A stretch of 64,000 nucleotides of DNA from the NCBI RefSeq assembly GCF_002025255.2, contig NZ_CP054587.1:1054001-1118000 (forward strand), written 5' to 3'. The position numbers and the translations under genes are program-made. Below the pieces are notes generated by a model that searched no databases, was not told the DNA's origin, and saw nothing but the letters and a program-made list of their open reading frames with translations. The DNA comes from Halolamina sp. CBA1230. Its GTDB lineage: Archaea; Halobacteriota; Halobacteria; Halobacteriales; Haloferacaceae. Positions 1 through 64,000 of the stretch are shown one piece after another (within the stretch, counting starts at the first letter, position 1; every line of letters begins with the position of its first letter).

Positions 1-588
1 TTCGTGATCGCGCTGGCTTGCATCCTGGCCGCGCTGGGGCTCTCCCGACAGGGGTACGTCGATCGCTACGAGTACCCTCTCGGGGCGATGGGGGCCGTCG
101 CCTTCCTGCTCTCGATCGTCTACCTCTCCTACCTCGCCGCTACCGAGTCGGCGGTGACGTTCTACCCGCTGGTGCTGATCGCGATGGTCGGCCTCTCGGC
201 GGCCGCGGCCGCAGCGACGTGGTACGCCATCGAGGCGGTCGCCCCCGAGATCAACGAGGGGACGGGGCTGGCCGGCGCGATGGTGCTCGTCGCCCACGCC
301 GTCGACGGCGCCGCGAACGTGATCGGCCTCGACTACCTGAAAGCGCTGGGCGTGCCGTACAACCTCAACCCGAAACACCCCGCCAACCAGTTCATCGTCG
401 ACTTCTTCGGCGCCGCGTGGCCGTTCCTCGTCGTGAAGATGGCCGCGGCGACGTTCCTGATCTGGGTGTTCGAGCCCGACCTGGTCGAGGAGACGCCGCG
501 GTACACGACGCTGCTGCTGATCGCCGTCAGCGCCGTCGGGCTCGGCCCCGGGTCGAGAGACCTGCTCCGCTCCGTTTTCGGCGTCTGA
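1..588 (+). CDS. DUF63 family membrane protein (5' end outside window)
   Basis: The open frame enters from base 1, so the N-terminus is missing; 195 residues remain and end in TGA at 586-588. The protein is hydrophobic, with about five membrane segments. It carries the polar stretch AHAVDGAANVIGLDYL between helices and a conserved-looking YNLNPKHPANQFI loop, which I associate with the archaeal DUF63 family (integral membrane proteins of unknown function). The family assignment is from memory of its motifs; biochemical function is unknown. It is followed by a 211-bp gap before RNase J. Confidence 0.7.
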   Translation, partial: FVIALACILAALGLSRQGYVDRYEYPLGAMGAVAFLLSIVYLSYLAATESAVTFYPLVLIAMVGLSAAAAAATWYAIEAVAPEINEGTGLAGAMVLVAHAVDGAANVIGLDYLKALGVPYNLNPKHPANQFIVDFFGAAWPFLVVKMAAATFLIWVFEPDLVEETPRYTTLLLIAVSAVGLGPGSRDLLRSVFGV

Positions 589-799
589 GCCGTCGGCGTT
601 CGACCGATCGTCGACCCGCGCCATTTTTACCCCCGGACCCAGAAGGACCGGGTAAGAACATCCCGCGGGTAAACGCCGACGGGGCGTTGCGGGGATCGGT
701 GACCGACGCGCTGTAAGACGCCGGGGTCCACGACCCCCAGAACTCGCGGCTGTTTCAGTACGCACACCGCCACGAACGTGGCTTTGAGTGCATCCAACT

Positions 800-2146
800 A
801 TGGAAGTCGAAATCGCAACAATCGGCGGCTACGAGGAAGTCGGTAGACAGTGTACAGCAGTCCGCGCGGGACAGGACGTGGTCATCTTCGACATGGGTCT
901 GAACCTGAGTAAGGTCCTGATCCACGACAACGTCGAGACCGAGCAGATGCACAGTCTCGACCTGATCGACATGGGCGCGATCCCGGACGACCGCGTCATG
1001 TCCGAGATCGAGGGCGACGTGCAGGCCATCGTGCCCACGCACGGCCACCTCGACCACATCGGCGCCATCTCGAAGCTGGCCCACCGCTACGACGCCCCAG
1101 TCGTCGGCGCCCCCTTCACCATCGAGCTGACGAAACAGCAGATCCAGAGCGAGTCCAAGTTCGAGGTCGACAACGACCTGATCAAGATGGAGGCGGGCGA
1201 GACGATGCAGATAGGCGACGAGACCGAGATGGAGTTCGTCAACGTCACCCACTCCATCATCGACGCGATCAACCCCGTGCTCCACACGCCGGAGGGCGCC
1301 GTGGTGTACGGGCTGGACAAGCGCATGGACCACACGCCCGTCATCGGCGACCCGATCGACATGGAGCGGTTCCGCGAGATCGGCCGCGAGGGCGAGGGCG
1401 TGCTGGCGTACATCGAGGACTGCACCAACGCCGCGAAGAAGGGCCGGACGCCCTCCGAGCGCGTCGCCCGCGAGCACCTGCGCGACGTGATGATGAGCCT
1501 GGAGGATTACGACGGCGGCATCGTCGCCACCACCTTCTCCAGCCACATCGCCCGCGTGAAGAGCCTCGTGGAGTTCGCCGAGGAGATCGGCCGCGAGCCG
1601 GTGCTGCTCGGTCGCTCGATGGAGAAGTACTCCGGCACGGCCGAGCGCCTCGGCTTCGTCGACTTCCCGGACGACCTCGGGATGTACGGCCACCGCAAGT
1701 CCGTCGACCGCACGTTCAAGCGGATCATGAAGGAGGGGAAGGAGAACTACCTCCCGATCGTCACCGGCCACCAGGGCGAGCCCCGCGCGATGCTCACCCG
1801 GATGGGTCGCGGCGAGACCCCCTACGACATCGAGGAGGGTGACAAGGTCATCTTCAGCGCCCGCGTGATCCCGGAGCCGACCAACGAGGGCCAGCGCTAC
1901 CAGTCCGAGCAGCTGCTCCGGATGCAGGGAGCCCACATCTACGACGAGATCCACGTCTCGGGCCACCTGCGCGAGGAGGGCCACTACCAGATGCTCGAGG
2001 CGCTCCAGCCCGAGAACGTGTTCCCGGGCCACCAGGACCTCAAGAACGCCGCACAGTACGTCGACATGTGTGAGTCCGAGGGGTACACGCTGGGCGAGGA
2101 CATCCACCTCTCCCGGAACGGCCAGGTCCACCAGCTCACGGAGTAA
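800..2146 (+). CDS. rnj: Ribonuclease J (metallo-beta-lactamase/beta-CASP exonuclease)
   Basis: Archaeal RNase J is a 5'-to-3' exoribonuclease that also handles RNA maturation in the cytoplasm. The 448-residue protein shows the zinc-binding HGHLDH motif at residues 81-86, a preceding [10 protein letters not shown] start typical of the family, and C-terminal [11 protein letters not shown] and SGHL segments of the beta-CASP and motif regions. An in-frame GTG lies 12 bases upstream at 788, but the ATG at 800 gives the family-typical start [16 protein letters not shown] small perfect hairpin (GCCACG-AA-CGTGGC, 769-782) lies just before the start. Two bases separate its stop from idsA, so the two are probably co-transcribed. 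Confidence 0.93.
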
Positions 2147-2148
2147 CG

Positions 2149-3195
2149 ATGAGCGAGGACGCGACGGTCGAACGGCTGCTCGCCGCGGTGAAACAGCGCC
2201 GCGAGCGGGTCAACGACGCCATCGTCGAGGAGCTCCCGATCGAGGAGCCCGAACGGCTGTACGAGGCCTCCCGCTACCTGCTCGACGCCGGCGGGAAGCG
2301 ACTGCGCCCGACGGTGTGTCTGCTCGTCGGCGAGGCGCTGACCGACGTCGAGCCGGGGAGCGCCGACTACCGCGCGTTCCCCGCGCTGTTCGACGGCGAA
2401 GTCGACCTCATGCGGGCGGCGGTGGGGATCGAGGTGATCCAGTCGTTCACGCTGATCCACGACGACATCATGGACGACGACGACCTCCGGCGCGGCGTGC
2501 CGGCGGTCCACCGCGAGTACGACGAGTCGACCGCGATCCTCGCGGGCGACACGCTGTACGCCAAGGCGTTCGAGTTCATGACCGACACGGGCAGCCGGCC
2601 TGAACTCTCCGTCGCGGCCACGAACCGCCTCGCGCGCACCTGTACGGAGATCTGCGAGGGGCAGGCGCTGGACGTGGAGTTCGAGAACCGCTCGGGCGTG
2701 CTGCCCGACGAGTATCTGGAGATGATCGAACTCAAGACCGCCGTGCTGTACGGCGCCTCCGCGGCCATCCCCGCGATCCTGCTGGGTGCCGGCGACGACA
2801 CCGTCGAGGCGCTGCGCCAGTACGGGATCGACTCCGGGCGCGCGTTCCAGATCCAGGACGACCTGCTCGACCTCACGGTGTCCAGCGAGGAGCTGGGCAA
2901 GCAGCGCGGCTCGGACCTCGTCGGCGAGAAGGAGACGCTGATCACGCTCCACGCGCGCCAGCAGGGCGTCGACGTGGACAGCCTCGTCGACGCCGAGAGC
3001 GCCGACGAGCTCACCGAAGCCGAGGTGGCCGACGCGGTCGACCGGCTGGAGGACGCGGGCAGCATCGAGTACGCCCGCTCGAAGGCCCAGGAGCTGACCG
3101 ACCGCTCGAAGGGGCATCTCGACGCGCTGCCGGAGAACGAGGCCCGCCGGCTGCTCGCTGATCTGGCGGACTACCTGATCAACCGCGGCTACTGA
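2149..3195 (+). CDS. idsA: Polyprenyl (geranylgeranyl/farnesyl) diphosphate synthase
   Basis: Condenses isopentenyl diphosphate with allylic diphosphates to supply C15/C20 precursors for archaeal ether lipids, quinones and carotenoids. Seen in the 348-residue protein: GGKRLRP at 48-54, first aspartate-rich motif DDIMD at 105-109 preceded by HDD context, and second aspartate motif QDDLLD at 236-241, all in the expected order and spacing for an E-isoprenyl diphosphate synthase. Product chain length cannot be fixed from sequence alone. It starts 2 bp after rnj, a pairing that fits the known archaeal neighbourhood of mevalonate-pathway genes with RNase J. Confidence 0.92.
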   Translation: MSEDATVERLLAAVKQRRERVNDAIVEELPIEEPERLYEASRYLLDAGGKRLRPTVCLLVGEALTDVEPGSADYRAFPALFDGEVDLMRAAVGIEVIQSFTLIHDDIMDDDDLRRGVPAVHREYDESTAILAGDTLYAKAFEFMTDTGSRPELSVAATNRLARTCTEICEGQALDVEFENRSGVLPDEYLEMIELKTAVLYGASAAIPAILLGAGDDTVEALRQYGIDSGRAFQIQDDLLDLTVSSEELGKQRGSDLVGEKETLITLHARQQGVDVDSLVDAESADELTEAEVADAVDRLEDAGSIEYARSKAQELTDRSKGHLDALPENEARRLLADLADYLINRGY

Positions 3196-3241
3196 GCCCC
3201 GAGCCGAATCGGTTTTCACGACCCCCCGGCGACCCTCCCGT

Positions 3242-3466
3242 ATGAACTCCTCGCCCAGCGACCGCCGTCGCCGCTCCGTGCGCCAACTGCTGTTCGTGAT
3301 CGCCGGCGCCCACACCGGGGCGTTCGCGGGCTCCGTGCTCCCGACGTTCGGCCTCCCGGGCGACATCGCGAGCGGCGCGACGGTGCTCGTGCTGTTCGCG
3401 CTCCCCTTCCTCGTCGACGCCAAGTGGGAGTACGTCGACCCCCTGTTCGAGAGGCTGATGCGCTGA
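3242..3466 (+). CDS. Small two-helix membrane protein, unknown function
   Basis: A 74-residue protein with a basic N-terminus (SDRRRRSVRQ) followed by two hydrophobic segments at about residues 15-36 and 43-60, and a short charged tail. It begins 46 bp after idsA on the same strand, so it could belong to the same transcription unit. GC-rich codon use matches its neighbours, supporting a real gene. I do not recognise a named family. Confidence 0.6.
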   Translation: MNSSPSDRRRRSVRQLLFVIAGAHTGAFAGSVLPTFGLPGDIASGATVLVLFALPFLVDAKWEYVDPLFERLMR

Positions 3467-3586
3467 ACTCGCCGGAGTTCGACGTGGAACGGCGACTCCG
3501 CCGTCGTCTCTGACGAACCCGCAACCGAAAGCGGCGAACCCCGCACGGATGGACACGCTCAAGCCGCCGCCGCCGCCAGTTCCGAC

Positions 3587-4543
3587 GTGTCCCGCTACCA
3601 GGACGCCGGGCTGTTCGCGGTGTTGGCCGTCGCGTGGGGGGTGGGGTTCTCCGCCATCGAAGTCGGCCTGGAGACGATCCCGCCGATCCTGTTCGCGGGC
3701 TTTCGCTTCGACGTCGGCGCAGTCGTGACGATCGGCGCGCTCGCGGCGCTGGGACGGCTGGACCTCCCCCGGACCCGCGCGGACCTGCAGGCGATCCTCG
3801 TCGCGGCGGCGCTGCTGGTGTTCGGCAACGTGTTCTTCCTCTTCTTCGGCCAGCTCTACACTTCCGGCTCGGTCGCGTCGGTCGTGTACAGCCTCAACCC
3901 CGTGCTCACGGTGGGGTTTGCGGCCCTACTGCTCGCGAGCGACGGGCTCGCTCCCCGTGACGCTGTGGGAATCGCGCTCGGGCTGATCGGCGTCGTGTTG
4001 ATCGCGCAGCCGTCGCCGACCGTCGCGGCCGAACCGCCGGCGGCGGCGCCCGCAATCCTCGACGGCGCGTTCGAACTGCTCGGCCCCGACGCGCTCGGTG
4101 CGACACTGGTGTTCGGTGCCGTCATCTCGGTCGCCGCGGGCAGCGTGCTGCTGCGCCGCGTCGAGGCGCCGATGGCCAGCCTCCCGACCACGGGCTGGGC
4201 GATGGGGCTCGGCGCGATCATGCTCCACGCCGCGAGTCTCGGGCTGGGTGAGGAGCTGATGGTGCCCTCGGGACGGTGGACGTGGGTCGCCGTGGCCTAC
4301 GTCGGCGTCGTCGCGAGCTCGGTGGGCTACGGCGCGTACTTCACGCTGATGCGCCGCCGGGGGCCGTTCACCGCGAACCTCGTGAGCTACGCGGTGCCGC
4401 CGGTCGCCTCGCTCACGGGGTGGGCGCTGCTGGACGAGTCGTTACCGCCGGCCGCCGTCGCCGGGTTCGCGTGTATCCTCCTGGGCTTTCTCGTGCTCAA
4501 CCGCGAGGTCGTCCGCGAGGAACTGGACCGGCTGACGGCCTGA
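3587..4543 (+). CDS. EamA/DMT-superfamily transporter
   Basis: A 318-residue integral membrane protein with about ten hydrophobic segments arranged as two EamA-type halves; the second half ends with LDESLPPAAVAGFACILLG, a signature position in drug/metabolite exporters. Such proteins export amino acids or other metabolites; the substrate here is unknown. The start is a GTG at 3587 (MSRYQDAG). No better in-frame ATG lies close upstream, so the exact start is uncertain. It converges on the Bcp gene, with only 4 bp between the two stop codons. Confidence 0.85.
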   Translation: MSRYQDAGLFAVLAVAWGVGFSAIEVGLETIPPILFAGFRFDVGAVVTIGALAALGRLDLPRTRADLQAILVAAALLVFGNVFFLFFGQLYTSGSVASVVYSLNPVLTVGFAALLLASDGLAPRDAVGIALGLIGVVLIAQPSPTVAAEPPAAAPAILDGAFELLGPDALGATLVFGAVISVAAGSVLLRRVEAPMASLPTTGWAMGLGAIMLHAASLGLGEELMVPSGRWTWVAVAYVGVVASSVGYGAYFTLMRRRGPFTANLVSYAVPPVASLTGWALLDESLPPAAVAGFACILLGFLVLNREVVREELDRLTA

Positions 4544-4560
4544 GCCGTCAGTTCAGGCCG
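4534..4560. terminator. Overlapping hairpins between convergent stop codons
   Basis: CGGCCTGA (4536-4543) and TCAGGCCG (4553-4560) form an 8-bp stem spanning the stop codons of the transporter and of bcp. An alternative stem GACGGC (4534-4539)/GCCGTC (4544-4549) overlaps it. The position between convergent genes suggests a role at transcript ends, but archaeal termination is mainly U-tract driven and no long T-run follows, so the terminator reading is weak. Confidence 0.3.
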
Positions 4561-5006
4561 AGGTCGCCGAGGATCTCCTCGGCGTGGTTCTCGGGGTCGA
4601 CGCCCTCGTACACCTCGACGATCTCGCCGTCCTTGACGACGAACGTGTTGCGGAACACGCCCATCACCTCGTTGCCGAACACGTTCTTCTCGCCGTAGGA
4701 GTCGTACGCCGCGGCCACCTCGCCGTCCTCGTCCGAGAGCAGGTCGAATGGGAGGTCGTACTTCTCGCGGAAGTCGGCGAGGTCCTCGACGGGGTCGTCG
4801 CTGATCCCCACGACCGAGACGCCCGCATCCTCGTAGGCGTCCCAGTCGTCGCGGAACGAGCAGGCCTCGGTGGTGCAGCCGGGGGTGTCGGCGCGGGGGT
4901 AGAAGTAGACCACCGTGTACTCGCCGGGGAGGTTCGAGAGCGAGACCGTCTCGCCGTCCTGGTTCGGGAGCGAGAACTGGGGCGCGTCGTCGCCGGGCTC
5001 GAGCAT
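4548..5006 (-). CDS. bcp: Peroxiredoxin of the Bcp/AhpC-TSA type
   Basis: Thiol peroxidase reducing hydrogen peroxide and organic hydroperoxides in the cytoplasm. The 152-residue protein carries the peroxidatic site TPGCTTEAC, with Cys44 and a second cysteine at Cys49 in the CxxxxC spacing of PrxQ/Bcp enzymes. The YFYPRADTPGC context is also family-typical. Length is normal for the family. It is a single gene facing the transporter. Its ATG at 5006 is followed upstream by only about 60 bp before the end of the GINS gene, which is read in the same direction. Confidence 0.92.
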   Translation of the reverse strand: MLEPGDDAPQFSLPNQDGETVSLSNLPGEYTVVYFYPRADTPGCTTEACSFRDDWDAYEDAGVSVVGISDDPVEDLADFREKYDLPFDLLSDEDGEVAAAYDSYGEKNVFGNEVMGVFRNTFVVKDGEIVEVYEGVDPENHAEEILGDLGLN

Positions 5007-5065
5007 GGGTGGGGCTGCGACCGGCGGGAACTAACGCTTTCCGTTACCAGCGAGCGCCGGCCGGA

Positions 5066-5980
5066 TCACCAGAGCCGTTCGGCGGCCTCGCGCTGGAGCA
5101 GCGCCTCGGCGTTGTCCGCGGGCAGCGACACCACGTCCTCGCTTTTGAGCTCGTACTCCCGGTCGTCGACGCCGAGCATGCGCCCAACGTCCTCGGTGAC
5201 GCGGACGGTGGTCCGGTCGTCGGCGTCGTCGTCGTCCGCGGCGGTCGCCGGGTTCGCGTCGTCACCTGCGGCCGCCTCGGCGCCGTCCGCCGTCGCGGTC
5301 GCGACGCCGCCGTCCGAACGCGGATCGACCGGCTCCTCGGTCGGTCCCTCTTCCGTCTCGCCCGGCGGAGTGTCCGGCGGCGCCGGCGGCGCGTCGTCCG
5401 GCTCCTCGGACGTCGACGGCTCGGGCGTGGCCGAACCAGTGCCGACCGCCGGCTCGTCGCGTGCGGGACCCTCGTCGGCCGGCGGCGATCGGTCGCTCCC
5501 GGCCGTCGTCGACTCGCTCGTCTCCGTCGTCTCCTCGGTCGGTTCGGGTTGGGCACCCGGCGCGCCGGCGGAGGAAGCGGGCATACTGTCGCCCTCGCCC
5601 GCGAGGATGTCGAGCACGCGCGAGCGGTTCTCGCCGATGCGGCCGACCATGTCCTCGAACAGGTCCCGCTCCTGGGTGGTCAGCCCCTCCTCCTCGACGG
5701 GCATGTCCGCGGCCGCGAAGGAGGCCATCTTGACCACCTTCCCGACGCGGCGCTCGTACACCGCCTCGACCACGTCCTCCGCGCGCTCGATGTCGTCGGT
5801 GAGCCGGGAGACCTCCGGGTCCGAGAACGGGTCGTCGGCCTCCTCGGCCACGCGGTCGCGTTCCTCTTTCAGTTCCTCGATGTACGCCGCGACGTCCTCG
5901 TAGAACGAGTCCCGCAGGTGCTGGAGGCTGTCCTTCTGGCGCTCCTTGCTCTGGACGGTCTGAAGTTCGTCGATATCCAT
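5066..5980 (-). CDS. GINS complex subunit (Gins51-like) with long disordered linker
   Basis: GINS activates the MCM helicase at archaeal replication forks. The 304-residue protein has an alpha-helical N-terminal half (residues 1 to about 125) with the family-like DFYEDVAAYI-type core and GENRSRVLDIL. A low-complexity Pro/Ser/Thr/Glu/Ala-rich linker of roughly 120 residues follows. The last 55 residues form a compact segment (VRVTEDVGRMLGVDDREYEL) matching the small B domain of Gins51/Psf1-Sld5 type. It lies 54 bp downstream of priS on the same strand, the usual archaeal pairing of GINS with primase, which strongly supports the call. Confidence 0.85.
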   Translation of the reverse strand: MDIDELQTVQSKERQKDSLQHLRDSFYEDVAAYIEELKEERDRVAEEADDPFSDPEVSRLTDDIERAEDVVEAVYERRVGKVVKMASFAAADMPVEEEGLTTQERDLFEDMVGRIGENRSRVLDILAGEGDSMPASSAGAPGAQPEPTEETTETSESTTAGSDRSPPADEGPARDEPAVGTGSATPEPSTSEEPDDAPPAPPDTPPGETEEGPTEEPVDPRSDGGVATATADGAEAAAGDDANPATAADDDDADDRTTVRVTEDVGRMLGVDDREYELKSEDVVSLPADNAEALLQREAAERLW

Positions 5981-6034
5981 GCTGTGTTTCTGGCTCGTGT
6001 GGGTGGCGCGACGGCGCCCTACGGGGTCGTTCGG

Positions 6035-7210
6035 TTACTCTGCGGCTTTCTCGGCGCGCCCCCTCGCCATGAGGAACACGCCGACGTACTCTTCCACGGA
6101 TTGCGGACCCGGGTCCATAGCTGTTTCGGCGCCAACGTCGACCGGGCCGGGCTCGGTCACGTCCACCATGATGCGCTGCCCGCGGAAACGGCCCGCGACG
6201 GCATCCTCCAGCGGATCGAACGCGTCGAGGTCGCCGGGGTCGATCGGCTGCACGACGAACCCCGTGCCGCCGTGGAGCGTCCCCGGCAGGCGGATCAGGC
6301 GGCGCACGTCGGTCGTCACTGGCTCGTCGATGGGTGCGGTCTCGTTGCCGACGACCTGCGCGGTCAGCGCCTCGACCAGCTTTCGCAGGCCGGGGCCGCC
6401 CGCCTCGACGTTCCCCTCGCGGATCGCGGCGGGGTTGCGCTCGACGGCATCGAGGATCGTGCCCGCGCGGCCGTCGCCGATGCCGTCGAACGCGGTGAGT
6501 TCGTCCATCGCGTCCTCGCGGTCCATCTCCCGGAGGTCGGCGACGAACTCCACGAGTTCGCGGTGGACCCGCCGCCCCCAGCCGCCGCGGGTTTTGAGTT
6601 CGCGGCGGGTGGTGCCCTGTCGGGAGACGGTGCGGATCAGCCCGTCGCGGTCGAGATCGACCGCGCGCACGTAGTCGACGATCTCGCGGCGCGCCTCGCT
6701 GTCGAGTTCGAGCAGCGCGTCGTTGCGGACGTGAACGTGGTACCCCCGGCCGCCCGAGAACACCACCAGTAGCTCGTCGTCGTCGAAGCCGAAATCCTCC
6801 CGCAGCAGGCCGAGCAGCCGCTGGAGCGCTTTCTTGCACTCCCGCAGCATCCCCGCGTAGCTGGCTTCCGCCTCGTCGACGCCGGGGAGGTGGTCGGCGT
6901 CGAGGTCGAACACGAGGTCCGCGCCGCGCCACCCCTTCTCGGCCATCGTGCGGTCGGCTGGGTCGTCGTAGCGCGCCGCCGAGAAGTAGGCGTGCCGGGG
7001 GGCTTCCCGTTCGAGGAACTCCCGGACCGACTGGGCGTCCCCGCCCATGTCCAGCAGCGAGCGGTGGCGCACCATCGTCGTCCCCTCGCTCTCCGTGTAG
7101 GGGATGTGGCCCCACTCGCGAGCGGACGGCTCGGGCGGCACCGAGAGCTCCGCATCGGCGTAGTAGTCGCCGAAGCGCCCCCGAAGGTAGTTGCGCGTGC
7201 GGTCCTCCAT
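6035..7210 (-). CDS. priS: DNA primase small (catalytic) subunit
   Basis: Catalytic subunit of the archaeal/eukaryotic-type primase that makes primers for replication. The 391-residue protein shows the metal-binding FDLDADH at residues 101-107 and the SGGRGYHVHV motif from residue 152, both hallmarks of the AEP fold. A C-terminal RRLIRLPGTLHGGTGF block is the third conserved region. The ATG at 7210 gives the standard N-terminus MEDRTRNYLRGRFGDYY. It is followed by GINS on the same strand. The IS6 element begins only about 50 bp upstream of the start codon, so insertion may have affected its promoter. Confidence 0.94.
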   Translation of the reverse strand: MEDRTRNYLRGRFGDYYADAELSVPPEPSAREWGHIPYTESEGTTMVRHRSLLDMGGDAQSVREFLEREAPRHAYFSAARYDDPADRTMAEKGWRGADLVFDLDADHLPGVDEAEASYAGMLRECKKALQRLLGLLREDFGFDDDELLVVFSGGRGYHVHVRNDALLELDSEARREIVDYVRAVDLDRDGLIRTVSRQGTTRRELKTRGGWGRRVHRELVEFVADLREMDREDAMDELTAFDGIGDGRAGTILDAVERNPAAIREGNVEAGGPGLRKLVEALTAQVVGNETAPIDEPVTTDVRRLIRLPGTLHGGTGFVVQPIDPGDLDAFDPLEDAVAGRFRGQRIMVDVTEPGPVDVGAETAMDPGPQSVEEYVGVFLMARGRAEKAAE

Positions 7211-7253
7211 TCCTGTGCCCGCTTGTGCAGTTCGGGGTATAGGGTTTTGCCTT

Positions 7254-7262
7254 CGGCGACGC
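7254..7262. repeat. Left target-site duplication of the IS6 element
   Basis: CGGCGACGC directly abuts the left end of the element; the same nine bases abut the right end at 7960-7968. IS6 elements make 8-bp duplications, so one of the nine bases probably matches by chance. Confidence 0.75.
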
Positions 7263-7959
7263 GGTAGTGTTCAGATAAGCTGGTTCCATGCGAAGGCGAA
7301 TGCTTGAAGCCAATTTTCGACGGTGTCTGCTTCGGCGTTGCTGAAACAGTTTGAGAACTGGTTAGTTCGACGTTTTAGTTCTCGGAAGACACGTTCGATG
7401 CTGTTCCGATTACCGTGTTTCTCGTATCTGTAATCGAGGTCATGGCGGTGGAGAGCTGCTTGCAGCCACGGTGCAGAATCGACGAGAAAGACTGCGTCAT
7501 CGACGAGATGTTTCTCGCGGAGTTCAGTGAGGAACATCTCGGTGATCGCTTGATTTCTCGTCGGAGAGAGCTTGACATGCAGCAAGCGGCTCGTGTCGGT
7601 ATCGACAGCAGCGTACAGCCAGAACCGTTCGTCGTTGAGTTGGATCACGGTCTCGTCAACCGCGACGTGATCCAGGTTCGCACCGTCGAGGGGCTGTAAA
7701 TCGGCCTTCTGCACCCAGTTGTGAACGGTCGTGCGACAGCGTTCGACACCCAACCTATCGAGAACTGAAACGGTATCCGAAAGTGATAGTCCAGCCAGAT
7801 GGAGTCGGATACCGAGCTTCATCGCGGACTCGGGTGTCGCCTCTCGCTCCAGAAAATCTAACTCGAAGCAGTCGCTACCTTCGATGAGGCGGGCGATTTC
7901 TGGCATGAACCACTAGAAGATCGCTCCGCCTCACTCTTCATCCTTATCTGAACACCGCC
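7263..7959 (-). mobile_element. Complete IS6-family insertion sequence (697 bp)
   Basis: The ends are imperfect inverted repeats: left GGTAGTGTTCAGATAAG, and right, read inward, GGCGGTGTTCAGATAAG (15 of 17 identical). Both begin with GG, as is typical for IS6 ends. One transposase gene fills the element on the minus strand. The element is flanked by CGGCGACGC direct repeats. Its base composition is clearly less GC-rich than the surroundings. An intact transposase, near-perfect ends and an intact target duplication point to a recent simple insertion. Confidence 0.92.
7271..7906 (-). CDS. IS6-family transposase (DDE)
   Basis: The 211-residue protein is full length for haloarchaeal IS6 transposases. 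A helix-turn-helix region lies at about 38-68 (LSLSDTVSVLDRLGVERCRTTVHNW). The DDE catalytic residues are D84 (VAVDETVI), D143 (FLVDSAPW) and E171 (NSIERVFRELKRR), with the usual Lys seven residues after the Glu (K178). It lies inside the inverted repeats of the element. Nothing suggests inactivation. Confidence 0.95.
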   Translation of the reverse strand: MPEIARLIEGSDCFELDFLEREATPESAMKLGIRLHLAGLSLSDTVSVLDRLGVERCRTTVHNWVQKADLQPLDGANLDHVAVDETVIQLNDERFWLYAAVDTDTSRLLHVKLSPTRNQAITEMFLTELREKHLVDDAVFLVDSAPWLQAALHRHDLDYRYEKHGNRNSIERVFRELKRRTNQFSNCFSNAEADTVENWLQAFAFAWNQLI

Positions 7960-7968
7960 CGGCGACGC
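7960..7968. repeat. Right target-site duplication of the IS6 element
   Basis: CGGCGACGC, identical to 7254-7262 and directly abutting the right inverted repeat. Confidence 0.75.
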
Positions 7969-8051
7969 CCCGTCGCCCCACGTTACGGGACGGCGTCACA
8001 GGGGGCGAGGCGCTGCCCTCGTAGGGTTTCGGCGGCTCTCCAGTTCGACGG

Positions 8052-8058
8052 CTTTAAG
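8052..8058 (+). promoter_or_regulatory. TATA-like box of the L1-L10-L12 operon
   Basis: CTTTAAG lies about 92 bases before the L1 start. Standard archaeal spacing (about 25 bases) puts transcription start near 8079-8081, so the mRNA would begin at the first leader hairpin. It is only about 95 bp from the IS6 right end, so the promoter appears untouched by the insertion. Confidence 0.5.
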
Positions 8059-8077
8059 TCTCGCATCGCCGTCGATT

Positions 8078-8127
8078 CGGGTGAGACAGGCGTAGCCTGT
8101 TTCACTCACCCGTAGGAGCCGCCTACG
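8078..8127 (+). promoter_or_regulatory. Structured leader of the L1 operon (candidate L1 autoregulatory site)
   Basis: Hairpin 1 pairs CGGGTGAG (8078-8085) with CTCACCCG (8105-8112), then ACAGGC (8086-8091) with GCCTGT (8095-8100), leaving a 3-base loop and a one-sided TTCA bulge. Hairpin 2 pairs CGTAGG (8111-8116) with CCTACG (8122-8127) and shares two bases with hairpin 1, so the two cannot both be complete. L1 is known to repress its own operon in archaea by binding an mRNA site resembling its 23S rRNA target, and in halobacteria that site was placed in the leader. That this structure is the site is inference. Confidence 0.55.
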
Positions 8128-8135
8128 CGTACTAC

Positions 8136-8143
8136 GGAGGTGA
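8136..8143 (+). promoter_or_regulatory. Strong Shine-Dalgarno of rpl1
   Basis: GGAGGTGA is a full match to the archaeal 16S rRNA 3' end, with 3 bases before the ATG at 8147. It lies 8 bases after leader hairpin 2, so leader structure could affect its access. Confidence 0.75.
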
Positions 8144-8146
8144 AAG

Positions 8147-8785
8147 ATGGCAGATTCAATAGAGGAAGCAGTATCCCGCGCACTCGAGGACGCGCCGCCT
8201 CGGAACTTCACCGAGACGGTCGACCTCGCAGTCAATCTGCGCGACATCGACCTGAACGACCCGTCGAACCGGGTCGACGAGAGCGTCGTGCTCCCGTCAG
8301 GAACAGGACAGGAGACACGTATCGTCGTCTTCGCGACCGGCGAGACCGCCGTCCGGGCGGAGGAGGTCGCCGACGAGGTGCTCGGCCCCGACGAGCTCGA
8401 GGACCTCGGCGACGACGACGACGAGGCGAAAGACCTCGCCGACGATACGAACTTCTTCATCGCGGAGGCCGCGATGATGCAAGACATCGGCCGCTACCTC
8501 GGGACCGTGCTCGGTCCGCGAGGGAAGATGCCGACCCCGCTCCAGCCCGACGACGACGTGGTGGAGACCGTCGAACGGATGAAGAACACCGTTCAGCTGC
8601 GTTCCGGTGACCGCCGGACGTTCCACACCCGCGTCGGTGCCCAGGACATGACGCCCGACGAGGTCTCGGACAACATCGACGTCATCGTCCGACGGCTCGA
8701 AGCCGACCTCGAGAAGGGCCCCCTCAACATCGACTCCATCTACGTGAAGACGACGATGGGGCCGGCCGTGGAGGTGCCCGCATGA
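8147..8785 (+). CDS. rpl1: Large-subunit ribosomal protein L1 (uL1)
   Basis: Forms the L1 stalk at the ribosomal E site and usually acts as translational repressor of its own operon. The 212-residue length is normal. The family segments [20 protein letters not shown] (N-terminal), [10 protein letters not shown] (central) and [10 protein letters not shown] are visible. It is the first gene of a three-gene operon and overlaps rpl10 by 4 bp (ATGA). In other haloarchaea I know, the L11 gene precedes L1; here L11 is absent and an IS6 element and primase lie upstream. Confidence 0.96.
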
Positions 8786-9831
8786 GCGAAGCCGAGAACG
8801 TCCGCAAGACCGACACGGTGCCCGAGTGGAAGCAGCAGGAGGTCGACGAGCTCGTCGACTTCCTCGAGCGCTACGACGCCGTCGGCGTCGTCGGCGTCAC
8901 GGGCATCCCCTCGCGACAGCTCCAGAGCATGCGCCGCGGGCTCTACGGCACCGCCGAGGTGCGCATGAGCCGCAACACGCTCATGACCCGCGCCGTGCAG
9001 GAGGTCGACGAGGGGCTCGAACAGCTCGCCGAGCAGATCAGCGGCGAGGTCGCCTTCGTCGGCACGAACGACAACCCGTTCGGGCTGTACAAGGAGCTGG
9101 AAGCCTCGAAGACCCCGGCGCCGATCGGCGCCGGCGAGGTCGCCCCCAACGACATCGTCATCCCCGAGGGTGACACCGGGATCGACCCCGGCCCGTTCGT
9201 GGGCGAACTCCAGTCGGTCGGTGCCTCCGCGCGGATCATGGAGGGGTCGATCAAGGTCACGGAGGACTCCCACGTGCTCGACGCCGGGGAGACCGTCTCC
9301 GAGGACCTGGCGAACGTGCTCTCCGAGATGGGTATCGAGCCCAAGGAGGTCGGTCTCGACCTGCGCGCCGTGTACGCCGACGGCGTGCTGTTCGAGCCCG
9401 ACGAGCTCGCCATCGACGTCGACGAGTACCGCGAGGACGTCCAGGCCGCCGCCGCGGCTGCCCGGAACCTCTCGGTCAACGCTGCCTACCCGACGGCCGA
9501 GAACGCGGGCACGCTGCTCGCGAAGGCCGCCGGCGAGGCCAAATCCGTCGGCCTCGAGGCGACGATCGTCAACGAGGAGCTCGCGCCCGATCTGATCGGC
9601 AAGGCGGACGCTCAGCTGCGTGCGCTGGCCGCCCAGATCGACGACGAGGAGGCGCTCCCCGAGGAGCTGCAGGGCGTCGAAGCCCCGGCAGCGACCGAGG
9701 AGGTCGACGAGGACGAGGAACAGGGCGACGAAGAAGCTGATGCCGAGGACGCCGACGAGTCCGAACCGGAGGACGACTCCGACGACGACGAGGACGCCGG
9801 CGGCGAGGGTCTCGGCGAGATGTTCGGGTAA
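8782..9831 (+). CDS. rpl10: Ribosomal stalk protein L10 (uL10/P0)
   Basis: Base of the ribosomal stalk; binds 23S rRNA and carries dimers of L12 (P1). The 349-residue protein has the N-terminal rRNA-binding domain ([26 protein letters not shown]), the archaeal/eukaryotic insert domain ([14 protein letters not shown]), L12-binding helices, then an acidic hinge (about residues 290-335) and the conserved tail GEGLGEMFG, which recruits translation factors. The start overlaps rpl1 by 4 bp and its stop is 6 bp before rpl12. Confidence 0.96.
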
Positions 9832-9837
9832 CTTACA

Positions 9838-10182
9838 ATGGAATACGTCTACGCTGCACTCACGCTGAACGAATCGGGCGAGGAGATCAACGAGGAGAAC
9901 GTCACCGCGGTGCTCGAAGCCGCGGGCGTCGACGTCGAGGAGTCCCGCGTCAAGGCCCTCGTGGCCGCGCTGGAGGACGTCGACATCGAGGACGCCATCG
10001 AGACGGCCGCCGCCGCGCCCGCCGCGGGCGGTGCGGCCGCCGGCGGCGCTGGCGGTAGCGCCGACGAAGCCGAGGAGGAAGACGAGTCCGAGGACGAGGC
10101 CGACGAGGCCGAGGCCGAGGAAGAGGAGGAAGACGAGGACGAGGGCGAGTCCGGCGAAGGGCTGGGCGAGCTGTTCGGTTAA
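9838..10182 (+). CDS. rpl12: Ribosomal stalk protein L12 (P1)
   Basis: Dimerises on P0 and recruits translational GTPases. The 114-residue protein has an N-terminal helical dimerisation domain ([22 protein letters not shown]), an Ala/Gly-rich hinge at about 60-75, an extremely acidic segment and the terminal GEGLGELFG that mirrors the L10 tail. It is last in the L1-L10-L12 operon. Confidence 0.97.
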
Positions 10183-10220
10183 ACGGCAGCACCCCTCACA
10201 CCGTCGCTTCCAGAGTTCCG

Positions 10221-10228
10221 TTTTCTTT
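10221..10228 (+). terminator. T-rich terminator after the stalk operon
   Basis: TTTTCTTT, 39 bases after the rpl12 stop, in otherwise GC-rich DNA. Archaeal RNA polymerase stops at such U-tracts without needing a hairpin. Confidence 0.5.
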
Positions 10229-10260
10229 CGACGCCGACCGTCGAGCCGTGGCTCCGCGGA

Positions 10261-10626
10261 TCAGTCGTCCCGGACGACCTCGGCAGGCCTGTCGGGGTTC
10301 ACCTGGTGGTACAGCACCTCCGCGTCGGCGACGTTCTCCCCCGACTCGAGTACCTCCCGCATCACCGCCTCGTGCTCGGCGTCGATGTCGAACTCGGAGT
10401 TCTCGAACGCCTCGAACACCGCCGCGACGCTCTCGGTCTCCAGGTAGTACGTGAGGTAGGGGTCGCCGTCGATGCGTTCGAGGAACGCGGTTTCGGTGTA
10501 GACGCCCTCGTTACGGAGTGTCTCGACGTGTTCGTCCGGCCGGGTCCGGACCTCCGCGATCCACTCGCGGAGGTCTTCGACGCGATCGGGGTCGACGCGC
10601 TGTCTGAGGAGCGTTGGCTCGGCCAT
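10261..10626 (-). CDS. Conserved haloarchaeal protein, DUF6176-like
   Basis: A 121-residue acidic protein starting MAEPTLLRQRVDPDRVEDLREWIAEV, with no membrane segment. It appears to be a single alpha/beta domain with repeated ER/DPYLTYYLE elements, and the dimeric ferredoxin-like architecture of DUF6176 is a guess. The family name is from memory. It faces the rpl12 operon tail to tail. Function unknown. Confidence 0.65.
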   Translation of the reverse strand: MAEPTLLRQRVDPDRVEDLREWIAEVRTRPDEHVETLRNEGVYTETAFLERIDGDPYLTYYLETESVAAVFEAFENSEFDIDAEHEAVMREVLESGENVADAEVLYHQVNPDRPAEVVRDD

Positions 10627-10702
10627 ACCCGCTGCTTGACCGCGACCGAGAAAACGCTGTGTTTCTGACTGGTCGGGGAGTCACTGCGGTCCGGTCGATG
10701 GG

Positions 10703-10882
10703 TCACTGACGGAGCCAGTTGATCGCCACGATGGCGACACAGATGACGGCGATCGCCAGCGGCACCGACGACTCCGAGCCGCCGAACTCCCAGCCGAGGA
10801 ACGTCGTCCCGACAACGGCGACGGCGGCGACGAGCAGTCCGATCAGGAACAGCACCGGCGAGTCGCTCGATCGACCGGGCAT
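10703..10882 (-). CDS. 59-residue two-helix membrane protein
   Basis: ATG at 10882 (MPGRSSDSPVLFLIGLLVAA) and TGA at 10703-10705. Two hydrophobic stretches (about residues 10-31 and 41-55) are separated by the short loop GWEFGGSESS, and the protein ends INWLRQ. Codon use resembles the neighbours. Small double-helix membrane proteins like this are common and poorly characterised in haloarchaea. It lies 76 bp upstream of the DUF6176-like gene on the same strand, so they may be co-transcribed. Confidence 0.6.
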   Translation of the reverse strand: MPGRSSDSPVLFLIGLLVAAVAVVGTTFLGWEFGGSESSVPLAIAVICVAIVAINWLRQ

Positions 10883-11079
10883 AGCCGTCGCTTGGGAGTC
10901 CTGACTGATAGTTCCACAGGCCAGCGCCCACCGTGCTGTAGCTGTTCGAGTAGTGTTCGGAAGGAATGTGCGTGGGTGCTGTCCGGAGGACGAGCACCTG
11001 CATCGAGTGGCGAGTGGTTGCCCGCCGACCTCGGCGGCGTCGCCGCCTCGGTCTCGAGGTCTAACGACCTCGCTTGCGA

Positions 11080-11164
11080 TGCGTGGGACCGGATTTGAAC
11101 CGGCGGACCTCTACAGGACAGCGCCCTCAACGCTGCGCCGTTGGCCTAGCTTGGCTACCCACGC
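11080..11164 (-). tRNA. tRNA-Leu (anticodon GAG)
   Basis: A class II tRNA with acceptor stem GCGTGGG/CCCACGC and discriminator A at 11080. The anticodon stem CAGCG/CGCTG encloses loop TTGAGGG, anticodon GAG. The long variable arm follows, and the T-loop contains GGTTCAAATCC. The 3' CCA is not encoded. No intron. Confidence 0.95.
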
Positions 11165-11200
11165 TCGCGTGTTCTCTGCACTCCACTGTTGCCGACGGCC

Positions 11201-11210
11201 CAGTAAAAGG
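11201..11210 (-). promoter_or_regulatory. TATA-like box of tRNA-Leu(GAG)
   Basis: On the minus strand this reads CCTTTTACTG, centred about 42 bases before the tRNA 5' end, which allows a start about 16 bases upstream of the mature tRNA. Confidence 0.45.
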
Positions 11211-11323
11211 GCTTCCTTTTGGCGTCGCCGTCGGGCGACGAGATCGTCCGCGGTCACGCGGGCAGGCGAACGGCGCCGTGCCGTCGCCACACGTTTCTTG
11301 CTCCGTCGGCTCAACCGTCCGGT

Positions 11324-11887
11324 ATGAACGTCCGTGCAACCGTCCGCGACCACACGCTCGGGACGGCGACGATCCTCTCGGCGGTCTCGCTCGCGCTGGT
11401 GTTCGCCGCCGCGCTGCGTGTCGTGCCCGCCGAGACACTGCCCCGTGCGCCGTCGACCGTCGTCGACGCCATCCCGCACCTGAACGCGGTGATCAGCGCC
11501 GCCGCGTTCGTCACCATCGTCGCCGGCGTCCGGGCGATCCGGCGGGGGGACGTCGAGCGCCACCGGAAACTGATGGGTGCCGCGTTCGGCCTGTTCGCCA
11601 CCTTCCTCGTCGCCTACCTCTACCGCGTCGCGCTCGTTGGGCCGTCGGAGTTCCCCGGATCGGGGCTGCTCGAGACGATCTACCTCGCGATCCTCGGGAT
11701 CCACATCACGCTCGCGGTGGTCTGCGTGCCGCTGGTGTTCTACGCGCTGCTGCTTGCGTGGAGCCACCCCGTCTCGGCGATCCCGGAGACGAACCACCGG
11801 AAAGTCGGGAAGGTCGCGGCGCCGCTGTGGGCGACCTCGTTCGCGCTCGGCGTGGTGGTGTACCTGCTGCTCTACGCCGTCGCCTGA
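11324..11887 (+). CDS. DUF420 family membrane protein
   Basis: 187 residues with about five membrane helices. The pattern HLNAVISAAAFVTIVAGVRAIRRGDVERHRKLM, with histidine-containing loops, and later GIHITLAVVCVPLVFYALLLAW is characteristic of DUF420, a heme-copper-oxidase-associated membrane family. I take the ATG at 11324 because it opens directly before the first charged/hydrophobic segment; the open frame extends further upstream without a better start. No oxidase gene is nearby, so its partner cannot be named from context. Confidence 0.8.
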   Translation: MNVRATVRDHTLGTATILSAVSLALVFAAALRVVPAETLPRAPSTVVDAIPHLNAVISAAAFVTIVAGVRAIRRGDVERHRKLMGAAFGLFATFLVAYLYRVALVGPSEFPGSGLLETIYLAILGIHITLAVVCVPLVFYALLLAWSHPVSAIPETNHRKVGKVAAPLWATSFALGVVVYLLLYAVA

Positions 11888-12433
11888 CTACGTCCACCGC
11901 GGCGTCGCTCGTTCTGCGCCGCAGTCGGGACAGACTACGACGGTCTCTCCCTCGTCCTCGCCCGACGCGACCTGCATCTCCTCGCGTTCACACGCCGGGC
12001 AGCCCCGCGTTCGATGCTCGCCGCCGCAGTCCGGACACGCGAGCAGCGCTTCGCCGTCCCGCCACTCCGGGGAGAGCCCACGGTGGCCACAGTCCGGACA
12101 GTCAAGCGGGACGCGCACCGCCTCGCTCCCCTTTGGCGCGCCGACCGCGAGCACCGTAGCCGACGAATCACCCTCGTTCGCGCCGGTCTGGTACTCGCCG
12201 GGCGCGAACCGGACCGCCTCGCCGGCGTCGACGACGACCGGCTCAGAGAGCGTCTCGAACGTCACCGTGCCGTCGAGGACGAGGAACACCTCCTCCTGGT
12301 CGAGATGCGTGTGGAGGCCGCTCGGAAGCCCCTCGCCGGGCGCCAGTCGGTAGCGGTTGATCGCTACGTCGGTCGTGCCCAGCGCGTCCGAGAGCGACTT
12401 GCGGGGGGCGTCGTTCGAAGCGAACGTCTGCAT
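11888..12433 (-). CDS. Cupin domain fused to a multi-zinc-ribbon tail
   Basis: A 181-residue protein. Residues 1-105 form a cupin with the metal-site motif HTHLDQEE (H41, H43, E48) and GEAVRFAPGEYQTGAN. Residues 110-175 hold four CxxC pairs (C112/C115, C133/C136, C145/C148, C168/C171), enough for two zinc ribbons. The ATG at 12433 (MQTFASNDAPRKSL) is chosen because upstream in-frame codons lack cupin-like content. The cupin half may bind a small ligand. The zinc tail could mediate nucleic-acid or protein contact; this is inference. It converges on the DUF420 gene with no gap. Confidence 0.75.
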   Translation of the reverse strand: MQTFASNDAPRKSLSDALGTTDVAINRYRLAPGEGLPSGLHTHLDQEEVFLVLDGTVTFETLSEPVVVDAGEAVRFAPGEYQTGANEGDSSATVLAVGAPKGSEAVRVPLDCPDCGHRGLSPEWRDGEALLACPDCGGEHRTRGCPACEREEMQVASGEDEGETVVVCPDCGAERATPRWT

Positions 12434-12545
12434 GCGTTGGCGGTCTGCGCGGTTCGAGAAATCGTTTGTGCCGTCACCAGAAATCAGCGATTTCTGGTTG
12501 GCGAACGAGAGTCGCCGGCTCTCGTTAACGGCGGGATCAGTCGCC

Positions 12546-12570
12546 CTCACCGGCTCTTCCTGCCGGCGAG
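12546..12570. repeat. 25-bp palindromic element, copy 1
   Basis: Arms CTCACCGGC and GCCGGCGAG (one mismatch) around a 7-base loop (TCTTCCT), ending 2 bp from the purF stop codon. The surrounding 40 bp (12541-12580) match 34 of 40 bases at 36232-36271. Copy 3 is at 20057-20081. Confidence 0.6.
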
Positions 12571-12571
12571 A

Positions 12572-14053
12572 TCAGTCGTCGGCCACGACGGCGCCGTCGA
12601 TATCCGGCCGCGTCACGTCGCGGTCCGTCTCCTCGCCGTCGATGTCGTAGGGGTACTCCCCCGTCACACAGCCCAGACAGAGGTCCGCGCGGGACTCGCC
12701 CAGCACCTCGGCGACGCCGTCGACCGAGAGGTACGCCAGCGAGTCGGCGCCGACCGTCTCGCGGATCGCCTCGGTGTCCTGCCCGGCCGCGATCAGCTCC
12801 TCGCGGGAGGCCATGTCGATCCCCATGTAGCAGGGCGCGAGGATCTGCGGCGCGCCGATGCGGAGGTGGACCTCCTCCGCCCCGGCCTCCTCCAGCAGCG
12901 AAACGAGCTGTGTCGACGTGGTCCCGCGGACGATGCTGTCGTCGATCAGCGTCACCGACTTCCCCTCGACCGTCGAGCGGATCGGGTTGAGTTTGAGGCG
13001 GACCGCCTGCTCGCGCTGATCCTGGGAGGGCATGATGAACGTTCGACCGACGTAGCGGTTCTTCATCAGCCCCTCCGCGAACTCCGGCGCGTCGTCGCCG
13101 AGGTCCTCGGTCGCGGCCTCCGCGTACCCCGTCGCGAACGCCCGGCCGGAGTCGGGGACCGGCATCACCACGTCGCTCTCGACGCCCGACTCCGCCCAGA
13201 GCCGCGCGCCGAGGTCGCGGCGGGTGTCGTAGACGAGTTCCTCGTCGATCACCGAGTCCGGCCGCGCGAAGTAGACGTGCTCGAAGAAGCAGTGGGCGGT
13301 GTGCTCCTGCTCGACCAGCTGGTAGCTGTCGTACCCCGTGCCGTCGGGGTCGAGCAGGACGAGTTCGCCCGGCCGCACGTCCCGGATCAGCTCCCCCCCG
13401 AGCGTGTCGATCGCCGCCGACTCCGAGGCGAGCACGTAGCCGTCGTCGAGCTTCCCGAGACAGAGCGGGCGGTTCCCCTGGGGGTCCCTGATCCCGAGCA
13501 CGGTCTCGTCGTGCATCACCGTCAGCGCGTAGGAGCCGTGGACTCGGTCCATCGTGCGCTTGACTGCGCGGACGAGATCGGCGTCGAGCAGATTGCGGGC
13601 GAGGTCGTGGGCGATCACCTCGGTGTCGCCGTCGGAGGTGAACGCGTGGCCCTCGCCGGCCAGCTCCTCGCGGATCTCGCCGGCGTTGACCAGGTTCCCG
13701 TTGTGCGAGAGCGCGAGCGAGCCTGAACGGAAGGAGACGGTAAAGGGCTGTGCGCAGGCTTTGTCGACGCTTCCCGCGGTGGGGTAGCGGACGTGTCCCA
13801 CGCCGGTCGAGCCCTGGAGCCCGTCGAGATCCTCCTCCTCGAACGCCTCGCCGACGAGCCCCATCTCGACGTGGTCGTGCTGCTGGAACCCGTCGTGGGT
13901 GACGATCCCTGCCGACTCCTGCCCGCGGTGCTGGAGCGCGTACAGGCCGTAGTAACAGGGGTGGGCGGCCCCGCGGTCCTCGAGCGCGATACCGACCACG
14001 CCGCACTTCTCTCGCATCCCGCCGGTCGGCCCTTCGGCCGAACCCTCGTGCAT
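12572..14053 (-). CDS. purF: Amidophosphoribosyltransferase
   Basis: First committed step of purine synthesis: PRPP plus glutamine gives phosphoribosylamine. The 493-residue protein starts MHEGSAEGPTGGMREKCGVVGIAL; Cys17 would become the N-terminal nucleophile after removal of a 16-residue propeptide. The Ntn glutaminase domain shows YGLYALQHRGQESAG and GHVRYPTAG. The phosphoribosyltransferase domain has the PRPP loop VTLIDDSIVRGTTS. Earlier in-frame starts exist, but the ATG at 14053 gives the usual haloarchaeal N-terminus. It lies downstream of the LSm-L37e pair, a known archaeal neighbourhood, with a 198-bp gap. Confidence 0.95.
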   Translation of the reverse strand: MHEGSAEGPTGGMREKCGVVGIALEDRGAAHPCYYGLYALQHRGQESAGIVTHDGFQQHDHVEMGLVGEAFEEEDLDGLQGSTGVGHVRYPTAGSVDKACAQPFTVSFRSGSLALSHNGNLVNAGEIREELAGEGHAFTSDGDTEVIAHDLARNLLDADLVRAVKRTMDRVHGSYALTVMHDETVLGIRDPQGNRPLCLGKLDDGYVLASESAAIDTLGGELIRDVRPGELVLLDPDGTGYDSYQLVEQEHTAHCFFEHVYFARPDSVIDEELVYDTRRDLGARLWAESGVESDVVMPVPDSGRAFATGYAEAATEDLGDDAPEFAEGLMKNRYVGRTFIMPSQDQREQAVRLKLNPIRSTVEGKSVTLIDDSIVRGTTSTQLVSLLEEAGAEEVHLRIGAPQILAPCYMGIDMASREELIAAGQDTEAIRETVGADSLAYLSVDGVAEVLGESRADLCLGCVTGEYPYDIDGEETDRDVTRPDIDGAVVADD

Positions 14054-14251
14054 ACCCGTCCGTCGGGAACGCGGAACCAAAAACCCCCGCTATCGTGCTG
14101 TATCGTTGCCGGAAACACGCCAGGATATTCAGGGACGTGCATATCGATGGGCGGCGCGGCGATCGTGCTCTCCGGCTCGGGGAGCGTCGACGGTGCGAAA
14201 GCTACCGCTGGGTCGTCGGGAGAACGGCGGAGAAGATCGGAGCGAGAGCCG

Positions 14252-14428
14252 TCAGTTGTCGCCGCTTTTCGACTGCCACTCGTAGTCGCGTCGCTTCGCG
14301 GACTTCCCGAAGCCACAGGACGAGCAGACCTTCTTCTTCGTGTGGTAGGATTTCTCGCCGCAACGGCGACATTTCGTGTGGGTCGTGTTGTTCTTCTTCC
14401 CTTGGCTGGGTGTTCCTGCGCCGGTCAT
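14252..14428 (-). CDS. rpl37e: Ribosomal protein L37e (eL37)
   Basis: A 58-residue basic zinc-finger protein of the large ribosomal subunit. Starts [20 protein letters not shown]. Zinc ligands are Cys20, Cys23, Cys35 and Cys38 (CRRC and CSSC), ending [13 protein letters not shown]. The start overlaps the LSm stop by 4 bp, so translation is probably coupled. Confidence 0.96.
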
Positions 14429-14655
14429 AGAGTTACCGAAACGACGTTGTCGCCACGGATAATCGTTGTGTTGTCCACTTCCTCGACGTCGAGTTCGCCC
14501 AGCACGGCGTCGCTCGCGTCGGCGGGTTCGAGCACGACGTTCATGTGCTGGTCGTAGCCCGAGAGGTTCCCGTAGAAGGACTTGCCGTCCTTCAGATGGA
14601 CCGTCACCGGCTCCGAGAGCGACTCCTCGAGCACGTCGAGCGGGCGTCCACTCAT
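14425..14655 (-). CDS. lsm: LSm (Sm-like archaeal) RNA-binding protein
   Basis: Forms a heptameric ring that binds U-rich RNA. The 76-residue protein has the Sm1 motif ([26 protein letters not shown]) and Sm2 motif ([12 protein letters not shown]). The ATG at 14655 gives [11 protein letters not shown]; a GTG two codons earlier is less typical. It is directly coupled to rpl37e, the known archaeal LSm-L37e gene pair. Confidence 0.95.
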
Positions 14656-14740
14656 GGTCACCCAAACCCCGGTGCCGGAAATAAACGTACCGAACCGCCG
14701 GCGCCGCGTGGCTCGTTCCGGGAGTGGCCGCCGGGCCGTC

Positions 14741-15544
14741 TCACTCCAGCGTGCCGACCGCCTCGGCGGCGTAGCCGAAGATGTCGTCGTACCCCTCCGC
14801 CGAGAGGAGCACGGGGTAGAACGGCTCGTCGGCGGTCAAGGCCTCGCCGTCGGCGATCGCGAACCGCTCGCCGGCCTCGACGCGCTCGAAGTTGGGGACC
14901 ACCACGTCGTACTCCCGGCCCGGCGGTTTGGCGATGGGGCCGTCGAGACGGAACACCTCGACCTCGCCGCGTTCGGGCTGGGCCAGCCGGTCGTCCACCG
15001 CCGGCACGGACAGCGCGTTCGCCGCCGCGAGGAACGCTCGGGTCAACCAGTAGGCGTTCTCTGCGGCCTCATCGGTCCCCTGGAGGCCACACTCCATCTC
15101 GATGGTGTGGGCGTACTCCACCAGCCGGCCGTCGGTGTAGTTGTCGGTCTCGATCAGCACGTCCACGGGGAGCAACGGCGCGAACGAGCGCGCGATCTCG
15201 TCGACGGTGTCGATCACCGCGATCGGTTCGGCGTAGGACTGCGTGGAGTGGAGCGCCAGCACCGTACAGTCCTGTACCTCCCGAGCGAGTTCGCGGGCGA
15301 GCCGCGACTCGTGGGTATCCCCCTCGGGATCGCCCGGGAACACGCGGTTGAGGTCCGCTTCGAGGAACCGCTCGCCAGCCTCGAGCGCCTCCTCGTTGGC
15401 GATGATCAGCTTCACCGGTCGGTCGACGTCGGGCTCCTCGGCGAGGAGTCGCTCGACCGCCCGCACCCCACACGGCTCGTCGCCGTGGATCCCGGCGACG
15501 ACGGCCAGCTCGGGTTGGCCCTCACCCAACTGGTGGATCTGCAT
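14741..15544 (-). CDS. Succinylglutamate desuccinylase/aspartoacylase-type zinc hydrolase
   Basis: A 267-residue M14-fold amide hydrolase. The N-terminal zinc motif is GIHGDEPCG with H20 and E23, followed by RFLEADLNRVFPGD (the Arg/Asn substrate region) and a later His in TVLALHSTQ as the third ligand. A C-terminal beta domain follows. The ATG at 15544 (MQIHQLGEG) is preferred over the open frame nine codons upstream. Family members deacylate N-acylated amino acids; the actual substrate is not deducible. No arginine-catabolism genes lie nearby. Confidence 0.82.
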   Translation of the reverse strand: MQIHQLGEGQPELAVVAGIHGDEPCGVRAVERLLAEEPDVDRPVKLIIANEEALEAGERFLEADLNRVFPGDPEGDTHESRLARELAREVQDCTVLALHSTQSYAEPIAVIDTVDEIARSFAPLLPVDVLIETDNYTDGRLVEYAHTIEMECGLQGTDEAAENAYWLTRAFLAAANALSVPAVDDRLAQPERGEVEVFRLDGPIAKPPGREYDVVVPNFERVEAGERFAIADGEALTADEPFYPVLLSAEGYDDIFGYAAEAVGTLE

Positions 15545-15615
15545 ACTGTACGGAACGGGACGAACGGGCAAGAAGGGCTCGGCTTCGGGCGCATCTGCCG
15601 CGTCGGGAGGCGGAC

Positions 15616-16395
15616 TCAGGGGAGGCGAGCGAACCGCCAGAGAGCGTTGTTCCGGACGAACCCGATCCGCTCGTAGAACCCGGTCCGCTCGCCAGTCGCA
15701 CAGACGACGATCCGGCTGCTCGGGAGCGGGCAGCGATCGACGACCCTCCGGATCAGCGCGGCACCGATGCCTTCGCCGTGGATGCCGGGAGCGACGCCGA
15801 CGTGAGTCAGCCGAGCGACCGGTGCCTCGTCTCCCCCTCCGTCGTGGACGTACCAGCCGGCGGCGCCGACGGGGTCCTCGCCGCGGAACGCGACCAGTTC
15901 CGTGCCACCGAGCGCGCTCGTGAATGCGGCCGCGTAGGCGACACCCGCGGGGTCGCGCCCCACCAACTCGTGGACGGTTCGGGCGGCGTCGCTCCCGTGG
16001 GGCCGGCCGTCGAACCGGAGACCGTTCCGGCTGTCGGGCGCCTCGACGCGGTGGGGGAGCAGCGCCCAGTAGTTCTCGCGTTCGTACCCCCGATCCCGTG
16101 CGAGCGGTGCGAGTCGGGCCGCAGTTTCGGGGTCGGTCCCAGCGACGACGCGGTGTGGGAGATTGCAGCGGTCGAACAGCGAGTCCAGTCTGTCGAGAAG
16201 CGCCCGCGCGGCCTGATCACGGTCGGGCAGCGGTGCGTCGACGGTCGGCAGTCGCGCGTCGAGCAGCTGCGTCGCCGCCGCGCGGTCGTCGTGGTCGGGG
16301 TCGTGGACGAACGGGCCGAACCGCGTCTCGGTCACGTCGGCGAGCGCGCGGCGTTTCGCGTACTCCGCGTCGGCGACGCGCTGGGAGGGGAGCAC
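15616..16395 (-). CDS. GNAT-family N-acetyltransferase
   Basis: A 259-residue protein. The acetyl-CoA-binding motif A is visible near the C-terminus (ARLTHVGVAPGIHGEGIGAALIRRV), and the protein ends FYERIGFVRNNALWRFARLP, typical of GNAT. The N-terminal half (about 120 residues) is an additional alpha/beta segment, possibly a degenerate second GNAT-like fold (inference). It starts 1 bp after the DUF309-like gene ends, so the two form a tight pair. Substrate unknown. Confidence 0.82.
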   Translation of the reverse strand: MLPSQRVADAEYAKRRALADVTETRFGPFVHDPDHDDRAAATQLLDARLPTVDAPLPDRDQAARALLDRLDSLFDRCNLPHRVVAGTDPETAARLAPLARDRGYERENYWALLPHRVEAPDSRNGLRFDGRPHGSDAARTVHELVGRDPAGVAYAAAFTSALGGTELVAFRGEDPVGAAGWYVHDGGGDEAPVARLTHVGVAPGIHGEGIGAALIRRVVDRCPLPSSRIVVCATGERTGFYERIGFVRNNALWRFARLP

Positions 16396-16396
16396 G

Positions 16397-16894
16397 TCAG
16401 CCCAACCCCGTCGCGTACTCGTAGTCGGCGGGGTAGGCGTCGGGGGTGTGGTCGTCGATCGCGATGTGCCAGTCGTCGATCAGGCGCGGTTCGAAGATCG
16501 CGACCAGCAGCCGCCGGCGGACCGCGGCGACGTCGACGCCGTAGAAGTCGTCGGGCACCCCGCGGAGGTAGTCGAGCGCGGTCGAGAACAGCGAGCGCAT
16601 CCCGGCGTCGCCGGCGTCGGCACCGCGCCCGCAGTCGGCGGCGTGTTTGTGCGTGCCGGCGGCGACCTGCTGCATCCCGTGGCAGAACGCCGACTCCGCG
16701 GTCCCGCGGCCGTAGTTGTACCACTCGAACTTGAAGCAGTCGTAGCTCTCGGTGTAGGCGGCGTCGTTGTAGAGGCGAACGCCGTGCTCGGCCGCACGCC
16801 GGAGCGTCGCGTGCTCCCAGCGCCGGTCCTCACGCCACCCGGTCGGGTCCCCCAGCGGCGGCGCGACGCCGGGGTCGCGGGTGTGCTCGTCCAT
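16397..16894 (-). CDS. DUF309-like protein
   Basis: A 165-residue protein whose core LYNDAAYTESYDCFKFEWYNYGRGTAESAFCHGMQQVAAGTHKHA resembles the DUF309 helical domain (usually with HExWExxW and IQxAAA). Here the first His-Glu is replaced by Tyr-Asp, so catalytic or binding residues differ from the consensus. It lies 1 bp upstream of the GNAT gene, so they are probably one operon. Function unknown. Confidence 0.6.
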   Translation of the reverse strand: MDEHTRDPGVAPPLGDPTGWREDRRWEHATLRRAAEHGVRLYNDAAYTESYDCFKFEWYNYGRGTAESAFCHGMQQVAAGTHKHAADCGRGADAGDAGMRSLFSTALDYLRGVPDDFYGVDVAAVRRRLLVAIFEPRLIDDWHIAIDDHTPDAYPADYEYATGLG

Positions 16895-16919
16895 CGTCGG
16901 GGCAGTAGTGCGGGGGAGG

Positions 16920-16973
16920 GTGTGAAACTATCGCCGGCGCGTGGAGGCGGCGAGTGTGAAACTATCGCCGGCG
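16920..16973. repeat. Two copies of a 20-bp direct repeat
   Basis: GTGTGAAACTATCGCCGGCG occurs at 16920-16939 and exactly again at 16954-16973, period 34 bp. It lies between the start of the DUF309-like gene and the tRNA-Leu promoter. The inner CTATCGCCGG recurs inverted at 19996-20005 in front of ksgA. It could be paired regulator sites; no function is shown. Confidence 0.6.
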
Positions 16974-17007
16974 AGCCTGTCACGACCGTGGGTCGGCCCG
17001 AACCGTT

Positions 17008-17017
17008 GGCTTAAACC
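17008..17017 (+). promoter_or_regulatory. TATA-like box of tRNA-Leu(CAA)
   Basis: GGCTTAAACC, centred about 33 bases before the mature tRNA, the position expected for an archaeal TATA box with a start a few bases upstream of the tRNA. Confidence 0.6.
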
Positions 17018-17044
17018 CCGACGGCCCGTTCTCCCGGACTGCGT

Positions 17045-17128
17045 GCGAGGGTAGCCAAGCTGGGAAACGGCGGCGGACTCAAGATCCGCTCCTGTAGAGG
17101 TCCAAGGGTTCAAATCCCTTCCCTCGCA
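17045..17128 (+). tRNA. tRNA-Leu (anticodon CAA)
   Basis: Acceptor stem GCGAGGG/CCCTCGC with discriminator A at 17128. The anticodon stem GCGGA/TCCGC encloses loop CTCAAGA, anticodon CAA. A long class II variable arm and GGTTCAAATCC T-loop follow. No intron and no encoded CCA. Confidence 0.95.
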
Positions 17129-17226
17129 TCGTCGGGGCAACCACCCCGTGATGCGGGAGGACGCTCACAGAGCGTTCTTCCCTCGCAAAACTTCGACAGA
17201 ACTCGACCAGCGACAGCTACGGTCCG

Positions 17227-17856
17227 CTACTCGATCTTCCCGCTCGACGGCTTCCCACAGATCGAGAACCGCGTCAGCCGCAGGATCGACAGCGTCTCGA
17301 AAGGGTACGACTCCTGTCGCACCTCCTCGGGGACGAAGCCGGCATCGCGGGCCAGCTCCTCGACCTCCTCGAACCCCGCGAGCGAGGAGACGAGCAGCAG
17401 CGCCTGCCCGCCGGGCGCGAGCACGCGCCCGAGGTCGTCGAGAAACGGCTCGATCAGCTCTCGGCCGCTCTCGCCGCCGGAGAGCGCCTGCTCCATCCAG
17501 TCGTCCCACTCGTTCTCCGGATCTGTCGGGAGGTAGGGAGGGTTGAACAGCACCGTCTCGAAGCTCCCGTCGGCGAACGCGTCCGTGAGGTTCGTCCGGA
17601 CTGCCTCGACGCCGCGCTCCCGAGCCTGCCGGCAAGCGTGGGGGTTCACGTCAGCGGCGACGGTTTCGGGAACCTCCGAGGCGACCTGTTCGGCGACCCA
17701 GCCCGAGCCAGTGCCGACCTCGAGCGTGCGGCCGCGGGCGAACTCCGCGGCGGCGTCGGCGAGCAGCCCCGAGTCCTCCGCCGGCTGGTACACCTTCGTC
17801 TCCTGTCCGCGACGCTCGGCGAGTCCCGACACCGACGAGTCGTCCCCGTCGGTCAT
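17227..17856 (-). CDS. HemK2/Mtq2-like protein-glutamine methyltransferase
   Basis: A SAM-dependent methyltransferase of the type that methylates the GGQ glutamine of release factor aRF1. The 209-residue protein shows VYQPAEDS (residues 23-29), the SAM loop EVGTGSG (46-52) and the signature NPPYLP (105-110). The small size without an N-terminal helical domain matches archaeal/eukaryotic HemK2 rather than bacterial PrmC. It is last gene of the L21e-RpoF-DUF655-KsgA-MscS operon; its start overlaps the mscS stop by 4 bp. Confidence 0.88.
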   Translation of the reverse strand: MTDGDDSSVSGLAERRGQETKVYQPAEDSGLLADAAAEFARGRTLEVGTGSGWVAEQVASEVPETVAADVNPHACRQARERGVEAVRTNLTDAFADGSFETVLFNPPYLPTDPENEWDDWMEQALSGGESGRELIEPFLDDLGRVLAPGGQALLLVSSLAGFEEVEELARDAGFVPEEVRQESYPFETLSILRLTRFSICGKPSSGKIE

Positions 17857-19121
17857 TCGTCCGCCTCGGTGTCGCTCTCGTCGTCGGTATCCCCGTCGTT
17901 CTTCTCGGCGGCACTATCGCCGTTCTCACGCTCGTCAGCGTCGGCGGCGTCCTCCCGCTCGATGCGGTCGTCGTCCGCCTCGCTGTCCTCCTCCGTGTCG
18001 TCGGCGTCGCCGTCGGTCACGTCACTCGCACTGACGCCCGAGACCGCGAGCCCGCCGGCCTCCGGCCGGCCGGAGAGTTCCCGCTGTGGGTACGGGATCT
18101 TGATCCCCTCGGCGTCGAACGCCTCCTTGACCGCCGTCATTACCTCCGTTCGGGCCTTCCACATCTTCCGGGCGCTGGGGTTGTCGATGTAGTAGCGCAG
18201 CTTCAGCACCACGCTGGAGCCGCTGAACTCCGAGAGCACGACGTTTGGGTCGGGGCGCTCCATCGGCGTCTCCGTCTCGGCCATCGCCTCGGCGGCGACC
18301 TCCATCGCGTGCTCCACGTCGGTGTCGTAGTCGACGCCGACGTCGGTCTCGATCCGCAGGCGGCCCTTCCGGGAGCGGTTGCGGATCTCGGTGGCCGTGA
18401 CGATGTCGTTGGGGATCATCACGTACTCGTCGTCGAACGTCCGGATTCGGGTGTTGAACACGCTGATGTCGGTGACGATCCCCTCCTCCTCGCCGATCAC
18501 GACCCAGTCGCCCAGATCGAACGGCCGCGAGAACAGCACCACGAAGCCGGCGAGCACCGCACCCAGCGTCTGCCGGGCCGCGAGGCCGATTATGATACCT
18601 GCAGCCCCCGCGCCGAGCAGCAGTTGGCCAGGGTCGACGTTCCAGATCCCCAGCACCACCAGCACCGCCATCGCGAAGATAACGATCTGAACGAGGTGGT
18701 GGGCGACCTCCTGCTGATGATCGCTGATCGCCCCGCGCTCCTTCGAGAGTCGCCGGATGCTACTCTTGGTGAGCCGCGTCAGCCCGTAGGAGGCCACGAG
18801 GATGACGAACGTCAGCCCGATCGCGGCGACCTGACTCGGGGATGGGTCGATCTGTTCGAAGCCGCGCTCGACCAGCCCGCCGGCCCGCCAGACCGAGATC
18901 AGGAACAGCGAGACGATCGCCGTACACAGCGCCATGAACCCGGCCTGGGCCGACTCGGCGACGGCGTCGTCGAGATACTCCTTCAGCCGCGGGCCGATCG
19001 AGCGCACCCCGACGCCGACGATCGCCAGCAGCACCAGTGCGAGCACCGTCACCAGCACTCTGGCCTGCATCGACGAGAACGTCGATTGGATCACGTCCTG
19101 GAGCGGATAGTTGCCGAGCAT
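17853..19121 (-). CDS. mscS: Small-conductance mechanosensitive channel, MscS family
   Basis: Relieves hypo-osmotic stress by opening under membrane tension. In the 422-residue protein, membrane helices lie at about 20-45, 60-85, 95-120 and 150-190. The pore/beta-domain signature FSRPFDLGDWVVIGEEEGIVTDI and VMIPNDIVT follow, then the alpha/beta C-domain ending ...IKIPYPQREL. The last about 75 residues are a strongly acidic low-complexity tail, a haloarchaeal addition. The start codon overlaps the ksgA stop (TGATG) and its stop overlaps the methyltransferase start. Confidence 0.92.
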   Translation of the reverse strand: MLGNYPLQDVIQSTFSSMQARVLVTVLALVLLAIVGVGVRSIGPRLKEYLDDAVAESAQAGFMALCTAIVSLFLISVWRAGGLVERGFEQIDPSPSQVAAIGLTFVILVASYGLTRLTKSSIRRLSKERGAISDHQQEVAHHLVQIVIFAMAVLVVLGIWNVDPGQLLLGAGAAGIIIGLAARQTLGAVLAGFVVLFSRPFDLGDWVVIGEEEGIVTDISVFNTRIRTFDDEYVMIPNDIVTATEIRNRSRKGRLRIETDVGVDYDTDVEHAMEVAAEAMAETETPMERPDPNVVLSEFSGSSVVLKLRYYIDNPSARKMWKARTEVMTAVKEAFDAEGIKIPYPQRELSGRPEAGGLAVSGVSASDVTDGDADDTEEDSEADDDRIEREDAADADERENGDSAAEKNDGDTDDESDTEADE

Positions 19122-19993
19122 CAGTCGTCCCCCTCGGCGACGACGCCGGGGTCGATGCGTGTCGCAATCCGCGCCAGCTCGGCGAACTCCGCCGGCGAAA
19201 CGGTTCCCGCACGCTGGCTCATCAGCGACTCCTCCGCCGCGTCCACGACGGCGTCCGGCTCCTCTAGCCCCGAGATGTGGGCGGTGTTCCGGACGGCGTT
19301 GCGCATCGTCTTCCGGCGCTGGGTGAACAGCGCCTTCACGAACCTGAGGAAGAAGGCCTCGTCGGCCACCTCGTACTCCGGTTCGCGCGGCGTACAGCGA
19401 ACGACCGCGCTGTCGACGCGGGGGCGGGGGTCGAACGCCTCGGCGGGGACGTGCTCCACGATCTCCACGTCGGCGTAGTGCTGGGCCGACACGGAGAGCC
19501 GACCGTAGTCGTCCTCGCCCGGCGCGGCGACCATGCGCTCGGCGAACTCCTGCTGGAACATCAGGACGAGCGGGCACTCCCGGGGCAGGAGATCGAACGC
19601 GATCTCGGAGGAGGCGCCGTAGGGGAGGTTCGACACCGACGCCGTGAACTCCGGCAGGTCGACTGCGAGCGCGTCGCCCGCGATCACGGTCAGGTCGCCG
19701 GCGTCGATCGCGCCGGCGAACTCCTCCCGGAGGAACGAGACGAGATCCGGGTCGCGCTCGACGACGGTCACCTCCCCGCCGGCGGGCGCGGCGTCGAGCA
19801 GGCGATCGGTGAGCGCGCCCGTCCCGCCGCCGATCTCGAGGACGTGCGAGCGGTCGGCCCCTTCGGGCAGGTAGCCCGGCAGCCGGTCGAGCACCCGGTC
19901 GTCGACGAGGAAGTGTTGGTCGAACTCCGGGTTCCCCCGCTTGGCCCGCCGGATGAGGGCGTCGGGGTCCCGCAGGTCGTCGGCCCCAGTCAT
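19121..19993 (-). CDS. ksgA: 16S rRNA adenine dimethyltransferase
   Basis: Dimethylates two adjacent adenines in the 3'-terminal helix of 16S rRNA during small-subunit assembly. The 290-residue protein has QHFLVDDRVLDRL at the N-terminus, the SAM motif LEIGGGTGALTDRLL and the catalytic NLPYGASSEI, all in order. A C-terminal helical domain (RKTMRNAVRNTAHISGLE) is characteristic. An inverted CTATCGCCGG motif and a short hairpin lie between its ATG and the preceding gene. Confidence 0.95.
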   Translation of the reverse strand: MTGADDLRDPDALIRRAKRGNPEFDQHFLVDDRVLDRLPGYLPEGADRSHVLEIGGGTGALTDRLLDAAPAGGEVTVVERDPDLVSFLREEFAGAIDAGDLTVIAGDALAVDLPEFTASVSNLPYGASSEIAFDLLPRECPLVLMFQQEFAERMVAAPGEDDYGRLSVSAQHYADVEIVEHVPAEAFDPRPRVDSAVVRCTPREPEYEVADEAFFLRFVKALFTQRRKTMRNAVRNTAHISGLEEPDAVVDAAEESLMSQRAGTVSPAEFAELARIATRIDPGVVAEGDD

Positions 19994-20056
19994 TACCGGC
20001 GATAGCGCGTCGCCGGCGTTAAAAGCCCCGTTCCGGCTGCGCCGAGATGCGTCCCC

Positions 20057-20081
20057 CTCGCCGGCTCACCGTGCCGGCGAG
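20057..20081. repeat. 25-bp palindromic element, copy 3
   Basis: Perfect arms CTCGCCGGC and GCCGGCGAG around a 7-base loop (TCACCGT), 3 bp from the stop codon of the DUF655 gene. It has the same 9-7-9 layout as the elements at 12546 and 36237. Confidence 0.6.
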
Positions 20082-20084
20082 ACG

Positions 20085-20690
20085 CTACTGCTCCTCGCCG
20101 ACGAACGCCTGGTACTTCACGTCCTCCGTCAGCTCCTCGATGATCCGGTCGACGACGGTTCCCTTGGCGTCGTGGAGGCCGGAGATCCGCTCCTCCAGCT
20201 CCTCGAAGCTCTCGAAGGGGCCCTCCCGTTTGCGGCTCTCGAGGATGTCGTCCCGGAGCTTCTCGCCGATCCCGGGCAGGACGTTGAGCTGGTGGAGCCG
20301 CAGCGTCAGCGGCTGGGCGTCGTTGAAGTAGTCGAGGAAGCGCTGGGGGTGGCGTTCGACGATCTCCTCGATCACGTACTCCAGCTCCTGCTCGGCGCCC
20401 CGGGAGAGGTCGTCGTGGTCGATCTCCCGGTAGCGCTGGACGAGCTCCCGGTCGGCGTCGGGCGCGACGACGATCCGGTCGCCGATACTCACGTCGGCGT
20501 CGTCGGCCAGCGTGAGCTCGAACAGGTCGAAGTTCTCCTCGCCGACGGCGTAGGCGATCTCGGGTTTCTGGTGCTGTGGCCGGTCGTCGTCGGGCCGTCC
20601 GTACGGGAGATGGTCGAGCACGACCGCGTGCTCGACCGCCTCGTCCTCGGCGGCGTCCTCGGCCGTACCGGACTCTTCGGCGTCGCTCAT
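20085..20690 (-). CDS. DUF655 protein (OB-fold plus helix-hairpin-helix)
   Basis: A 201-residue putative nucleic-acid-binding protein. The N-terminal part (residues 20-85) resembles the DUF655 OB-like domain (VVLDHLPYGRPDD, GDRIVVAPD). The C-terminal part holds helix-hairpin-helix elements (LHQLNVLPGIGEKLRDDILESRK). The family is archaeal and almost always sits between RpoF and KsgA, exactly as here, suggesting a role in rRNA or transcription processes; the precise function is unknown. Confidence 0.88.
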   Translation of the reverse strand: MSDAEESGTAEDAAEDEAVEHAVVLDHLPYGRPDDDRPQHQKPEIAYAVGEENFDLFELTLADDADVSIGDRIVVAPDADRELVQRYREIDHDDLSRGAEQELEYVIEEIVERHPQRFLDYFNDAQPLTLRLHQLNVLPGIGEKLRDDILESRKREGPFESFEELEERISGLHDAKGTVVDRIIEELTEDVKYQAFVGEEQ

Positions 20691-20758
20691 GGCCGGGATT
20701 AGTCACCCCGACGGATAAACTGTCGCCCGGCGTGAGAACGAGTCGAGCGCGCCCGCGA

Positions 20759-21115
20759 TCAGGCGTACTCGGCGACGATGTTGAGGATCTCGTCGAGCTC
20801 GTCGCCAGACAGCGAGTAGCGCTCCTGTGCGTACACCGTTCGCAGCTCGTCGCGGTCGCGGGGGAGCAGGTCCGCGATCTTGTGAGCGGTCGGGTCGTCG
20901 ACCTTGTCGAGCTCCTGCAGGCGCTCGACCAGCTCGCGGGACTCCTCGGCGTCGAGGAGGGCGAAGCGGTTGACGTGTTCGATGGCGCGGGCGAGCTCGT
21001 AGCGGAGCTCGCGGTCCTCGTCGGCCGCGCGCTGCTCCTCGACGGACTGGAGCTCCTCTTTCACCTCGGCCGCGGTGAGATACTCCTCGTCGAGCTTCTC
21101 TTTGAAGATCGTCAT
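20759..21115 (-). CDS. rpoF: RNA polymerase subunit F (Rpb4-like)
   Basis: Forms the polymerase stalk with RpoE. The 118-residue length and all-helical pattern (YLTAAEVKEELQSVEEQR, LLPRDRDELRTVYAQERYSLSGDELDEILNIVAEY) match archaeal Rpb4. Its start codon overlaps the L21e stop, so the two are translationally coupled. Confidence 0.93.
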   Translation of the reverse strand: MTIFKEKLDEEYLTAAEVKEELQSVEEQRAADEDRELRYELARAIEHVNRFALLDAEESRELVERLQELDKVDDPTAHKIADLLPRDRDELRTVYAQERYSLSGDELDEILNIVAEYA

Positions 21116-21408
21116 TACTCCTCCTGCGCGCGGAGATGGGCGGCGGTGGCGATGATCGTCTTCTCCTTGCCGCCGTCGGTGATCTGCACCTTGAACGCGT
21201 CGCCCTGCTGGCCGACGACCTCGCCTGTGTGGCCGTTGAAGCGCGCGTGGAAGCGCCCGTCCTCCACCGAGGGGTCGAGCACGAGGTGGACCTTCTGGCC
21301 CTCGTCGAACTCGGCGATGGCGCGCTGGGGCGGCGACATACCGCGCTCGCGGGGGTGGTTCGAGAGCTTGTTCCGCGTTCCAGTGGTGGGCCCGTTGGAG
21401 CTAGGCAT
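21115..21408 (-). CDS. rpl21e: Ribosomal protein L21e (eL21)
   Basis: A 97-residue large-subunit protein: [26 protein letters not shown] start, then the SH3-like core ([36 protein letters not shown]). It is the first gene of the minus-strand operon. The ATG at 21408 follows a good TATA box by about 30 bp, implying a near-leaderless transcript. Confidence 0.95.
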
Positions 21409-21436
21409 GGTCTTGTCGTCGCGTACTGGCGGTCGG

Positions 21437-21446
21437 CGTATAAACG
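21437..21446 (-). promoter_or_regulatory. TATA box of the L21e-RpoF-KsgA operon
   Basis: On the minus strand CGTTTATACG, centred about 33 bases before the rpl21e ATG, giving a predicted leader of only a few bases. This is the best TATA match seen in the window. Confidence 0.65.
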
Positions 21447-21537
21447 ATGCGTTCTCGGGTCGGCAGCTGTCGCCGAGACACCCCACCAGCCGCGCCGGAA
21501 GCGGAACTATGACGCCCCCACCGGCCCAGATGCGGGT

Positions 21538-22704
21538 ATGAGCGACGACAACGACGAGGAACGGATCGAGACGCGCGCGATCCACGCCGGCCAGGAGCCC
21601 GACGAGGAGACCGGTGCGCTGATGACGCCGATCTACGCCAACTCCACGTACGAGCAGGACGCGCCGGGCGACCACCGCGGCTACGAGTACTCCCGGACGG
21701 GCAACCCAACCCGGACCGATCTGGAAGCGAACCTCGCCGCACTCGAGGGCGGGGAGTTCGGCCGCGCGTTCTCCTCGGGGATGGGGTCGATCAACACGGT
21801 CCTCAATCTGCTCGAATCCGGCGACCACGTCGTCGCCGGCGACGACGTGTACGGCGGCACCCACCGCATCTTCACGCAGGTGTACGAGGAGTACGACCTG
21901 GAGTTCGACTTCGTCGACACCACGGACCACGACGCCGTCCGCGACGCGATACAGGAGAACACCGAACTGCTCTGGGTCGAGACGCCCACGAACCCGCTGC
22001 TGAACGTCAACGACATCGACGCGCTGACCGACATCGCCGACGAGTACGGCGCGCTCTCGGCGGTGGACAACACGTTCGCGACCCCGATGCTCCAGCGCCC
22101 GCTGGAACACGGCGCGGACATCGTCTCCCACTCGCTGACGAAGTATCTCGGCGGCCACTCCGACGTGGTCGGCGGCGCGCTGATCGTCGACGACCCCGAA
22201 CTCGACGACCGGATCGGGTTCTACCAGAACTCCGTCGGCGCGACGCCGTCGCCGTTCGACTGCTTCCTCGTCCTCCGCGGGACGAAGACCCTGCCCGTGC
22301 GGATGGACCGTCACTGCGAGAACGCGAGCGAACTGGCTCACTGGCTGCAGGACCACGACGCGGTGGACCGCGTCTACTACCCCGGGCTGGAGAGCCACCC
22401 GGACCACGAACTGGCGAGCGAGCAGATGGACGACTTCGGCGGGATGCTCAGCTTCGAACTCGACGGCACGCTCGACCAGGCCCGGACGGTCGTCTCCGAG
22501 ACCGACGTGTTCACGCTCGCCGAATCGCTCGGCGGCGTCGAGAGCCTGATCGAGCAGCCGGCGACGATGACCCACGCCGCGATTCCGAAGGAGGAACGCG
22601 AGGCCGCGGGGCTGACCGACGGGCTGATCCGCGTCAGCGTCGGCGTCGAGCACGTCGACGATCTGAAGGCCGACCTACAGGGGGCGTTCGACGAGGCGCT
22701 GTAG
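21538..22704 (+). CDS. metB: Cystathionine gamma-synthase/lyase-type PLP enzyme
   Basis: Cys/Met-metabolism PLP enzyme interconverting cysteine and homocysteine through cystathionine. The 388-residue protein has [20 protein letters not shown] near residue 51, the substrate/PLP region [14 protein letters not shown] (148-160), DNTFATP (177-183), PLP-lysine K202 in [12 protein letters not shown], and the C-terminal [18 protein letters not shown]. Synthase versus lyase activity cannot be separated by eye, so the symbol is provisional. A single gene with divergent promoter to rpl21e. Confidence 0.88.
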
Positions 22705-22744
22705 CGACAAACGCTTTTGTTTCGTGCGACGTTGACTCTGATCG

Positions 22745-23167
22745 ATGGGAGAGGGCGCCTCGCAGTTCGGCCGGACTGTCGGCGCCGCCACGCTGGGGTA
22801 CGCAGCGGCCGCGGCGATCACGTGGCTGGTGTTCGACCCGGCCGATCTCACGGGAACGACGAGACTGGTCGCGTTCGGCGGCTGCTTCGCCGCCGCTTCG
22901 ATCGTCGCCTATCTGTCGCTCACTCGACTGGCGTCGACGCTCCGCGAACGCGGCTACCCGGTCTCCCGTGGGACCGACGCCGCCTACGCGCTGGCGACCG
23001 CAGGACTCCTGTTCGGCGTCGGCGCCGTCGTCGCGTACGCGCCGTTGAACCGGGCGCTCCAAGGAAGATCACTCGTGGCTGCAACGTTCGTGGCGGGCGG
23101 GCTCACGATCGTCATCGGGGCGATCGTACTGGAGGGCGACAGTGTCCGGGACTCCCTCGCCGGCTGA
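22745..23167 (+). CDS. Four-helix membrane protein, unknown function
   Basis: 140 residues with hydrophobic segments at about 12-30, 40-62, 80-100 and 112-132, joined by short loops. The start MGEGASQFGRTVGAATLGY is followed at once by helix 1, no signal peptide. It lies 40 bp after metB on the same strand. I do not recognise a family. Confidence 0.65.
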   Translation: MGEGASQFGRTVGAATLGYAAAAAITWLVFDPADLTGTTRLVAFGGCFAAASIVAYLSLTRLASTLRERGYPVSRGTDAAYALATAGLLFGVGAVVAYAPLNRALQGRSLVAATFVAGGLTIVIGAIVLEGDSVRDSLAG

Positions 23168-23168
23168 A

Positions 23169-23645
23169 CTACCTTCGAACGAACTCCGATAGTTTCTCCG
23201 AGATGCTGCGTTCCTCGCCGAGTTTGAGGTAGTAGGCGTCGCCGCCGTCCTCGTAGTAGGCGTCGATGCGGCGCACCACCTCGAACCCGATGTGGCGGTA
23301 GAAGGAGAGCGCGTCCTCGTTGGTCGCCCGAGCGTGGCAGGTCACCGAGTCGTGATCCTCCGCGATCGCGGCGACGAGGCGCTGGCCGAACCCCTCGCCG
23401 CGGTACTCCGGCGCCACCGCGAGGAAGAGGATGTACCCGTCCCGGCGCGCGGAGACGAAGCCCGCGAGCTCGTCGTCGACGAACAGCAGTCGGCAGTCGG
23501 CACGGCGGTAGGCGTCCCTGAAGAAGCTCCGGCGCTGCTTCAGCACGCCTTCCGCCCGGCGGATCCGTTCTTTCAGCTGCCACGCCTGGGCCTCGTGGGT
23601 GGCGTCGCCACGCGGATCCCGGCGCGTCTCGACCGTCGCGCTCAC
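23169..23645 (-). CDS. GNAT-family acetyltransferase (RimI-like)
   Basis: 158 residues. Acetyl-CoA motif A is LAVAPEYRGEGFGQRLVAAI, followed by VTCHARATNEDALSFYRHIGFEVVRRIDAYYEDGGDAYYL, a pattern shared with N-terminal protein acetyltransferases of the RimI type. It converges with the membrane protein gene, with one base between stops. Upstream is the structured 260-bp gap at 23.65-23.9 kb. Confidence 0.85.
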   Translation of the reverse strand: MSATVETRRDPRGDATHEAQAWQLKERIRRAEGVLKQRRSFFRDAYRRADCRLLFVDDELAGFVSARRDGYILFLAVAPEYRGEGFGQRLVAAIAEDHDSVTCHARATNEDALSFYRHIGFEVVRRIDAYYEDGGDAYYLKLGEERSISEKLSEFVRR

Positions 23646-23790
23646 TGTTGCCGAGTGGTAGTCGTGACGGGGATTTAACTCCGTCGTCGGGTGACGTCAG
23701 CGAACCGCACGGATCGACACGGGTCGGAGGAGGGCGTGGTCGGTCTCGTGGGGTCTTTGGACGCCACACGATCACGGCACGACGCTCCGC

Positions 23791-23904
23791 GCTCGCGGCA
23801 CGGAGACCGCGAGCGGTCACTCGCCGCCGACGGTCAAACACTCCCACGGCGTCTAGTTTCGTGGCTCCAGCACGGAGGCTGGAGCAGGGCACGCGCCGTG
23901 GGAG
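23791..23904. repeat. Two hairpins with the same loop core in a 260-bp gap
   Basis: Hairpin A: GCTCGCGG (23791-23798) and CCGCGAGC (23807-23814), loop CACGGAGA. Hairpin B: inner stem GCTCCAGC (23864-23871)/GCTGGAGC (23878-23885), loop ACGGAG, nested inside outer arms CTCCCACGGCG (23841-23851)/CGCCGTGGGAG (23894-23904). The outer element is flanked by near-identical GGTCAAACAC (23832-23841) and GGTCAAAACAC (23904-23914). The right flank includes the stop codon of the next gene. This looks like a small insertion (MITE-like) or a structured RNA; no coding potential is seen. Confidence 0.6.
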
Positions 23905-23905
23905 G

Positions 23906-24340
23906 TCAAAACACGCTGTCGGCGGTGGCCGCACCCACCACCGCGAACACGGCGCCGATGCTCACTGCCTTCCCGGTCTGGGCCGCGTCGGCGTCGAACG
24001 CCTCGGGCGCGGCGAAGCTGTACGCCAGCACCAGCACCGAACCGAAGGAGACGAGCATCAGCGTCAGGAACCGGGAGGGGATCCCCGCAACCTCGGTCTC
24101 GTCGTCGGCGTCACGGCCGCTGTCCGCGCGGTAGAGCGCCCCCCAGCCGATGGCGACCACCATCGCGACCACGACCGCCCACTGGAGCCTCCCCATAACG
24201 CCCGCGAGCACCCACACCTCCTCGGTGACCACGAACGGGCCGGCGAGCAGGAACCCGCCGACGACCTGCTGAGCCACGTCGGCCGGACGGAACTCCCGGT
24301 TGAACAGCCGGCGGAGGATCGACCGCGCGATACTGGTCAT
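23906..24340 (-). CDS. DUF2391-like membrane protein
   Basis: 144 residues with four hydrophobic segments (about 25-42, 52-72, 90-112, 124-142). The pattern QQVVGGFLLAGPFVVTEEVW resembles the DUF2391 (TIGR02587-type) membrane family, assigned from memory. The start at 24340 (MTSIARSILRRLFNREF) gives an amphipathic N-terminus; the open frame further upstream overlaps the neighbouring gene and is not used. Its stop lies in the direct-repeat flank of the palindromic element. Confidence 0.65.
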   Translation of the reverse strand: MTSIARSILRRLFNREFRPADVAQQVVGGFLLAGPFVVTEEVWVLAGVMGRLQWAVVVAMVVAIGWGALYRADSGRDADDETEVAGIPSRFLTLMLVSFGSVLVLAYSFAAPEAFDADAAQTGKAVSIGAVFAVVGAATADSVF

Positions 24341-24432
24341 ACGCCACCGTCGGGGCGGGCGGTCTTTACTCCGGCGGGAGCGACGGGAGGGAGCGTCCGA
24401 CCGGGTCGGCTGACAGTCGCCGACCCGTCCGT

Positions 24433-25623
24433 TCAGAAGATGTTCGCCTGCCGGTACACCGAGATCCCCTCGTTGGTGATCTCGTAGGGCTTGGTCTCGC
24501 GGGAGTGGTTCGCGTCCCGGATCTTCTGGATCTCCACCGCCAGCCGCGTCTCCCGGAAGTCCGAGGGCCGGACGTACTGGAGGATGAACACCGCGTCCAC
24601 GAGGTACTCGATGATCCCGTACCGCGAGGTGTAGGGGTCGTCGCTGTTGGCCTCGGAGGTGAGCATCGTCGTCACCCCCGCGCGTTTGAGCGAGCGCGCG
24701 AAGTCGAACACCTCCGAGCGGCGCTGGGCCGGGTGGTCGTACATCATCTCCAGCAGCGACACCGAGTCCAGTACCAGTCGATCGGCGTTGAACTCCTCGA
24801 CGAGTCGGGAGATATCGTTCCGGATCGACGACAGCGAGTTCGCCATCTCGATGGGGTCCATCGCGACGATCGCCAGCCGCCCCTCCTCGCGCCACTCGCG
24901 GAACGACCAGCCCTTCTCCTCGGCGGTCGAGAGGATCGCCTCGCGGGACTCCTCCAGCGTGACGTAGATCGCCCGCCCGTCGTTCTGCAGCGCCTCGGTC
25001 AGGAACTGGAGGCCGAACGTGGTCTTCCCGGTCCCGGCGGCGCCGATGGCGACCATCAGCGAACGCTTCGGGACGCCGCCGAGAACCATCTCGTCCAGCC
25101 CCTCGATCCCCACGTCGATGCGGTCGATGTCCGAGTCGAGCTCGGCCTCGTCGAACGACTCCGGCTCGCCGCCGAAGCCGCCGCCACCGAACCCCTCGCT
25201 GCCGCCTCCGCCGAACTCGCCCGCACCGCCCTCCTCGCCGATCGCGCCGCCGCCGCTCCCGCGCTCGCCGAAGCCGGAAGCGTCGCCGAACGGGTCTGCC
25301 CCGGACTCGGAGCGCTCGCCGCCGGCGACGCCACCGAACGGGTCGGCCCCGCCCTCGCCGCCGCCACCGAACGAGTCCGCCTCCCCCCCGGTGTCGCTCC
25401 CGGCGCCGGACTCCCCGAACTGGTCGAGTTCCCCTCCGCCGAACGGGTCGGACTCGGAGCGCTCCACGGGCTCCTCGTCGGCGTCGGCAGTCTCCCCTTC
25501 GTCGGGCGCCCCACTCTCGGATCCGTCGTCGGATTCCTCCTCGTCCTCGGCCGAACGCTCCGCTCCCTCGTCGGCCTCGCGCATCGCGCGCTCGAACCAG
25601 TCCTCTTCCTCGTCGTCGCTCAT
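24433..25623 (-). CDS. KaiC-like RecA-superfamily ATPase with FG-rich disordered N-terminus
   Basis: 396 residues. Residues 1-55 are extremely acidic. Residues 56-158 are a Gly-rich low-complexity stretch with nine Phe-Gly dipeptides (61, 69, 85, 96, 112, 118, 137, 145, 150), several as DPFG. From about 165 a single KaiC-type domain follows: GIEGLDEMVLGGVPKRS, Walker A GAAGTGKT (194-201), a TLEES motif, Walker B-like DRLVLDSVSLL and TSEAN. Single-domain KaiC-like proteins are common regulators in archaea (ArlH is one). No archaellum or signalling genes are adjacent, so its role is unknown. The ATG at 25623 is the first that excludes sequence overlapping the divergent gene. Confidence 0.85.
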   Translation of the reverse strand: MSDDEEEDWFERAMREADEGAERSAEDEEESDDGSESGAPDEGETADADEEPVERSESDPFGGGELDQFGESGAGSDTGGEADSFGGGGEGGADPFGGVAGGERSESGADPFGDASGFGERGSGGGAIGEEGGAGEFGGGGSEGFGGGGFGGEPESFDEAELDSDIDRIDVGIEGLDEMVLGGVPKRSLMVAIGAAGTGKTTFGLQFLTEALQNDGRAIYVTLEESREAILSTAEEKGWSFREWREEGRLAIVAMDPIEMANSLSSIRNDISRLVEEFNADRLVLDSVSLLEMMYDHPAQRRSEVFDFARSLKRAGVTTMLTSEANSDDPYTSRYGIIEYLVDAVFILQYVRPSDFRETRLAVEIQKIRDANHSRETKPYEITNEGISVYRQANIF

Positions 25624-25747
25624 GTGGGCGCGCCCACCTCCGCGGGGCGGTCGGTCATTGTCGGACCCTCGGCGCGCCCGCAAATGAAGGTTGTCCGTGC
25701 CGAGTCGTATCCGCGCGCTTTTGCCGGCGGGGTGGGAACCGCGAGCC

Positions 25748-26569
25748 ATGCTGGTCGGTATCGTCGCGAACCGGGGCAACAAGCGGGCGTCGTTCCTGGC
25801 GGCGGATATCCGCGACCGCCTCCGGGAGGTCGACGTCGACGTGTGGCTCGACGAAGCCACGGCGCGCACACACGACGAGTCCGGCCACCCGGTCGACGCG
25901 ATGGACGCCTGCGACCTCGTCGTCGCCATCGGCGGCGACGGCACGTTCCTGTTCGCGGCCCGCGGGGTCGGCGGCACCCCCATCCTCGGCGTCAACCTCG
26001 GCGAGGTGGGCTTCCTCAACGCCGTCGGCCCGGAGGAGGCCGTCGACGAGGTGATGCGCGAGGTCGAGGCGCTGCGGGCGGACGAGCTCTCGGTCCGCGA
26101 GGCGCCGCGGCTCGTCGCCGCGGGCGAGGAGTGGAAGAGCCCGTCGGCGGTCAACGAGATCGTGCTGCAGGGTCCCCAGCGCGGCCGCGCTGGCGGCGTC
26201 GACCTCGAAATCCGGGTCGCCGGCTCGCTGTTCTCCTCGGGGCGAGCCGACGGCGTGCTCGCGGCGACGCCGACAGGGTCGACCGCGTACAACCTCTCCG
26301 AGGGCGGGTCGCTGGTCCACCCCGACGTGGACGCGATCGTGCTCAACGAGATGTGCGCCGACGCGGGAATGCCGCCGCTCGCGGTCGGCCTCGACAGCGA
26401 GATCACGGTCCGTCTCTCGGGCGCGCCCGAGGCTCACGTCGTCGTCGACGGCCGCGTGACCCGGAGCCCGGAGCTTCCCGTGATGGTGACGATCCGGACC
26501 GCTGACACCCCGGTGCGGATCGCCGGCCCCGACTCCGAGTTCTTCGAGGCGCTGAACAAGCTCGAGTAG
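25748..26569 (+). CDS. nadK: NAD kinase
   Basis: ATP- (or polyphosphate-) dependent phosphorylation of NAD to NADP. 273 residues; GGDGT at 62-66, GVNLGEVGFL following, the NE/D-containing VNEIVLQ, and the diagnostic GRADGVLAATPTGSTAYNLSEGGSLVHP. The ATG at 25748 opens MLVGIVANRGN, the expected first beta strand. It is transcribed divergently from the KaiC-like gene. Confidence 0.93.
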   Translation: MLVGIVANRGNKRASFLAADIRDRLREVDVDVWLDEATARTHDESGHPVDAMDACDLVVAIGGDGTFLFAARGVGGTPILGVNLGEVGFLNAVGPEEAVDEVMREVEALRADELSVREAPRLVAAGEEWKSPSAVNEIVLQGPQRGRAGGVDLEIRVAGSLFSSGRADGVLAATPTGSTAYNLSEGGSLVHPDVDAIVLNEMCADAGMPPLAVGLDSEITVRLSGAPEAHVVVDGRVTRSPELPVMVTIRTADTPVRIAGPDSEFFEALNKLE

Positions 26570-26641
26570 GGTCGCTCCGTCGCCGGACGGCCCGTGGACA
26601 GTGTCGAGGGGTTCCGAAGGAGTTCGTGGCTCGCTCGGGGT

Positions 26642-29600
26642 TCAGCCCCAGTTGTCCTCGCGCGTCGGCCGGTCCGACAGCGCGGCCACGTCGACGCCGG
26701 CCAGCGGTCCGTCGGCCGCCGCCGCGGCGTCGAGCGCGTCGAGCGCCGCGCGAGCGGACACTTCGGTCGAGAGGTAGGGGACGTCCTCGTCGACGGCCGT
26801 TCTGAGGCTATCACGCTCCGTCGACAGCAGGAAGTCGACCTCGCCGGCCATCAGCGCCGTCTCGAGGTCGTCAGGGGCGACCAGATCGAGGTGCTCGGCG
26901 AACTCGTCGACCACCTCGTCGGGCCAGTCGCCGTCGACCGCGAGCGTGCCGGACTCCGGGATCTCGTTGCCAGCGGCGATCTGTGCCTTGCCGTAGGCGG
27001 CGCCGAAGCTCCCGGCGGTGCCCATCACCTCGCCGGTGGACTTCATCTCCGGGCCGAGGCGGGGGTCCGACTCCGGCAGGCGGTCGAACGGGAGCACGAC
27101 CTCCTTCACGCTGGGCTGCTCGGGGATCTGCTCGGCGACGTCCATCTCGGCCAGCGGCTCGCCGGCCATCGCGCGGGCCGCGAGCTTCGCGATCGGCACG
27201 CCCGTCGCCTTCGAGACGAACGGGACGGTACGGGAGGAGCGGGGGTTCGCTTCGAGCACGTACACGGTCGGCTCGCTCGCGGTTTCACCGCTCGCTTCCG
27301 AGGCGCGTTGCGCCTCGCGTTCCCCGTTCTTCACGGCCAACTGGACGTTCAGCAGCCCCACCGTCTCGAGCGCCTCCGCGATCTCCTCGACGACCTCGCG
27401 GACGCGAGCCATCGTCGCCTCGTCCAGCGAGCGCGGCGGGATCACGCAGGCGGAGTCGCCCGAGTGGACGCCCGCGCTCTCGACGTGTTCCATCACGCCG
27501 CCGATCAGCACGTCCTCCCCGTCGGCGACGGCGTCGACGTCGAGTTCGACCGCGTCCTCCAGGAACGAGTCGATCAGGATCGGCTTCTCGGGGGAGACGC
27601 GGACCGCCTCCTCGACGTACTCCTCGAGCTCGTCGTCGCTGTGAACGATCTCCATCGCGCGCCCGCCGAGCACGTAGGAGGGGCGCACGAGCACTGGGTA
27701 GCCGATCTCGTGAGCGAGATCGAGTGCTTCCGCCTCGCTGGTCGCGGAGCCGCCGGCGGGCTGTTCGATCCCGCGCTCGGTCATCAGGCGGTTGAAGCGG
27801 TCGCGGTCCTCCGCGAGGTCCATCGCGTCGACGCTGGTGCCGAGGATCTCGCAGTCGATCCCGCGGCGGTCGAGTTCGTCCTTCAGGGGCTCGCCGACGT
27901 CGACGGAGGTCTGCCCGCCGAACTGGACCATCACGCCGTCGGCGTCGGTGGCCTCGATGGCGTCGGCGACCTCCTCGGCAGTGATCGGCTCGAAGAACAG
28001 CCCGTCGGAGGTGTCGTAGTCCGTCGACACCGTCTCGGGGTTGTTGTTGAGCACGTGGGCGTCGATGCCGAGCTCCGAGAGCGCACGGACCGCGTGGACC
28101 GCACAGTAGTCGAACTCCACGCCCTGCCCGATACGGATCGGGCCGCCACCGACCACGACGACGCTCTCGGCGTCGCGGTCGACCTGGAGTTCGCCCGCCG
28201 CGGCCTCGCCCTCGAACGGCCCGGTGAACGACGGCGGCTTGCGCGAGGAGTAGTAGTACGGCGTCGACGCCGCGAACTCGCCCGCGCAGGTGTCCACCTG
28301 CTTGTACGTGCGGCCGGGGACAGTCGCCTCCACCTCGCCGACGCCCGCGCGCTCGGCGGAGACGGGCAGCCCCTCGCTCTCGGCGCCGGGGGCGACGGGT
28401 TCGGCGGCCTCGCGCCACGCGCCGCGGGTCTCGGGCAGCCACGTCAGGCTGCTGTCCTCGAACACGTTGCCCGCGAGCGCGGAGATCTCGGCGTTCGTGA
28501 ACCCCGCGACCGCCGCGGGCGTGAACTCGCCGTCGACGACCTCCTTGCTCGCCTCGACGATGCGGGCGAAGCGCTCGACGTACCACTCGTAGATGCCCGT
28601 CGCTTCCACGACCTCCTCGACCGAGAAGCCGCGCTCGAACGCCTCGAACATCGCGTACGGGCGGTCCGGGCTCGGGCGTTCGAGATACCCCTTGCGGAGC
28701 TCCTCGTCCTCCAGCGCGTCGAACTCCACGGCCGGGTCGTACTCGGAGCTTCTGAGCGCCTTCAGCAGCGACTCCTCGAACGTGCGGCCGATCGACATCG
28801 CCTCGCCGGTGGATTTCATCGCCGTCGAGAGCGTGAAGTCGGTGTCGGGGAACTTGTCGATGGGCCAGCGGGGCACCTTCGTCACCACGTAGTCGATCGC
28901 CGGCTCGAAGGCGGCGGTGGTCTCGCCCGTGATCTCGTTGGTGATCTCGTGGAGGCGCTTGCCCAGCGCGACCTTCGCGGTGACGCGGGCGATCGGGTAG
29001 CCCGTCGCCTTCGACGCCAGCGCGGAGGAGCGGGAGACGCGCGGGTTCACCTCGACGACGCGGTACTCGCCGCCGGGAGTGCCGTCGTCGCGCCACGCGA
29101 ACTGGATGTTACAGCCGCCCTGGATGCCGAGGTCGCGGATCACCTCCAGCGCCGCGTCGCGCATCTCCTGGTGGCCGTCGTCGGGGATCACCTGCGACGG
29201 CGTGACGACCGTCGACTCGCCCGTGTGGATCCCCATCGGGTCGAGGTTCTCCATGTTGCAGATGATGATACAGGAGTCGCCCGCGTCGCGCATCACCTCG
29301 TACTCCAGTTCGACCCAGCCCGAGATCGACTCGGTGATCAGCACCTCGTCGTTGCGCGAGAGCCTGAGCCCCTTGCGCGTGCGTTCGAGCAGTTCGTCCA
29401 TCTCGTGGACGACGCCGGAGCCCGAACCGCCCAGCGTGTAGGTGGTGCGGGCGATCACCGGGAGGCCGCCGACCTCGTCGACGGCGTCCTCGACGCGCTC
29501 CTTGAGTGCGTCCTCGCTCATCTCCGTCGCGGACTCGCCCTCCTCGAGCGTGACGGTCGTCGACGCGGGCACCGGCTGGCCCAGATCCTCCATGCGCTGG

Positions 29601-30058
29601 CGGAACAGGTCGCGGTCCTCGGTCGCGTAGATCGTGTCCAACGGCGTGCCCATGACCTCGACGTCGTACTCCTCGAGCACGCCCTGTTCGGCGAGTTCGG
29701 CGGTGACGTTCAGCCCGGTCTGGCCGCCGAGACCGGCGATCACGCCGTCGGGGTTCTCCTTCCGGATGACCTCCGCGATGGCCTCGGGCGTGATGGGTTC
29801 GACGTACACGCGGTCGGCCGTCTCGGGGTCGGTCATGATCGTCGCGGGGTTCGAGTTGACGAGCACGACCTCCGCGTCCTCCTCCTGGAGCGCCCGGCAG
29901 GCCTGGGCGCCGGAGTAGTCGAACTCCGCGGCCTGCCCGATCTGGATCGGCCCGCTCCCGATCAGCAGGATGGTCCGGCCCGCACCGGCACCAGTATCGC
30001 CCGCTGTGACTGGCTCCGGTTCCGCCGCCGCTCCGTCGTCACTGCCGGTGTCCGTCAT
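26642..30058 (-). CDS. carB: Carbamoyl-phosphate synthase large subunit
   Basis: Makes carbamoyl phosphate for arginine and pyrimidines together with CarA. 1138 residues: two homologous ATP-grasp halves (GSGPIQIGQAAEFDYSGAQA near the N-terminus; GGGPIRIGQGVEFDYCAVHA in the second half), each followed by GGQT segments and EVNPR/EANPR metal sites. A C-terminal allosteric domain follows. It is longer than the roughly 1070 residues usual in bacteria. An extra stretch precedes YKQVDTCAGEF between the halves, and the N-terminus has an acidic/Ala-rich leader of about 28 residues. carA is not in the window next to it. Confidence 0.95.
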   Translation of the reverse strand: MTDTGSDDGAAAEPEPVTAGDTGAGAGRTILLIGSGPIQIGQAAEFDYSGAQACRALQEEDAEVVLVNSNPATIMTDPETADRVYVEPITPEAIAEVIRKENPDGVIAGLGGQTGLNVTAELAEQGVLEEYDVEVMGTPLDTIYATEDRDLFRQRMEDLGQPVPASTTVTLEEGESATEMSEDALKERVEDAVDEVGGLPVIARTTYTLGGSGSGVVHEMDELLERTRKGLRLSRNDEVLITESISGWVELEYEVMRDAGDSCIIICNMENLDPMGIHTGESTVVTPSQVIPDDGHQEMRDAALEVIRDLGIQGGCNIQFAWRDDGTPGGEYRVVEVNPRVSRSSALASKATGYPIARVTAKVALGKRLHEITNEITGETTAAFEPAIDYVVTKVPRWPIDKFPDTDFTLSTAMKSTGEAMSIGRTFEESLLKALRSSEYDPAVEFDALEDEELRKGYLERPSPDRPYAMFEAFERGFSVEEVVEATGIYEWYVERFARIVEASKEVVDGEFTPAAVAGFTNAEISALAGNVFEDSSLTWLPETRGAWREAAEPVAPGAESEGLPVSAERAGVGEVEATVPGRTYKQVDTCAGEFAASTPYYYSSRKPPSFTGPFEGEAAAGELQVDRDAESVVVVGGGPIRIGQGVEFDYCAVHAVRALSELGIDAHVLNNNPETVSTDYDTSDGLFFEPITAEEVADAIEATDADGVMVQFGGQTSVDVGEPLKDELDRRGIDCEILGTSVDAMDLAEDRDRFNRLMTERGIEQPAGGSATSEAEALDLAHEIGYPVLVRPSYVLGGRAMEIVHSDDELEEYVEEAVRVSPEKPILIDSFLEDAVELDVDAVADGEDVLIGGVMEHVESAGVHSGDSACVIPPRSLDEATMARVREVVEEIAEALETVGLLNVQLAVKNGEREAQRASEASGETASEPTVYVLEANPRSSRTVPFVSKATGVPIAKLAARAMAGEPLAEMDVAEQIPEQPSVKEVVLPFDRLPESDPRLGPEMKSTGEVMGTAGSFGAAYGKAQIAAGNEIPESGTLAVDGDWPDEVVDEFAEHLDLVAPDDLETALMAGEVDFLLSTERDSLRTAVDEDVPYLSTEVSARAALDALDAAAAADGPLAGVDVAALSDRPTREDNWG

Positions 30059-30203
30059 TACTCCTTCCGAGTACGTGAATCGTAATAAGCTCGGCGAATG
30101 GCTACGAGGTCCGAAGCGATATTACGAATTTCGAAACCAGTCGGTGGTGCGGAACACACCTGCGAGCGTAACCGGGATAGTGGTCCTGCCCGTGGCCCCA
30201 GCC

Positions 30204-30518
30204 GTGCCCCGCGAGTACGACAAACTCGTCCGCGACGATATCCCCGAAATCATCGAGGCCGACGGCGAGACCCCAGTCACCCACGTCGTCGACGGGGAGG
30301 CGTACGAAGAACGACTGTTCGACAAACTGGACGAGGAAGCAGCGGAACTCCGAGAAGAGCCGGGCGCCGACGAACTCGCCGACGTGCTGGAGGTGCTCGA
30401 CGCGCTCCGGACGCAACTCGACATCGACGAGAACGAACTCGAGCGAGTCCGCAAGCGAAAGGTCGGCGAACGCGGGCGGTTCGACGACGGGATCGTACTG
30501 GAGCGCGTCGAGGACTAG
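30204..30518 (+). CDS. MazG/PRA-PH-like nucleotide pyrophosphohydrolase
   Basis: 104 residues opening VPREYDKLVRDDIPEII, the hallmark of the 'phosphoribosyl-ATP pyrophosphohydrolase-like' house-cleaning family. It is followed by the helical EEAAELREEPGADELADVLEVLDAL with the EExxE/ExxD metal-binding pattern. The start is a GTG at 30204; another GTG four codons earlier is possible. Its TAG stop shares the CTAG tetramer with the convergent next gene. It probably hydrolyses a non-canonical NTP; the substrate is unknown. Confidence 0.8.
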   Translation: MPREYDKLVRDDIPEIIEADGETPVTHVVDGEAYEERLFDKLDEEAAELREEPGADELADVLEVLDALRTQLDIDENELERVRKRKVGERGRFDDGIVLERVED

Positions 30519-31030
30519 ACGTACGGTTCGGGGTCGAGGTCCCGCTCGTCGCGGTACTGGTCGACGAACTCCTGGACGTCGAACTCCAGCATCTGTTCCT
30601 CGAACTCGGTCATCGCGCTGTCGCTCTCGGCGTGGGAGATCGCGTGCTCCATCATCTCGACCACCAGTTCCACGATCACCTCGTGGAGCCGGCGCGCGTC
30701 GAAGTCGGAGACCCACACCATCGCAAAGCCCACGTCCCCCTCGTCGGTTGCGTCGGCGACGGCGACCTGCTCGGGGAACTCCTCCATCACCATCCCCATC
30801 AGGTGGGGAGTGCCGAAGTCCGGCATCTCGTCGCTGGTCGTCTCGACCACGTCGTCCAGCGTCTCCACCAGGAACTCCGGGAAAAATCGCGTCGGCGGGT
30901 GCATATCCATCACCACCGCGTGGGCGTCCCCGCAGTCACAGTCGAGTTCGCGCATCCCGAGATCGAGCGACGTGAGCGCGATCGTCTCGCCGCAGGGGAG
31001 CTCCAGCCGCTCGCCGCCTGCCGTAGCCAT
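30515..31030 (-). CDS. Conserved haloarchaeal protein, DUF5815-like
   Basis: 171 residues. It has one CDCG motif (ELDCDCGDAHAVVMDMHPPTRFFPEFLVETLDDVV), Met-rich helices and a C-terminal EEQMLEFDVQEFVDQYRDERDLDPEPYV. The ATG at 31030 (MATAGGERLELPCG) is chosen; upstream codons are Pro/Gly-rich and unlikely. The DUF5815 name is from memory and tentative. Convergent overlap through CTAG with the MazG-like gene. Confidence 0.6.
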   Translation of the reverse strand: MATAGGERLELPCGETIALTSLDLGMRELDCDCGDAHAVVMDMHPPTRFFPEFLVETLDDVVETTSDEMPDFGTPHLMGMVMEEFPEQVAVADATDEGDVGFAMVWVSDFDARRLHEVIVELVVEMMEHAISHAESDSAMTEFEEQMLEFDVQEFVDQYRDERDLDPEPYV

Positions 31031-31116
31031 GGTCGAGGGAGGGGGCTGCCCGGGGAAAAGGTCGCCGCTCCCGGGCGGCACAGCTGACCGTCGCGGCGGC
31101 TCGGGCCCGTGATCCG

Positions 31117-31431
31117 TTACTCCTCGTCGTCTTCGTCGCTCGACCCGATATCGAACGCCTCGCCGTCGTCGTCCGCCTCCTCGTCGGCGACCGCGACGTC
31201 GGTGGCGCCGTCGGACTCGTCCGTTACTTCGATCTCCTCACCGTCTTCGTGCTCCGCTTCCTCGTACTCCTCCTCTTCGCGCTCGATCTCCAACTCAACT
31301 TCGACCTCGATCCCGTCGGTCTCGAGTTCGGCCTCGATCTCGCGCTCCTCGCCGGCCTCGACCTCGAGTTCCTCACTGTCCACCTCGACTTCGACCTCGA
31401 CGTCGATGGAGACGTCACGTTCCTCGGACAT
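31117..31431 (-). CDS. Very acidic low-complexity protein with alternating Val/Glu
   Basis: 104 residues, more than half Asp or Glu. The first two-thirds alternate acidic and hydrophobic residues (DVEVEVEVDSEELEVEAGEE, IEVEVELEIEREEEEYEE), a pattern expected of amphipathic beta strands. The last third is a disordered acidic tail. It has no Cys, Lys or Trp. I do not recognise a family. It stands alone, 86 bp upstream of the DUF5815-like gene. Confidence 0.6.
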   Translation of the reverse strand: MSEERDVSIDVEVEVEVDSEELEVEAGEEREIEAELETDGIEVEVELEIEREEEEYEEAEHEDGEEIEVTDESDGATDVAVADEEADDDGEAFDIGSSDEDDEE

Positions 31432-31581
31432 ACGCAGGGGTGTAGGAACGGGGACGGGAAAGTTCGGTCGGCCGGCTGGGGGTGCGAGTCAGCCGGCGAT
31501 GGTTCGACGGCGGGGTGAGGCGATCGTCGGTGAACCCTGACCGGCTACAACTGTTTTCCCCATCCTCACGTACACGTTCGT

Positions 31582-31890
31582 ATGGCCAGTGAAGACGACG
31601 ATCGGAAGCACGGCGTCGAGTTCGGATCGCTCGCGGACGATCTCGAGAACGAAGAGTATCCAATAGACAACGAGGAGCTGCTGGAGACGTACGGGGACCG
31701 GGAGCTCGAACTGCAGGACGGTAGCCAGTCGCTCCGGGACGTACTCGAACTACAGGGTGAGAGGACGTTCGATTCGGCGGAAGCGGTGATGGACGCCGTC
31801 GTCGGCATGGTCGGTGACGACGCTATCGGCCGGAAGTACGAATCCGACAGGGGAGGGATGGCGGACGAGGGGACTGACGAGTCGGTGTAG
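31582..31890 (+). CDS. DUF5789 family protein
   Basis: 102 residues: GVEFGSLADDLENEEYPIDNEELLETYGDRELELQDGSQSLRDVLELQGERTFDSAEAVMDAVVGMVGDDAIGRKYESDRG matches the small haloarchaeal DUF5789 pattern as I remember it (FGSL...YP...ELL..YGD..L...F.S..E....V..MVGDEA.GR). Function unknown. The start ATG at 31582. Confidence 0.75.
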   Translation: MASEDDDRKHGVEFGSLADDLENEEYPIDNEELLETYGDRELELQDGSQSLRDVLELQGERTFDSAEAVMDAVVGMVGDDAIGRKYESDRGGMADEGTDESV

Positions 31891-31983
31891 TCGGTCTCCG
31901 GGGGAGTGGCTTCCGTCAGGGGACACTGACGTGTTTTCGGTCGCCTCGCTCACGAGAGCTTGCTCCCGTTTCCGGTCCTGGGA

Positions 31984-32037
31984 CCGCTCGCGTACCGAGG
32001 CCGTTTACCTCCGCTCCCTTCGGTCGCGGAGTTTTCC
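31984..32037. repeat. 54-bp direct repeat, copy 1
   Basis: Identical over 54 bp to 32076-32129, period 92 bp. Each copy contains CTCCGC...GCGGAG, which can form a short stem, followed by TTTTCC. It lies in the 287-bp gap before the DUF255 gene; no ORF uses it. Confidence 0.85.
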
Positions 32038-32075
32038 AGTTCTGCAGCCGCCCGCTCGCGGGTCGCTAACGCTCC

Positions 32076-32129
32076 CCGCTCGCGTACCGAGGCCGTTTAC
32101 CTCCGCTCCCTTCGGTCGCGGAGTTTTCC
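32076..32129. repeat. 54-bp direct repeat, copy 2
   Basis: Second identical copy, ending 48 bp before the DUF255 start codon; the 38 bp between the copies include CCCGCTCGCGGG-type palindromic sequence. Confidence 0.85.
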
Positions 32130-32177
32130 GGCCTCGCCTCCGACACGCTTTACCCCCAAACAACCCGACCACGAAAC

Positions 32178-33809
32178 ATGCAAGAGGAGACCCGCGTCGA
32201 GTGGCGTCAGTGGGGCCAGGACGCCTTCGACGAGGCCCGCCGGCGCTCCGTGCCCGTCCTGCTCTCGCTCTCAACCACGTGGTGCGTCGACTGCCACGAG
32301 ATGGACGCCACCACCTACGCCGACCCGAACGTTGCGGCCAACGTCAACGATCGCTACGTCCCGATCCGCGTCGACGCCGACCGCCAGCCGCGAGTTCGCG
32401 AACGCTACGCCGCCGGCGGCTTCCCGTCGACCGTCTTTCTCACCCCCGACGGCGAGGTGCTCTCGACGGCGACCGCGCTCGCGCCGGACGGGATGCGGCA
32501 GGTGCTCGACCGCGTCGCCGAGAACTACGCCGAGAAGGGCGACGACGCCGGCCGCGTCCCGCGCGCGCTCTCGGGCGACCTCCCGCCGGCGGGCGAGGTC
32601 GACGCCGCGATCGAGGAACAGCTCGCCGGCCAGCTCGGCGAGAAGTTCGACGACCGCTTCGCGGGCTGGGGCGAGAGCGCGAAGTTCCCGCTGGCCCGCA
32701 CCGTGGAGTTCGCGCTCAAACGCGAGCGCCAGCAAGCGCTCCGAACGCTCGACGCGGTCCGTGACCACCTCCACGACGGCGTAGGCGGCGGCTTCTTCCG
32801 CTACGCCGGCCGGCGTGACTGGGGCGAGGTCCACCACGCGAAGCTGCTCGACACCAACGCGACGCTCCTCCGGGCGTTCGCCCACGCCTACGTCTACACC
32901 GGCGAGGACGCCTACCGCGATCCGGCCGACTCGACCGTCGAGTTCCTCACCGACGAACTCTGGGGCGGCGTCGCCGTCGGCGGCAGCGTCGGCCCGGGCG
33001 AGGGCGCAGAGTACTGGCGGAAGAACGCCGAGGAGCGCTCGGACGCCCGCTCGCCGCGGACCGACCTCACCGCCTACGCGGGCGGGAACGCGCTCGCGGC
33101 CGACGCGCTGCTGACGTTCCACGGCTACACCGACGACGAGCGCGCCCGCGAGTACGGCGAGCGCGTGCTGGACTACCTCGAACGCGACCTGCTCGAACAC
33201 GGCTCGGTCGTTCACTTCCGCGAACGCGGGCAGACCGGCCCGCGGGACGTGCTCTCCGATATCGTCGCCGTCGTCGGCGCGTTCACCCGCGCCGAGCAGA
33301 CGCTGGGCTACGGCGCCAACGTGGCCCGGACGGTCGCCGATCACGCGATCGAGACGCTCCACGACGGTGGCTCGTTCCAGGACGGCCCCGCCGAGGGCGC
33401 GGGCCTGCTCGATCGCCCGCTCCGCCCGCTGGACGGCAACGCCGCGATGGCGAACGCCCTCGTGGATCTGGCGACGCTGACCGGCGACGACGAGTACCGC
33501 GAGATCGCCCGCGAGACCGTCGGCGCCTTCGCGGGCGCCTCCCACCGCGTCGGCGTGCAGGTCGCGGAGTACGGCACCGCCGCGAGCCGACTCGTCCACG
33601 AGCCGCTGACCGTCGCCGTCGCGGACGAGCCGGGCAGCGACCTCCACCGCGCTGCCCTCCGGATCGCCGATCACGAGAAAGTGGTCGTCCCCGACGCCGA
33701 CGAGTCGGTCGCGCCGGATCTCGACCGCGGGACCGCCCGTGTCGTCGGCGTCGACGAGCCCGCGAGCGACCCCGAGGCGCTGATGGAGCGTGTCGGCCGG
33801 CGAGAGTAG
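32178..33809 (+). CDS. DUF255 (YyaL/spermatogenesis-associated 20-like) protein
   Basis: 543 residues. The N-terminal thioredoxin fold (about 1-130) has the CxxC site in TTWCVDCHEMD and the preceding VPVLLSLS strand. The remainder is an alpha/alpha six-hairpin toroid as in glycosidases (GVGGGFFRYAGRRDWGEVHHAKLL, AYAGGNALAADALL). It resembles the DUF255 family but is shorter than the roughly 700 residues usual. Its biochemical role is unknown; a redox-linked glycan function is conjecture. Single gene, preceded by the 54-bp repeats. Confidence 0.85.
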   Translation: MQEETRVEWRQWGQDAFDEARRRSVPVLLSLSTTWCVDCHEMDATTYADPNVAANVNDRYVPIRVDADRQPRVRERYAAGGFPSTVFLTPDGEVLSTATALAPDGMRQVLDRVAENYAEKGDDAGRVPRALSGDLPPAGEVDAAIEEQLAGQLGEKFDDRFAGWGESAKFPLARTVEFALKRERQQALRTLDAVRDHLHDGVGGGFFRYAGRRDWGEVHHAKLLDTNATLLRAFAHAYVYTGEDAYRDPADSTVEFLTDELWGGVAVGGSVGPGEGAEYWRKNAEERSDARSPRTDLTAYAGGNALAADALLTFHGYTDDERAREYGERVLDYLERDLLEHGSVVHFRERGQTGPRDVLSDIVAVVGAFTRAEQTLGYGANVARTVADHAIETLHDGGSFQDGPAEGAGLLDRPLRPLDGNAAMANALVDLATLTGDDEYREIARETVGAFAGASHRVGVQVAEYGTAASRLVHEPLTVAVADEPGSDLHRAALRIADHEKVVVPDADESVAPDLDRGTARVVGVDEPASDPEALMERVGRRE

Positions 33810-33891
33810 GAGAGCAAAGAAACAGTCCGAAACGGCGGACACGAGTAAACGTCCGGTGAGTTTTTCACGGCTCGAACTGTGACGAGTGAGC

Positions 33892-34701
33892 ATGGCAAGC
33901 TTGCGCGATCTCGGGCTCTCGGAGTACGAGGCCCGGGCCTATCGGGCGCTGCTCGACGACTCCCCGAGCACGGCGAAGGAGCTCTCGGGGTCCAGCGACG
34001 TGCCGATGGGGCGGGTGTACGACGTGCTGAAGGATCTGGAACGCCGGGGGTTGGCCCGGAGTCAGGCCGCGAGCCGGCCGAAGAAGTACGTCGCCGTCGA
34101 GCCCGAGGCGGCGCTGGATCGCCTGCTCGACGCGAAACGCGAGGAACTGAAAGAGCAGGAGACCCAGTACGAGGAGACCGTCGAGGAACTGGAGGGCGAT
34201 CTCGACGCCGGCGTCCCCACCGAGGAGGGGTTCTGGACCGCCGTCGTCGGCCCGGAGGAGAGCGCCGACCTGCTGCTCGAACGGCTCGACGCCGCGAGCG
34301 AGCGGGTGATCACCGTCGCGGGCGGACCGACGCCGCAGTTCGACGTGGGCGAGTACGGCGACGAGGTGACGGCGGCGCTCGGGCGCGCGCTCGACCGCGG
34401 CGCGGAGGTGTCGGTGCTGCTCGGCCCGGACCTGATCGAGACGCTGCCCAACTCCGCGCTCAAACGCTACGAGAAGGAGCTCGCGAACCACCCGGATTTC
34501 GAAGTCCGAACCACCGAACGGGTGAGCGGTTCGTTCCACCTGATCGACGGCGTCGAAGCGTGTATCGAAGTCCCGAACCCCCTGACGCCGCGGGAGCCGT
34601 TCGCGATGATCGACCTGAAGGATCGGGAGTTCACCGCCGGCGTGCGGGAGACGTTCGATCCGCGGTGGGCGGAGGCGGAGCCGCTGACGACGCCGGACTA
34701 G
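33892..34701 (+). CDS. TrmB-family transcriptional regulator
   Basis: 269 residues. The N-terminal winged HTH ([44 protein letters not shown]) is followed by a coiled-coil linker ([25 protein letters not shown]) and a C-terminal effector domain of the phospholipase-D-like TrmB type. TrmB proteins sense sugars or other metabolites. The ATG at 33892 is preferred over a GTG two codons upstream. Its TAG shares CTAG with the convergent mptA stop. The target genes are not evident. Confidence 0.85.
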
Positions 34702-35621
34702 ATCGAGAGCTCCTCGCGGAGCCGGCCCATCGTGACTTCGCGCTCGGCAACTGCGTCGTGCTGGTGGATCGACTCGTCGTTCTCCTGTTTGACGTGGATC
34801 ACCGCCTCGTCGTCGAGATCGGGGTAGGCGTCGACGACCCCCTCCGCGAGCGAGCGGACGCAGTCCTCGACGAACTTCGCGTTCGCGTGGGCCGCGTAGG
34901 TCATGTGGTCCTCGTCGGGGCGCTTGGCCATGTTGTAGATCCGCGCGCTCATCGAGTCCCGGGCGATCTCGATCAGCTCCATCAGGTCGACCTCGGGTTC
35001 GGCCTCCTGGCTCACCGTCAGCGTGGCGTGCCCGCGCTGGGAGTGGCCGGGCTGGGGCACCTCGTCGAGGAACGCCTCGGCCGTCTCGTCGTCGACACCC
35101 AGCTCCGCGAGCGTCTCCCGGGCGCGCGCCTCGGACATCCCCTGCGAACAGGGACAGACGGTCATCCCGGTCACGCGACAGCCGATCTCCTCCTCGATCC
35201 GCTCCTCGGTGGCGGTCGCGGAGGCGATGATATCGACGGTACTCTGGGTGGGGCGGCCGCTCGCGGGGGTCTCCTCTTTGAGCATCCACTCCGCCTCCAT
35301 CTGGACTTCGGCGGTGGTGGTGTACTCGTGTTTGGCCAGCAGGCGCTCGGCGGCCTCGCCACAGAGCGCCTCGACGCGGTCGGTCTCGCCGTCGACGGCG
35401 TCCTCCAGCACCTCGTCGATCACCTCCATGTTCCGGCTCATGTCGATCCCCTTCCGCCGGCTGGGGAGGTCGACGAACACGGAGAACTCCGCGGTCAGCA
35501 CGTACGGTCGGTCGTCGCCCTCGAGTTCGACGAGCTTCTCGACGCCGGTGACGCCGACCTGACTCAGCCCGACGGTCACGTCGGGTTCGTCGGCCTGTAC
35601 GTCCGGAAGCTGGTGACTCAT
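34698..35621 (-). CDS. mptA: GTP cyclohydrolase MptA (FolE2 type)
   Basis: Opens GTP to a dihydroneopterin derivative, the first step to archaeal pterins and, in haloarchaea, folate and archaeosine. 307 residues: [27 protein letters not shown] start, [13 protein letters not shown], then the metal-site [10 protein letters not shown] and [11 protein letters not shown]. These are hallmarks of the COG1469 family. Single gene; the short acidic helical tail ends GRLREELSI. Confidence 0.92.
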
Positions 35622-35741
35622 TACCGGTTCTCCGTTCCGCGGGGCGATTAGTGTGTTGGAACCGGAGTGGCCGCCGGGACGGCGTTCGCACCCGTCACGG
35701 CGTCGGTACGGAGGGTGGCCTCGGTCGCGAACCCTGATCGA

Positions 35742-36164
35742 TCAGGGCCAGTCGTCGCGCTGATCCCCTTCCTCGAAGTGGTCCTCGTCGTCGTCGTCCG
35801 CGGCGGCGACCTCCCAGCCCGCCGCCTCGGCGGCGTTTTCGAGCGGGAGGTACTCCCAGCCGACTGCCTCCGCCTGTTCGCGATGCTCCTCGGACGTGCC
35901 GACGAACACGTGACGTTCGGTGTCGAACTGGCGTTTCACGTTCTCGAGGCTCTCCTCGACGCCCCGCGGGCCCGAGAAGAAGTCCTGCCTGATGCGCTCC
36001 TTGCGCGTGAAGTTGGTGACGACGTAGGTGGGTTTGTCGCTCACCACGCCGACGTAGCTCGTCCACCCGCGGGCGTCGTTGAACACCGCGTTGGGGTCGT
36101 CGAGCGACTTCAGCGCGTCCAGTTCGAACGCGAGCGTCATGTCCGAGGAGCCGCCGGAGTCCAT
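35742..36164 (-). CDS. Conserved haloarchaeal protein, unknown (possibly DUF7124)
   Basis: 140 residues. The core MTLAFELDALKSLDDPNAVFNDARGWTSYVGVVSDKPTYVVTNFTRKERIRQDFFSGPRG is well ordered, and the C-terminus is acidic and probably disordered. The start could be M1 (36164) or the second Met at 36140. The DUF7124 label is a weak recollection. No motif reveals a reaction. A single gene. Confidence 0.6.
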   Translation of the reverse strand: MDSGGSSDMTLAFELDALKSLDDPNAVFNDARGWTSYVGVVSDKPTYVVTNFTRKERIRQDFFSGPRGVEESLENVKRQFDTERHVFVGTSEEHREQAEAVGWEYLPLENAAEAAGWEVAAADDDDEDHFEEGDQRDDWP

Positions 36165-36236
36165 ACGCTCACTGGGGACGGTCTCCGCAAAACGACTTCG
36201 ATACGTGAGTTCGGTGTGTCGGCCCGCTGCTTCGCC

Positions 36237-36297
36237 CTCGCCAGCTCTTCTTCCCGGCGAGGTCAGTCGCCCAGTCCGGCCGTACAGCGCCGGACTG
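36237..36297. repeat. 25-bp palindromic element, copy 2, with a second hairpin
   Basis: Copy 2 (36237-36261): arms CTCGCCAGC and CCCGGCGAG with one G-A type mismatch, loop TCTTCTT. Directly after it, CAGTCCGGC (36272-36280) and GCCGGACTG (36289-36297) form a perfect 9-bp stem with an 8-base loop, ending 1 bp before the oxidoreductase stop codon. The pair therefore lies at the 3' end of that gene. Confidence 0.6.
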
Positions 36298-36298
36298 A

Positions 36299-37543
36299 TC
36301 AGTCGTCCGCGACCGGCGCTTCCAGATCGTCGACGCTGAACGATTTCTCGACCAGCTTCTCCTTCTCGTCGCCGACGTGGATACCCTCACGCATCAGCTG
36401 TTTGTACGCCGACTGGGGCGCGAGGTCGCCGATCAGCACGCCGCCGACGATCCGACCCTCCTTGAGTGCGAGTCGGCGCCACTCCGTGTCGGAGTACTTG
36501 CGCTCGACGCTGTCGTCGCCCTCCGTCGGGTGGCCGAAGGAGAGGAACGGGAAGTCGAAGTGGGTGATGGAGTACGAGGAGACCCAGCGGAACTCCTCGT
36601 CGCCGTAGTCAAGCATGTTCTTGGCCGCGCACTCGCCCTGGGCCTTCGCGGAGCCCCAGGCACCGTTCTGTGCTTGATCGCCCAGGATCAGGTCGTTGAA
36701 CTTCGTGCAGTCACCGGCCGCGTACACGTCGTCGAGGTTGGTCTGCATGTACTCGTCGACGACGATCCCGTCCGCGTCGTACTCGAGACCGGTACCGCGG
36801 AGGATCTCGGTGTTGATGTCCAGCCCGATCGCGACCCCGGCGAAGTCGGCGTCGTACTCCTCGCCGTTTGGGTCGATCGCGGACTCGATGTGGCCGTCGT
36901 CGTCGACCTCGAAGTGGTCGACGCCGGAGTCGAACACGGGGGTGACGCCGCGCTCGCGTAGCGCCTCGTGGATGATCTCGGCGCCCTTCTCGCTGAGCGC
37001 GTAGCGCCACCAGGCGTTGCCGCGCATCAGGTAGTACGCTTCGACGTCCTGGGCGCCACAGATCGCCGCGAAGTCGATGCCGAGCAGCCCCGCACCGACG
37101 ATGACGCCGGTGTCGGCCGCCTCCACGTCGGCTTTGATCTTCCGGGCGTCCTCGAACGTCCAGAAGTGGTGGATCCCCTCCGCGTCGGAGTTGTCGACCG
37201 GGAGCTGTGCCGGAGTGCCGCCGGTAGCCAGCAGCAGCTTGTCGAAGCTGTACGTGTCGCCCTGGTGGCTCGTGACGACGTTGTCGTCGGTGTCGATGTC
37301 GACGACGAGAGTGTCGAGCTGGAGGTCGATATCCCGCTCCTCGTACCACGACTCGTCGTGGATGGAGATGGGCGCCTCGGGGAGCTTCCCCTTCGCGAAC
37401 TCCTTGATCAGGATGCGGTTGTAGAGAGCCTCCCCCTCGTCGGTGATGACGGTGATGTCGGCGTCCGGGGCGTTCTCCCGCAGCGTCTCCGCCGCTGAAC
37501 TCCCAGCCACCCCGTCGCCGATGATCACGAACGACTCGCTCAT
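36299..37543 (-). CDS. FAD/NAD(P)-dependent pyridine nucleotide-disulfide-type oxidoreductase
   Basis: 414 residues. N-terminal FAD site FVIIGDGVAGSSAAETLRENAP, then ILIKEF and LLLATGGTPAQLP. A second Rossmann fold (GVIVGAGLLGIDFA) binds NAD(P)H, and the FAD-contacting VYAAGDCTKF follows. There is no redox-active CxxC, so it resembles rubredoxin/ferredoxin reductase or NirB-type flavoproteins rather than disulfide reductases. The electron partner is not encoded nearby. The ATG at 37543 (MSESFVIIGDG) starts at the FAD strand. Confidence 0.88.
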   Translation of the reverse strand: MSESFVIIGDGVAGSSAAETLRENAPDADITVITDEGEALYNRILIKEFAKGKLPEAPISIHDESWYEERDIDLQLDTLVVDIDTDDNVVTSHQGDTYSFDKLLLATGGTPAQLPVDNSDAEGIHHFWTFEDARKIKADVEAADTGVIVGAGLLGIDFAAICGAQDVEAYYLMRGNAWWRYALSEKGAEIIHEALRERGVTPVFDSGVDHFEVDDDGHIESAIDPNGEEYDADFAGVAIGLDINTEILRGTGLEYDADGIVVDEYMQTNLDDVYAAGDCTKFNDLILGDQAQNGAWGSAKAQGECAAKNMLDYGDEEFRWVSSYSITHFDFPFLSFGHPTEGDDSVERKYSDTEWRRLALKEGRIVGGVLIGDLAPQSAYKQLMREGIHVGDEKEKLVEKSFSVDDLEAPVADD

Positions 37544-37660
37544 GGCTCCAGCTTTGGCAGTGGGGGTTAATGTGGGTTGCCATACGGCTTTCGGTAGGGG
37601 AAAACGACCCACACCACAAGCTCGGTGGGTTGAAGGTCGTTGCGGCCCAGTTTCGAGCTG

Positions 37661-38209
37661 ATGAAGCTCCGCCAGAACGTCCGCCACTTCGCGGCGAAGC
37701 AGGCGCTCACGATGCCGGTCGTCGGGGAGAAGATGAACGAGAAGCTCGTCGATCTCCACACCCGCGAGTTCGGGGAGCGCGCCGAGGCGGGCCACCGCGA
37801 GGAGCGGGAGCCCCATCTGGAGGCGTTCTTCGACTGCACGATCGACACGTACATCGCGGCGCTGGAGGAGGGGTACCCCGAGGCCGAGGCCCGGGAGATC
37901 ACGCACGTCCAGGCCAACTTCGACTTCTACAACCACGGCTGGACGGAGATGATGGAGTTCCCGGTCGACGAGGTGGAGGAGCATTACGACCGCTACGCCG
38001 ACTTCTTCGAGGCCCACGACGTCACGATCGACGACCCGCTGGGCGAGTTCCGGACTCGCGAGATCCCCGACGCGCCCTCGACGCCGGAGAAGCTCGACGA
38101 CCCCGAACACCCCCACGCGGCGGAGGGGTTCGCCGACGACGTGTACGTCGAGACCGACGAGGGTGTCGTCGCCGGCGACCGATCCGACGAGATCCAGGAG
38201 TCGGAGTGA
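37661..38209 (+). CDS. DUF6149-like haloarchaeal protein
   Basis: 182 residues starting MKLRQNVRHFAAKQALTMPVVGEKMNEKLVDLHTREFGERA. It is helical and acidic, with a conserved-looking HVQANFDFYNHGWTEMMEFP centre and disordered acidic tail. The family name DUF6149 is from memory. No membrane segment and no catalytic motif seen. It is divergent from the FAD oxidoreductase, with a 117-bp gap. Confidence 0.65.
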   Translation: MKLRQNVRHFAAKQALTMPVVGEKMNEKLVDLHTREFGERAEAGHREEREPHLEAFFDCTIDTYIAALEEGYPEAEAREITHVQANFDFYNHGWTEMMEFPVDEVEEHYDRYADFFEAHDVTIDDPLGEFRTREIPDAPSTPEKLDDPEHPHAAEGFADDVYVETDEGVVAGDRSDEIQESE

Positions 38210-38350
38210 GCCGTTTCGGCCGGGTGGCGAACAGGTGACTCGGTCGTCGACGCGGGCCAACGCCGACGCGAACGCGACGGACTGAGCCACACACCCGCGA
38301 GGCCCGCCGCGGTGGAGGGTTCAGGTCACGACGGGGTTGGTCGCGTTTTG

Positions 38351-38390
38351 GTACTTAAGGGTCGGCCTCGATTTCTCTCGTTCGTACGAA
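38351..38390 (+). promoter_or_regulatory. Promoter with palindrome at the predicted start site
   Basis: GTACTTAAGG (38351-38360) is a good TATA-like box. The perfect 10-bp palindrome TTCGTACGAA (38381-38390) lies at the expected transcription start about 27 bases later, a repressor-like position. No CDS follows within 400 bp on this strand. Confidence 0.45.
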
Positions 38391-38495
38391 AACCGTTCCT
38401 CGCCCGATGAACAGCACTGCAGTTCGGCGTTTTCTTCGCCGGGAACGACACCGCGGAGTTCGGTGTTTCGACCTCGAACCCGACCGCGGAGTGAG

Positions 38496-38520
38496 CTAGA
38501 CCACTTGTGACCGCAACCGC
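38496..38520. repeat. Left copy of an imperfect inverted repeat
   Basis: Contains GACCACTTGT followed by GACCGCAACCGC. Its reverse complement matches 38712-38735 at about 20 of 24 aligned positions, with one gap. The pair encloses about 190 bp, including the central palindrome. Confidence 0.45.
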
Positions 38521-38711
38521 CCCGCACAGCCCACACATCTCCCCAGCCGACTCGTTCGCTTCGCTCACTCGTCCCTCGCGCTCGGTTCGCGGACGGAGCC
38601 GCTCACGCTTCGCGCCGACCACGACCGCGGTGCTGTGGCGGTGGACGCGAGGGCTCGCCACCGGCCGGCGAGCCCGTGGGGAGGATGGGGGGAAGACCAT
38701 CGCGGTGCTGT

Positions 38712-38735
38712 GCGGTCGCAGTACAAGTGGTCAAG
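38712..38735. repeat. Right copy of an imperfect inverted repeat
   Basis: GCGGTCGCAGTACAAGTGG then TCAAG; see the left copy at 38496-38520. It lies 72 bp before the end of the flavoprotein gene. Confidence 0.45.
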
Positions 38736-38807
38736 CATCGAGATGCTGTTGCGGTCGCTGTAAACGACTGATTCGACAGAACCTCAGTTCCCCAAAGAAA
38801 ACCCGAA

Positions 38808-40124
38808 TCAGTCCGCCTTCCGGTCGATCCGTTTCGCGCACTCGAAACCGGCGACGATCCCCCCATCGAGGCTGCGCTCGGGGTACTGGGCCTCGCTGGC
38901 CATCCCGGCGTAGTAGAGCCCGTCCGCCACGTCGTCTTCCAAGTCGTACGGCACCACCATGTCCAGATACCCGCGCTCGTAGATCGGCGCCGCACGCGGG
39001 GCCTTCGCCAGCCGGAACTGGTCGACGTGCTCACGGCCGAACTCGGGGTACATCCCCCCGATCGCGTCGAGCCACTCCCGTTCGATCTCGTCGTCGTCGG
39101 CCGTCGCCAGCCACTCCTCGTCGCTCTGGACGTAGGAGGCGACGTAGAGGAGATGCTGGCCGCCGTAGCGCTCCGGCGGGACGAAATTCGTGTGCTCGAT
39201 CAACGCGCCGAAGGGGGCGTCGTCGGCGATGTTGAGCCAGTACGTGTCGGTCAGCGGCCGGTCCATCGTCACCACCGCACAGACCGCGCCCTGGAAGTCG
39301 ATCTCGCAGGTGTACCCCGCCAGCTCCTCGAGCACGTTCGGCATCGTCGCCACCACGACGCCGTCGGTGTCGCGGGTCGTCGTCTCGCCGCCGGACTCGG
39401 TGGTGACGGTCTCGACGTCGCCATCCTCGATCCCGAGGTCAGTCACGCGGGTGTTCGTCCGCACGGTGTCGCGCCCGACCGCGTCGATCAGGGGGTCGAG
39501 CAGCGCCTCGAACCCACCGTTGGGGTAGCCGAGGATCTCGCCGCGCAGCAGGTCGCGCTCGCCGCGGAACTTGATCCGACCGAGCAGCCACGCCGCGCTC
39601 ACGTCCTCCTTCCGGTCGCCGAACTTCGCGTCGAGCAGCGGTTCGAAGAAGTTCTCGTACACCCCGCGAGTCGTGTGTTCGAGCAGGAACTCCTTGATCG
39701 GCACGTCCTCGAACTCGCTGAGGTCGTCGTACGTGTCGAAGTCGGGGATCCCGCCGCGCACGTCGATTTCGAGGGTGAGCATCCCCAGTCGGAACTTGTC
39801 GTAAACGCTCATGTGCGGGTAGGCGAGGATCTCCCACGGCTTGTCCATCGGGTGGGCCTCGCCGTCGACGAAGTAGGCGTTCTTCCCCACAAGCCACTCG
39901 ATCCGGTCGCCGACGCCGAGTTCGTTCGCGAGGCTGGCGATCGTCTGCTCGGATTTCGAGAGGTGGTGGTAGAACTTCTCGATCGGGTCGCCCGCGGTCT
40001 CGTAGCTCGCCGCGAGCCCGCCGAGCTCGTCGCTGCCCTCGAGGATCTCGACCTCGTGACCGCGCTGCTGGAGGCTGTACGCGGCCGCGAGGCCGGCGAT
40101 CCCGCCGCCGACGACGTGGTACAT
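38808..40124 (-). CDS. Amine-oxidase/protoporphyrinogen-oxidase-like flavoprotein
   Basis: 438 residues. The N-terminal FAD motif is HVVGGGIAGLAAAYSLQQRGHEVEILEGSDELGG, with GLAAS and KFYHHLSKSE following. The C-terminal FAD-binding LYYAGMASEAQYPERSLDGGIVAG ends the fold. It belongs to the NAD(P)-binding amine oxidase superfamily (relatives: HemG/HemY, phytoene desaturases, UDP-galactopyranose mutase-like enzymes). The substrate is unknown. The ATG at 40124 directly precedes the FAD strand. No heme or carotenoid genes are adjacent. Confidence 0.85.
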   Translation of the reverse strand: MYHVVGGGIAGLAAAYSLQQRGHEVEILEGSDELGGLAASYETAGDPIEKFYHHLSKSEQTIASLANELGVGDRIEWLVGKNAYFVDGEAHPMDKPWEILAYPHMSVYDKFRLGMLTLEIDVRGGIPDFDTYDDLSEFEDVPIKEFLLEHTTRGVYENFFEPLLDAKFGDRKEDVSAAWLLGRIKFRGERDLLRGEILGYPNGGFEALLDPLIDAVGRDTVRTNTRVTDLGIEDGDVETVTTESGGETTTRDTDGVVVATMPNVLEELAGYTCEIDFQGAVCAVVTMDRPLTDTYWLNIADDAPFGALIEHTNFVPPERYGGQHLLYVASYVQSDEEWLATADDDEIEREWLDAIGGMYPEFGREHVDQFRLAKAPRAAPIYERGYLDMVVPYDLEDDVADGLYYAGMASEAQYPERSLDGGIVAGFECAKRIDRKAD

Positions 40125-40253
40125 ACGTCCTAGAGGGGGTGTGAGGTGGAAAACACTCCCGATATGGCGGTCGGCGTACCGGCACACGACTTTAGTCGGC
40201 GGCGGGGGAGAGGTCCGTATGGACTCGTCACACACGACCCCCGAGGGCGGCCG

Positions 40254-41585
40254 ATGGTAGAGCTCGCGCTCTCGCTGGGCCGGCTGCTGGTCGCGCTGCT
40301 ACTGGTCGTTCTGAACGGCTTCTTCGTCGCCGCGGAGTTCGCCTTCGTCAGGATCCGCGCGACCTCGGTCGAACAGCTCGTCGAGGAGGGCCGCACCGGC
40401 GCCGGGGTGCTCCAGGACGTGATGAACGACCTCGACAACTACCTCGCGGTGACGCAGCTGGGCATCACCCTCGCCTCGCTGGGGCTGGGGTGGGCCGGCG
40501 AGCCCGCCATCGCGTCGCTGATCGAGCCGGTACTGGGATCGGTGCTGCCGCCGACGTTCGTCCACCTCGTCGCGGTGGCGATCGGATTCTCCATCATCAC
40601 GTTCCTCCACGTGGTGTTCGGCGAACTCGCGCCCAAGACGTTCGCCATCGCCCGGACCGAGCGGCTCTCGCTGCTGCTCGCGCCGCCGATGAAGCTGTTC
40701 TACCTGCTGTTCTACCCGGGGATCGTCGTGTTCAACGGTGCGGCCAACGCGTTCACCAGCCTGCTCGGCGTCCCGCCGGCGTCCGAGTCCGACGAAACGC
40801 TCGGCGAGCGGGAGATCCGACGCGTGCTGGCGCGCTCGGGCGAAGAGGGCGACGTCAACCTCGAGGAGGTAGCGATGATCGAGCGCGTGTTCGATCTCGA
40901 CGACACCGCCGTGCGGGAGGTGATGGTGCCGCTGCCGGACGTGGTGAGCGTGCCCGCCGATGCCGACCTCGCCGAGCTCCGTGAAACCGTCTTCGAGTGG
41001 GAACACACGCGCTACCCCGTCGTCGCGGCCGACGACCAGACCCAAGTGGTCGGGTTCGTCGACGTGAAGGACGTGCTGCGCGCAAGCGAGGACGGCGACG
41101 AGCCGACGGCCGGCGACCTCGCACGGGAGGTGCTCGTCGTGCCGGAGACCACCACCGTCGACGACCTGCTGGTGCAGTTCCAGACCGACAACCAACAGAT
41201 GGCCGCAGTGATCGACGAATGGGGCGCCTTCGAGGGGATCGCGACTGTCGAGGACGTGGTGGAGGCGATCGTCGGCGACCTGCGGGACTCGTTCGACGTC
41301 GCGGATCGGGAACACGCCATCCACCGGCGGCCGGACGGCAGCCTCGACGTGGACGGCGGCGTCAGCATCGCGGCGCTCAACGACGCACTCGGCGCCGACC
41401 TCGGCCACGACGCCGTCGAGACCGTCGGCGGGCTGGTCCTCAGCCGCCTCGACCGCGGGCCGTCGGTGGGCGACCGGATCGAGATCGACGGCTACGTCGC
41501 CGAGGTGACCGGCGTCGACAACACCCGGATCACGACGCTCCGGATCCGTGAGCAGGGTGACGACTGGGAGGAGAACTCGGAGTAG
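40254..41585 (+). CDS. CNNM/CorC-type transporter-associated protein (DUF21-CBS-CorC_HlyC)
   Basis: 443 residues. The N-terminal DUF21 domain has about four membrane helices (1-150; LVALLLVVLNGFFVAAEFAFVRIR, VTQLGITLASLGLGWAGEPAIA, HVVFGELAPKTFAI). A tandem CBS pair follows (AVREVMVPLPDVVSV, VDDLLVQFQTDNQQMAAVIDEWGAFEGIATVEDVVEAIVGDL), then a C-terminal CorC_HlyC domain. Such proteins are implicated in Mg2+/Na+ homeostasis. I use ATG 40254 (MVELALSLGRLL), directly before helix 1; an earlier in-frame start at 40146 is unlikely. Confidence 0.9.
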   Translation: MVELALSLGRLLVALLLVVLNGFFVAAEFAFVRIRATSVEQLVEEGRTGAGVLQDVMNDLDNYLAVTQLGITLASLGLGWAGEPAIASLIEPVLGSVLPPTFVHLVAVAIGFSIITFLHVVFGELAPKTFAIARTERLSLLLAPPMKLFYLLFYPGIVVFNGAANAFTSLLGVPPASESDETLGEREIRRVLARSGEEGDVNLEEVAMIERVFDLDDTAVREVMVPLPDVVSVPADADLAELRETVFEWEHTRYPVVAADDQTQVVGFVDVKDVLRASEDGDEPTAGDLAREVLVVPETTTVDDLLVQFQTDNQQMAAVIDEWGAFEGIATVEDVVEAIVGDLRDSFDVADREHAIHRRPDGSLDVDGGVSIAALNDALGADLGHDAVETVGGLVLSRLDRGPSVGDRIEIDGYVAEVTGVDNTRITTLRIREQGDDWEENSE

Positions 41586-41670
41586 CGGGGACGGAAACGG
41601 CCTCTCGGCGCTTCTCGTCTGTCGACGTTCCCGTAGCAGACTGTTCCCGTCACGGCAGAACGGGGCTCGT

Positions 41671-42432
41671 TCACGACCGCGCGACCAGCAGCGTCGTCCC
41701 CGATCCGTCGAGGAGTCGCACGTCGGACAGTCCGGCGCCCTCGGCCGCCGCCCGGAGCGATTCGGCGTCGTGGACGGGGACCGTCACCGTCTCGCTCGTC
41801 GTCGCGGACTCGCCGCTCGACTCGTCGGTCGCGCGGTAGCCCATCCGGAGGTCGACCCCACCTTTCGTCGGGAGATCCGTCACCGAGCGCTCCATCCGGT
41901 AGCCGCTACCGGAGAGGACGCCCACCGACTCGACCGCGTCGCGGACGGCGTCGGCGTCGGTCACCGCCCGCAGGAGGAACGTTCCGTCCGGGGCGAGCCG
42001 GTCGGCCGCGGCCTCGATCAGCGCCGCGGGATCGTCGACGGTCGGCGGCGCCGCGGGCCCGGCCATCGCGACGACGACGTCGAACGCCGTCTCCGTCGGC
42101 AGGTCAAGCGGGTCGCCGACCGCCACGTCCGCCGCCGGCGCGCGGTGGGCGGTGAAGCGGAGCAGGTCGTGGTGGGCGTCGACGCCAAGCGTCCGATCGT
42201 AGCGATCACGCAGGTGGGCGAGCAGCGCGCCGACGCCACAGCCGAGTTCGAGCGCGTCGCCGTCCTCGGGGCCGAACGCCCGGACGGCCTCGAAGTCGCC
42301 GGCGACGCGCTCCTCGTCGGTCAGTCGGTCGAAGACGGGCGCGAGAGTGGTGTACAGCGAGTGGTCGCCGTCCGGGTCGCGGAGGAGGCGCTCGCAGGCG
42401 TCCGGGAACGTCGGTGCCGCGGGGCGGGGCAT
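41671..42432 (-). CDS. SAM-dependent class I methyltransferase
   Basis: 253 residues. The SAM loop is ALELGCGVGALLAHL with acidic VDAHHD in the next strand, then DVVVAMAGPAAPP as motif III. The N-terminus contains YTTLAPVFDRLTDEERVAGDFEAVRAF. The start codon (42432) directly abuts the hisD stop with no gap, so the two are co-transcribed. Methyl acceptor unknown; no obvious link to histidine synthesis. Confidence 0.83.
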   Translation of the reverse strand: MPRPAAPTFPDACERLLRDPDGDHSLYTTLAPVFDRLTDEERVAGDFEAVRAFGPEDGDALELGCGVGALLAHLRDRYDRTLGVDAHHDLLRFTAHRAPAADVAVGDPLDLPTETAFDVVVAMAGPAAPPTVDDPAALIEAAADRLAPDGTFLLRAVTDADAVRDAVESVGVLSGSGYRMERSVTDLPTKGGVDLRMGYRATDESSGESATTSETVTVPVHDAESLRAAAEGAGLSDVRLLDGSGTTLLVARS

Positions 42433-43782
42433 CTAGGCGTCGTCCCCGGCGCGGCCGGCATTGGCGGTGCTGTCGCCGGACGCGTCTGACCCCGCGTCGT
42501 CGCCCTCCGAATCCCCCCCCAAGCGAACGCGAACGCTCTCGGCGTGGGCCTCCAGCCCCTCGGCCTCCGCGAGCGTGGTGACCGTGTCGGCGAGGTTGTC
42601 GAGCGCGTCGCGGTCGAGGCGCTGGACCGTCGATGAACGCAGGAACTCGTCCACTGACAGTCCGCCGTGGACTTTCGCGCCGCCGCCGGTCGGGAGCACG
42701 TGGTTCGTCCCCGTCGCGTAGTCGCCGGCCGCGACGGGCGCGTACGGGCCGAGGAACACGCTCCCGGCGTTGTCGATCCGGTCGAGCAGCGCCTCGTCGT
42801 TCTCGGCCTGGATTGAGAGATGTTCGGCGGCGTACTCCTCGGCGAACAGCACCGCCTCGGGCATCGAGCGCGCGACGAGCACGCCCGAGGCGTCGGCGTC
42901 GAGCACTTCGCGGATCGTCGCCGCGCGCTCGCGGTCGTCGATCTGTCGTTCGACCGCTTCGACGATCTCCTCGGCCAGCGCCTCGTCGTCGGTGACGGCG
43001 ACGACGCTGGCTTCCGGATCGTGTTCGGCCTGGGCGAGCAGATCGGCGGCGACGAACTCGGGATCGGCAGTGTCGTCCGCCAGCACGAGGATCTCGCTCG
43101 GCCCCGCGAGGAAGTCGATCTCCACCTCGCCCCGGACCTCGGCTTTCGCGGCCGTGACCCAGGGGTTGCCCGGGCCGACGACCTTCTGGACCGCGTCGAC
43201 GGTCTCGGTGCCGTAGGCGAGCGCGCCGATGGCCTGTGCGCCGCCGACGGAGTACACCGCGTCGGCGCCGGCCTCGTGGATCGCGGCCAGCGTGACGGGG
43301 TTGATCTCCTCGGCGGGCGGGGTGGCGACGGCGACGTGTTCGACGCCGGCGACTTTCGCGGGGACGACGCCCATGATCGCGCTGGAGGGGTAGGCCGCGG
43401 TGCCGCCGGGGACGTACACGCCGACGCGGTCGATCGGTCGGAAGCGCCGGCCGAGTTCGCGGTCCTCGAACGTCTCGCGCCAGTCGTCGGGGCGCTGGCG
43501 CTCGTGGAACGCCCGGACGTTCTCGACGGCGTCGCGGATCGCCGACAGCGTTTCGTCGTCGATCTCGTCGACAGCGCGCTCGGCCTCGGCGGTCACGTCG
43601 AGGTTCGCCACTTCGATACCGTCGAACTCCTTGGAGAACTCCCGGACCGCCACGTCGCCCTCCTCGCGCACCCGGGGGAGGATCTCCCGGACGTCCTCGC
43701 GGGCGCTCTCGACGCCCGAGTCCCGGTCGAAGAAGGACCGGCGCTCGCCCGTCGAGAGATCCGCGATCGCTCGTGGTTGCAT
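42433..43782 (-). CDS. hisD: Histidinol dehydrogenase
   Basis: Last two steps of histidine synthesis (histidinol to histidine, NAD-dependent, Zn). 449 residues: VGVYVPGGTAAYPSSAIMGVVPAKVAGVE, then GADAVYSVGGAQAIGALAYGTETV, PGNPWVTAAKAEV, IDFLAGPSEILVLAD and C-terminal GSVFLGPYAPVAAGDYATGTNHVLPTGG. These are the expected family blocks in order. The last about 25 residues are an extra acidic/Ser tail. No other his genes lie in the window, consistent with scattered his genes in haloarchaea. Confidence 0.95.
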   Translation of the reverse strand: MQPRAIADLSTGERRSFFDRDSGVESAREDVREILPRVREEGDVAVREFSKEFDGIEVANLDVTAEAERAVDEIDDETLSAIRDAVENVRAFHERQRPDDWRETFEDRELGRRFRPIDRVGVYVPGGTAAYPSSAIMGVVPAKVAGVEHVAVATPPAEEINPVTLAAIHEAGADAVYSVGGAQAIGALAYGTETVDAVQKVVGPGNPWVTAAKAEVRGEVEIDFLAGPSEILVLADDTADPEFVAADLLAQAEHDPEASVVAVTDDEALAEEIVEAVERQIDDRERAATIREVLDADASGVLVARSMPEAVLFAEEYAAEHLSIQAENDEALLDRIDNAGSVFLGPYAPVAAGDYATGTNHVLPTGGGAKVHGGLSVDEFLRSSTVQRLDRDALDNLADTVTTLAEAEGLEAHAESVRVRLGGDSEGDDAGSDASGDSTANAGRAGDDA

Positions 43783-43955
43783 AGTTCGCGTTCCACGCTG
43801 ACGGCCTAAGGCGGTTGCGGATAGCCGTCGCTGGGTGGCTGAAGAACGTGCGGGGGCCCGTCGCGTCGACGGCGCCGCCGCTCGAAGTTGTGAGTTCAGG
43901 GGTCCGCAACGCGGACGCCCGAATAGTTACTGCGTCGCGAAAACGCTGAGCCGAG

Positions 43956-44150
43956 TTACAGGCGGGTCAGGTTCGTCGCGCGCGGGCCCTTGTCGGCCTG
44001 TTCGATGTCGAACTCGACCTCCTGGCCCTCCTCGAGGTCGGGGCCGCCGACGTCTTCCATGTGGAAGAACACGTCGTCGTCCGCGTCCTCAGTCTCGATG
44101 AATCCGTAACCGCCCGTGTCGTTGAAGAAGTCAACCGTACCAGTCGCCAT
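43956..44150 (-). CDS. cspA: Cold-shock-domain protein
   Basis: A 64-residue CSD nucleic-acid-binding protein. RNP1 appears as GGYGFIE (the usual K/G-G-F-G-F-I variant), RNP2 as DVFFHM, and the protein ends with KGPRATNLTRL. An acidic haloarchaeal version. A TATA-like GGTTAACA lies upstream on the minus strand near 44183-44190. Confidence 0.94.
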   Translation of the reverse strand: MATGTVDFFNDTGGYGFIETEDADDDVFFHMEDVGGPDLEEGQEVEFDIEQADKGPRATNLTRL

Positions 44151-44298
44151 TACGTCCCTACAAACCCGGGTCTGCCTGTTAACCCCTTCGGTCCGTCCCG
44201 GGGAAATCTCGCGGAGTTGTCGGCCTGTTCCGGCAAACCGTCGGTCCGACGGCTGCGTGCCGACGGGCCTTTACTCGCCGACGCCCGAGCCCCGGGCA

Positions 44299-44922
44299 GT
44301 GAACCCAGAGGACGTACGCGAGGAGTGGGCCGAGCGGACCGGCGAGTTCTCGCCGACGTACTACGCCCACAAGGGCCCGAACGAGGCCAGCGAGTCAGTC
44401 CGGGAGCTGCTCGAACACTTCCTCGACCACGAGGCGCGCGTCCTGGAGATCGGTTGTAGCTCCGGCCGCCACCTCGCCCACCTCCACGACGGCGGGTTCG
44501 AGAACCTCCACGGGATCGAACTCAACGCCGACGCCATCGACGTGCTCCGCGAGGAGTACCCCGACCTCGCCGCGGACGCGACGTTCCACGTCGGCGACGC
44601 CACCGAGATCCTGCCGGAGTTCGACGACGGCGCGTTCGACGCGGTGTACACCGTCGAGACGCTCCAGCACATCCACCCCGACGACGCCGAGACGGCGTTC
44701 GACGAGGTGGCTCGCGTGACCGACGACCTGCTGATCACCGTCGAGAACGAGTCCGCCCGCGGCGCGGGCGCCCGTGAGGACGCCGACGTCTCCTACGTCA
44801 ACGACGAGTTCCCGCTGTACCACCGCGACTGGAAAGCCATCTTCGAGGAGCGCGGGTTCGCCCAGCTCCTCTCGGAGTCGAGCGAGCGCCGGGATCGGCT
44901 GCGGGCGTTCCGCCGTCCTTGA
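44299..44922 (+). CDS. SAM-dependent methyltransferase
   Basis: 207 residues from the GTG at 44299 (read MNPEDVREEWAERTGEFSPTYYAHKGPNEASESV). The SAM loop is VLEIGCSSGRHLAHL, the motif II acid is in GIELNADAIDVL, and DAVYTVETLQHIHPDDAETAFDE is typical of Ubi/MenG-like enzymes. The acceptor is unknown. The frame is open further upstream but overlaps the cold-shock promoter region, so the GTG start is preferred; moderately sure. Confidence 0.82.
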   Translation: MNPEDVREEWAERTGEFSPTYYAHKGPNEASESVRELLEHFLDHEARVLEIGCSSGRHLAHLHDGGFENLHGIELNADAIDVLREEYPDLAADATFHVGDATEILPEFDDGAFDAVYTVETLQHIHPDDAETAFDEVARVTDDLLITVENESARGAGAREDADVSYVNDEFPLYHRDWKAIFEERGFAQLLSESSERRDRLRAFRRP

Positions 44923-44937
44923 CCGGCAGCGGGGCGT

Positions 44938-45348
44938 CTATTCGCCGTGCTGAACGGACAGCACCACCGCCTCGCCGTCGATCACCGTTTTCGCGCCGTC
45001 CCCGTCGACAGCTTCGGCGACCGTCTCGACGCGCACGCGGTCGTCGCCCAGCTCCTCGACGACCGCCACGCTCGCCCGCACCGTGTCGCCGGGGCGTACC
45101 GGCGCCTCGAACGCGAGGTCCTGCGAGAGATAGACGATGTCGCCCGGGAGCGATGCGAGCGCGGCGCTGATCAGCCCCGCACCGAGCATCCCGTGGGCGA
45201 CGATCCCGCCGAAGAAGCCCTCCGCGGCGTACTCGGTGTCGGTGTGGAGCGGGTTCTCGTCGCCGGTGAGGTCGGCGTACTCCCGGATCGTCTCCTCGGT
45301 CACGTCGCGCTGTACTTCGGCATCGTCGCCGACGGTCGCAACGGGCAT
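44938..45348 (-). CDS. MaoC-like enoyl-CoA hydratase
   Basis: 136 residues forming a hot-dog fold. The hydratase-2 motif is YADLTGDENPLHTDTEYAAEGFFGGIVAHGMLGAGL, with the catalytic Asp (TGD) and His (NPLH). It hydrates trans-2-enoyl-CoA to (R)-3-hydroxyacyl-CoA. The ATG at 45348 (MPVATVGDDAE) is used; upstream codons are a GC-rich leader. It is divergent from the alpha/beta hydrolase, with the TTCA-N4-TGAA palindrome between. Likely part of the acyl-CoA locus that follows. Confidence 0.88.
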   Translation of the reverse strand: MPVATVGDDAEVQRDVTEETIREYADLTGDENPLHTDTEYAAEGFFGGIVAHGMLGAGLISAALASLPGDIVYLSQDLAFEAPVRPGDTVRASVAVVEELGDDRVRVETVAEAVDGDGAKTVIDGEAVVLSVQHGE

Positions 45349-45386
45349 ACCCCGACGGAGTCCCGGCGGCACCGTAGCTGCCCCGG

Positions 45387-45398
45387 TTCACATGTGAA
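45387..45398. promoter_or_regulatory. Operator-like palindrome TTCA-N4-TGAA (site A)
   Basis: TTCACATGTGAA, a perfect 12-bp palindrome (with GG before it) in the 88-bp divergent gap between the MaoC and alpha/beta hydrolase genes. The same TTCA-N4-TGAA layout with GG before it recurs at 49861-49878. Confidence 0.5.
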
Positions 45399-45436
45399 TA
45401 CGGGCCTTGATAGCCCGGGAGCGACATCTGCCGGGT

Positions 45437-46243
45437 ATGCCGACCGCACACAACGGCGACGTGGCGCTGGCCTACGACCGCGAGGGGCCGCGCGACGCGC
45501 CGACGGTGGCCTTCGTCGAAGGGCTCGGGTACGGGCGATGGATGTGGCAGTTCCAGCGCGACCCCCTCTCGGAAGCGTACGACACGATCGTGTTCGACAA
45601 CCGCGGGACCGGGGAGTCCGACTGCCCGGAGGGGCCGTACACGATCGCCGAAATGGCGGGCGACCTCGACGCGGTGCTCGACGACGCCGGCGTCGAGTCG
45701 GCCCACGTCGTCGGCGCGAGCATGGGCGGGATGATCGCCCAGCGCTACGCGCTCGACTACGACCGCGCCGAGTCGCTGGCACTGCTCTGTACCTCCCACG
45801 GCGGCGAGGACGCGGTGCCGGTCCCGCCGGAGACGCAGGCGTTCATGTTCGACGTGCCCGAAGACGCCGACGAGCGCGAGGAGATCCGGTACAAGATGAC
45901 GCCCGCGATCTCCGACGGGTTCGCCGAGGCGAGCCCGGACCTGCTCGAGGACATCGTCGACTGGCGGCTGGACTCCGACGCGAGCGAGGCCGGGCGGAAC
46001 GCTCAGGCTGCTGCTGTGCAGGCGTTCGACGCCGCCGCGGAGCTCGACGACCTGACGCTCCCGACGCTGCTCATGCACGGCACCGACGACGAGGTGCTGC
46101 CCGTCGAGAACGCCCACGCGCTCGCGGACCGACTCCCCCACGCGGAGCTCGAACTGTTCGAGGGCGGCCCGCACCTCTTCTTCGTCGAGCAGGCCGACGC
46201 CGTCACCGACCGGCTCCGGAGCTTCCTCGATTCGCATGCCTGA
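45437..46243 (+). CDS. Alpha/beta hydrolase
   Basis: 268 residues. The nucleophile elbow is GASMGG with Ser95, the acid is in LLMHGTDDEVLPVENA and the catalytic His in EGGPHLFFVE. The oxyanion-hole region FVEGLGYGRWMW resembles 3-oxoadipate enol-lactonase-like and carboxylesterase members. It may release a free acid from an ester or lactone that the next gene activates to a CoA thioester (inference). Its stop overlaps the acyl-CoA ligase start by 8 bp. Confidence 0.86.
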   Translation: MPTAHNGDVALAYDREGPRDAPTVAFVEGLGYGRWMWQFQRDPLSEAYDTIVFDNRGTGESDCPEGPYTIAEMAGDLDAVLDDAGVESAHVVGASMGGMIAQRYALDYDRAESLALLCTSHGGEDAVPVPPETQAFMFDVPEDADEREEIRYKMTPAISDGFAEASPDLLEDIVDWRLDSDASEAGRNAQAAAVQAFDAAAELDDLTLPTLLMHGTDDEVLPVENAHALADRLPHAELELFEGGPHLFFVEQADAVTDRLRSFLDSHA

Positions 46244-47837
46244 GGGGTTCTCGCCGGTCCACGGCCACAGCTCCCGCCCGTACGACTGGGTCGGCGCGTG
46301 GAGCGAGAAACGGGCGGAGCTCTCGCCCGACCGCGTGGGGCTCGTCGACGACACGACCGGCCGGGAGTTCACGTACGCCGACCTCGACGCCCGCGCGAAC
46401 CGGACCGCGCGGCTGCTCCGCGACCACGGCGTCGCCGAGGGCGGGCGCGTCGCGGTCGTCTCACGGAACCGCCCAGCGCTGGTGGACCTCTTTTTCGCCT
46501 GCGGGAAAACCGGGGGCGTGCTCGCGCCGCTCTCGCACCGACTCGCCGCGCGGGAACTCGGCGAACTGCTCCTCAACGTCGACCCGGAACTGCTCGTCGT
46601 CGAGGCACCGTTCGTCGAGCCCGTCGAGGACGCGCTCGCCCGCGTCGACGTGGGAACGACGGTTCACGCGCTGCCCGCGGCGGAGGACGAACGGGACGAC
46701 GTGGACGACCACCCCTCCCTCCTCGAGGAGCGCCCGGCGGACGACTCCCCCGTCGAGACGGCCGACCTCGCGATGGACGACCCGGCGCTGTTCCTCCACA
46801 CCGGCGGCTCGACCGGCACCCCGAAGGAGACCGTGCTGACCCACGGCGGCCTGCTCTGGAACTCATTCAACACGATCACGGCGTGGGGGCTGCGCGAGGA
46901 CGACACCACGCCGATGGTGTTCCCGATGTTCCACACCGGCGGCTGGAACGTGCTCACGCTCCCGCTGTTCCACATGGGCGGGACGGTCGTGATCGCCCGG
47001 GAGTTCGACCCCGGCGAAGTGCTCCACCTCGTCGAGGAGACGAACGCCTCGGTGCTCGTCGCGGTGCCCGCGGTGCTGCGGATGATGACCGAACACGACG
47101 ACTGGGAGACTACGGACCTCTCGACGCTCCGCTTCGCGAAATCGGGCGGTGGCCCGTGCCGCGACGCGGTGCTGCGGGCGTGGTGGGACCGCGGCGTCGA
47201 CCTCTCGCAGGGGTACGGGCTGACCGAGTGCGGGCCGAACAACTTCACGATGCCCGACGGCTGGCCCCGCGAGAAGGCTGATAGCGTCGGCGTGCCGGCG
47301 ATGCACGTCGACGCCCGCGTGGTCGACGATTCGGGCGAGGAGGTCGAGCAGGGCGAGGTCGGCGAACTCGAACTCGCCTCCCCGCACGCGGCTGATCGCT
47401 ACTGGGCGAACGACTCGGAGACACGCGGCACCTTCGGCGCGACGGGCGACGCCGACCACGGTTGGGTCTCCACGGGCGACCTCGTGCGCGTCGACGAGGC
47501 GGGGTACTACTCCATCGAGGGCCGGAAGAAGAACATGTTCGTCTCCGGCGGCGAGAACGTCTACCCCGCCGAGGTGGAGAACGCGCTCACCGACCACCCC
47601 GAGGTCGACGAGGCGGTCGTGATCCCGATCCCCGACGAGACGTGGGGCGAGGTGGGGAAGGCGGTGGTCGTCGGCGACGAGTCGCTGACGCTCTCGGAGC
47701 TGACGGAGTTCTTGGATGGTCGGCTGGCGTCGTTCAAACACCCGAAAGCGCTGGCGTTCGTCGAGGAGATGCCGACCTCCGGGCCGTCGAAGATCGACCG
47801 GAGCGCGGTGGACGAGCGGTTCGGGGAGTCGGAGTAA
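46236..47837 (+). CDS. Acyl-CoA synthetase (AMP-forming ligase)
   Basis: 533 residues. P-loop motif LFLHTGGSTGTPKE (186-198), then GYGLTECGPNNF (A5), STGDLVRVDEAGYYSIEGRKKNMFVSGGENVYPAEVE (A8) and the catalytic Lys region GPSKIDR (A10), all in ANL-superfamily order. It activates a carboxylic acid through an acyl-adenylate. The substrate length is unknown, but the medium/long-chain fatty-acid or aromatic-acid group is likely. The ATG at 46236 overlaps the hydrolase gene. Confidence 0.92.
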   Translation: MPEGFSPVHGHSSRPYDWVGAWSEKRAELSPDRVGLVDDTTGREFTYADLDARANRTARLLRDHGVAEGGRVAVVSRNRPALVDLFFACGKTGGVLAPLSHRLAARELGELLLNVDPELLVVEAPFVEPVEDALARVDVGTTVHALPAAEDERDDVDDHPSLLEERPADDSPVETADLAMDDPALFLHTGGSTGTPKETVLTHGGLLWNSFNTITAWGLREDDTTPMVFPMFHTGGWNVLTLPLFHMGGTVVIAREFDPGEVLHLVEETNASVLVAVPAVLRMMTEHDDWETTDLSTLRFAKSGGGPCRDAVLRAWWDRGVDLSQGYGLTECGPNNFTMPDGWPREKADSVGVPAMHVDARVVDDSGEEVEQGEVGELELASPHAADRYWANDSETRGTFGATGDADHGWVSTGDLVRVDEAGYYSIEGRKKNMFVSGGENVYPAEVENALTDHPEVDEAVVIPIPDETWGEVGKAVVVGDESLTLSELTEFLDGRLASFKHPKALAFVEEMPTSGPSKIDRSAVDERFGESE

Positions 47838-47852
47838 GTAGTCTGTGCGGAT

Positions 47853-48080
47853 CTACCGGAGTTTCCAGAGTCTCCGACTTCCGAAGACGACGCCAGCTAC
47901 TCCACCAGCCAGAAGGGTGATTGCAGTAATCGAGTCGGCGTAGTTCGTCGAGCAGGACGGTTCCATCCCCTGCCCACCCCAACAGGTCGTAACGGGGTAA
48001 CCCCAACCAACGACGACAAGTCCAACGCCGATAACGAGTGCCACGAGCCCGACGAGGGCGGGAATCCAAGAGTCGGCCAT
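47853..48080 (-). CDS. Small two-helix membrane protein
   Basis: 75 residues from the ATG at 48080 (MADSWIPALVGLVALVIGVGLVVVGWGYPV). Two hydrophobic segments (6-27, 47-66) enclose a loop with two cysteines (TTCWGG and EPSCSTNY) that would lie outside and may pair. Base composition is visibly less GC-rich than its neighbours, like the toxin-antitoxin genes that follow, suggesting an acquired patch. Function unknown. Confidence 0.6.
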   Translation of the reverse strand: MADSWIPALVGLVALVIGVGLVVVGWGYPVTTCWGGQGMEPSCSTNYADSITAITLLAGGVAGVVFGSRRLWKLR

Positions 48081-48189
48081 CAGGTTTCTTTTGGGTCGAA
48101 TGCAAAAGAAGGTATCTGTATCTACTACGAGTTCCACAGACAACACTCGGGAAACGGACCGTATCGGCCACCGGCAGCGAAGCAATCGA

Positions 48190-48681
48190 TCAGTTTCCGA
48201 CTTCCTTCAGCGCCCTCTCGTACAAGTCGTCCGCTATCCAGAACCCTGCCTCGCGGAGCGCGTCGAGTTCCGTTTTCAGGTCGATCTCGTCGGCGTTTGC
48301 TGCTTTGAGTAGGATGCCGACGACACCAGCCATGCTGAGGTCGTGCCGCCGGGCCACCTTTCTACCTTCCTTCTCGTCGAGCAGAACGAGATCCGCGTCC
48401 TGCTCGATCGCGTAGCAGATCGCTGCTGCCTCACCCAGATCCAGCCTCTGGAAGAGTTCGACGAACAGGTCAGACCGTTCGACTTCGACAGTCCGCAGAA
48501 ACTCGCTTTCTCGGAGTTCACGAAGGGAGTCCAGCCCGTCTTCACCGTCCGTGAGTTCCGACCAGACCTGCTCCGGGATCGTCAATCCGGAGAACTGCGA
48601 TTCGAGAAGATCGAGTCGGCCGATGAGCGAGAGGTTCAGCAGCGGAGAGGTGTTGGAGACGACGAGATCCCTACTCGGCAT
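48190..48681 (-). CDS. DUF3368 PIN-like toxin
   Basis: 163 residues. The N-terminal VVSNTSPLLNLSLIGRLDLL matches the PIN-fold start (usually D-T/S-S-P-L) with Asn in the first position. An acidic site follows in LGEAAAICYAIEQDADLVLLDEKEGRKVARRHDL, the DUF3368 signature LDEKxGR. PIN toxins cleave RNA; here the first Asp seen in most PIN proteins is Asn, as is common in DUF3368. The start (MPSRDLVVSNTSP) overlaps the upstream antitoxin by 11 bp. Confidence 0.85.
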   Translation of the reverse strand: MPSRDLVVSNTSPLLNLSLIGRLDLLESQFSGLTIPEQVWSELTDGEDGLDSLRELRESEFLRTVEVERSDLFVELFQRLDLGEAAAICYAIEQDADLVLLDEKEGRKVARRHDLSMAGVVGILLKAANADEIDLKTELDALREAGFWIADDLYERALKEVGN

Positions 48682-48916
48682 ACTCGATATCCTCAGCGAG
48701 CTCCGCCTCCGTGTAATGACGTGGGATGCCCCGCTCCCCGAGGAGGTCGTGGAACTCCCGCTTGGAGAGGTCCGCGAGGGCGCGCGCCTTCCCGAACGAG
48801 AGCGCGTCACGGACGTAGAGCGACACGGCGAGCTCCTGTTTCACCGCCGCGGACCGCTCGCGCTCGGGGATCTGGAGTGCGTCGTACACCTCGTCGTCGA
48901 TCTCGATGGTGGCCAT
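48671..48916 (-). CDS. UPF0175 antitoxin-like protein
   Basis: 81 residues: MATIEIDDEVYDALQIPERERSAAVKQELAVSLYVRDALSFGKARALADLSKREFHDLLGERGIPRHYTEAELAEDI, the UPF0175 pattern. UPF0175 is the known partner of DUF3368 PIN proteins. It comes first, with the toxin overlapping its last 11 bp, the normal order of such modules. Confidence 0.87.
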   Translation of the reverse strand: MATIEIDDEVYDALQIPERERSAAVKQELAVSLYVRDALSFGKARALADLSKREFHDLLGERGIPRHYTEAELAEDIEYAE

Positions 48917-48963
48917 TACCGAACGGTTGGCCGCGCTAATTCTTGAGCGTTTGGCCGAATCAG

Positions 48964-49824
48964 CTACTCGTACGTCCCCACCATCCCGCCGTCGAACAGC
49001 AGATCCCCGCCGTTGAGGTGTTTCGCGTGCCGCGAGAAGCCGAACACGAACAGGTTCGCCACCTCGACGGGGCTCATCATCCGTTTCGTCCGTGACTGGC
49101 CGAGCATCACGTCCTCGACGACCTCCTGCTCCGTGAGGCCGCGCTGCTCGGCCGTCTCCGGGATCTGGCCCGTCACCAGCGGCGTCGAGACGTACCCCGT
49201 CGAGACCGAGAACGCCCGGACGGTTCCCTCCCCCTCCGCGGCGAGGGACTGCGTGAGCCCGCGGAGCCCGAACTTGCAGACGTTGTACGCCACCTTGTCG
49301 CTCGTGGTGTAGTGACCGTGGACCGACGCCATGTTGCCGACGGCGCCGCCGCCCGCCTCGTGGATGTGCGGGAACGCGTGCTTGGCCAGCAGCGTGGGCG
49401 CGCGGAGCATCACCGCTTGCATCAGGTCGTACTGCTCGGCCGGGAACTCCTCGATCGACGCGACGTGCTGCAGGCCGGCGACGTTCGCGAGGAAGCGCAG
49501 GTCGCCGTAGTCGGCCGCGGTCTCGACGATCCGTTCGATGTCGCTGTCGTCGGTCAGGTCCCCTTCGATCGTGTGGACCGCGCCGTCGGCGTCGAACTCC
49601 GCCGCGCGGTCGACGGTGCCGGCGAGCCCGTCGGCGTCCACGTCCGTCGCGGCGACGGTGCAGCCGTTGGCCGCGAGCGCGACCGCGACGGCGTGGCCGA
49701 TCCCCGACGCCGCGCCGGTCACGAGCGCGACCGAGTCGGCGGCGTAGCGGTCGTCGTCGACGTCGAGGACGTTCGCGGCGGTGAGGTCCGGGCCGTCGGT
49801 GCCCGGGGCGGGGTCGTCGGTCAT
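48964..49824 (-). CDS. Short-chain dehydrogenase/reductase, 3-hydroxybutyrate-dehydrogenase-like
   Basis: 286 residues. Cofactor motif TGAASGIG (36-43), then LRFLANVAGLQH as the NAG-type motif, and the catalytic Ser and Tyr-x-x-x-Lys in SVHGHYTTSDKVAYNVCK. Around NVAG, RFLAN and SLAAEG it resembles 3-hydroxybutyrate dehydrogenases, suggesting oxidation of a 3-hydroxy acid or its CoA ester (inference). The first 30 residues are an acidic extension. It is divergent from the Bat-like regulator, with the palindrome at 49861-49878 between. Confidence 0.86.
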   Translation of the reverse strand: MTDDPAPGTDGPDLTAANVLDVDDDRYAADSVALVTGAASGIGHAVAVALAANGCTVAATDVDADGLAGTVDRAAEFDADGAVHTIEGDLTDDSDIERIVETAADYGDLRFLANVAGLQHVASIEEFPAEQYDLMQAVMLRAPTLLAKHAFPHIHEAGGGAVGNMASVHGHYTTSDKVAYNVCKFGLRGLTQSLAAEGEGTVRAFSVSTGYVSTPLVTGQIPETAEQRGLTEQEVVEDVMLGQSRTKRMMSPVEVANLFVFGFSRHAKHLNGGDLLFDGGMVGTYE

Positions 49825-49860
49825 AGACGTAGGGCTGTCCCCGGACCACCCAATAAGGGC

Positions 49861-49878
49861 GGGTTCAGGTATGAACCC
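49861..49878. promoter_or_regulatory. Operator-like palindrome (site B)
   Basis: GGGTTCA-GGTA-TGAACCC, an 18-bp perfect inverted repeat containing TTCA-N4-TGAA. It lies just upstream of a TATA-like CCTTATTGG (minus strand, 49850-49858) for the SDR gene and upstream of CTTAAC (49897-49902) for the regulator gene. It could serve the adjacent Bat-like protein or an unlinked regulator. Confidence 0.55.
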
Positions 49879-49945
49879 CGCCTCCCCACGGAAACCCTTA
49901 ACACGGAACCCGTGAATCGTTCATGATGGTACAGTACCGACGTCC

Positions 49946-50647
49946 ATGATCGACATCGCACTCGATATGCGGCAGTACGACTGCCCGTTCATCGACACGA
50001 CCGACGACGCCGAGCTGAGCTTCGCCGCCTCCTACTGGGAGTTCAACCCTGCGGCGGAGAAGCTCGAGACGCGAATGGTCGTGGAGGCGCCGGACCGCCA
50101 CGAGCTCGATCAGGGGCTGTCGATGCTGCGTGAGCATCGGGGGATGGAGGGGTTCGACCTGCTCGCCAAGCGCGACGGCGCGGCCCGCATCCGGACGACG
50201 ATCCAGGAGACCAGCGCGATGAGCACGATCCGGCAGAACGACGGCTACGTCACCGGCCCGTTCTACATCGAGGACGGCCGCGAGACGTGGCACGTCGGCT
50301 TCGACAACCACGGGCTCGCCGACGGCGCGCTCGCCGGGCTCGAGCGCAACAACGATTTCTCGGTGCTCTCCCGCCAGGACACCAGCATCCCGGAGATCTC
50401 CGAACTCATGAGCAACGCCGGCGCGGCGATGACGCTGATCGACGGCTGCCGGGAGCTCTCCGAGACCGAGCGCGAGACGCTCGAGACCGCGGTCGACGGC
50501 GGCTACTTCGAGAGCCCGCGGGGTGCGACGCTGGGCGATCTGGCCGACGAGTTCGACGTCTCCAAGCCCGCAGCGTCGAAGAACCTCCGCCGCGCGGAGC
50601 GGAAGCTCATCGCCCGCGCCGTCGACGCGATCGAGGACCTGGAGTAG
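49946..50647 (+). CDS. HTH_10 (bacterio-opsin-activator-like) regulator
   Basis: 233 residues. The N-terminal beta-rich sensor part resembles the BAT-type domain (IDIALDMRQYDCPFIDTTDDAELSF). The C-terminal HTH_10 domain has LSETERETLETAVDGGYFESPRGATLGDLADEFDVSKPAASKNLRRAERKL, the family hallmark. The start at 49946 is used; an upstream ATG pair at 49923 opens only an 8-codon ORF. It probably controls the surrounding acyl-CoA/ABC genes; this is inference from position. Confidence 0.87.
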   Translation: MIDIALDMRQYDCPFIDTTDDAELSFAASYWEFNPAAEKLETRMVVEAPDRHELDQGLSMLREHRGMEGFDLLAKRDGAARIRTTIQETSAMSTIRQNDGYVTGPFYIEDGRETWHVGFDNHGLADGALAGLERNNDFSVLSRQDTSIPEISELMSNAGAAMTLIDGCRELSETERETLETAVDGGYFESPRGATLGDLADEFDVSKPAASKNLRRAERKLIARAVDAIEDLE

Positions 50648-50673
50648 CGATCCTTCTGCGGGCGGTCCGGGTT

Positions 50674-50705
50674 TTACATATTAACCTCCCACTACATGGT
50701 GGGAG
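50674..50705 (+). promoter_or_regulatory. Promoter with 20-bp palindrome before the ABC operon
   Basis: TTACATATTA (50674-50683) is the TATA-like box. It is followed at once by the perfect 7-6-7 palindrome CTCCCACTACATGGTGGGAG (50686-50705), which lies between the TATA box and the predicted start near 50705, a classical repressor position. The first gene begins at 50725. Confidence 0.5.
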
Positions 50706-50724
50706 AGAGCCCCACAATGAGGAC

Positions 50725-52065
50725 ATGGCGCGAAAGCTATCGCGGCGGGGGCTGCTCCGAGCGACGGGGGTAGCCGGCGTCGCCGGACTCGCTGGCTGTA
50801 CAGACGCACTGAGTGGCGGGAGCGGCATGAGCATCGGCGTGCTCCAGCCCCTGTCGGGCGACCTGAGCTACTACGGCGACCAGGCGCTGTGGGGCTTTTT
50901 CTCCGGGCTGGCGTACAAGGGCGACAGTGACCCGATCGGGGAGGCGAGCACCGGGACCCACACCGCCACCGTCGGCGACACCGAGTACGAACTGATCGTG
51001 CGCGACACGGGGTTCAGCGCCGACACCGCCCAGTCGGCGGCGACCGACCTCGTGGAGAACGAGGACGTCGACATGCTGTTCGGCACCGCCTCCTCCAGCG
51101 CGGCCACCCGTGTGATCGACACCGTCGTCGACACCGCGGACGTGCCGTTCATGGCCGGACCCGCGGCGTCGGCAGGGATCTCCTCGAACGAGGGGACCTG
51201 TTCGGATATCGTGTTCCGGGCCTCCGAGAACACGGCGATGGACGCCCGCTCGGGCGGCCAGTACGTCGCCAACGAGACCGACATCTCGTCTGTGTACCTG
51301 TTCGGCGCCGACTACTCCTTCGGCCGCGCGGTCGTCAACAACTACGAGCAGGTGCTCTCGAACAACGGCGTCGAGATCCTCGACAAACGGTTCGTCCCGC
51401 AGGGGTACAGCGAGTGGGACGGCCTGCTCCAGAACGCCGAGGACGCGGGCGCCGACGGCGTCGTCGGCGGCTTCACGGTCTCGACGCTCCCGCAGATGTT
51501 CACGTCCTACCTGCAGGGCGACTACAGCTACTCGGTGTTCGGTGGCCTCGCGACGCGAGTCACCAGCAACGTGGTGGGACAGACGCTCCAGCAGGCGCTC
51601 GGCGAACCCCTCACCCAGGAGAAGCTCGACAACTCCGGGCTCGGCCCGTTCACGACCCGCTACCACTGGAACCAGTACGACAACGAGATCAACAGCTCGT
51701 TCGTCGAGACGTACACCGACGCCTACGGCGTGGTGCCGGACCTGTTCTCCTCGGGGACGTTCACCGCCGCCTCCGCGATCGTCCAGGCGGTCGACGCCTC
51801 GGGCTCCACGGGCGGCGCCGACGTGGCGGAGGCGCTCCGGGGCATGACCGTCACGGACACGCCGAAAGGCGAGGACGGCTACACGTTCCAGGAGTACAAC
51901 AACCAGGCCCGCTCGGCGATGACGGTCGCCAACCTCGCACCCACCAGCGACGAGTGGAGCGACAGCTGGGGTGCGGCGATCCAGCCCGGCGAGCCGCTGG
52001 CGACGATCGACAAGGATGAGACCACGATCCCCGCCGACGCGCCGGGGATGAACTGCTCGCTGTAG
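50725..52065 (+). CDS. Substrate-binding lipoprotein of a branched-chain-amino-acid-type ABC importer
   Basis: 446 residues. The twin-arginine-type leader MARKLSRRGLLRATGVAGVAGLAGC ends with a lipobox LAGC (Cys25), so it would be exported folded and lipid-anchored outside the cell. The mature part is the ANF-receptor/LivK fold (SIGVLQPLSGDLSYYGDQALWG, VDMLFGTASSSAATRV, YSFGRAVVNNYEQ). It is first of five transporter genes. The ligand is not readable; the neighbourhood points to an organic acid rather than an amino acid (inference). Confidence 0.9.
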   Translation: MARKLSRRGLLRATGVAGVAGLAGCTDALSGGSGMSIGVLQPLSGDLSYYGDQALWGFFSGLAYKGDSDPIGEASTGTHTATVGDTEYELIVRDTGFSADTAQSAATDLVENEDVDMLFGTASSSAATRVIDTVVDTADVPFMAGPAASAGISSNEGTCSDIVFRASENTAMDARSGGQYVANETDISSVYLFGADYSFGRAVVNNYEQVLSNNGVEILDKRFVPQGYSEWDGLLQNAEDAGADGVVGGFTVSTLPQMFTSYLQGDYSYSVFGGLATRVTSNVVGQTLQQALGEPLTQEKLDNSGLGPFTTRYHWNQYDNEINSSFVETYTDAYGVVPDLFSSGTFTAASAIVQAVDASGSTGGADVAEALRGMTVTDTPKGEDGYTFQEYNNQARSAMTVANLAPTSDEWSDSWGAAIQPGEPLATIDKDETTIPADAPGMNCSL

Positions 52066-52866
52066 ATGCTCCGCACCGCCGGACTGACCAAGAACTTCGG
52101 CGGCCTCACCGCCGTCGACGACGTCGACTTCCGGCTCCGCGAGGGGGAGCTCTGCTCGCTGATCGGCCCCAACGGCGCCGGCAAGACGACGTTCTTCGAC
52201 CTGCTGACCGGCGCGCTCGAGCCTTCGGACGGCGAGATCGAACTCCGCCGGGACGGCGGGTGGGAGTCGCTCACCGGCGCCACCCCGGCCGAGGTCGCAC
52301 AGGCGGGGGTCCACCGGTCGTACCAGATAACGAACGTGTTCCCCGAGCGGACTGTGCTCGAGAACGTCCGCGTGGCCGCACAGGCCGCCGGCGAGAACGC
52401 CTGGCGGGGGTGGCGCAACACCGCGACGTTCGAGGAGCACGTCGAGGAGGCCCACCGCATCCTGGACCGCGTCGGCCTGGACGCGCTGGCCGAACGCCCG
52501 GCGAGAGCGCTCTCCCACGGCGAGAAACGCCAACTGGAGGTCGGTATCGCGCTCGCGGGCGATCCCGACGTGCTGCTGCTCGACGAGCCCAACGCGGGCG
52601 TCTCCAGCGAGAGCGTCGACGACATCATCGACCTGATCGCCGACGTGGCGACCGACCACGCGGTGCTGCTGGTCGAGCACAACATGGACATCGTGATGAA
52701 CGTCTCCGACCGCATCGTCGTGCTGAACCAGGGCGCCGTCATCGCCGACGACGAGCCCGCGGCCGTCCGGGGCGACCCTGACGTACAGCGGGCGTACCTC
52801 GGCGGGTACGGTGACGGGGACAGTACCGACGAGGACTCGACCGACGAGGAGGTGGCGGGCGCGTGA
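52066..52866 (+). CDS. livG: ABC transporter ATP-binding protein, LivG type
   Basis: 266 residues. Walker A GPNGAGKTTFFDLLTGAL, the LivG-type TNVFPERTVLENVRVAAQ insertion, signature LSHGEKRQLEVG and Walker B DVLLLDEPNAG. The H-loop is VEHNMDIVM. The start directly abuts the preceding stop. The C-terminus ends with a short acidic tail. Confidence 0.92.
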   Translation: MLRTAGLTKNFGGLTAVDDVDFRLREGELCSLIGPNGAGKTTFFDLLTGALEPSDGEIELRRDGGWESLTGATPAEVAQAGVHRSYQITNVFPERTVLENVRVAAQAAGENAWRGWRNTATFEEHVEEAHRILDRVGLDALAERPARALSHGEKRQLEVGIALAGDPDVLLLDEPNAGVSSESVDDIIDLIADVATDHAVLLVEHNMDIVMNVSDRIVVLNQGAVIADDEPAAVRGDPDVQRAYLGGYGDGDSTDEDSTDEEVAGA

Positions 52867-53561
52867 GCCTGCTCGAACTCGACGGCGTCGAGACGTACTA
52901 CGGCGAGAGCCACATTCTCGAGGGCGTCGACCTCGAAGTGGCGGAGGGCGAGGTGGTCGCGCTGATGGGCCGCAACGGCGTGGGGAAGACCACGACGCTG
53001 CGGAGCATCCTCCAGCTCACCCCGCCCCGCGAGGGGTCGATCCGCTACCGGGGCGAGGAGCTGGTCGGCAAGGAGACCCACGAGGTCGCCGACGCCGGCG
53101 TCGGCTGGATCCCCGAGGACCGCCGGATGTTCAGCCAGCTGACCGTCGAGGAGAACGTCCGTATCGCCGTCCCGAAGGGGGATGACGTCGAGGCGGGGCT
53201 CGACCTCGCCTGGGACGCGTTCCCCGACCTCGCGGAGATCAGCGACCGTCACGCCGGCGACCTCTCGGGCGGGCAGCAGCAGATGCTCGCCATCGCCCGC
53301 GGGCTGGTCGGCGGGAACGACCTGCTGCTGGTCGACGAGCCCAGCGAGGGGCTCGCGCCGCTGATCGTGGAGGCCGTCCACGACGCGCTCGAGGCGGCCG
53401 CCGGCGAGACGACGATCCTGCTGGTCGAGCAGAACCTCCCGATGGCGCTCGACCTCGCGGACCGGTTCTACGTACTGGACCACGGCGTCGTCGTCGACAG
53501 CGGCGACGCCGACGAGGTGTCGACCGACTCCGAACGGCTCAGGAGGCATCTCTCGGCATGA
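52863..53561 (+). CDS. livF: ABC transporter ATP-binding protein, LivF type
   Basis: 232 residues from a GTG overlapping the preceding gene by 4 bp. Walker A GRNGVGKTTTLRSILQL, the LivF-typical GWIPEDRRMFSQLTVEENV, signature LSGGQQQMLAIARGL and Walker B DLLLVDEPSEGLAP. The H-loop is VEQNLPMAL. Confidence 0.92.
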   Translation: MSLLELDGVETYYGESHILEGVDLEVAEGEVVALMGRNGVGKTTTLRSILQLTPPREGSIRYRGEELVGKETHEVADAGVGWIPEDRRMFSQLTVEENVRIAVPKGDDVEAGLDLAWDAFPDLAEISDRHAGDLSGGQQQMLAIARGLVGGNDLLLVDEPSEGLAPLIVEAVHDALEAAAGETTILLVEQNLPMALDLADRFYVLDHGVVVDSGDADEVSTDSERLRRHLSA

Positions 53562-54571
53562 CGGGGAGCGTCCTCGCGCCGCTGCTCGTCGACGCGCTGG
53601 GGGAGTTCCTCCGGCCCGGGACGCTGTCGGAAGTGTTCGTCAACGGGCTCTCGAAGGCCGCGCTGTACGCGATGATCGCCAGCGGGCTGACGCTGGTGTT
53701 CGGGCTGCTGGGCGTACTCAACTTCGCCCACGGCTCGTTCACCATGCTCGGCGCGTACCTCGGCGGGCTGGTGATGGTGGTGCTGGTCGGGAGCGCGACG
53801 GGCGACCTCGCCCGCGTGCTGTTCTTCCTACTCGGCACGCTGATCGTGTTCGCCGCGATCGGCGCGCTGGGCGGCGCCGTCGAGGTGGGGTTGATCCGCC
53901 AGCTGTACGACCGCCCGCCGATCTACCAGATCCTCCTCACGTTCGGGGTCGCGCTGGTGCTCGACGAGGCGGCCCGCATCCTGGTCGCGTTCTACGGCAT
54001 CCAGCCGATCACCGACTGGCGCGCGGCGCTGGGCACCAAGCCCGCGTTCATGGTCGAGAACATCGAGTTCGCCGGCCTGACGGTCGCGCCGCTGGCGCTG
54101 TTCCAGATCGTCTTCGGCGTCGTCACCATCGGCGCGGTCTGGCTGTTCCTCACCCGGACCCGCTACGGGATGGTGGTCCGGGCCGGCAGCGAGGACGACG
54201 AGATGACCGCCGCGCTGGGGATCGACGTGAACCGCGTGTTCACGACCGTGTTCGCGCTCGGCTCCGCGGTCGCCGGCGTCGCCGGCATGCTGCTGATGTG
54301 GGACCCCGTCTGGGGGGCGAGCCTCCCGCTGGCCCACGAGACGCTGCTGCCCGCGTTCGTCGTCGTGATCGTCGGTGGCCTCGGCACGTTCCGGGGTACC
54401 GTCGTCGCGGCCGGGCTCGTGGGGATGGTCGACGCGACGATGACCTGGTGGTTCCAGAACGCGATCACGTTCACCGGCCTCCCCGAGATGATGATCTTCC
54501 TCGTGCTCGTGCTGACGCTGATCGTGCGGCCACAGGGACTGTTCGGCGTCGAGGAGGTGGGTGGCCATTAG
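53558..54571 (+). CDS. livH: ABC transporter permease, LivH type
   Basis: 337 residues with about eight membrane helices. LivH-type motifs are seen (NGLSKAALYAMIASGLTLVFGLLGVLNFAHGSF; GMVVRAGSEDDEMTAALGIDVNRV). The start overlaps livF by 4 bp and the end overlaps livM by 11 bp. Confidence 0.9.
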   Translation: MTGSVLAPLLVDALGEFLRPGTLSEVFVNGLSKAALYAMIASGLTLVFGLLGVLNFAHGSFTMLGAYLGGLVMVVLVGSATGDLARVLFFLLGTLIVFAAIGALGGAVEVGLIRQLYDRPPIYQILLTFGVALVLDEAARILVAFYGIQPITDWRAALGTKPAFMVENIEFAGLTVAPLALFQIVFGVVTIGAVWLFLTRTRYGMVVRAGSEDDEMTAALGIDVNRVFTTVFALGSAVAGVAGMLLMWDPVWGASLPLAHETLLPAFVVVIVGGLGTFRGTVVAAGLVGMVDATMTWWFQNAITFTGLPEMMIFLVLVLTLIVRPQGLFGVEEVGGH

Positions 54572-55895
54572 CTCCCCTGCTGCCGACGCCGGTGAGGAGT
54601 CCGACCCGGCCGCGCCCGAGGAGAACAGCATCGCGGCCGCCAGCGGGGGCGAGTGGTGGCGCCGCTACCTCCGCGAGCACACCGCCCACGCGCTCGTGGT
54701 CGGGGCGCTCGCACTGTACCCGTTCGTCTACGCGCTGCTCGTCGCGTCGCCGCTGGGGACCGAGGCCGAGACGCTGCTCCCCCGCGTCGAGACGATGGTC
54801 GGCGTGTTCTACTTCGGCCTGTTCGCGATGTCGTTCGACTTCGTCTCGGGCTACACCGGCTACCTCTCGTTCGGCCACGCGATCTTCTACGGTACGGGCG
54901 CGTACTTCGTCGTGCTCGCGGCCAACGGGCAGGTGCCGCTGCTCGCGCCGGGGACGCCGTTCATGCTCCTGCTGCTGATCGGGGGGATGCTCGCGGTCGT
55001 CGTCGCGCTGGCGATCGGCGCGCTCTCCTTCCGGCTCTCGGGGGTGTATTTCGCGATGATCACGCTCGGGTTCGCCCAGGTCGCGTACGTGTTCGTCCGC
55101 GGCTGGGACTACGTGAGCGAGAACCCACAGGACGGCGCCGCGGTGTCGACGGAGATGCACCCCGGCGGCTTCGACATCGGGGTTCCCGGGATCGACGCGC
55201 TCAACCTCGCGATCGGCCGACTGACCGGCGACAGCATCGACCTACTGTTCGTCGAACTCGGCGGGACCGAGGTGTCGTACTACATGGTCGGGCTGGTGGT
55301 GCTGGGCTGCTACCTCGCGATGCAGCGGCTGATCCACTCCCCGTTCGGTACGGTGCTGCTGGCGATCCGCGAGAACGAGGAGCGCGCCGAGGCGGTCGGC
55401 TACGACCCGTTCCGGTTCAAGCTGGCGGCGTTCGCGATCAGCGGCTTCTTCGCCGCGATCGCGGGCGGGCTGTTCGCCGGCTTCCGGCGCTCGGTCGCCC
55501 CCGACAACTCGATGTACTTCCTCGTCACCGGCGACGCGCTGCTGGCGTCGATCATCGGCGGGTTCGGCACGCTCGCCGGGCCGCTGTACGGCCGGCTGTT
55601 CGACGAGACCGTCCGGGAGTTCCTCTCGAAGCGGGGGTCCGGCGGCGGGCTACTGCCGTACCTCCGGGAACACCTGCCGGCGGGCGTGATCGAGGCCGAC
55701 CTCGTGGGCGGGCTCACGGTTGGCGGCGCAATCGAGACGTTCCTCAACGGCCACGCCAGCCTCTACGTCGGCGTGATCTTCGTGCTGTTCGTGCTGTACG
55801 TCCCGAACGGCCTGCTCGGCACCGTCCGTGACCGCCTCGGCGGCACGGTCGCGAAACAGCTCCCGGACTACCTCGACCGGTACCGCCGCGACTGA
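54561..55895 (+). CDS. livM: ABC transporter permease, LivM type
   Basis: 444 residues from a GTG at 54561. About ten membrane helices. LivM motifs FDFVSGYTGYLSFGHAIFYGTGAY, LSGVYFAMITLGFAQ and GTVLLAIRENEERAEAVGYDPFRFKLAAFAISGFFAAIAGGL. An inserted hydrophilic loop of about 50 residues near 255-345 (RLFDETVREFLSKRGSGGGLLPYLREHLPAG) is longer than usual. Confidence 0.9.
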   Translation: MAISSPAADAGEESDPAAPEENSIAAASGGEWWRRYLREHTAHALVVGALALYPFVYALLVASPLGTEAETLLPRVETMVGVFYFGLFAMSFDFVSGYTGYLSFGHAIFYGTGAYFVVLAANGQVPLLAPGTPFMLLLLIGGMLAVVVALAIGALSFRLSGVYFAMITLGFAQVAYVFVRGWDYVSENPQDGAAVSTEMHPGGFDIGVPGIDALNLAIGRLTGDSIDLLFVELGGTEVSYYMVGLVVLGCYLAMQRLIHSPFGTVLLAIRENEERAEAVGYDPFRFKLAAFAISGFFAAIAGGLFAGFRRSVAPDNSMYFLVTGDALLASIIGGFGTLAGPLYGRLFDETVREFLSKRGSGGGLLPYLREHLPAGVIEADLVGGLTVGGAIETFLNGHASLYVGVIFVLFVLYVPNGLLGTVRDRLGGTVAKQLPDYLDRYRRD

Positions 55896-55923
55896 TCGGT
55901 CGGGGGCTTTCGACTGCAACGCA

Positions 55924-56937
55924 ATGACCGTCTCACTCACCGGCTACGGCCGCGACGTACCGCAGGAAACCATCACGGGCGAGGAGATCGCCGACCGCTC
56001 GGGGATCCCCGAGGACGTGGTCGTCGAGAAGATGGGCGTCGCCGAGAAACACGTCTGCCCGTCCGACGACGACCACGCCACCGACATGGGCGTCGCCGCG
56101 GCCCGCGACGCGCTCGCCGACGCCGGGGTCGACGCCACCGACGTGGAGCTGGTGCTGTACCACGGCTCGGAGTACAAGGACCACGTCGTCTGGTCGGCCG
56201 CCGCGGACATCGCCGACCGACTCGGCGCCGAGAACGCCTACGCAACCGAGAGCTACTCGCTCTGTGCCGGCCAGCCGATCGCGCTCCGGCAGGTCGCCGC
56301 ACAGATCGAAGCCGGCGACGTGGGGACGGCGCTGCTCGTGGGCGCCAGCCGCGAGGAGGACCTCGTGGACTACACCGACGCGGACGCCTCGTTCATGTTC
56401 AACTTCGGTTCGGGGGCGTGTGCGACCGTGCTCGAACGCGGCGCCGGCGAGCGCGCGCTCGCGACGGTCCACGGCCACGCCGCGAAAACCGACGGCTCGT
56501 TCTCGCGGGACGTGATCATGCCCGCCGGCGGCTCCGAGCTCCCGCCCAGCGCGACGACCGTCGACGAGGGGCTGCACACGCTGACGGTGCCCGACCCCGA
56601 CGGGATGAAGGAGCGGCTGGGCGAGGTGAGCCTCGCGAACTTCCTTGCCGTCGCCGACGACGCGCTCGCCGAATCGGGGCTGACCCGGGAGGATATCGAC
56701 TTCGTCGCGCTCACCCACATGAAGCGCTCGTTCCACGAGTACCTCACCGACGAACTGGGCGTCGGCGACGGCCACCATTACCTCGACGAGTACGGCCACG
56801 TCCAGAGCGTCGACCAGGTGCTCGCGCTGGACGAGGGGCTGGAACGCGGGCTGGTGGAGGACGGCGACGTGGTGCTGTTCCTGGCGGCGGGGACGGGGTA
56901 CACCTGGGCGGCGAGTGTGCTGCGCTGGGTCGACTGA
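55924..56937 (+). CDS. KAS III-like (thiolase-superfamily) condensing enzyme
   Basis: 337 residues of the 3-oxoacyl-ACP synthase III / HMG-CoA synthase fold. The active-site cysteine is Cys114 in TESYSLCAGQP. His265 lies in VALTHMKRS. Where FabH has the Asn of GN(T/S), this protein has His292 (YGHVQSVDQ), so the classical Cys-His-Asn triad becomes Cys-His-His. HMG-CoA synthase instead uses a Glu, which I do not find. It lies 28 bp after livM, so it is in the transporter operon, an unusual place for such an enzyme. Confidence 0.82.
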   Translation: MTVSLTGYGRDVPQETITGEEIADRSGIPEDVVVEKMGVAEKHVCPSDDDHATDMGVAAARDALADAGVDATDVELVLYHGSEYKDHVVWSAAADIADRLGAENAYATESYSLCAGQPIALRQVAAQIEAGDVGTALLVGASREEDLVDYTDADASFMFNFGSGACATVLERGAGERALATVHGHAAKTDGSFSRDVIMPAGGSELPPSATTVDEGLHTLTVPDPDGMKERLGEVSLANFLAVADDALAESGLTREDIDFVALTHMKRSFHEYLTDELGVGDGHHYLDEYGHVQSVDQVLALDEGLERGLVEDGDVVLFLAAGTGYTWAASVLRWVD

Positions 56938-57084
56938 GGGTCGGTCATCGCTCGGTTTTAGCCGAATCTTCCGTCGAAACGCCTGCGACGTCGCTCGTGC
57001 GTAAACAGTGATTGGTCAACCCCGGAGACGACCAACCGGTAGGAGAGTGGAGAGCCCCAATAGTGACAGCAACCTGGAAAAATC

Positions 57085-57094
57085 TTTTTATTAA
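57085..57094 (+). promoter_or_regulatory. TATA-like box of the low-GC orphan gene
   Basis: TTTTTATTAA, followed by GTGGTGAG (57114-57121), a Shine-Dalgarno-like site 6 bases before an ATG at 57128. The AT-rich sequence is distinct from surrounding promoters. Confidence 0.5.
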
Positions 57095-57127
57095 CGTACT
57101 CCAGAGTTTTCATGTGGTGAGTTAACA

Positions 57128-57181
57128 ATGAGCACCTTCAGCCAGAGGCTCAACGGGGTGTACCAATGGCGGGGGAGTTAG
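57128..57181 (+). CDS. 17-codon ORF overlapping the orphan gene
   Basis: ATG with a good Shine-Dalgarno spacing encodes MSTFSQRLNGVYQWRGS and stops at 57181, overlapping the first 16 bases of the 57166 gene in another frame. It could be a leader peptide with coupled translation, or the real N-terminus of the next gene before a frameshift. Confidence 0.3.
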   Translation: MSTFSQRLNGVYQWRGS

Positions 57182-57660
57182 ACGTTCGAGACGTTTCAGT
57201 GGTGTATAGTAGTCAGATATGGAGGCTCACGAAGAAGAATATCGCAGTTGCAACGGGAATAACGGGCGACGGCCGACATGTACAGGGTATCGGGACGAGC
57301 CGATGGTCGGGAGATACGGCGATGGATGGAGCAATCGAGAACCTCAAAGAGAACGCCAGAACGAGAGATTTCTCGTTTCAAATCGTTGCGCTGGAAGGCG
57401 GATACGCAAACGTTCGTATCGAATTTCTGGATGAACAGGGGATCTACCGAACAACGGGCTCAACACGGGGGTTAACCGCAAACAAGCGGGTTGAAGTCAA
57501 CGCATCGAAAGAAGGGAGGAGTGTGAGCGCGAATAACGATGAGAGCGGGTTCTCGTTGGAGAATGTTGGATTCGGTCGGCGAGATTGGTCGGAGATGCTC
57601 GACGGCGCATTAGACTCCGCCGAATCGAGACTTGACCGCGTCGGTACCACCTCTGTTTAA
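57166..57660 (+). CDS. Orphan protein in a lower-GC island
   Basis: 164 residues, soluble, mixed composition and less acidic than neighbours (MAGELDVRDVSVVYSSQIWRLTKKN, then GITGDGRHVQGIGTSRWSGDTAMDGAIENLKENARTRDF). A Gly-rich middle is followed by predicted strands. I do not recognise the family. GC content is far below the window average and codon use is different, consistent with recent transfer. GGGGTG (57155-57160) is a fair ribosome site for the ATG at 57166. Confidence 0.65.
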   Translation: MAGELDVRDVSVVYSSQIWRLTKKNIAVATGITGDGRHVQGIGTSRWSGDTAMDGAIENLKENARTRDFSFQIVALEGGYANVRIEFLDEQGIYRTTGSTRGLTANKRVEVNASKEGRSVSANNDESGFSLENVGFGRRDWSEMLDGALDSAESRLDRVGTTSV

Positions 57661-57924
57661 CAATTCAAAGACGCGATTCCGTTTCTCCCTAACATCCCTT
57701 TCAGTCAGTTGGTAGCGCATGGGAGCCACTCCTGTCGCTGGCTGCACACTCTATATTCAGCGAGCCGCTTTTCACGGCCACGTGGTGGCTCCTGATCTCA
57801 CGTGTACAGCATCGCTCTCTACTAGGGCTTCAGAATCTATCGTGCGTTTACGCGATAGCGGCTCACAGAACCTGTTTCCCTGAACAGCATCCGCGAGTGA
57901 AGGAGGGAGGCCCCCTAAAAAGGT
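57661..57924. other. 264-bp gap with nested inverted repeats
   Basis: GGAGCCAC (57722-57729) pairs with GTGGCTCC (57785-57792). Inside, TCGCTG (57735-57740) pairs with CAGCGA (57758-57763). Further on, CTATCG/CGATAG (57838-57843 and 57854-57859) forms another stem. The sequence is lower in GC, like the orphan gene before it. No ORF of note. Confidence 0.4.
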
Positions 57925-58674
57925 TCAGACGAACGCCTGCCGGATCACTGCCGCCAGCACGCGCGCAAACCCCGTCCCGTCGCTCCAGAACGCCGACTCG
58001 TCGGCGACAGTCGGCATCTCGTCGGTCGGCTGCACGCTCAGCAGCACGGTGTCGCCGTCGACCAGCAGCACGCGACCCACGCTGAGCTCCGGCGCCGCGT
58101 CCTCGACGTCGATCACGGACAGTCCCGCGTCGCTCGCGGCCGCACGCACCTCGGCGTCGGCGCTGGCGACGGTCACGTCGACGCGCTCGCTCGCGGCGTC
58201 GACGAGCGCGTCGGCCACGTCGCCGGTCAGCAGCGCCAGGTTGCTCGTCGCGAACAGCACCTCGTGCTCGGCGCCCGCGACCAGCGAGGTGATGCGGGCC
58301 GTGACGTTCTCCCGCCCCTCCGTGGTCCAGATCGCCTCGCGGTCGTCGGAGGGAGCCTGCTGGCCGCGGACCGTCTCCAGGTGGTCGAACGCGTCCTCGG
58401 CGGCCGACTTCAGCCGGTCGTACAGCAGTTCCCGGGCCTCGTCGACGGGAACCGGGCGGTAGCGAGTGGGCGAACCCTCTTGGACGTCGATCAGTCCCAG
58501 GCCCTCCAACTCGTCCGTCGCGCCGTACACCTGCGACCTGGGCACCTCCGTCACCTGTGCGACCTCGCTCGCGCTGGCGACGCCGATCTTCTGGAGGCCG
58601 ACGAACGTCCGGGCCGCGTACGTCGAGAGCCCGAGTTCGGTCAGCGCGTTCGCGGCGTCGGCGTCGTCCATCAC
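57925..58674 (-). CDS. TrmB-like HTH regulator
   Basis: 249 residues. The N-terminal winged HTH (LGLSTYAARTFVGLQKIGVASASEVAQVTEVPRSQVYGATDELEGLGLIDVQ) is TrmB/Sugar-binding type, with a coiled linker (LKSAAEDAFDHLETVRGQQ) and a C-terminal domain of the phospholipase-D-like effector kind. Its start overlaps the stop of the RND gene by 4 bp, so it is made with the pump and may regulate it. Confidence 0.83.
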   Translation of the reverse strand: MMDDADAANALTELGLSTYAARTFVGLQKIGVASASEVAQVTEVPRSQVYGATDELEGLGLIDVQEGSPTRYRPVPVDEARELLYDRLKSAAEDAFDHLETVRGQQAPSDDREAIWTTEGRENVTARITSLVAGAEHEVLFATSNLALLTGDVADALVDAASERVDVTVASADAEVRAAASDAGLSVIDVEDAAPELSVGRVLLVDGDTVLLSVQPTDEMPTVADESAFWSDGTGFARVLAAVIRQAFV

Positions 58675-61600
58675 TCCTCCTCGCGGGTCCAGGCCTGTTC
58701 GATCCGACTGAGCTGTGCCTCGGTGAGCTCCTCGTGCTCGAAGCTCTCGTAGGCGTCCGCGAGGTCCGCCGCCGTCACCGAGCCCGCGGCGGTGACGCGC
58801 TCGAACACGTCGGTCACGACCTCGACCTCGCGGTCGCCGGCCGTCTTGTGGCTCTCGCCGTCGACGACGATCACGCCGTCGAAGCCGAACGTGTCGCCGT
58901 CCGTGGCGTCCTCGGGCACCGTAGTCGTGTACTGGAGCGTCGGGTTCTCGCCGTCGAACGCTGCCGAGACCACGCCGTCGGTCGCGACCGCCCGTTCCGG
59001 TTCGGGCGTCGCGGACGCGACGGCCGAACGGCCGTCGACGCGCTCGGACAGTACCGTACGGCCGTCGACGCCGCCGGTCTCGACGGTCACTGTGACCGTG
59101 CCGCCGGGGCCGACGACCGAGCGGTCGAAGCGGCGTTCGGCGCGGGGCCCCTCGCCCGGCACGGTGCCCGCCGCACTATCGTCGTCGTCCTCGTCCGGCG
59201 CGGGGAACACGCCGTCCGGGCCGACGTATCGCGTCCAGACCGCGAGCAGCGAGGGCAGCACCAGCACGCTCGCGAGGAACGCGTAGATGATCGTCAGCCC
59301 GGTGATCTGGCCGAACTGCTGCAGCGGCGGCAGGATCGCGAAGATCAGCACGCCGAACCCGCCGACCGTCGTGGCAGCCGACCCCAGCAGCGCGCCGCCG
59401 GTGCCGGTGACCGCCCGCTCCATCGCGGTCCAAATCTCGCCGGTGCGTTCCAGCTCCTGGTTGTACCGCTCGGAGAGGTGGATGCTGTACGCCACCCCCA
59501 GCCCGACGGTGAGGCTGGTGATCATCCCCGTGATCACGTTGAACGGGATCTCCAGCAGATGCATCGTGCCGAGGATCCACGTCACGCTGAACGCGACCGG
59601 GAGCAGCGTCACCGCCCCCAGGCTCGCGCTGCCCTCCGTGATCCGGTAGGCGATCATGAGGAACACGAACGTCGCCACCAGCGTGATGATCAGACTCTCG
59701 ACGACGGTCTCGAGCAGCTGGTCTTGGACGATCTTGTTCAGGACCGCGCTCCCCGTCGCGGTGGCGTCCAGCCCCTCGCCGTCGACCTCGTCGGCCACGT
59801 CGCGCATCGACTCGGTGACGGCGTCGCCGTTCGCGCCGCCCTGGATCGAGACGACGATCCGCATCGCGGTGTACTCGCCGTCCTCCCGGTTGATCACGTC
59901 CGACGCACGGTCGGGCGCGACCTCGAACAGCTCGTCGTACAGCGCGCCGAGGTTTCGGTCGGGGACGCCGTCGTCGTCCGTGTCCGCGGCCGCGAACTCC
60001 TCGGCGAAGGAGTCGTTCTCCGCGGCGACGGCTTCCATCACCGACAGCGGGCTCTCGATCCGCGGTTCGCCGTTCGAGAGCGTCTGTGTCACGTTGTCGT
60101 GCTCGGCCGCCGTCTCCTCGGCGTCGGCGACGCGCTGGAGCACGTCGTCGTCGGTGAGATCACCGCCGTCGGGGCGTATCAGAATCTGTGCCTGCGAGTC
60201 CTGCCGCAGGAAGTTCTCGTTGACGTACTCGAGGTTCGACTTCGCGGTGTACTCGCTCGGCGCGAACGGCTCGGGTAGGTCCTTCATCCAGTCCGCGGGG
60301 TCCTCCGCGATGAAGTCCGACTGCTCGAAGGAGGTGTCGACCTGTGTCGCGCCGTACCCCCCGCCGGCGCTGAGAACCAGTGCCAGCACGATCACGAGGT
60401 ACGGGCTCTTGCGCGCCGCGGTGGCGCCGACGGAGAGCACCGACGAGAACGCGCCGCCGCCGGTGCCGAACGCCGGCTTCCGGCGGTCGATCCCGCGGGC
60501 TTCCAGGAACTCGTCGAGTTCGACCTTCATCGCTGGGATCAGCAGGCCGAACACCAGCAGCGCCGCGACGATCCCCGCCGCGCTCACGATGCCGAACTCC
60601 CGGATCGGCGGCACCGGGCTGGTGACGTTCGACAGGAAGCCGATCACGGTCGTCGCCGTGACGTAGATCAGCGCGATCCCGACGCCGACGAGCGCGGTCC
60701 GCATCGAGCTGCGGGGGGCGCTCTCGCCACCGTTCCCGCGCTCCTCCCGGTGGCGCATGAAGATGTGGATCGCGTAGTCGATGCTCAGCCCGATCAGCAG
60801 CACCGGGACGGCGATGAAGATCTGGTTGAACGCGATGTCCGCCCAGCCCATGAAGCCGAACGTCCACGCGAGCACGGCGCCGATGCCGAACAGCCCCAGC
60901 AGGATGTCGAGCACGTCGCGGTAGGCGACCGCCAGGGCGATCAGCACGAAGATGATCGCCAGCGGCCCGACGATCAGCAGGCTATCGGTCATCGAGTTGT
61001 TGATCTCGTGGAAGATGATGCCGGCGCCGAAGACGAGGTACTCCCCGCCGTCGGCCTGGTCGGCCAGCTCCTGCATAGCCAACTGGGCGTCGGTCACGTC
61101 CTCACCCGCGGTCCCCTGCGAGGCGGAGCCCTCGCCCTCCATCGTCACGATCAGCATCGTCGCGTCGGCCTCGGTGGAGCCGGGGTCGTAGTCGGTCGGC
61201 ATCAGGGCGAACGTCCCGGGCCCGTCGCCGCCGTTCCCGCCGGCGTCCTCGCCGAGCACGGTGCCGATCGTGTCGTGGATCTCCGACTCGTTCATCGAGC
61301 GGAGCTGCTCCTGCTGCTCCTCGAGCGTCGCGTTTTCGGCGTTCTCGTACTGCTGTTGCTCGGTTTCGAGCTCGTCAGCCAGCTCCTGCAGGCGGTCGGC
61401 GTCCGCCTGGAGCGCCTCGGAGCGGTTCTGGAGCGCGGCGTACTGATCCTCCAGCACGCCCTGTGTGCCGAGCTGGTACGCCTCCTGCGCCGCCGCCTCG
61501 GACTGTGCGTTCCGGAGCTGCTCGGCGGCGCGCTCGAACGTCGCGGCGTCCTCGTCGTCGAGTTCGACGGTCGTGTCCGCGCGCACGTCCGCGAACTCGG

Positions 61601-62153
61601 CCTCGACGCTCGCGTCGGGGTTCTGCCGGAGCGTCGTCAGCGACTCACGAAGCAGTTCAGCGGTTCGGCTCAGCGTCTCGTTGCGCTGCTCGATCGCCGC
61701 GCGCTCCTCGCTGACGCTCTCGTTGAGCGTCTCGAGTTCGGCGGCGGTCTGCTGGACGTCCTCCCCCTCCTCGGCGCTGATCGCGGCGATCGCGATCACG
61801 TTCGCGATGCTGGAGGTCGGTCGATCGCCCGAAAGCGTCGCGTTGGTCGTCTCGTTGTCGTGGAGCGTCTGCTGGTACTCCAGCATCCCCACGAGCGACC
61901 CCTCGTCGAGGACGTCGTCGTCGCGCTGGATCACCTGCGCGGTCGTGGTGTTTTCGTCGCCGGTCGAGAAGTTCTCCTCGGCGTAGTCCAGCGCCTCGCC
62001 CTCCGGCGAGTCGGTCTGGAACTGGTCGAGCGAGGACGTCTGCTCGACCATCGCTGCGCCGCTGCCGATGGCGACGGTGAGCACCAGCATCACCGCGATG
62101 ACCACCTTGCTGTGGTCCATCACGGCGTCGACGACGGTGTCGACCCCTCTCAT
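58671..62153 (-). CDS. RND/MMPL-superfamily exporter with coiled coil and C-terminal soluble domain
   Basis: About 1160 residues from the ATG at 62153 (a GTG two codons earlier is possible). One membrane helix near the N-terminus is followed by a large external domain with a long coiled coil (about 130-290). Two groups of membrane helices contain the RND motifs GLSIDYAIHIFMRHREE and TVGLGVAYSIHLSERYNQ, each the site of the proton-relay Asp or its equivalent (Asp in the first; none seen in the second). The last about 200 residues form a soluble beta-rich domain. It is related to hydrophobe/amphiphile exporters; substrate unknown. Confidence 0.87.
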   Translation of the reverse strand: MRGVDTVVDAVMDHSKVVIAVMLVLTVAIGSGAAMVEQTSSLDQFQTDSPEGEALDYAEENFSTGDENTTTAQVIQRDDDVLDEGSLVGMLEYQQTLHDNETTNATLSGDRPTSSIANVIAIAAISAEEGEDVQQTAAELETLNESVSEERAAIEQRNETLSRTAELLRESLTTLRQNPDASVEAEFADVRADTTVELDDEDAATFERAAEQLRNAQSEAAAQEAYQLGTQGVLEDQYAALQNRSEALQADADRLQELADELETEQQQYENAENATLEEQQEQLRSMNESEIHDTIGTVLGEDAGGNGGDGPGTFALMPTDYDPGSTEADATMLIVTMEGEGSASQGTAGEDVTDAQLAMQELADQADGGEYLVFGAGIIFHEINNSMTDSLLIVGPLAIIFVLIALAVAYRDVLDILLGLFGIGAVLAWTFGFMGWADIAFNQIFIAVPVLLIGLSIDYAIHIFMRHREERGNGGESAPRSSMRTALVGVGIALIYVTATTVIGFLSNVTSPVPPIREFGIVSAAGIVAALLVFGLLIPAMKVELDEFLEARGIDRRKPAFGTGGGAFSSVLSVGATAARKSPYLVIVLALVLSAGGGYGATQVDTSFEQSDFIAEDPADWMKDLPEPFAPSEYTAKSNLEYVNENFLRQDSQAQILIRPDGGDLTDDDVLQRVADAEETAAEHDNVTQTLSNGEPRIESPLSVMEAVAAENDSFAEEFAAADTDDDGVPDRNLGALYDELFEVAPDRASDVINREDGEYTAMRIVVSIQGGANGDAVTESMRDVADEVDGEGLDATATGSAVLNKIVQDQLLETVVESLIITLVATFVFLMIAYRITEGSASLGAVTLLPVAFSVTWILGTMHLLEIPFNVITGMITSLTVGLGVAYSIHLSERYNQELERTGEIWTAMERAVTGTGGALLGSAATTVGGFGVLIFAILPPLQQFGQITGLTIIYAFLASVLVLPSLLAVWTRYVGPDGVFPAPDEDDDDSAAGTVPGEGPRAERRFDRSVVGPGGTVTVTVETGGVDGRTVLSERVDGRSAVASATPEPERAVATDGVVSAAFDGENPTLQYTTTVPEDATDGDTFGFDGVIVVDGESHKTAGDREVEVVTDVFERVTAAGSVTAADLADAYESFEHEELTEAQLSRIEQAWTREEE

Positions 62154-62240
62154 CCGCACCTCCGCGCGGCTCCGACCCGGTTGCCAGTCATCTGTCTGTA
62201 CTCTCGTACTAACAGACCGGGGTTAACGCTTCCGACTTCG

Positions 62241-62256
62241 TTGAACGGTCGTTCAA
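62241..62256. promoter_or_regulatory. TetR-type operator upstream of the RND gene
   Basis: TTGAACGGTCGTTCAA, a perfect 7-2-7 palindrome in the 160-bp gap between the RND exporter and the zinc-ribbon membrane protein genes. The core TGAAC-N4-GTTCA recurs just before tetR. Confidence 0.65.
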
Positions 62257-62313
62257 CCCCGGCGGTCGGGGGCAGACGGAAGCGCTTTCCCCGGCCGGGC
62301 GTTGGGGCAGCGT

Positions 62314-62763
62314 ATGGCGTTGGTTCCGGAACGACTCCGGCCGTATCTGGCCGGCCTGCTGGGAACGGTCGCGACCGGGTTCGGGCAGTTCTACCTGCGG
62401 CGCTGGCTGCGCGGGTTCGGCTGGCTCGCGTTGGCGTTCGTCGTCACGGTCGCGTTCGTCCCCGACGGGACGCTGGCGGCGATGGGTGCCGGCGAGGCGA
62501 TGGCGGACAGTTCGGAGCTGTTCCCCACGATGGCCGTCCAGTTCGCCGGCGCGTTCGACGCGTTCCTGCTCGCCTACCGGAACCGGGATCGGAACGACGA
62601 CGCGTCGCCAGCCGACCGCGTGCCGGCGGACGTCGACGTGCCGGTCGTCTCCGAGGACGACCCGGACACGGTCAGCTGTCCCAACTGCGGGAAGGAGGTC
62701 GACGCCGACCTCGACTTCTGTCACTGGTGTACGACCGAGTTCACGTCGTCGGAGTCGGACTGA
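62314..62763 (+). CDS. Membrane protein with C-terminal zinc ribbon
   Basis: 149 residues. About two to three hydrophobic segments (about 15-30, 38-53, 80-90) are followed by an acidic linker and a zinc ribbon CPNC...CHWC (VSCPNCGKEVDADLDFCHWCTTEF). ATG at 62314 (MALVPERLRPYLAGLLG). It is read divergently from the RND pump across the operator and is 41 bp upstream of tetR on the same strand. Function unknown; a role with the pump is inference. Confidence 0.75.
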   Translation: MALVPERLRPYLAGLLGTVATGFGQFYLRRWLRGFGWLALAFVVTVAFVPDGTLAAMGAGEAMADSSELFPTMAVQFAGAFDAFLLAYRNRDRNDDASPADRVPADVDVPVVSEDDPDTVSCPNCGKEVDADLDFCHWCTTEFTSSESD

Positions 62764-62788
62764 GGACCGACACCCCTATTCTCGCGGC

Positions 62789-62802
62789 TGAACACTCGTT
62801 CA
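62789..62802. promoter_or_regulatory. TetR-type operator at the tetR start
   Basis: TGAACACTCGTTCA, same TGAAC-N4-GTTCA layout as 62242-62255, ending 2 bases before the tetR ATG, so it overlaps the predicted transcription start. Confidence 0.6.
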
Positions 62803-62804
62803 CC

Positions 62805-63416
62805 ATGGGGGAGACACCACCGTTCCTGGCCGACCCCGAGACCACCCGGGAGTCGATCATGCGGGCGACGTATCTGGCGCTGTGTGAGCACGGTTACGCC
62901 GGGCTGACGATCCAGCGCATCGGCGAGGCCTTCGAGAAGAGCAAGTCGCTGCTGTACCACCACTACGACGACAAGGACGAACTGCTGCTCGCCTTCCTCC
63001 AGTTCATGCTCGAGGAACACGAGGCGTCGCTGCCCGAGACGGCCGACGGCGACGCGGTCGATCGCCTCGAGAGGATCCTCGACGGCGTCCTCCCGCCCTC
63101 GCTACCCGAGGAACACCGCGGGTTCACCGCCGCGATGGTCGAACTCCGGGCGCAGGCGGCCCACGACGAGCGCTACCGCGAGCAGTTCGCCGAGCACGAC
63201 CGCGTGTTCCGCGACCAGCTCGCCGACATCGTCGAGGACGGCATCGAGTCCGGCGCCTTCCGCGAGGTCGATCCCGAACCCGTCGCGGAGTTCATCAGCA
63301 CGACCGTCGCCGGCGCGATGACCCGCCGCGTGACCGGCGGCGACGACACGGCAGCGTCGGCCACCCGCGACGAGCTCGAGGCGTACGTCGACCGCGTGCT
63401 GCTGGCCGACGACTGA
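62805..63416 (+). CDS. TetR/AcrR-family repressor
   Basis: 203 residues. The N-terminal HTH is RESIMRATYLALCEHGYAGLTIQRIGEAFEKSKSLLYHHYDDKDELLLAFL, the TetR hallmark; a ligand-binding helical C-domain follows. With the two TGAAC-N4-GTTCA sites it probably represses its own gene, the RND pump and possibly the zinc-ribbon gene. The inducer is unknown. Confidence 0.9.
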   Translation: MGETPPFLADPETTRESIMRATYLALCEHGYAGLTIQRIGEAFEKSKSLLYHHYDDKDELLLAFLQFMLEEHEASLPETADGDAVDRLERILDGVLPPSLPEEHRGFTAAMVELRAQAAHDERYREQFAEHDRVFRDQLADIVEDGIESGAFREVDPEPVAEFISTTVAGAMTRRVTGGDDTAASATRDELEAYVDRVLLADD

Positions 63417-63443
63417 ACGGGCCGTCGGCTCCGCGTCCGTCGC

Positions 63444-64000
63444 TCAGACCCCGAGCTCGTCGGCCAGTTCGTGGATCCCGTCGGCGGTCAGGTCCGGGTC
63501 GCCGGCGAACCCGTCCCACGGGTCGCCTTTCCGGTCGACCCACACGCCCTGCATCCCCGCGTGGCGCGCGCCGAGCACGTCGAACCAGCCCGCGGTGGCG
63601 TGGGCGATCTGGTCGATCGGCGTGCCGGTCCGGGCGGCGGCGTGGCGGTAGATCTCCGCGTCGGGCTTGAACGTCTCCACCTCGTCGGCGCTGATCGTGT
63701 CCGCGATCAGGTCGCCGATCCCGGCGTGTTCGACCATCGAGTCGAGCATCTCGGGGTTGCCGTTCGAGACGACGTACGTGTCGTAGCCGCCGTCGTGGAG
63801 GCGTTCGATCCCGTCGCGAACGTCGTCGAACACGTCGAGTTCGTGGTACACCGCGAGGATCTCGTCGCGTTCTTCGGTCGTCACGTCGGCGCCGTGCGCG
63901 TCGAGCGCGTACTGGAGCGCGTCGCGGTTCATCTCGTAGAACGGCTGGTAGGCGTCGACCGCGTTGGCGACGAACGTGTACGCAAGCGACCGCGAGCGCC
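63444..64000 (-). CDS. HAD-superfamily hydrolase, haloacid-dehalogenase type (5' end outside window)
   Basis: The frame runs off the end at 64000; about 185 residues are present. Seen: RSRSLAYTFVANAVDAYQPFYEMNRDALQYALDAHG, the cap region of type II dehalogenases. Then VVSNGNPEMLDSMVEHAGI (motif II Ser/Thr-x-x-Asn), FKPDAEIYRHAAARTG (motif III Lys-Pro-x-x-x-x-Y) and a TAGWFDVLGARHAGMQGVWVDR final motif. The catalytic Asp lies in the missing N-terminus. Active on 2-haloacids or phosphates, not distinguishable here. Confidence 0.88.
   Translation of the reverse strand, partial: RSRSLAYTFVANAVDAYQPFYEMNRDALQYALDAHGADVTTEERDEILAVYHELDVFDDVRDGIERLHDGGYDTYVVSNGNPEMLDSMVEHAGIGDLIADTISADEVETFKPDAEIYRHAAARTGTPIDQIAHATAGWFDVLGARHAGMQGVWVDRKGDPWDGFAGDPDLTADGIHELADELGV

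Follow-up and report, generated by a model that had tools for sequence, protein, structure and literature searches.

CerJ, ChlB3 and DpsC, the described enzymes with which the present locus is compared, are to our knowledge known only from actinobacterial antibiotic pathways. For the KAS III-like acyltransferases CerJ and ChlB3, both of antibiotic natural-product pathways, one source gives ChlB3 the triad Cys113-His296-Asp301 and reports the CerJ mutants C116A, C116S and H295N as inactive and D301A as 0.3% active (PMC9573744). The class of DpsC, a priming ketosynthase of daunorubicin biosynthesis in Streptomyces, differs between the two sources: it is counted as Ser-His-His in one, with His266 placed in the active site and pointing where His297 does (PMC9573744), and as Ser-His-Asp, an AT-like triad S118-H297-D302, in the other (PMC12664062), where extending ketosynthases are described as Cys-His-His. 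DpsC acylates itself and hands acyl groups to its ACP, and it also condenses (PMC9573744, PMC12664062); since the structural relatives of ChlB3, CerJ excepted, likewise catalyse Claisen condensation (PMC9573744), a triad of this type leaves carbon-carbon bond chemistry possible.

The window analysed here, a 64,000-nucleotide stretch of the Halolamina sp. CBA1230 genome, carries a KAS III-like gene whose predicted active site can be placed alongside these enzymes residue by residue. The gene and the positions within it are as follows:

55924-56937, + strand: KAS III-fold protein of 337 aa (PRK06840 family), a predicted CoA-thioester-dependent acyltransferase-type enzyme (ORF, Pfam, NCBIfam, AlphaFold2, fold search)
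56170-56193, + strand: Glu83 to Trp90, a family-specific loop (conservation, alignment with HMG-CoA synthase, pLDDT)
56263-56265, + strand: codon of Cys114, the predicted nucleophile, aligned with FabH Cys112, ChlB3 Cys113 and DpsC Ser118 (conservation, residue-level alignment)
56716-56718, + strand: codon of His265, aligned with DpsC His266 and one residue past the FabH His244 column (conservation, alignment)
56797-56799, + strand: codon of His292, opposite FabH Asn274 and aligned with ChlB3 His296 and DpsC His297 (conservation, alignment)
56812-56814, + strand: codon of Asp297, predicted to complete a Cys-His-Asp triad and aligned with ChlB3 Asp301 and DpsC Asp302 (conservation, alignment)

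The ATG lies 28 bases downstream of the end of livM, and the start residue agrees with the starts of the nearest relatives, the closest of which were found in Halolamina at about 90-91% identity. The protein matches Pfam ACP_syn_III and ACP_syn_III_C, and is the only ACP_syn_III_C match in its genome. It belongs by sequence to NCBIfam NF005308/PRK06840, which it matches over residues 1-336 at 405 bits (cut-off 315); the functional label of this family, “3-oxoacyl-ACP synthase”, finds no support in the present data. Other models of the superfamily score below their cut-offs, namely the fabH model TIGR00747 (124.8 bits against 292.1), the archaeal HMG-CoA synthase models TIGR00748 (44.1 bits, cut-off 353.35) and NF003274 (67.4 bits, cut-off 244), and Pfam Thiolase_N (17.7 bits, cut-off 26.4). 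An AlphaFold2 model built from 49 sequences reached a pLDDT of 92.1 and a pTM of 0.91, and FabH and other KAS III structures occupy the highest ranks of the fold search; the 50 entries listed by VIA-align include FabH, BioZ, PqsC, PqsD and other KAS III proteins at Z 37.1-39.5 over 306-324 residues, with Z 38 to E. coli FabH. CerJ, ChlB3 and DpsC are absent from the 50 entries listed, which has no bearing on their similarity in fold.

Four phylum searches retrieved a PRK06840 member over the NCBIfam cut-off in 46 of 990 genomes: 15 of 294 in the phylum of Halolamina sp. CBA1230, 25 of 301 in that of a Chloroflexi genome, 4 of 195 in that of a deltaproteobacterial genome and 2 of 200 in that of Vulcanisaeta. 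The family gene is plasmid-borne in 10 haloarchaeal records (Halobaculum, n=8; Salarchaeum; Halomicrococcus) at 68-78% identity, a location that suggests that the gene can move among haloarchaea. In Vulcanisaeta sp. JCM 14467 (L049, approximately 8000-8960) and in Halovenus rubra (L028, approximately 8001-9017), a mutation or a sequencing error has broken the gene into pieces that lie in different reading frames or separate open stretches. Further, a second KAS III-like paralogue (“KAS3b”) occurs near the family gene in L041 (13277-14257), L045 (11430-12407) and L126, and a further example, L133, came up as a weak family match; KAS3b keeps the Cys, has T-Q for the H-Q of FabH and GYTGS for its GN, and thereby lacks a His at both catalytic positions. 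It may be a partner subunit. Literature searches, some of them aimed at other subjects and with most subscription journals outside coverage, listed no paper on the PRK06840 family, and its name occurs in none of the papers covered.

For the analysis of conservation, rows were collected with a profile of the family itself at 200 bits or more; at least L067, L068, L129 and L132 are under the NCBIfam cut-off. Removal of identical rows, 15 fragments (10 of them partial matches to HMG-CoA synthase) and one duplicate from the query's own genome left 95 rows, of which 93, the query included, have the C-terminal part (two are without letters there) and fall into 35 clusters at 70% identity; the other rows are 29-92% identical to the query. 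All 93 proteins and all 35 clusters have His292, and the same holds for Asp297, five residues further on (93/93; 35/35); both are among the 11 invariant columns of a diverse alignment of 26 sequences. Position 114 is Cys in 89 of the 93 rows and Ser in four, position 265 is His in 89 and Gln in four, and Lys267 is kept in 92. Residue 264 is Thr (58), Leu (15), Asn (9), Val (8), Ile (2) or Ser (1), and never His. The rows with Ser for Cys114, as in DpsC, are L120, L122, L124 and L125, the last two having a Cys one residue later; by analogy with DpsC, this natural replacement would be in line with an acyltransferase-type triad.

An earlier note, made from the letters of this DNA, had described a KAS III-like enzyme with a Cys114-His265-His292 active site, in which His replaces the conserved Asn of FabH. 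Its KAS III identity is borne out by the Pfam and NCBIfam matches, the AlphaFold2 model and the fold search; the three residues are confirmed in the translation, and the alignments do put His292 in the column of FabH Asn274. The conservation of His292 among relatives, archaeal ones included, which the note had proposed as a check, extends to every row that has the C-terminal part. The site as it was drawn is nevertheless incomplete, as it missed the equally invariant Asp297, the likely triad partner. The comparison with HMG-CoA synthase was misplaced as well, for the archaeal HMG-CoA synthases keep GN at the position of His292 in 10 of 10 rows and differ from the present protein in this respect.

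The placing of His265 called for more care. In gap-free alignments with FabH, Thr264 lies opposite His244 and His265 opposite Gln245, which speaks against a simple equation of His265 with FabH His244; to conclude from this one-residue shift that His265 is non-catalytic would be too strong, given its alignment with DpsC His266. Since DpsC His266 is said to point where His297 does, His265 probably lies in the pocket, shifted by one residue relative to FabH.

Residue-level alignments, checked by letter, place S118, H266, H297 and D302 of DpsC on C114, H265, H292 and D297, so that all four active-site positions align. C113, H296 and D301 of ChlB3 (checked by letter, together with F266) fall on C114, H292 and D297, while ChlB3 differs in having Asn265 opposite His265. 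A 36-position profile around His292 has ChlB3 as its top PDB match, with H296 and D301 on H292 and D297 (segment GHLGASDQVVALDE in ChlB3 against GHVQSVDQVLALDE in the Halolamina protein), and by the coordinates of its profile match, provided that no gap intervenes, CerJ position 295 lies opposite His292. The profile of the C-terminal third of the family also matches CerJ, ChlB3 and DpsC, although FabH proteins score higher, and the score over the whole sequence favours FabH (88 bits, against 53 for ChlB3, 45 for CerJ and 31 for DpsC). Three Streptomyces KAS III matches (L135-L137), considered as candidate relatives of CerJ and DpsC, proved to be plain GN types in 3/3 cases. The protein shares with CerJ and ChlB3 a Cys nucleophile together with a His-x4-Asp in the region of the FabH Asn, and, as judged by alignment, its Cys114, His292 and Asp297 correspond to the acyltransferase-type triad published for CerJ, ChlB3 and DpsC. 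The earlier suggestion of acyl transfer agrees with the active sites of these three enzymes, the closest that have been published. The arrangement is not new, DpsC having been described as Ser-His-His or as a triad S118-H297-D302, and extending ketosynthases as Cys-His-His (PMC9573744, PMC12664062).

The annotated function, that of a 3-oxoacyl-ACP synthase III catalysing the decarboxylating condensation of acyl-CoA with malonyl-ACP, has in its favour the name of the NCBIfam family, the Pfam domains and a likeness to FabH in fold, length, nucleophilic Cys and C-terminal loop. It is disfavoured, and we regard it as most improbable, because the TIGR00747 score is well below the cut-off, the Asn of the FabH GN motif is His in all 93 rows (with Asp297 in place of a Ser) and the ACP family PF00550 was detected in 0 of 1 Halolamina sp. 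CBA1230 genome against 11 of 14 control genomes, a search that a very divergent ACP may escape. The invariance of His292 points to a chemistry other than the decarboxylating condensation of FabH, as far as residues can indicate it, and the label “3-oxoacyl-ACP synthase” is doubtful, as no ACP was detected by PF00550 in the genome. The same result bears on DpsC, which differs from the present protein in its Ser nucleophile and in belonging to a PKS with an ACP (PMC12664062).

If the residues of the earlier note are read literally, a Cys-His-His condensing enzyme working like KAS I/II results. Extending ketosynthases do use Cys-His-His (PMC12664062). The E. coli FabF sequence contains a TGHLLGAAG segment, the His of which would occupy the place of His292. 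This reading is nonetheless unlikely, in view of Asp297, whose invariance equals that of His292 and which fits the acyltransferase-type triad, of His265, which gives way to Gln in four rows while His292 is never replaced, and of the undetected ACP.

On the evidence assembled, we lean towards a KAS III-fold enzyme that carries out ping-pong acyl transfer through Cys114-His292-Asp297, with CoA rather than ACP thioesters as substrates; the order of the reaction, its geometry and the use of CoA are the parts of this account that we infer. Cys114 would be activated by His292, itself held by Asp297, and would be loaded with an acyl group from an acyl-CoA, the probable source of which is the neighbouring ligase acting on an acid imported by the LIV-type transporter. 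His292 would then activate an acceptor, which would take the acyl group off Cys114, while His265 would probably serve as a hydrogen-bond donor in the pocket, the role that has been proposed for His266 of DpsC.

The neighbouring genes listed here lie upstream of the KAS III-like gene:

44938-45372, - strand: MaoC-like hydratase (domain scan)
45407-46243, + strand: alpha/beta hydrolase, with PcaD as its best NCBIfam match, under the cut-off of that model (domain scan)
46236-47837, + strand: AMP-forming acyl-CoA ligase (AMP-binding, E 9.3e-78)
48964-49824, - strand: SDR dehydrogenase, with 3-hydroxybutyrate dehydrogenase as its best match, below cut-off (domain scan)
49946-50647, + strand: HTH_10 regulator ahead of the transporter genes (domain scan)
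50719-52065, + strand: LivK-type substrate-binding protein, start approximate (Peripla_BP_6, E 3.1e-55)
52066-53561, + strand: two ABC ATPases, LivG-like (52066-52866) and LivF-like (52863-53561), names which we presume from gene order (ORFs, conserved order in relatives)
53558-55895, + strand: two permeases, LivH-like (53558-54571, by ORF and order) and LivM-like (54561-55895, BPD_transp_2)

The KAS III gene follows the five LIV-type transporter genes in a head-to-tail run. A 164-aa ORF downstream (57166-57660) has no Pfam or NCBIfam match and, among the loci compared, was found in its own genome only. In 39 haloarchaeal loci, livM is immediately upstream of the family gene in 32 and present anywhere in 35, livK is present in 34, the HTH_10 regulator in 30, the acyl-CoA ligase in 28, MaoC in 10, and the hydrolase and the SDR in 9 each, with distant genes undercounted since many of these loci end 8 kb from the gene. 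Among 31 other regions of the family, from bacteria and other archaea, 24 have the ligase, 21 the alpha/beta hydrolase, 12 livK, 15 at least one of livK, livH and livM, and 6 each MaoC and the SDR. The controls, nine stretches surrounding bacterial FabH genes that all carry HQAN and GN (9/9), come from seven of the same bacterial genomes and contain none of the ligase, hydrolase, liv, MaoC or SDR genes (0/9 each) and a generic ABC ATPase in 1/9. The ligase is missing from seven of the 31 other regions (L153, L157, L158, L160, L161, L162 and L176), and six of these seven are without any other gene of the cluster, which counts against a fixed cluster. In L156, from the phylum of Vulcanisaeta, no LIV match was found, and a nearby MFS protein is related to aromatic-acid symporters (177 bits against a cut-off of 419). 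The LIV-type transporter, the ligase and the alpha/beta hydrolase are neighbours that haloarchaea and Chloroflexota often have in common. The neighbourhood would suit a route in which an organic acid is taken up and activated to its CoA ester. The OleABCD set (KAS III, hydrolase, AMP ligase and SDR) has a make-up similar to the cluster; no Ole model was recognised among the best 25 matches listed for the ligase or the SDR.

A different proposal is that the protein uses its KAS III scaffold for thiolase-like (retro-)Claisen chemistry; it would make or break carbon-carbon bonds with CoA thioesters and replace the thiolase in a pathway with the ligase, MaoC and SDR. MaoC and the SDR, absent from the controls, would suit a pathway resembling beta-oxidation; as neighbours, however, they are in the minority in both sets of loci. 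A region from the Chloroflexi phylum (L147, approximately 2160-14889) has, in collinear order, livM, livH, two ABC ATPases, livK, MaoC, the KAS III gene, an acyl-CoA ligase, a hydrolase, a 3-hydroxybutyrate dehydrogenase (over cut-off), a second ligase and a second hydrolase; this operon speaks for the thiolase-like proposal, and its run of genes hints at the use of a hydroxy acid. Cys114 and His292 would stand where thiolase has its nucleophilic Cys and the His of GHP, while the loop LAAGTGYTW, which we take to occupy the place of the second thiolase Cys, contains no Cys in the Halolamina protein. The Thiolase_N score below cut-off, and four matches to the thiolase family elsewhere in the genome, likewise weigh against this proposal, whereas DpsC, which has the same residues save Ser for Cys and condenses too, weighs for it (PMC12664062).

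In the loop from Glu83 to Trp90, four residues are conserved among the 93 rows (E83 in 77, K85 in 88, D86 in 82 and W90 in 90), and pLDDT falls below 50 at residues 85-88. HMG-CoA synthase works with CoA thioesters, and its catalytic Glu lies in an upstream GSE motif, with which Glu83 is aligned in a profile alignment; this motif is the likeness of the family to the archaeal HMG-CoA synthases. In the thiolase-like proposal, Glu83, like its counterpart in HMG-CoA synthase, could act as the base at C-alpha, although it is replaced in 16 of the 93 rows. PMC12664062 describes a cap loop, and by comparison with it loop 83-90 may act as a dimer cap that closes the pocket of the partner subunit. Taken together, we consider a thiolase-like function rather unlikely, though deserving of attention, and continue with acyl transfer as the preferred reading.

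The descent of the motif was examined in a tree of 57 rows from which the columns of the GH-x4-D motif had been removed; one FabH-type and two HMG-CoA synthase rows were omitted and CerJ is absent from it. The tree separates 39 GH-x4-D rows from 18 FabH, KAS3b and HMG-CoA synthase rows at 98/94, and the ChlB3/DpsC group joins the divergent rows L067, L068 and L129 at 99/96, with the branch of the query falling outside that group. In AU tests, the p-values of which are weakened as the groups were named after the tree had been seen, a placement of 25 family members with FabH was rejected (p 0.0002); two alternatives were not rejected, one that moves the ChlB3 group over to FabH (p 0.083) and one that unites all 28 PRK06840-like rows in one clade (p 0.13). 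From these sequence comparisons, a single origin of the GH-x4-D motif is favoured.

The type of chemistry proposed is already known from CerJ, ChlB3 and DpsC, with ChlB3 ranked first by the motif profile; those enzymes belong to antibiotic pathways, whereas the Halolamina gene lies in a cluster of transporter and CoA-ligase genes. What appears to be new is a family of archaea and bacteria, labelled as an “ACP synthase”, that has such a site, occurs in a genome without a detectable ACP (PF00550) and shares its transporter and ligase neighbours. It may tentatively be suggested, as a possibility we take seriously without expecting it, that KAS III has a large branch, apparently not yet studied, which occurs in haloarchaea and others of their phylum, in the phylum of Vulcanisaeta, and in bacteria, Chloroflexi among them. 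Its members would act on CoA thioesters through a Cys-His-His-Asp site, as part of a catabolic operon for uptake, CoA activation and acyl transfer or thiolysis, and CerJ, ChlB3 and DpsC would be a specialised offshoot of this older, ACP-independent metabolic enzyme. If the acyl-transfer reading is true, the present label would be wrong wherever the PRK06840 family occurs, the neighbouring genes would offer a direct route to the real substrate, and CerJ, ChlB3 and DpsC would gain relatives in ordinary metabolism.
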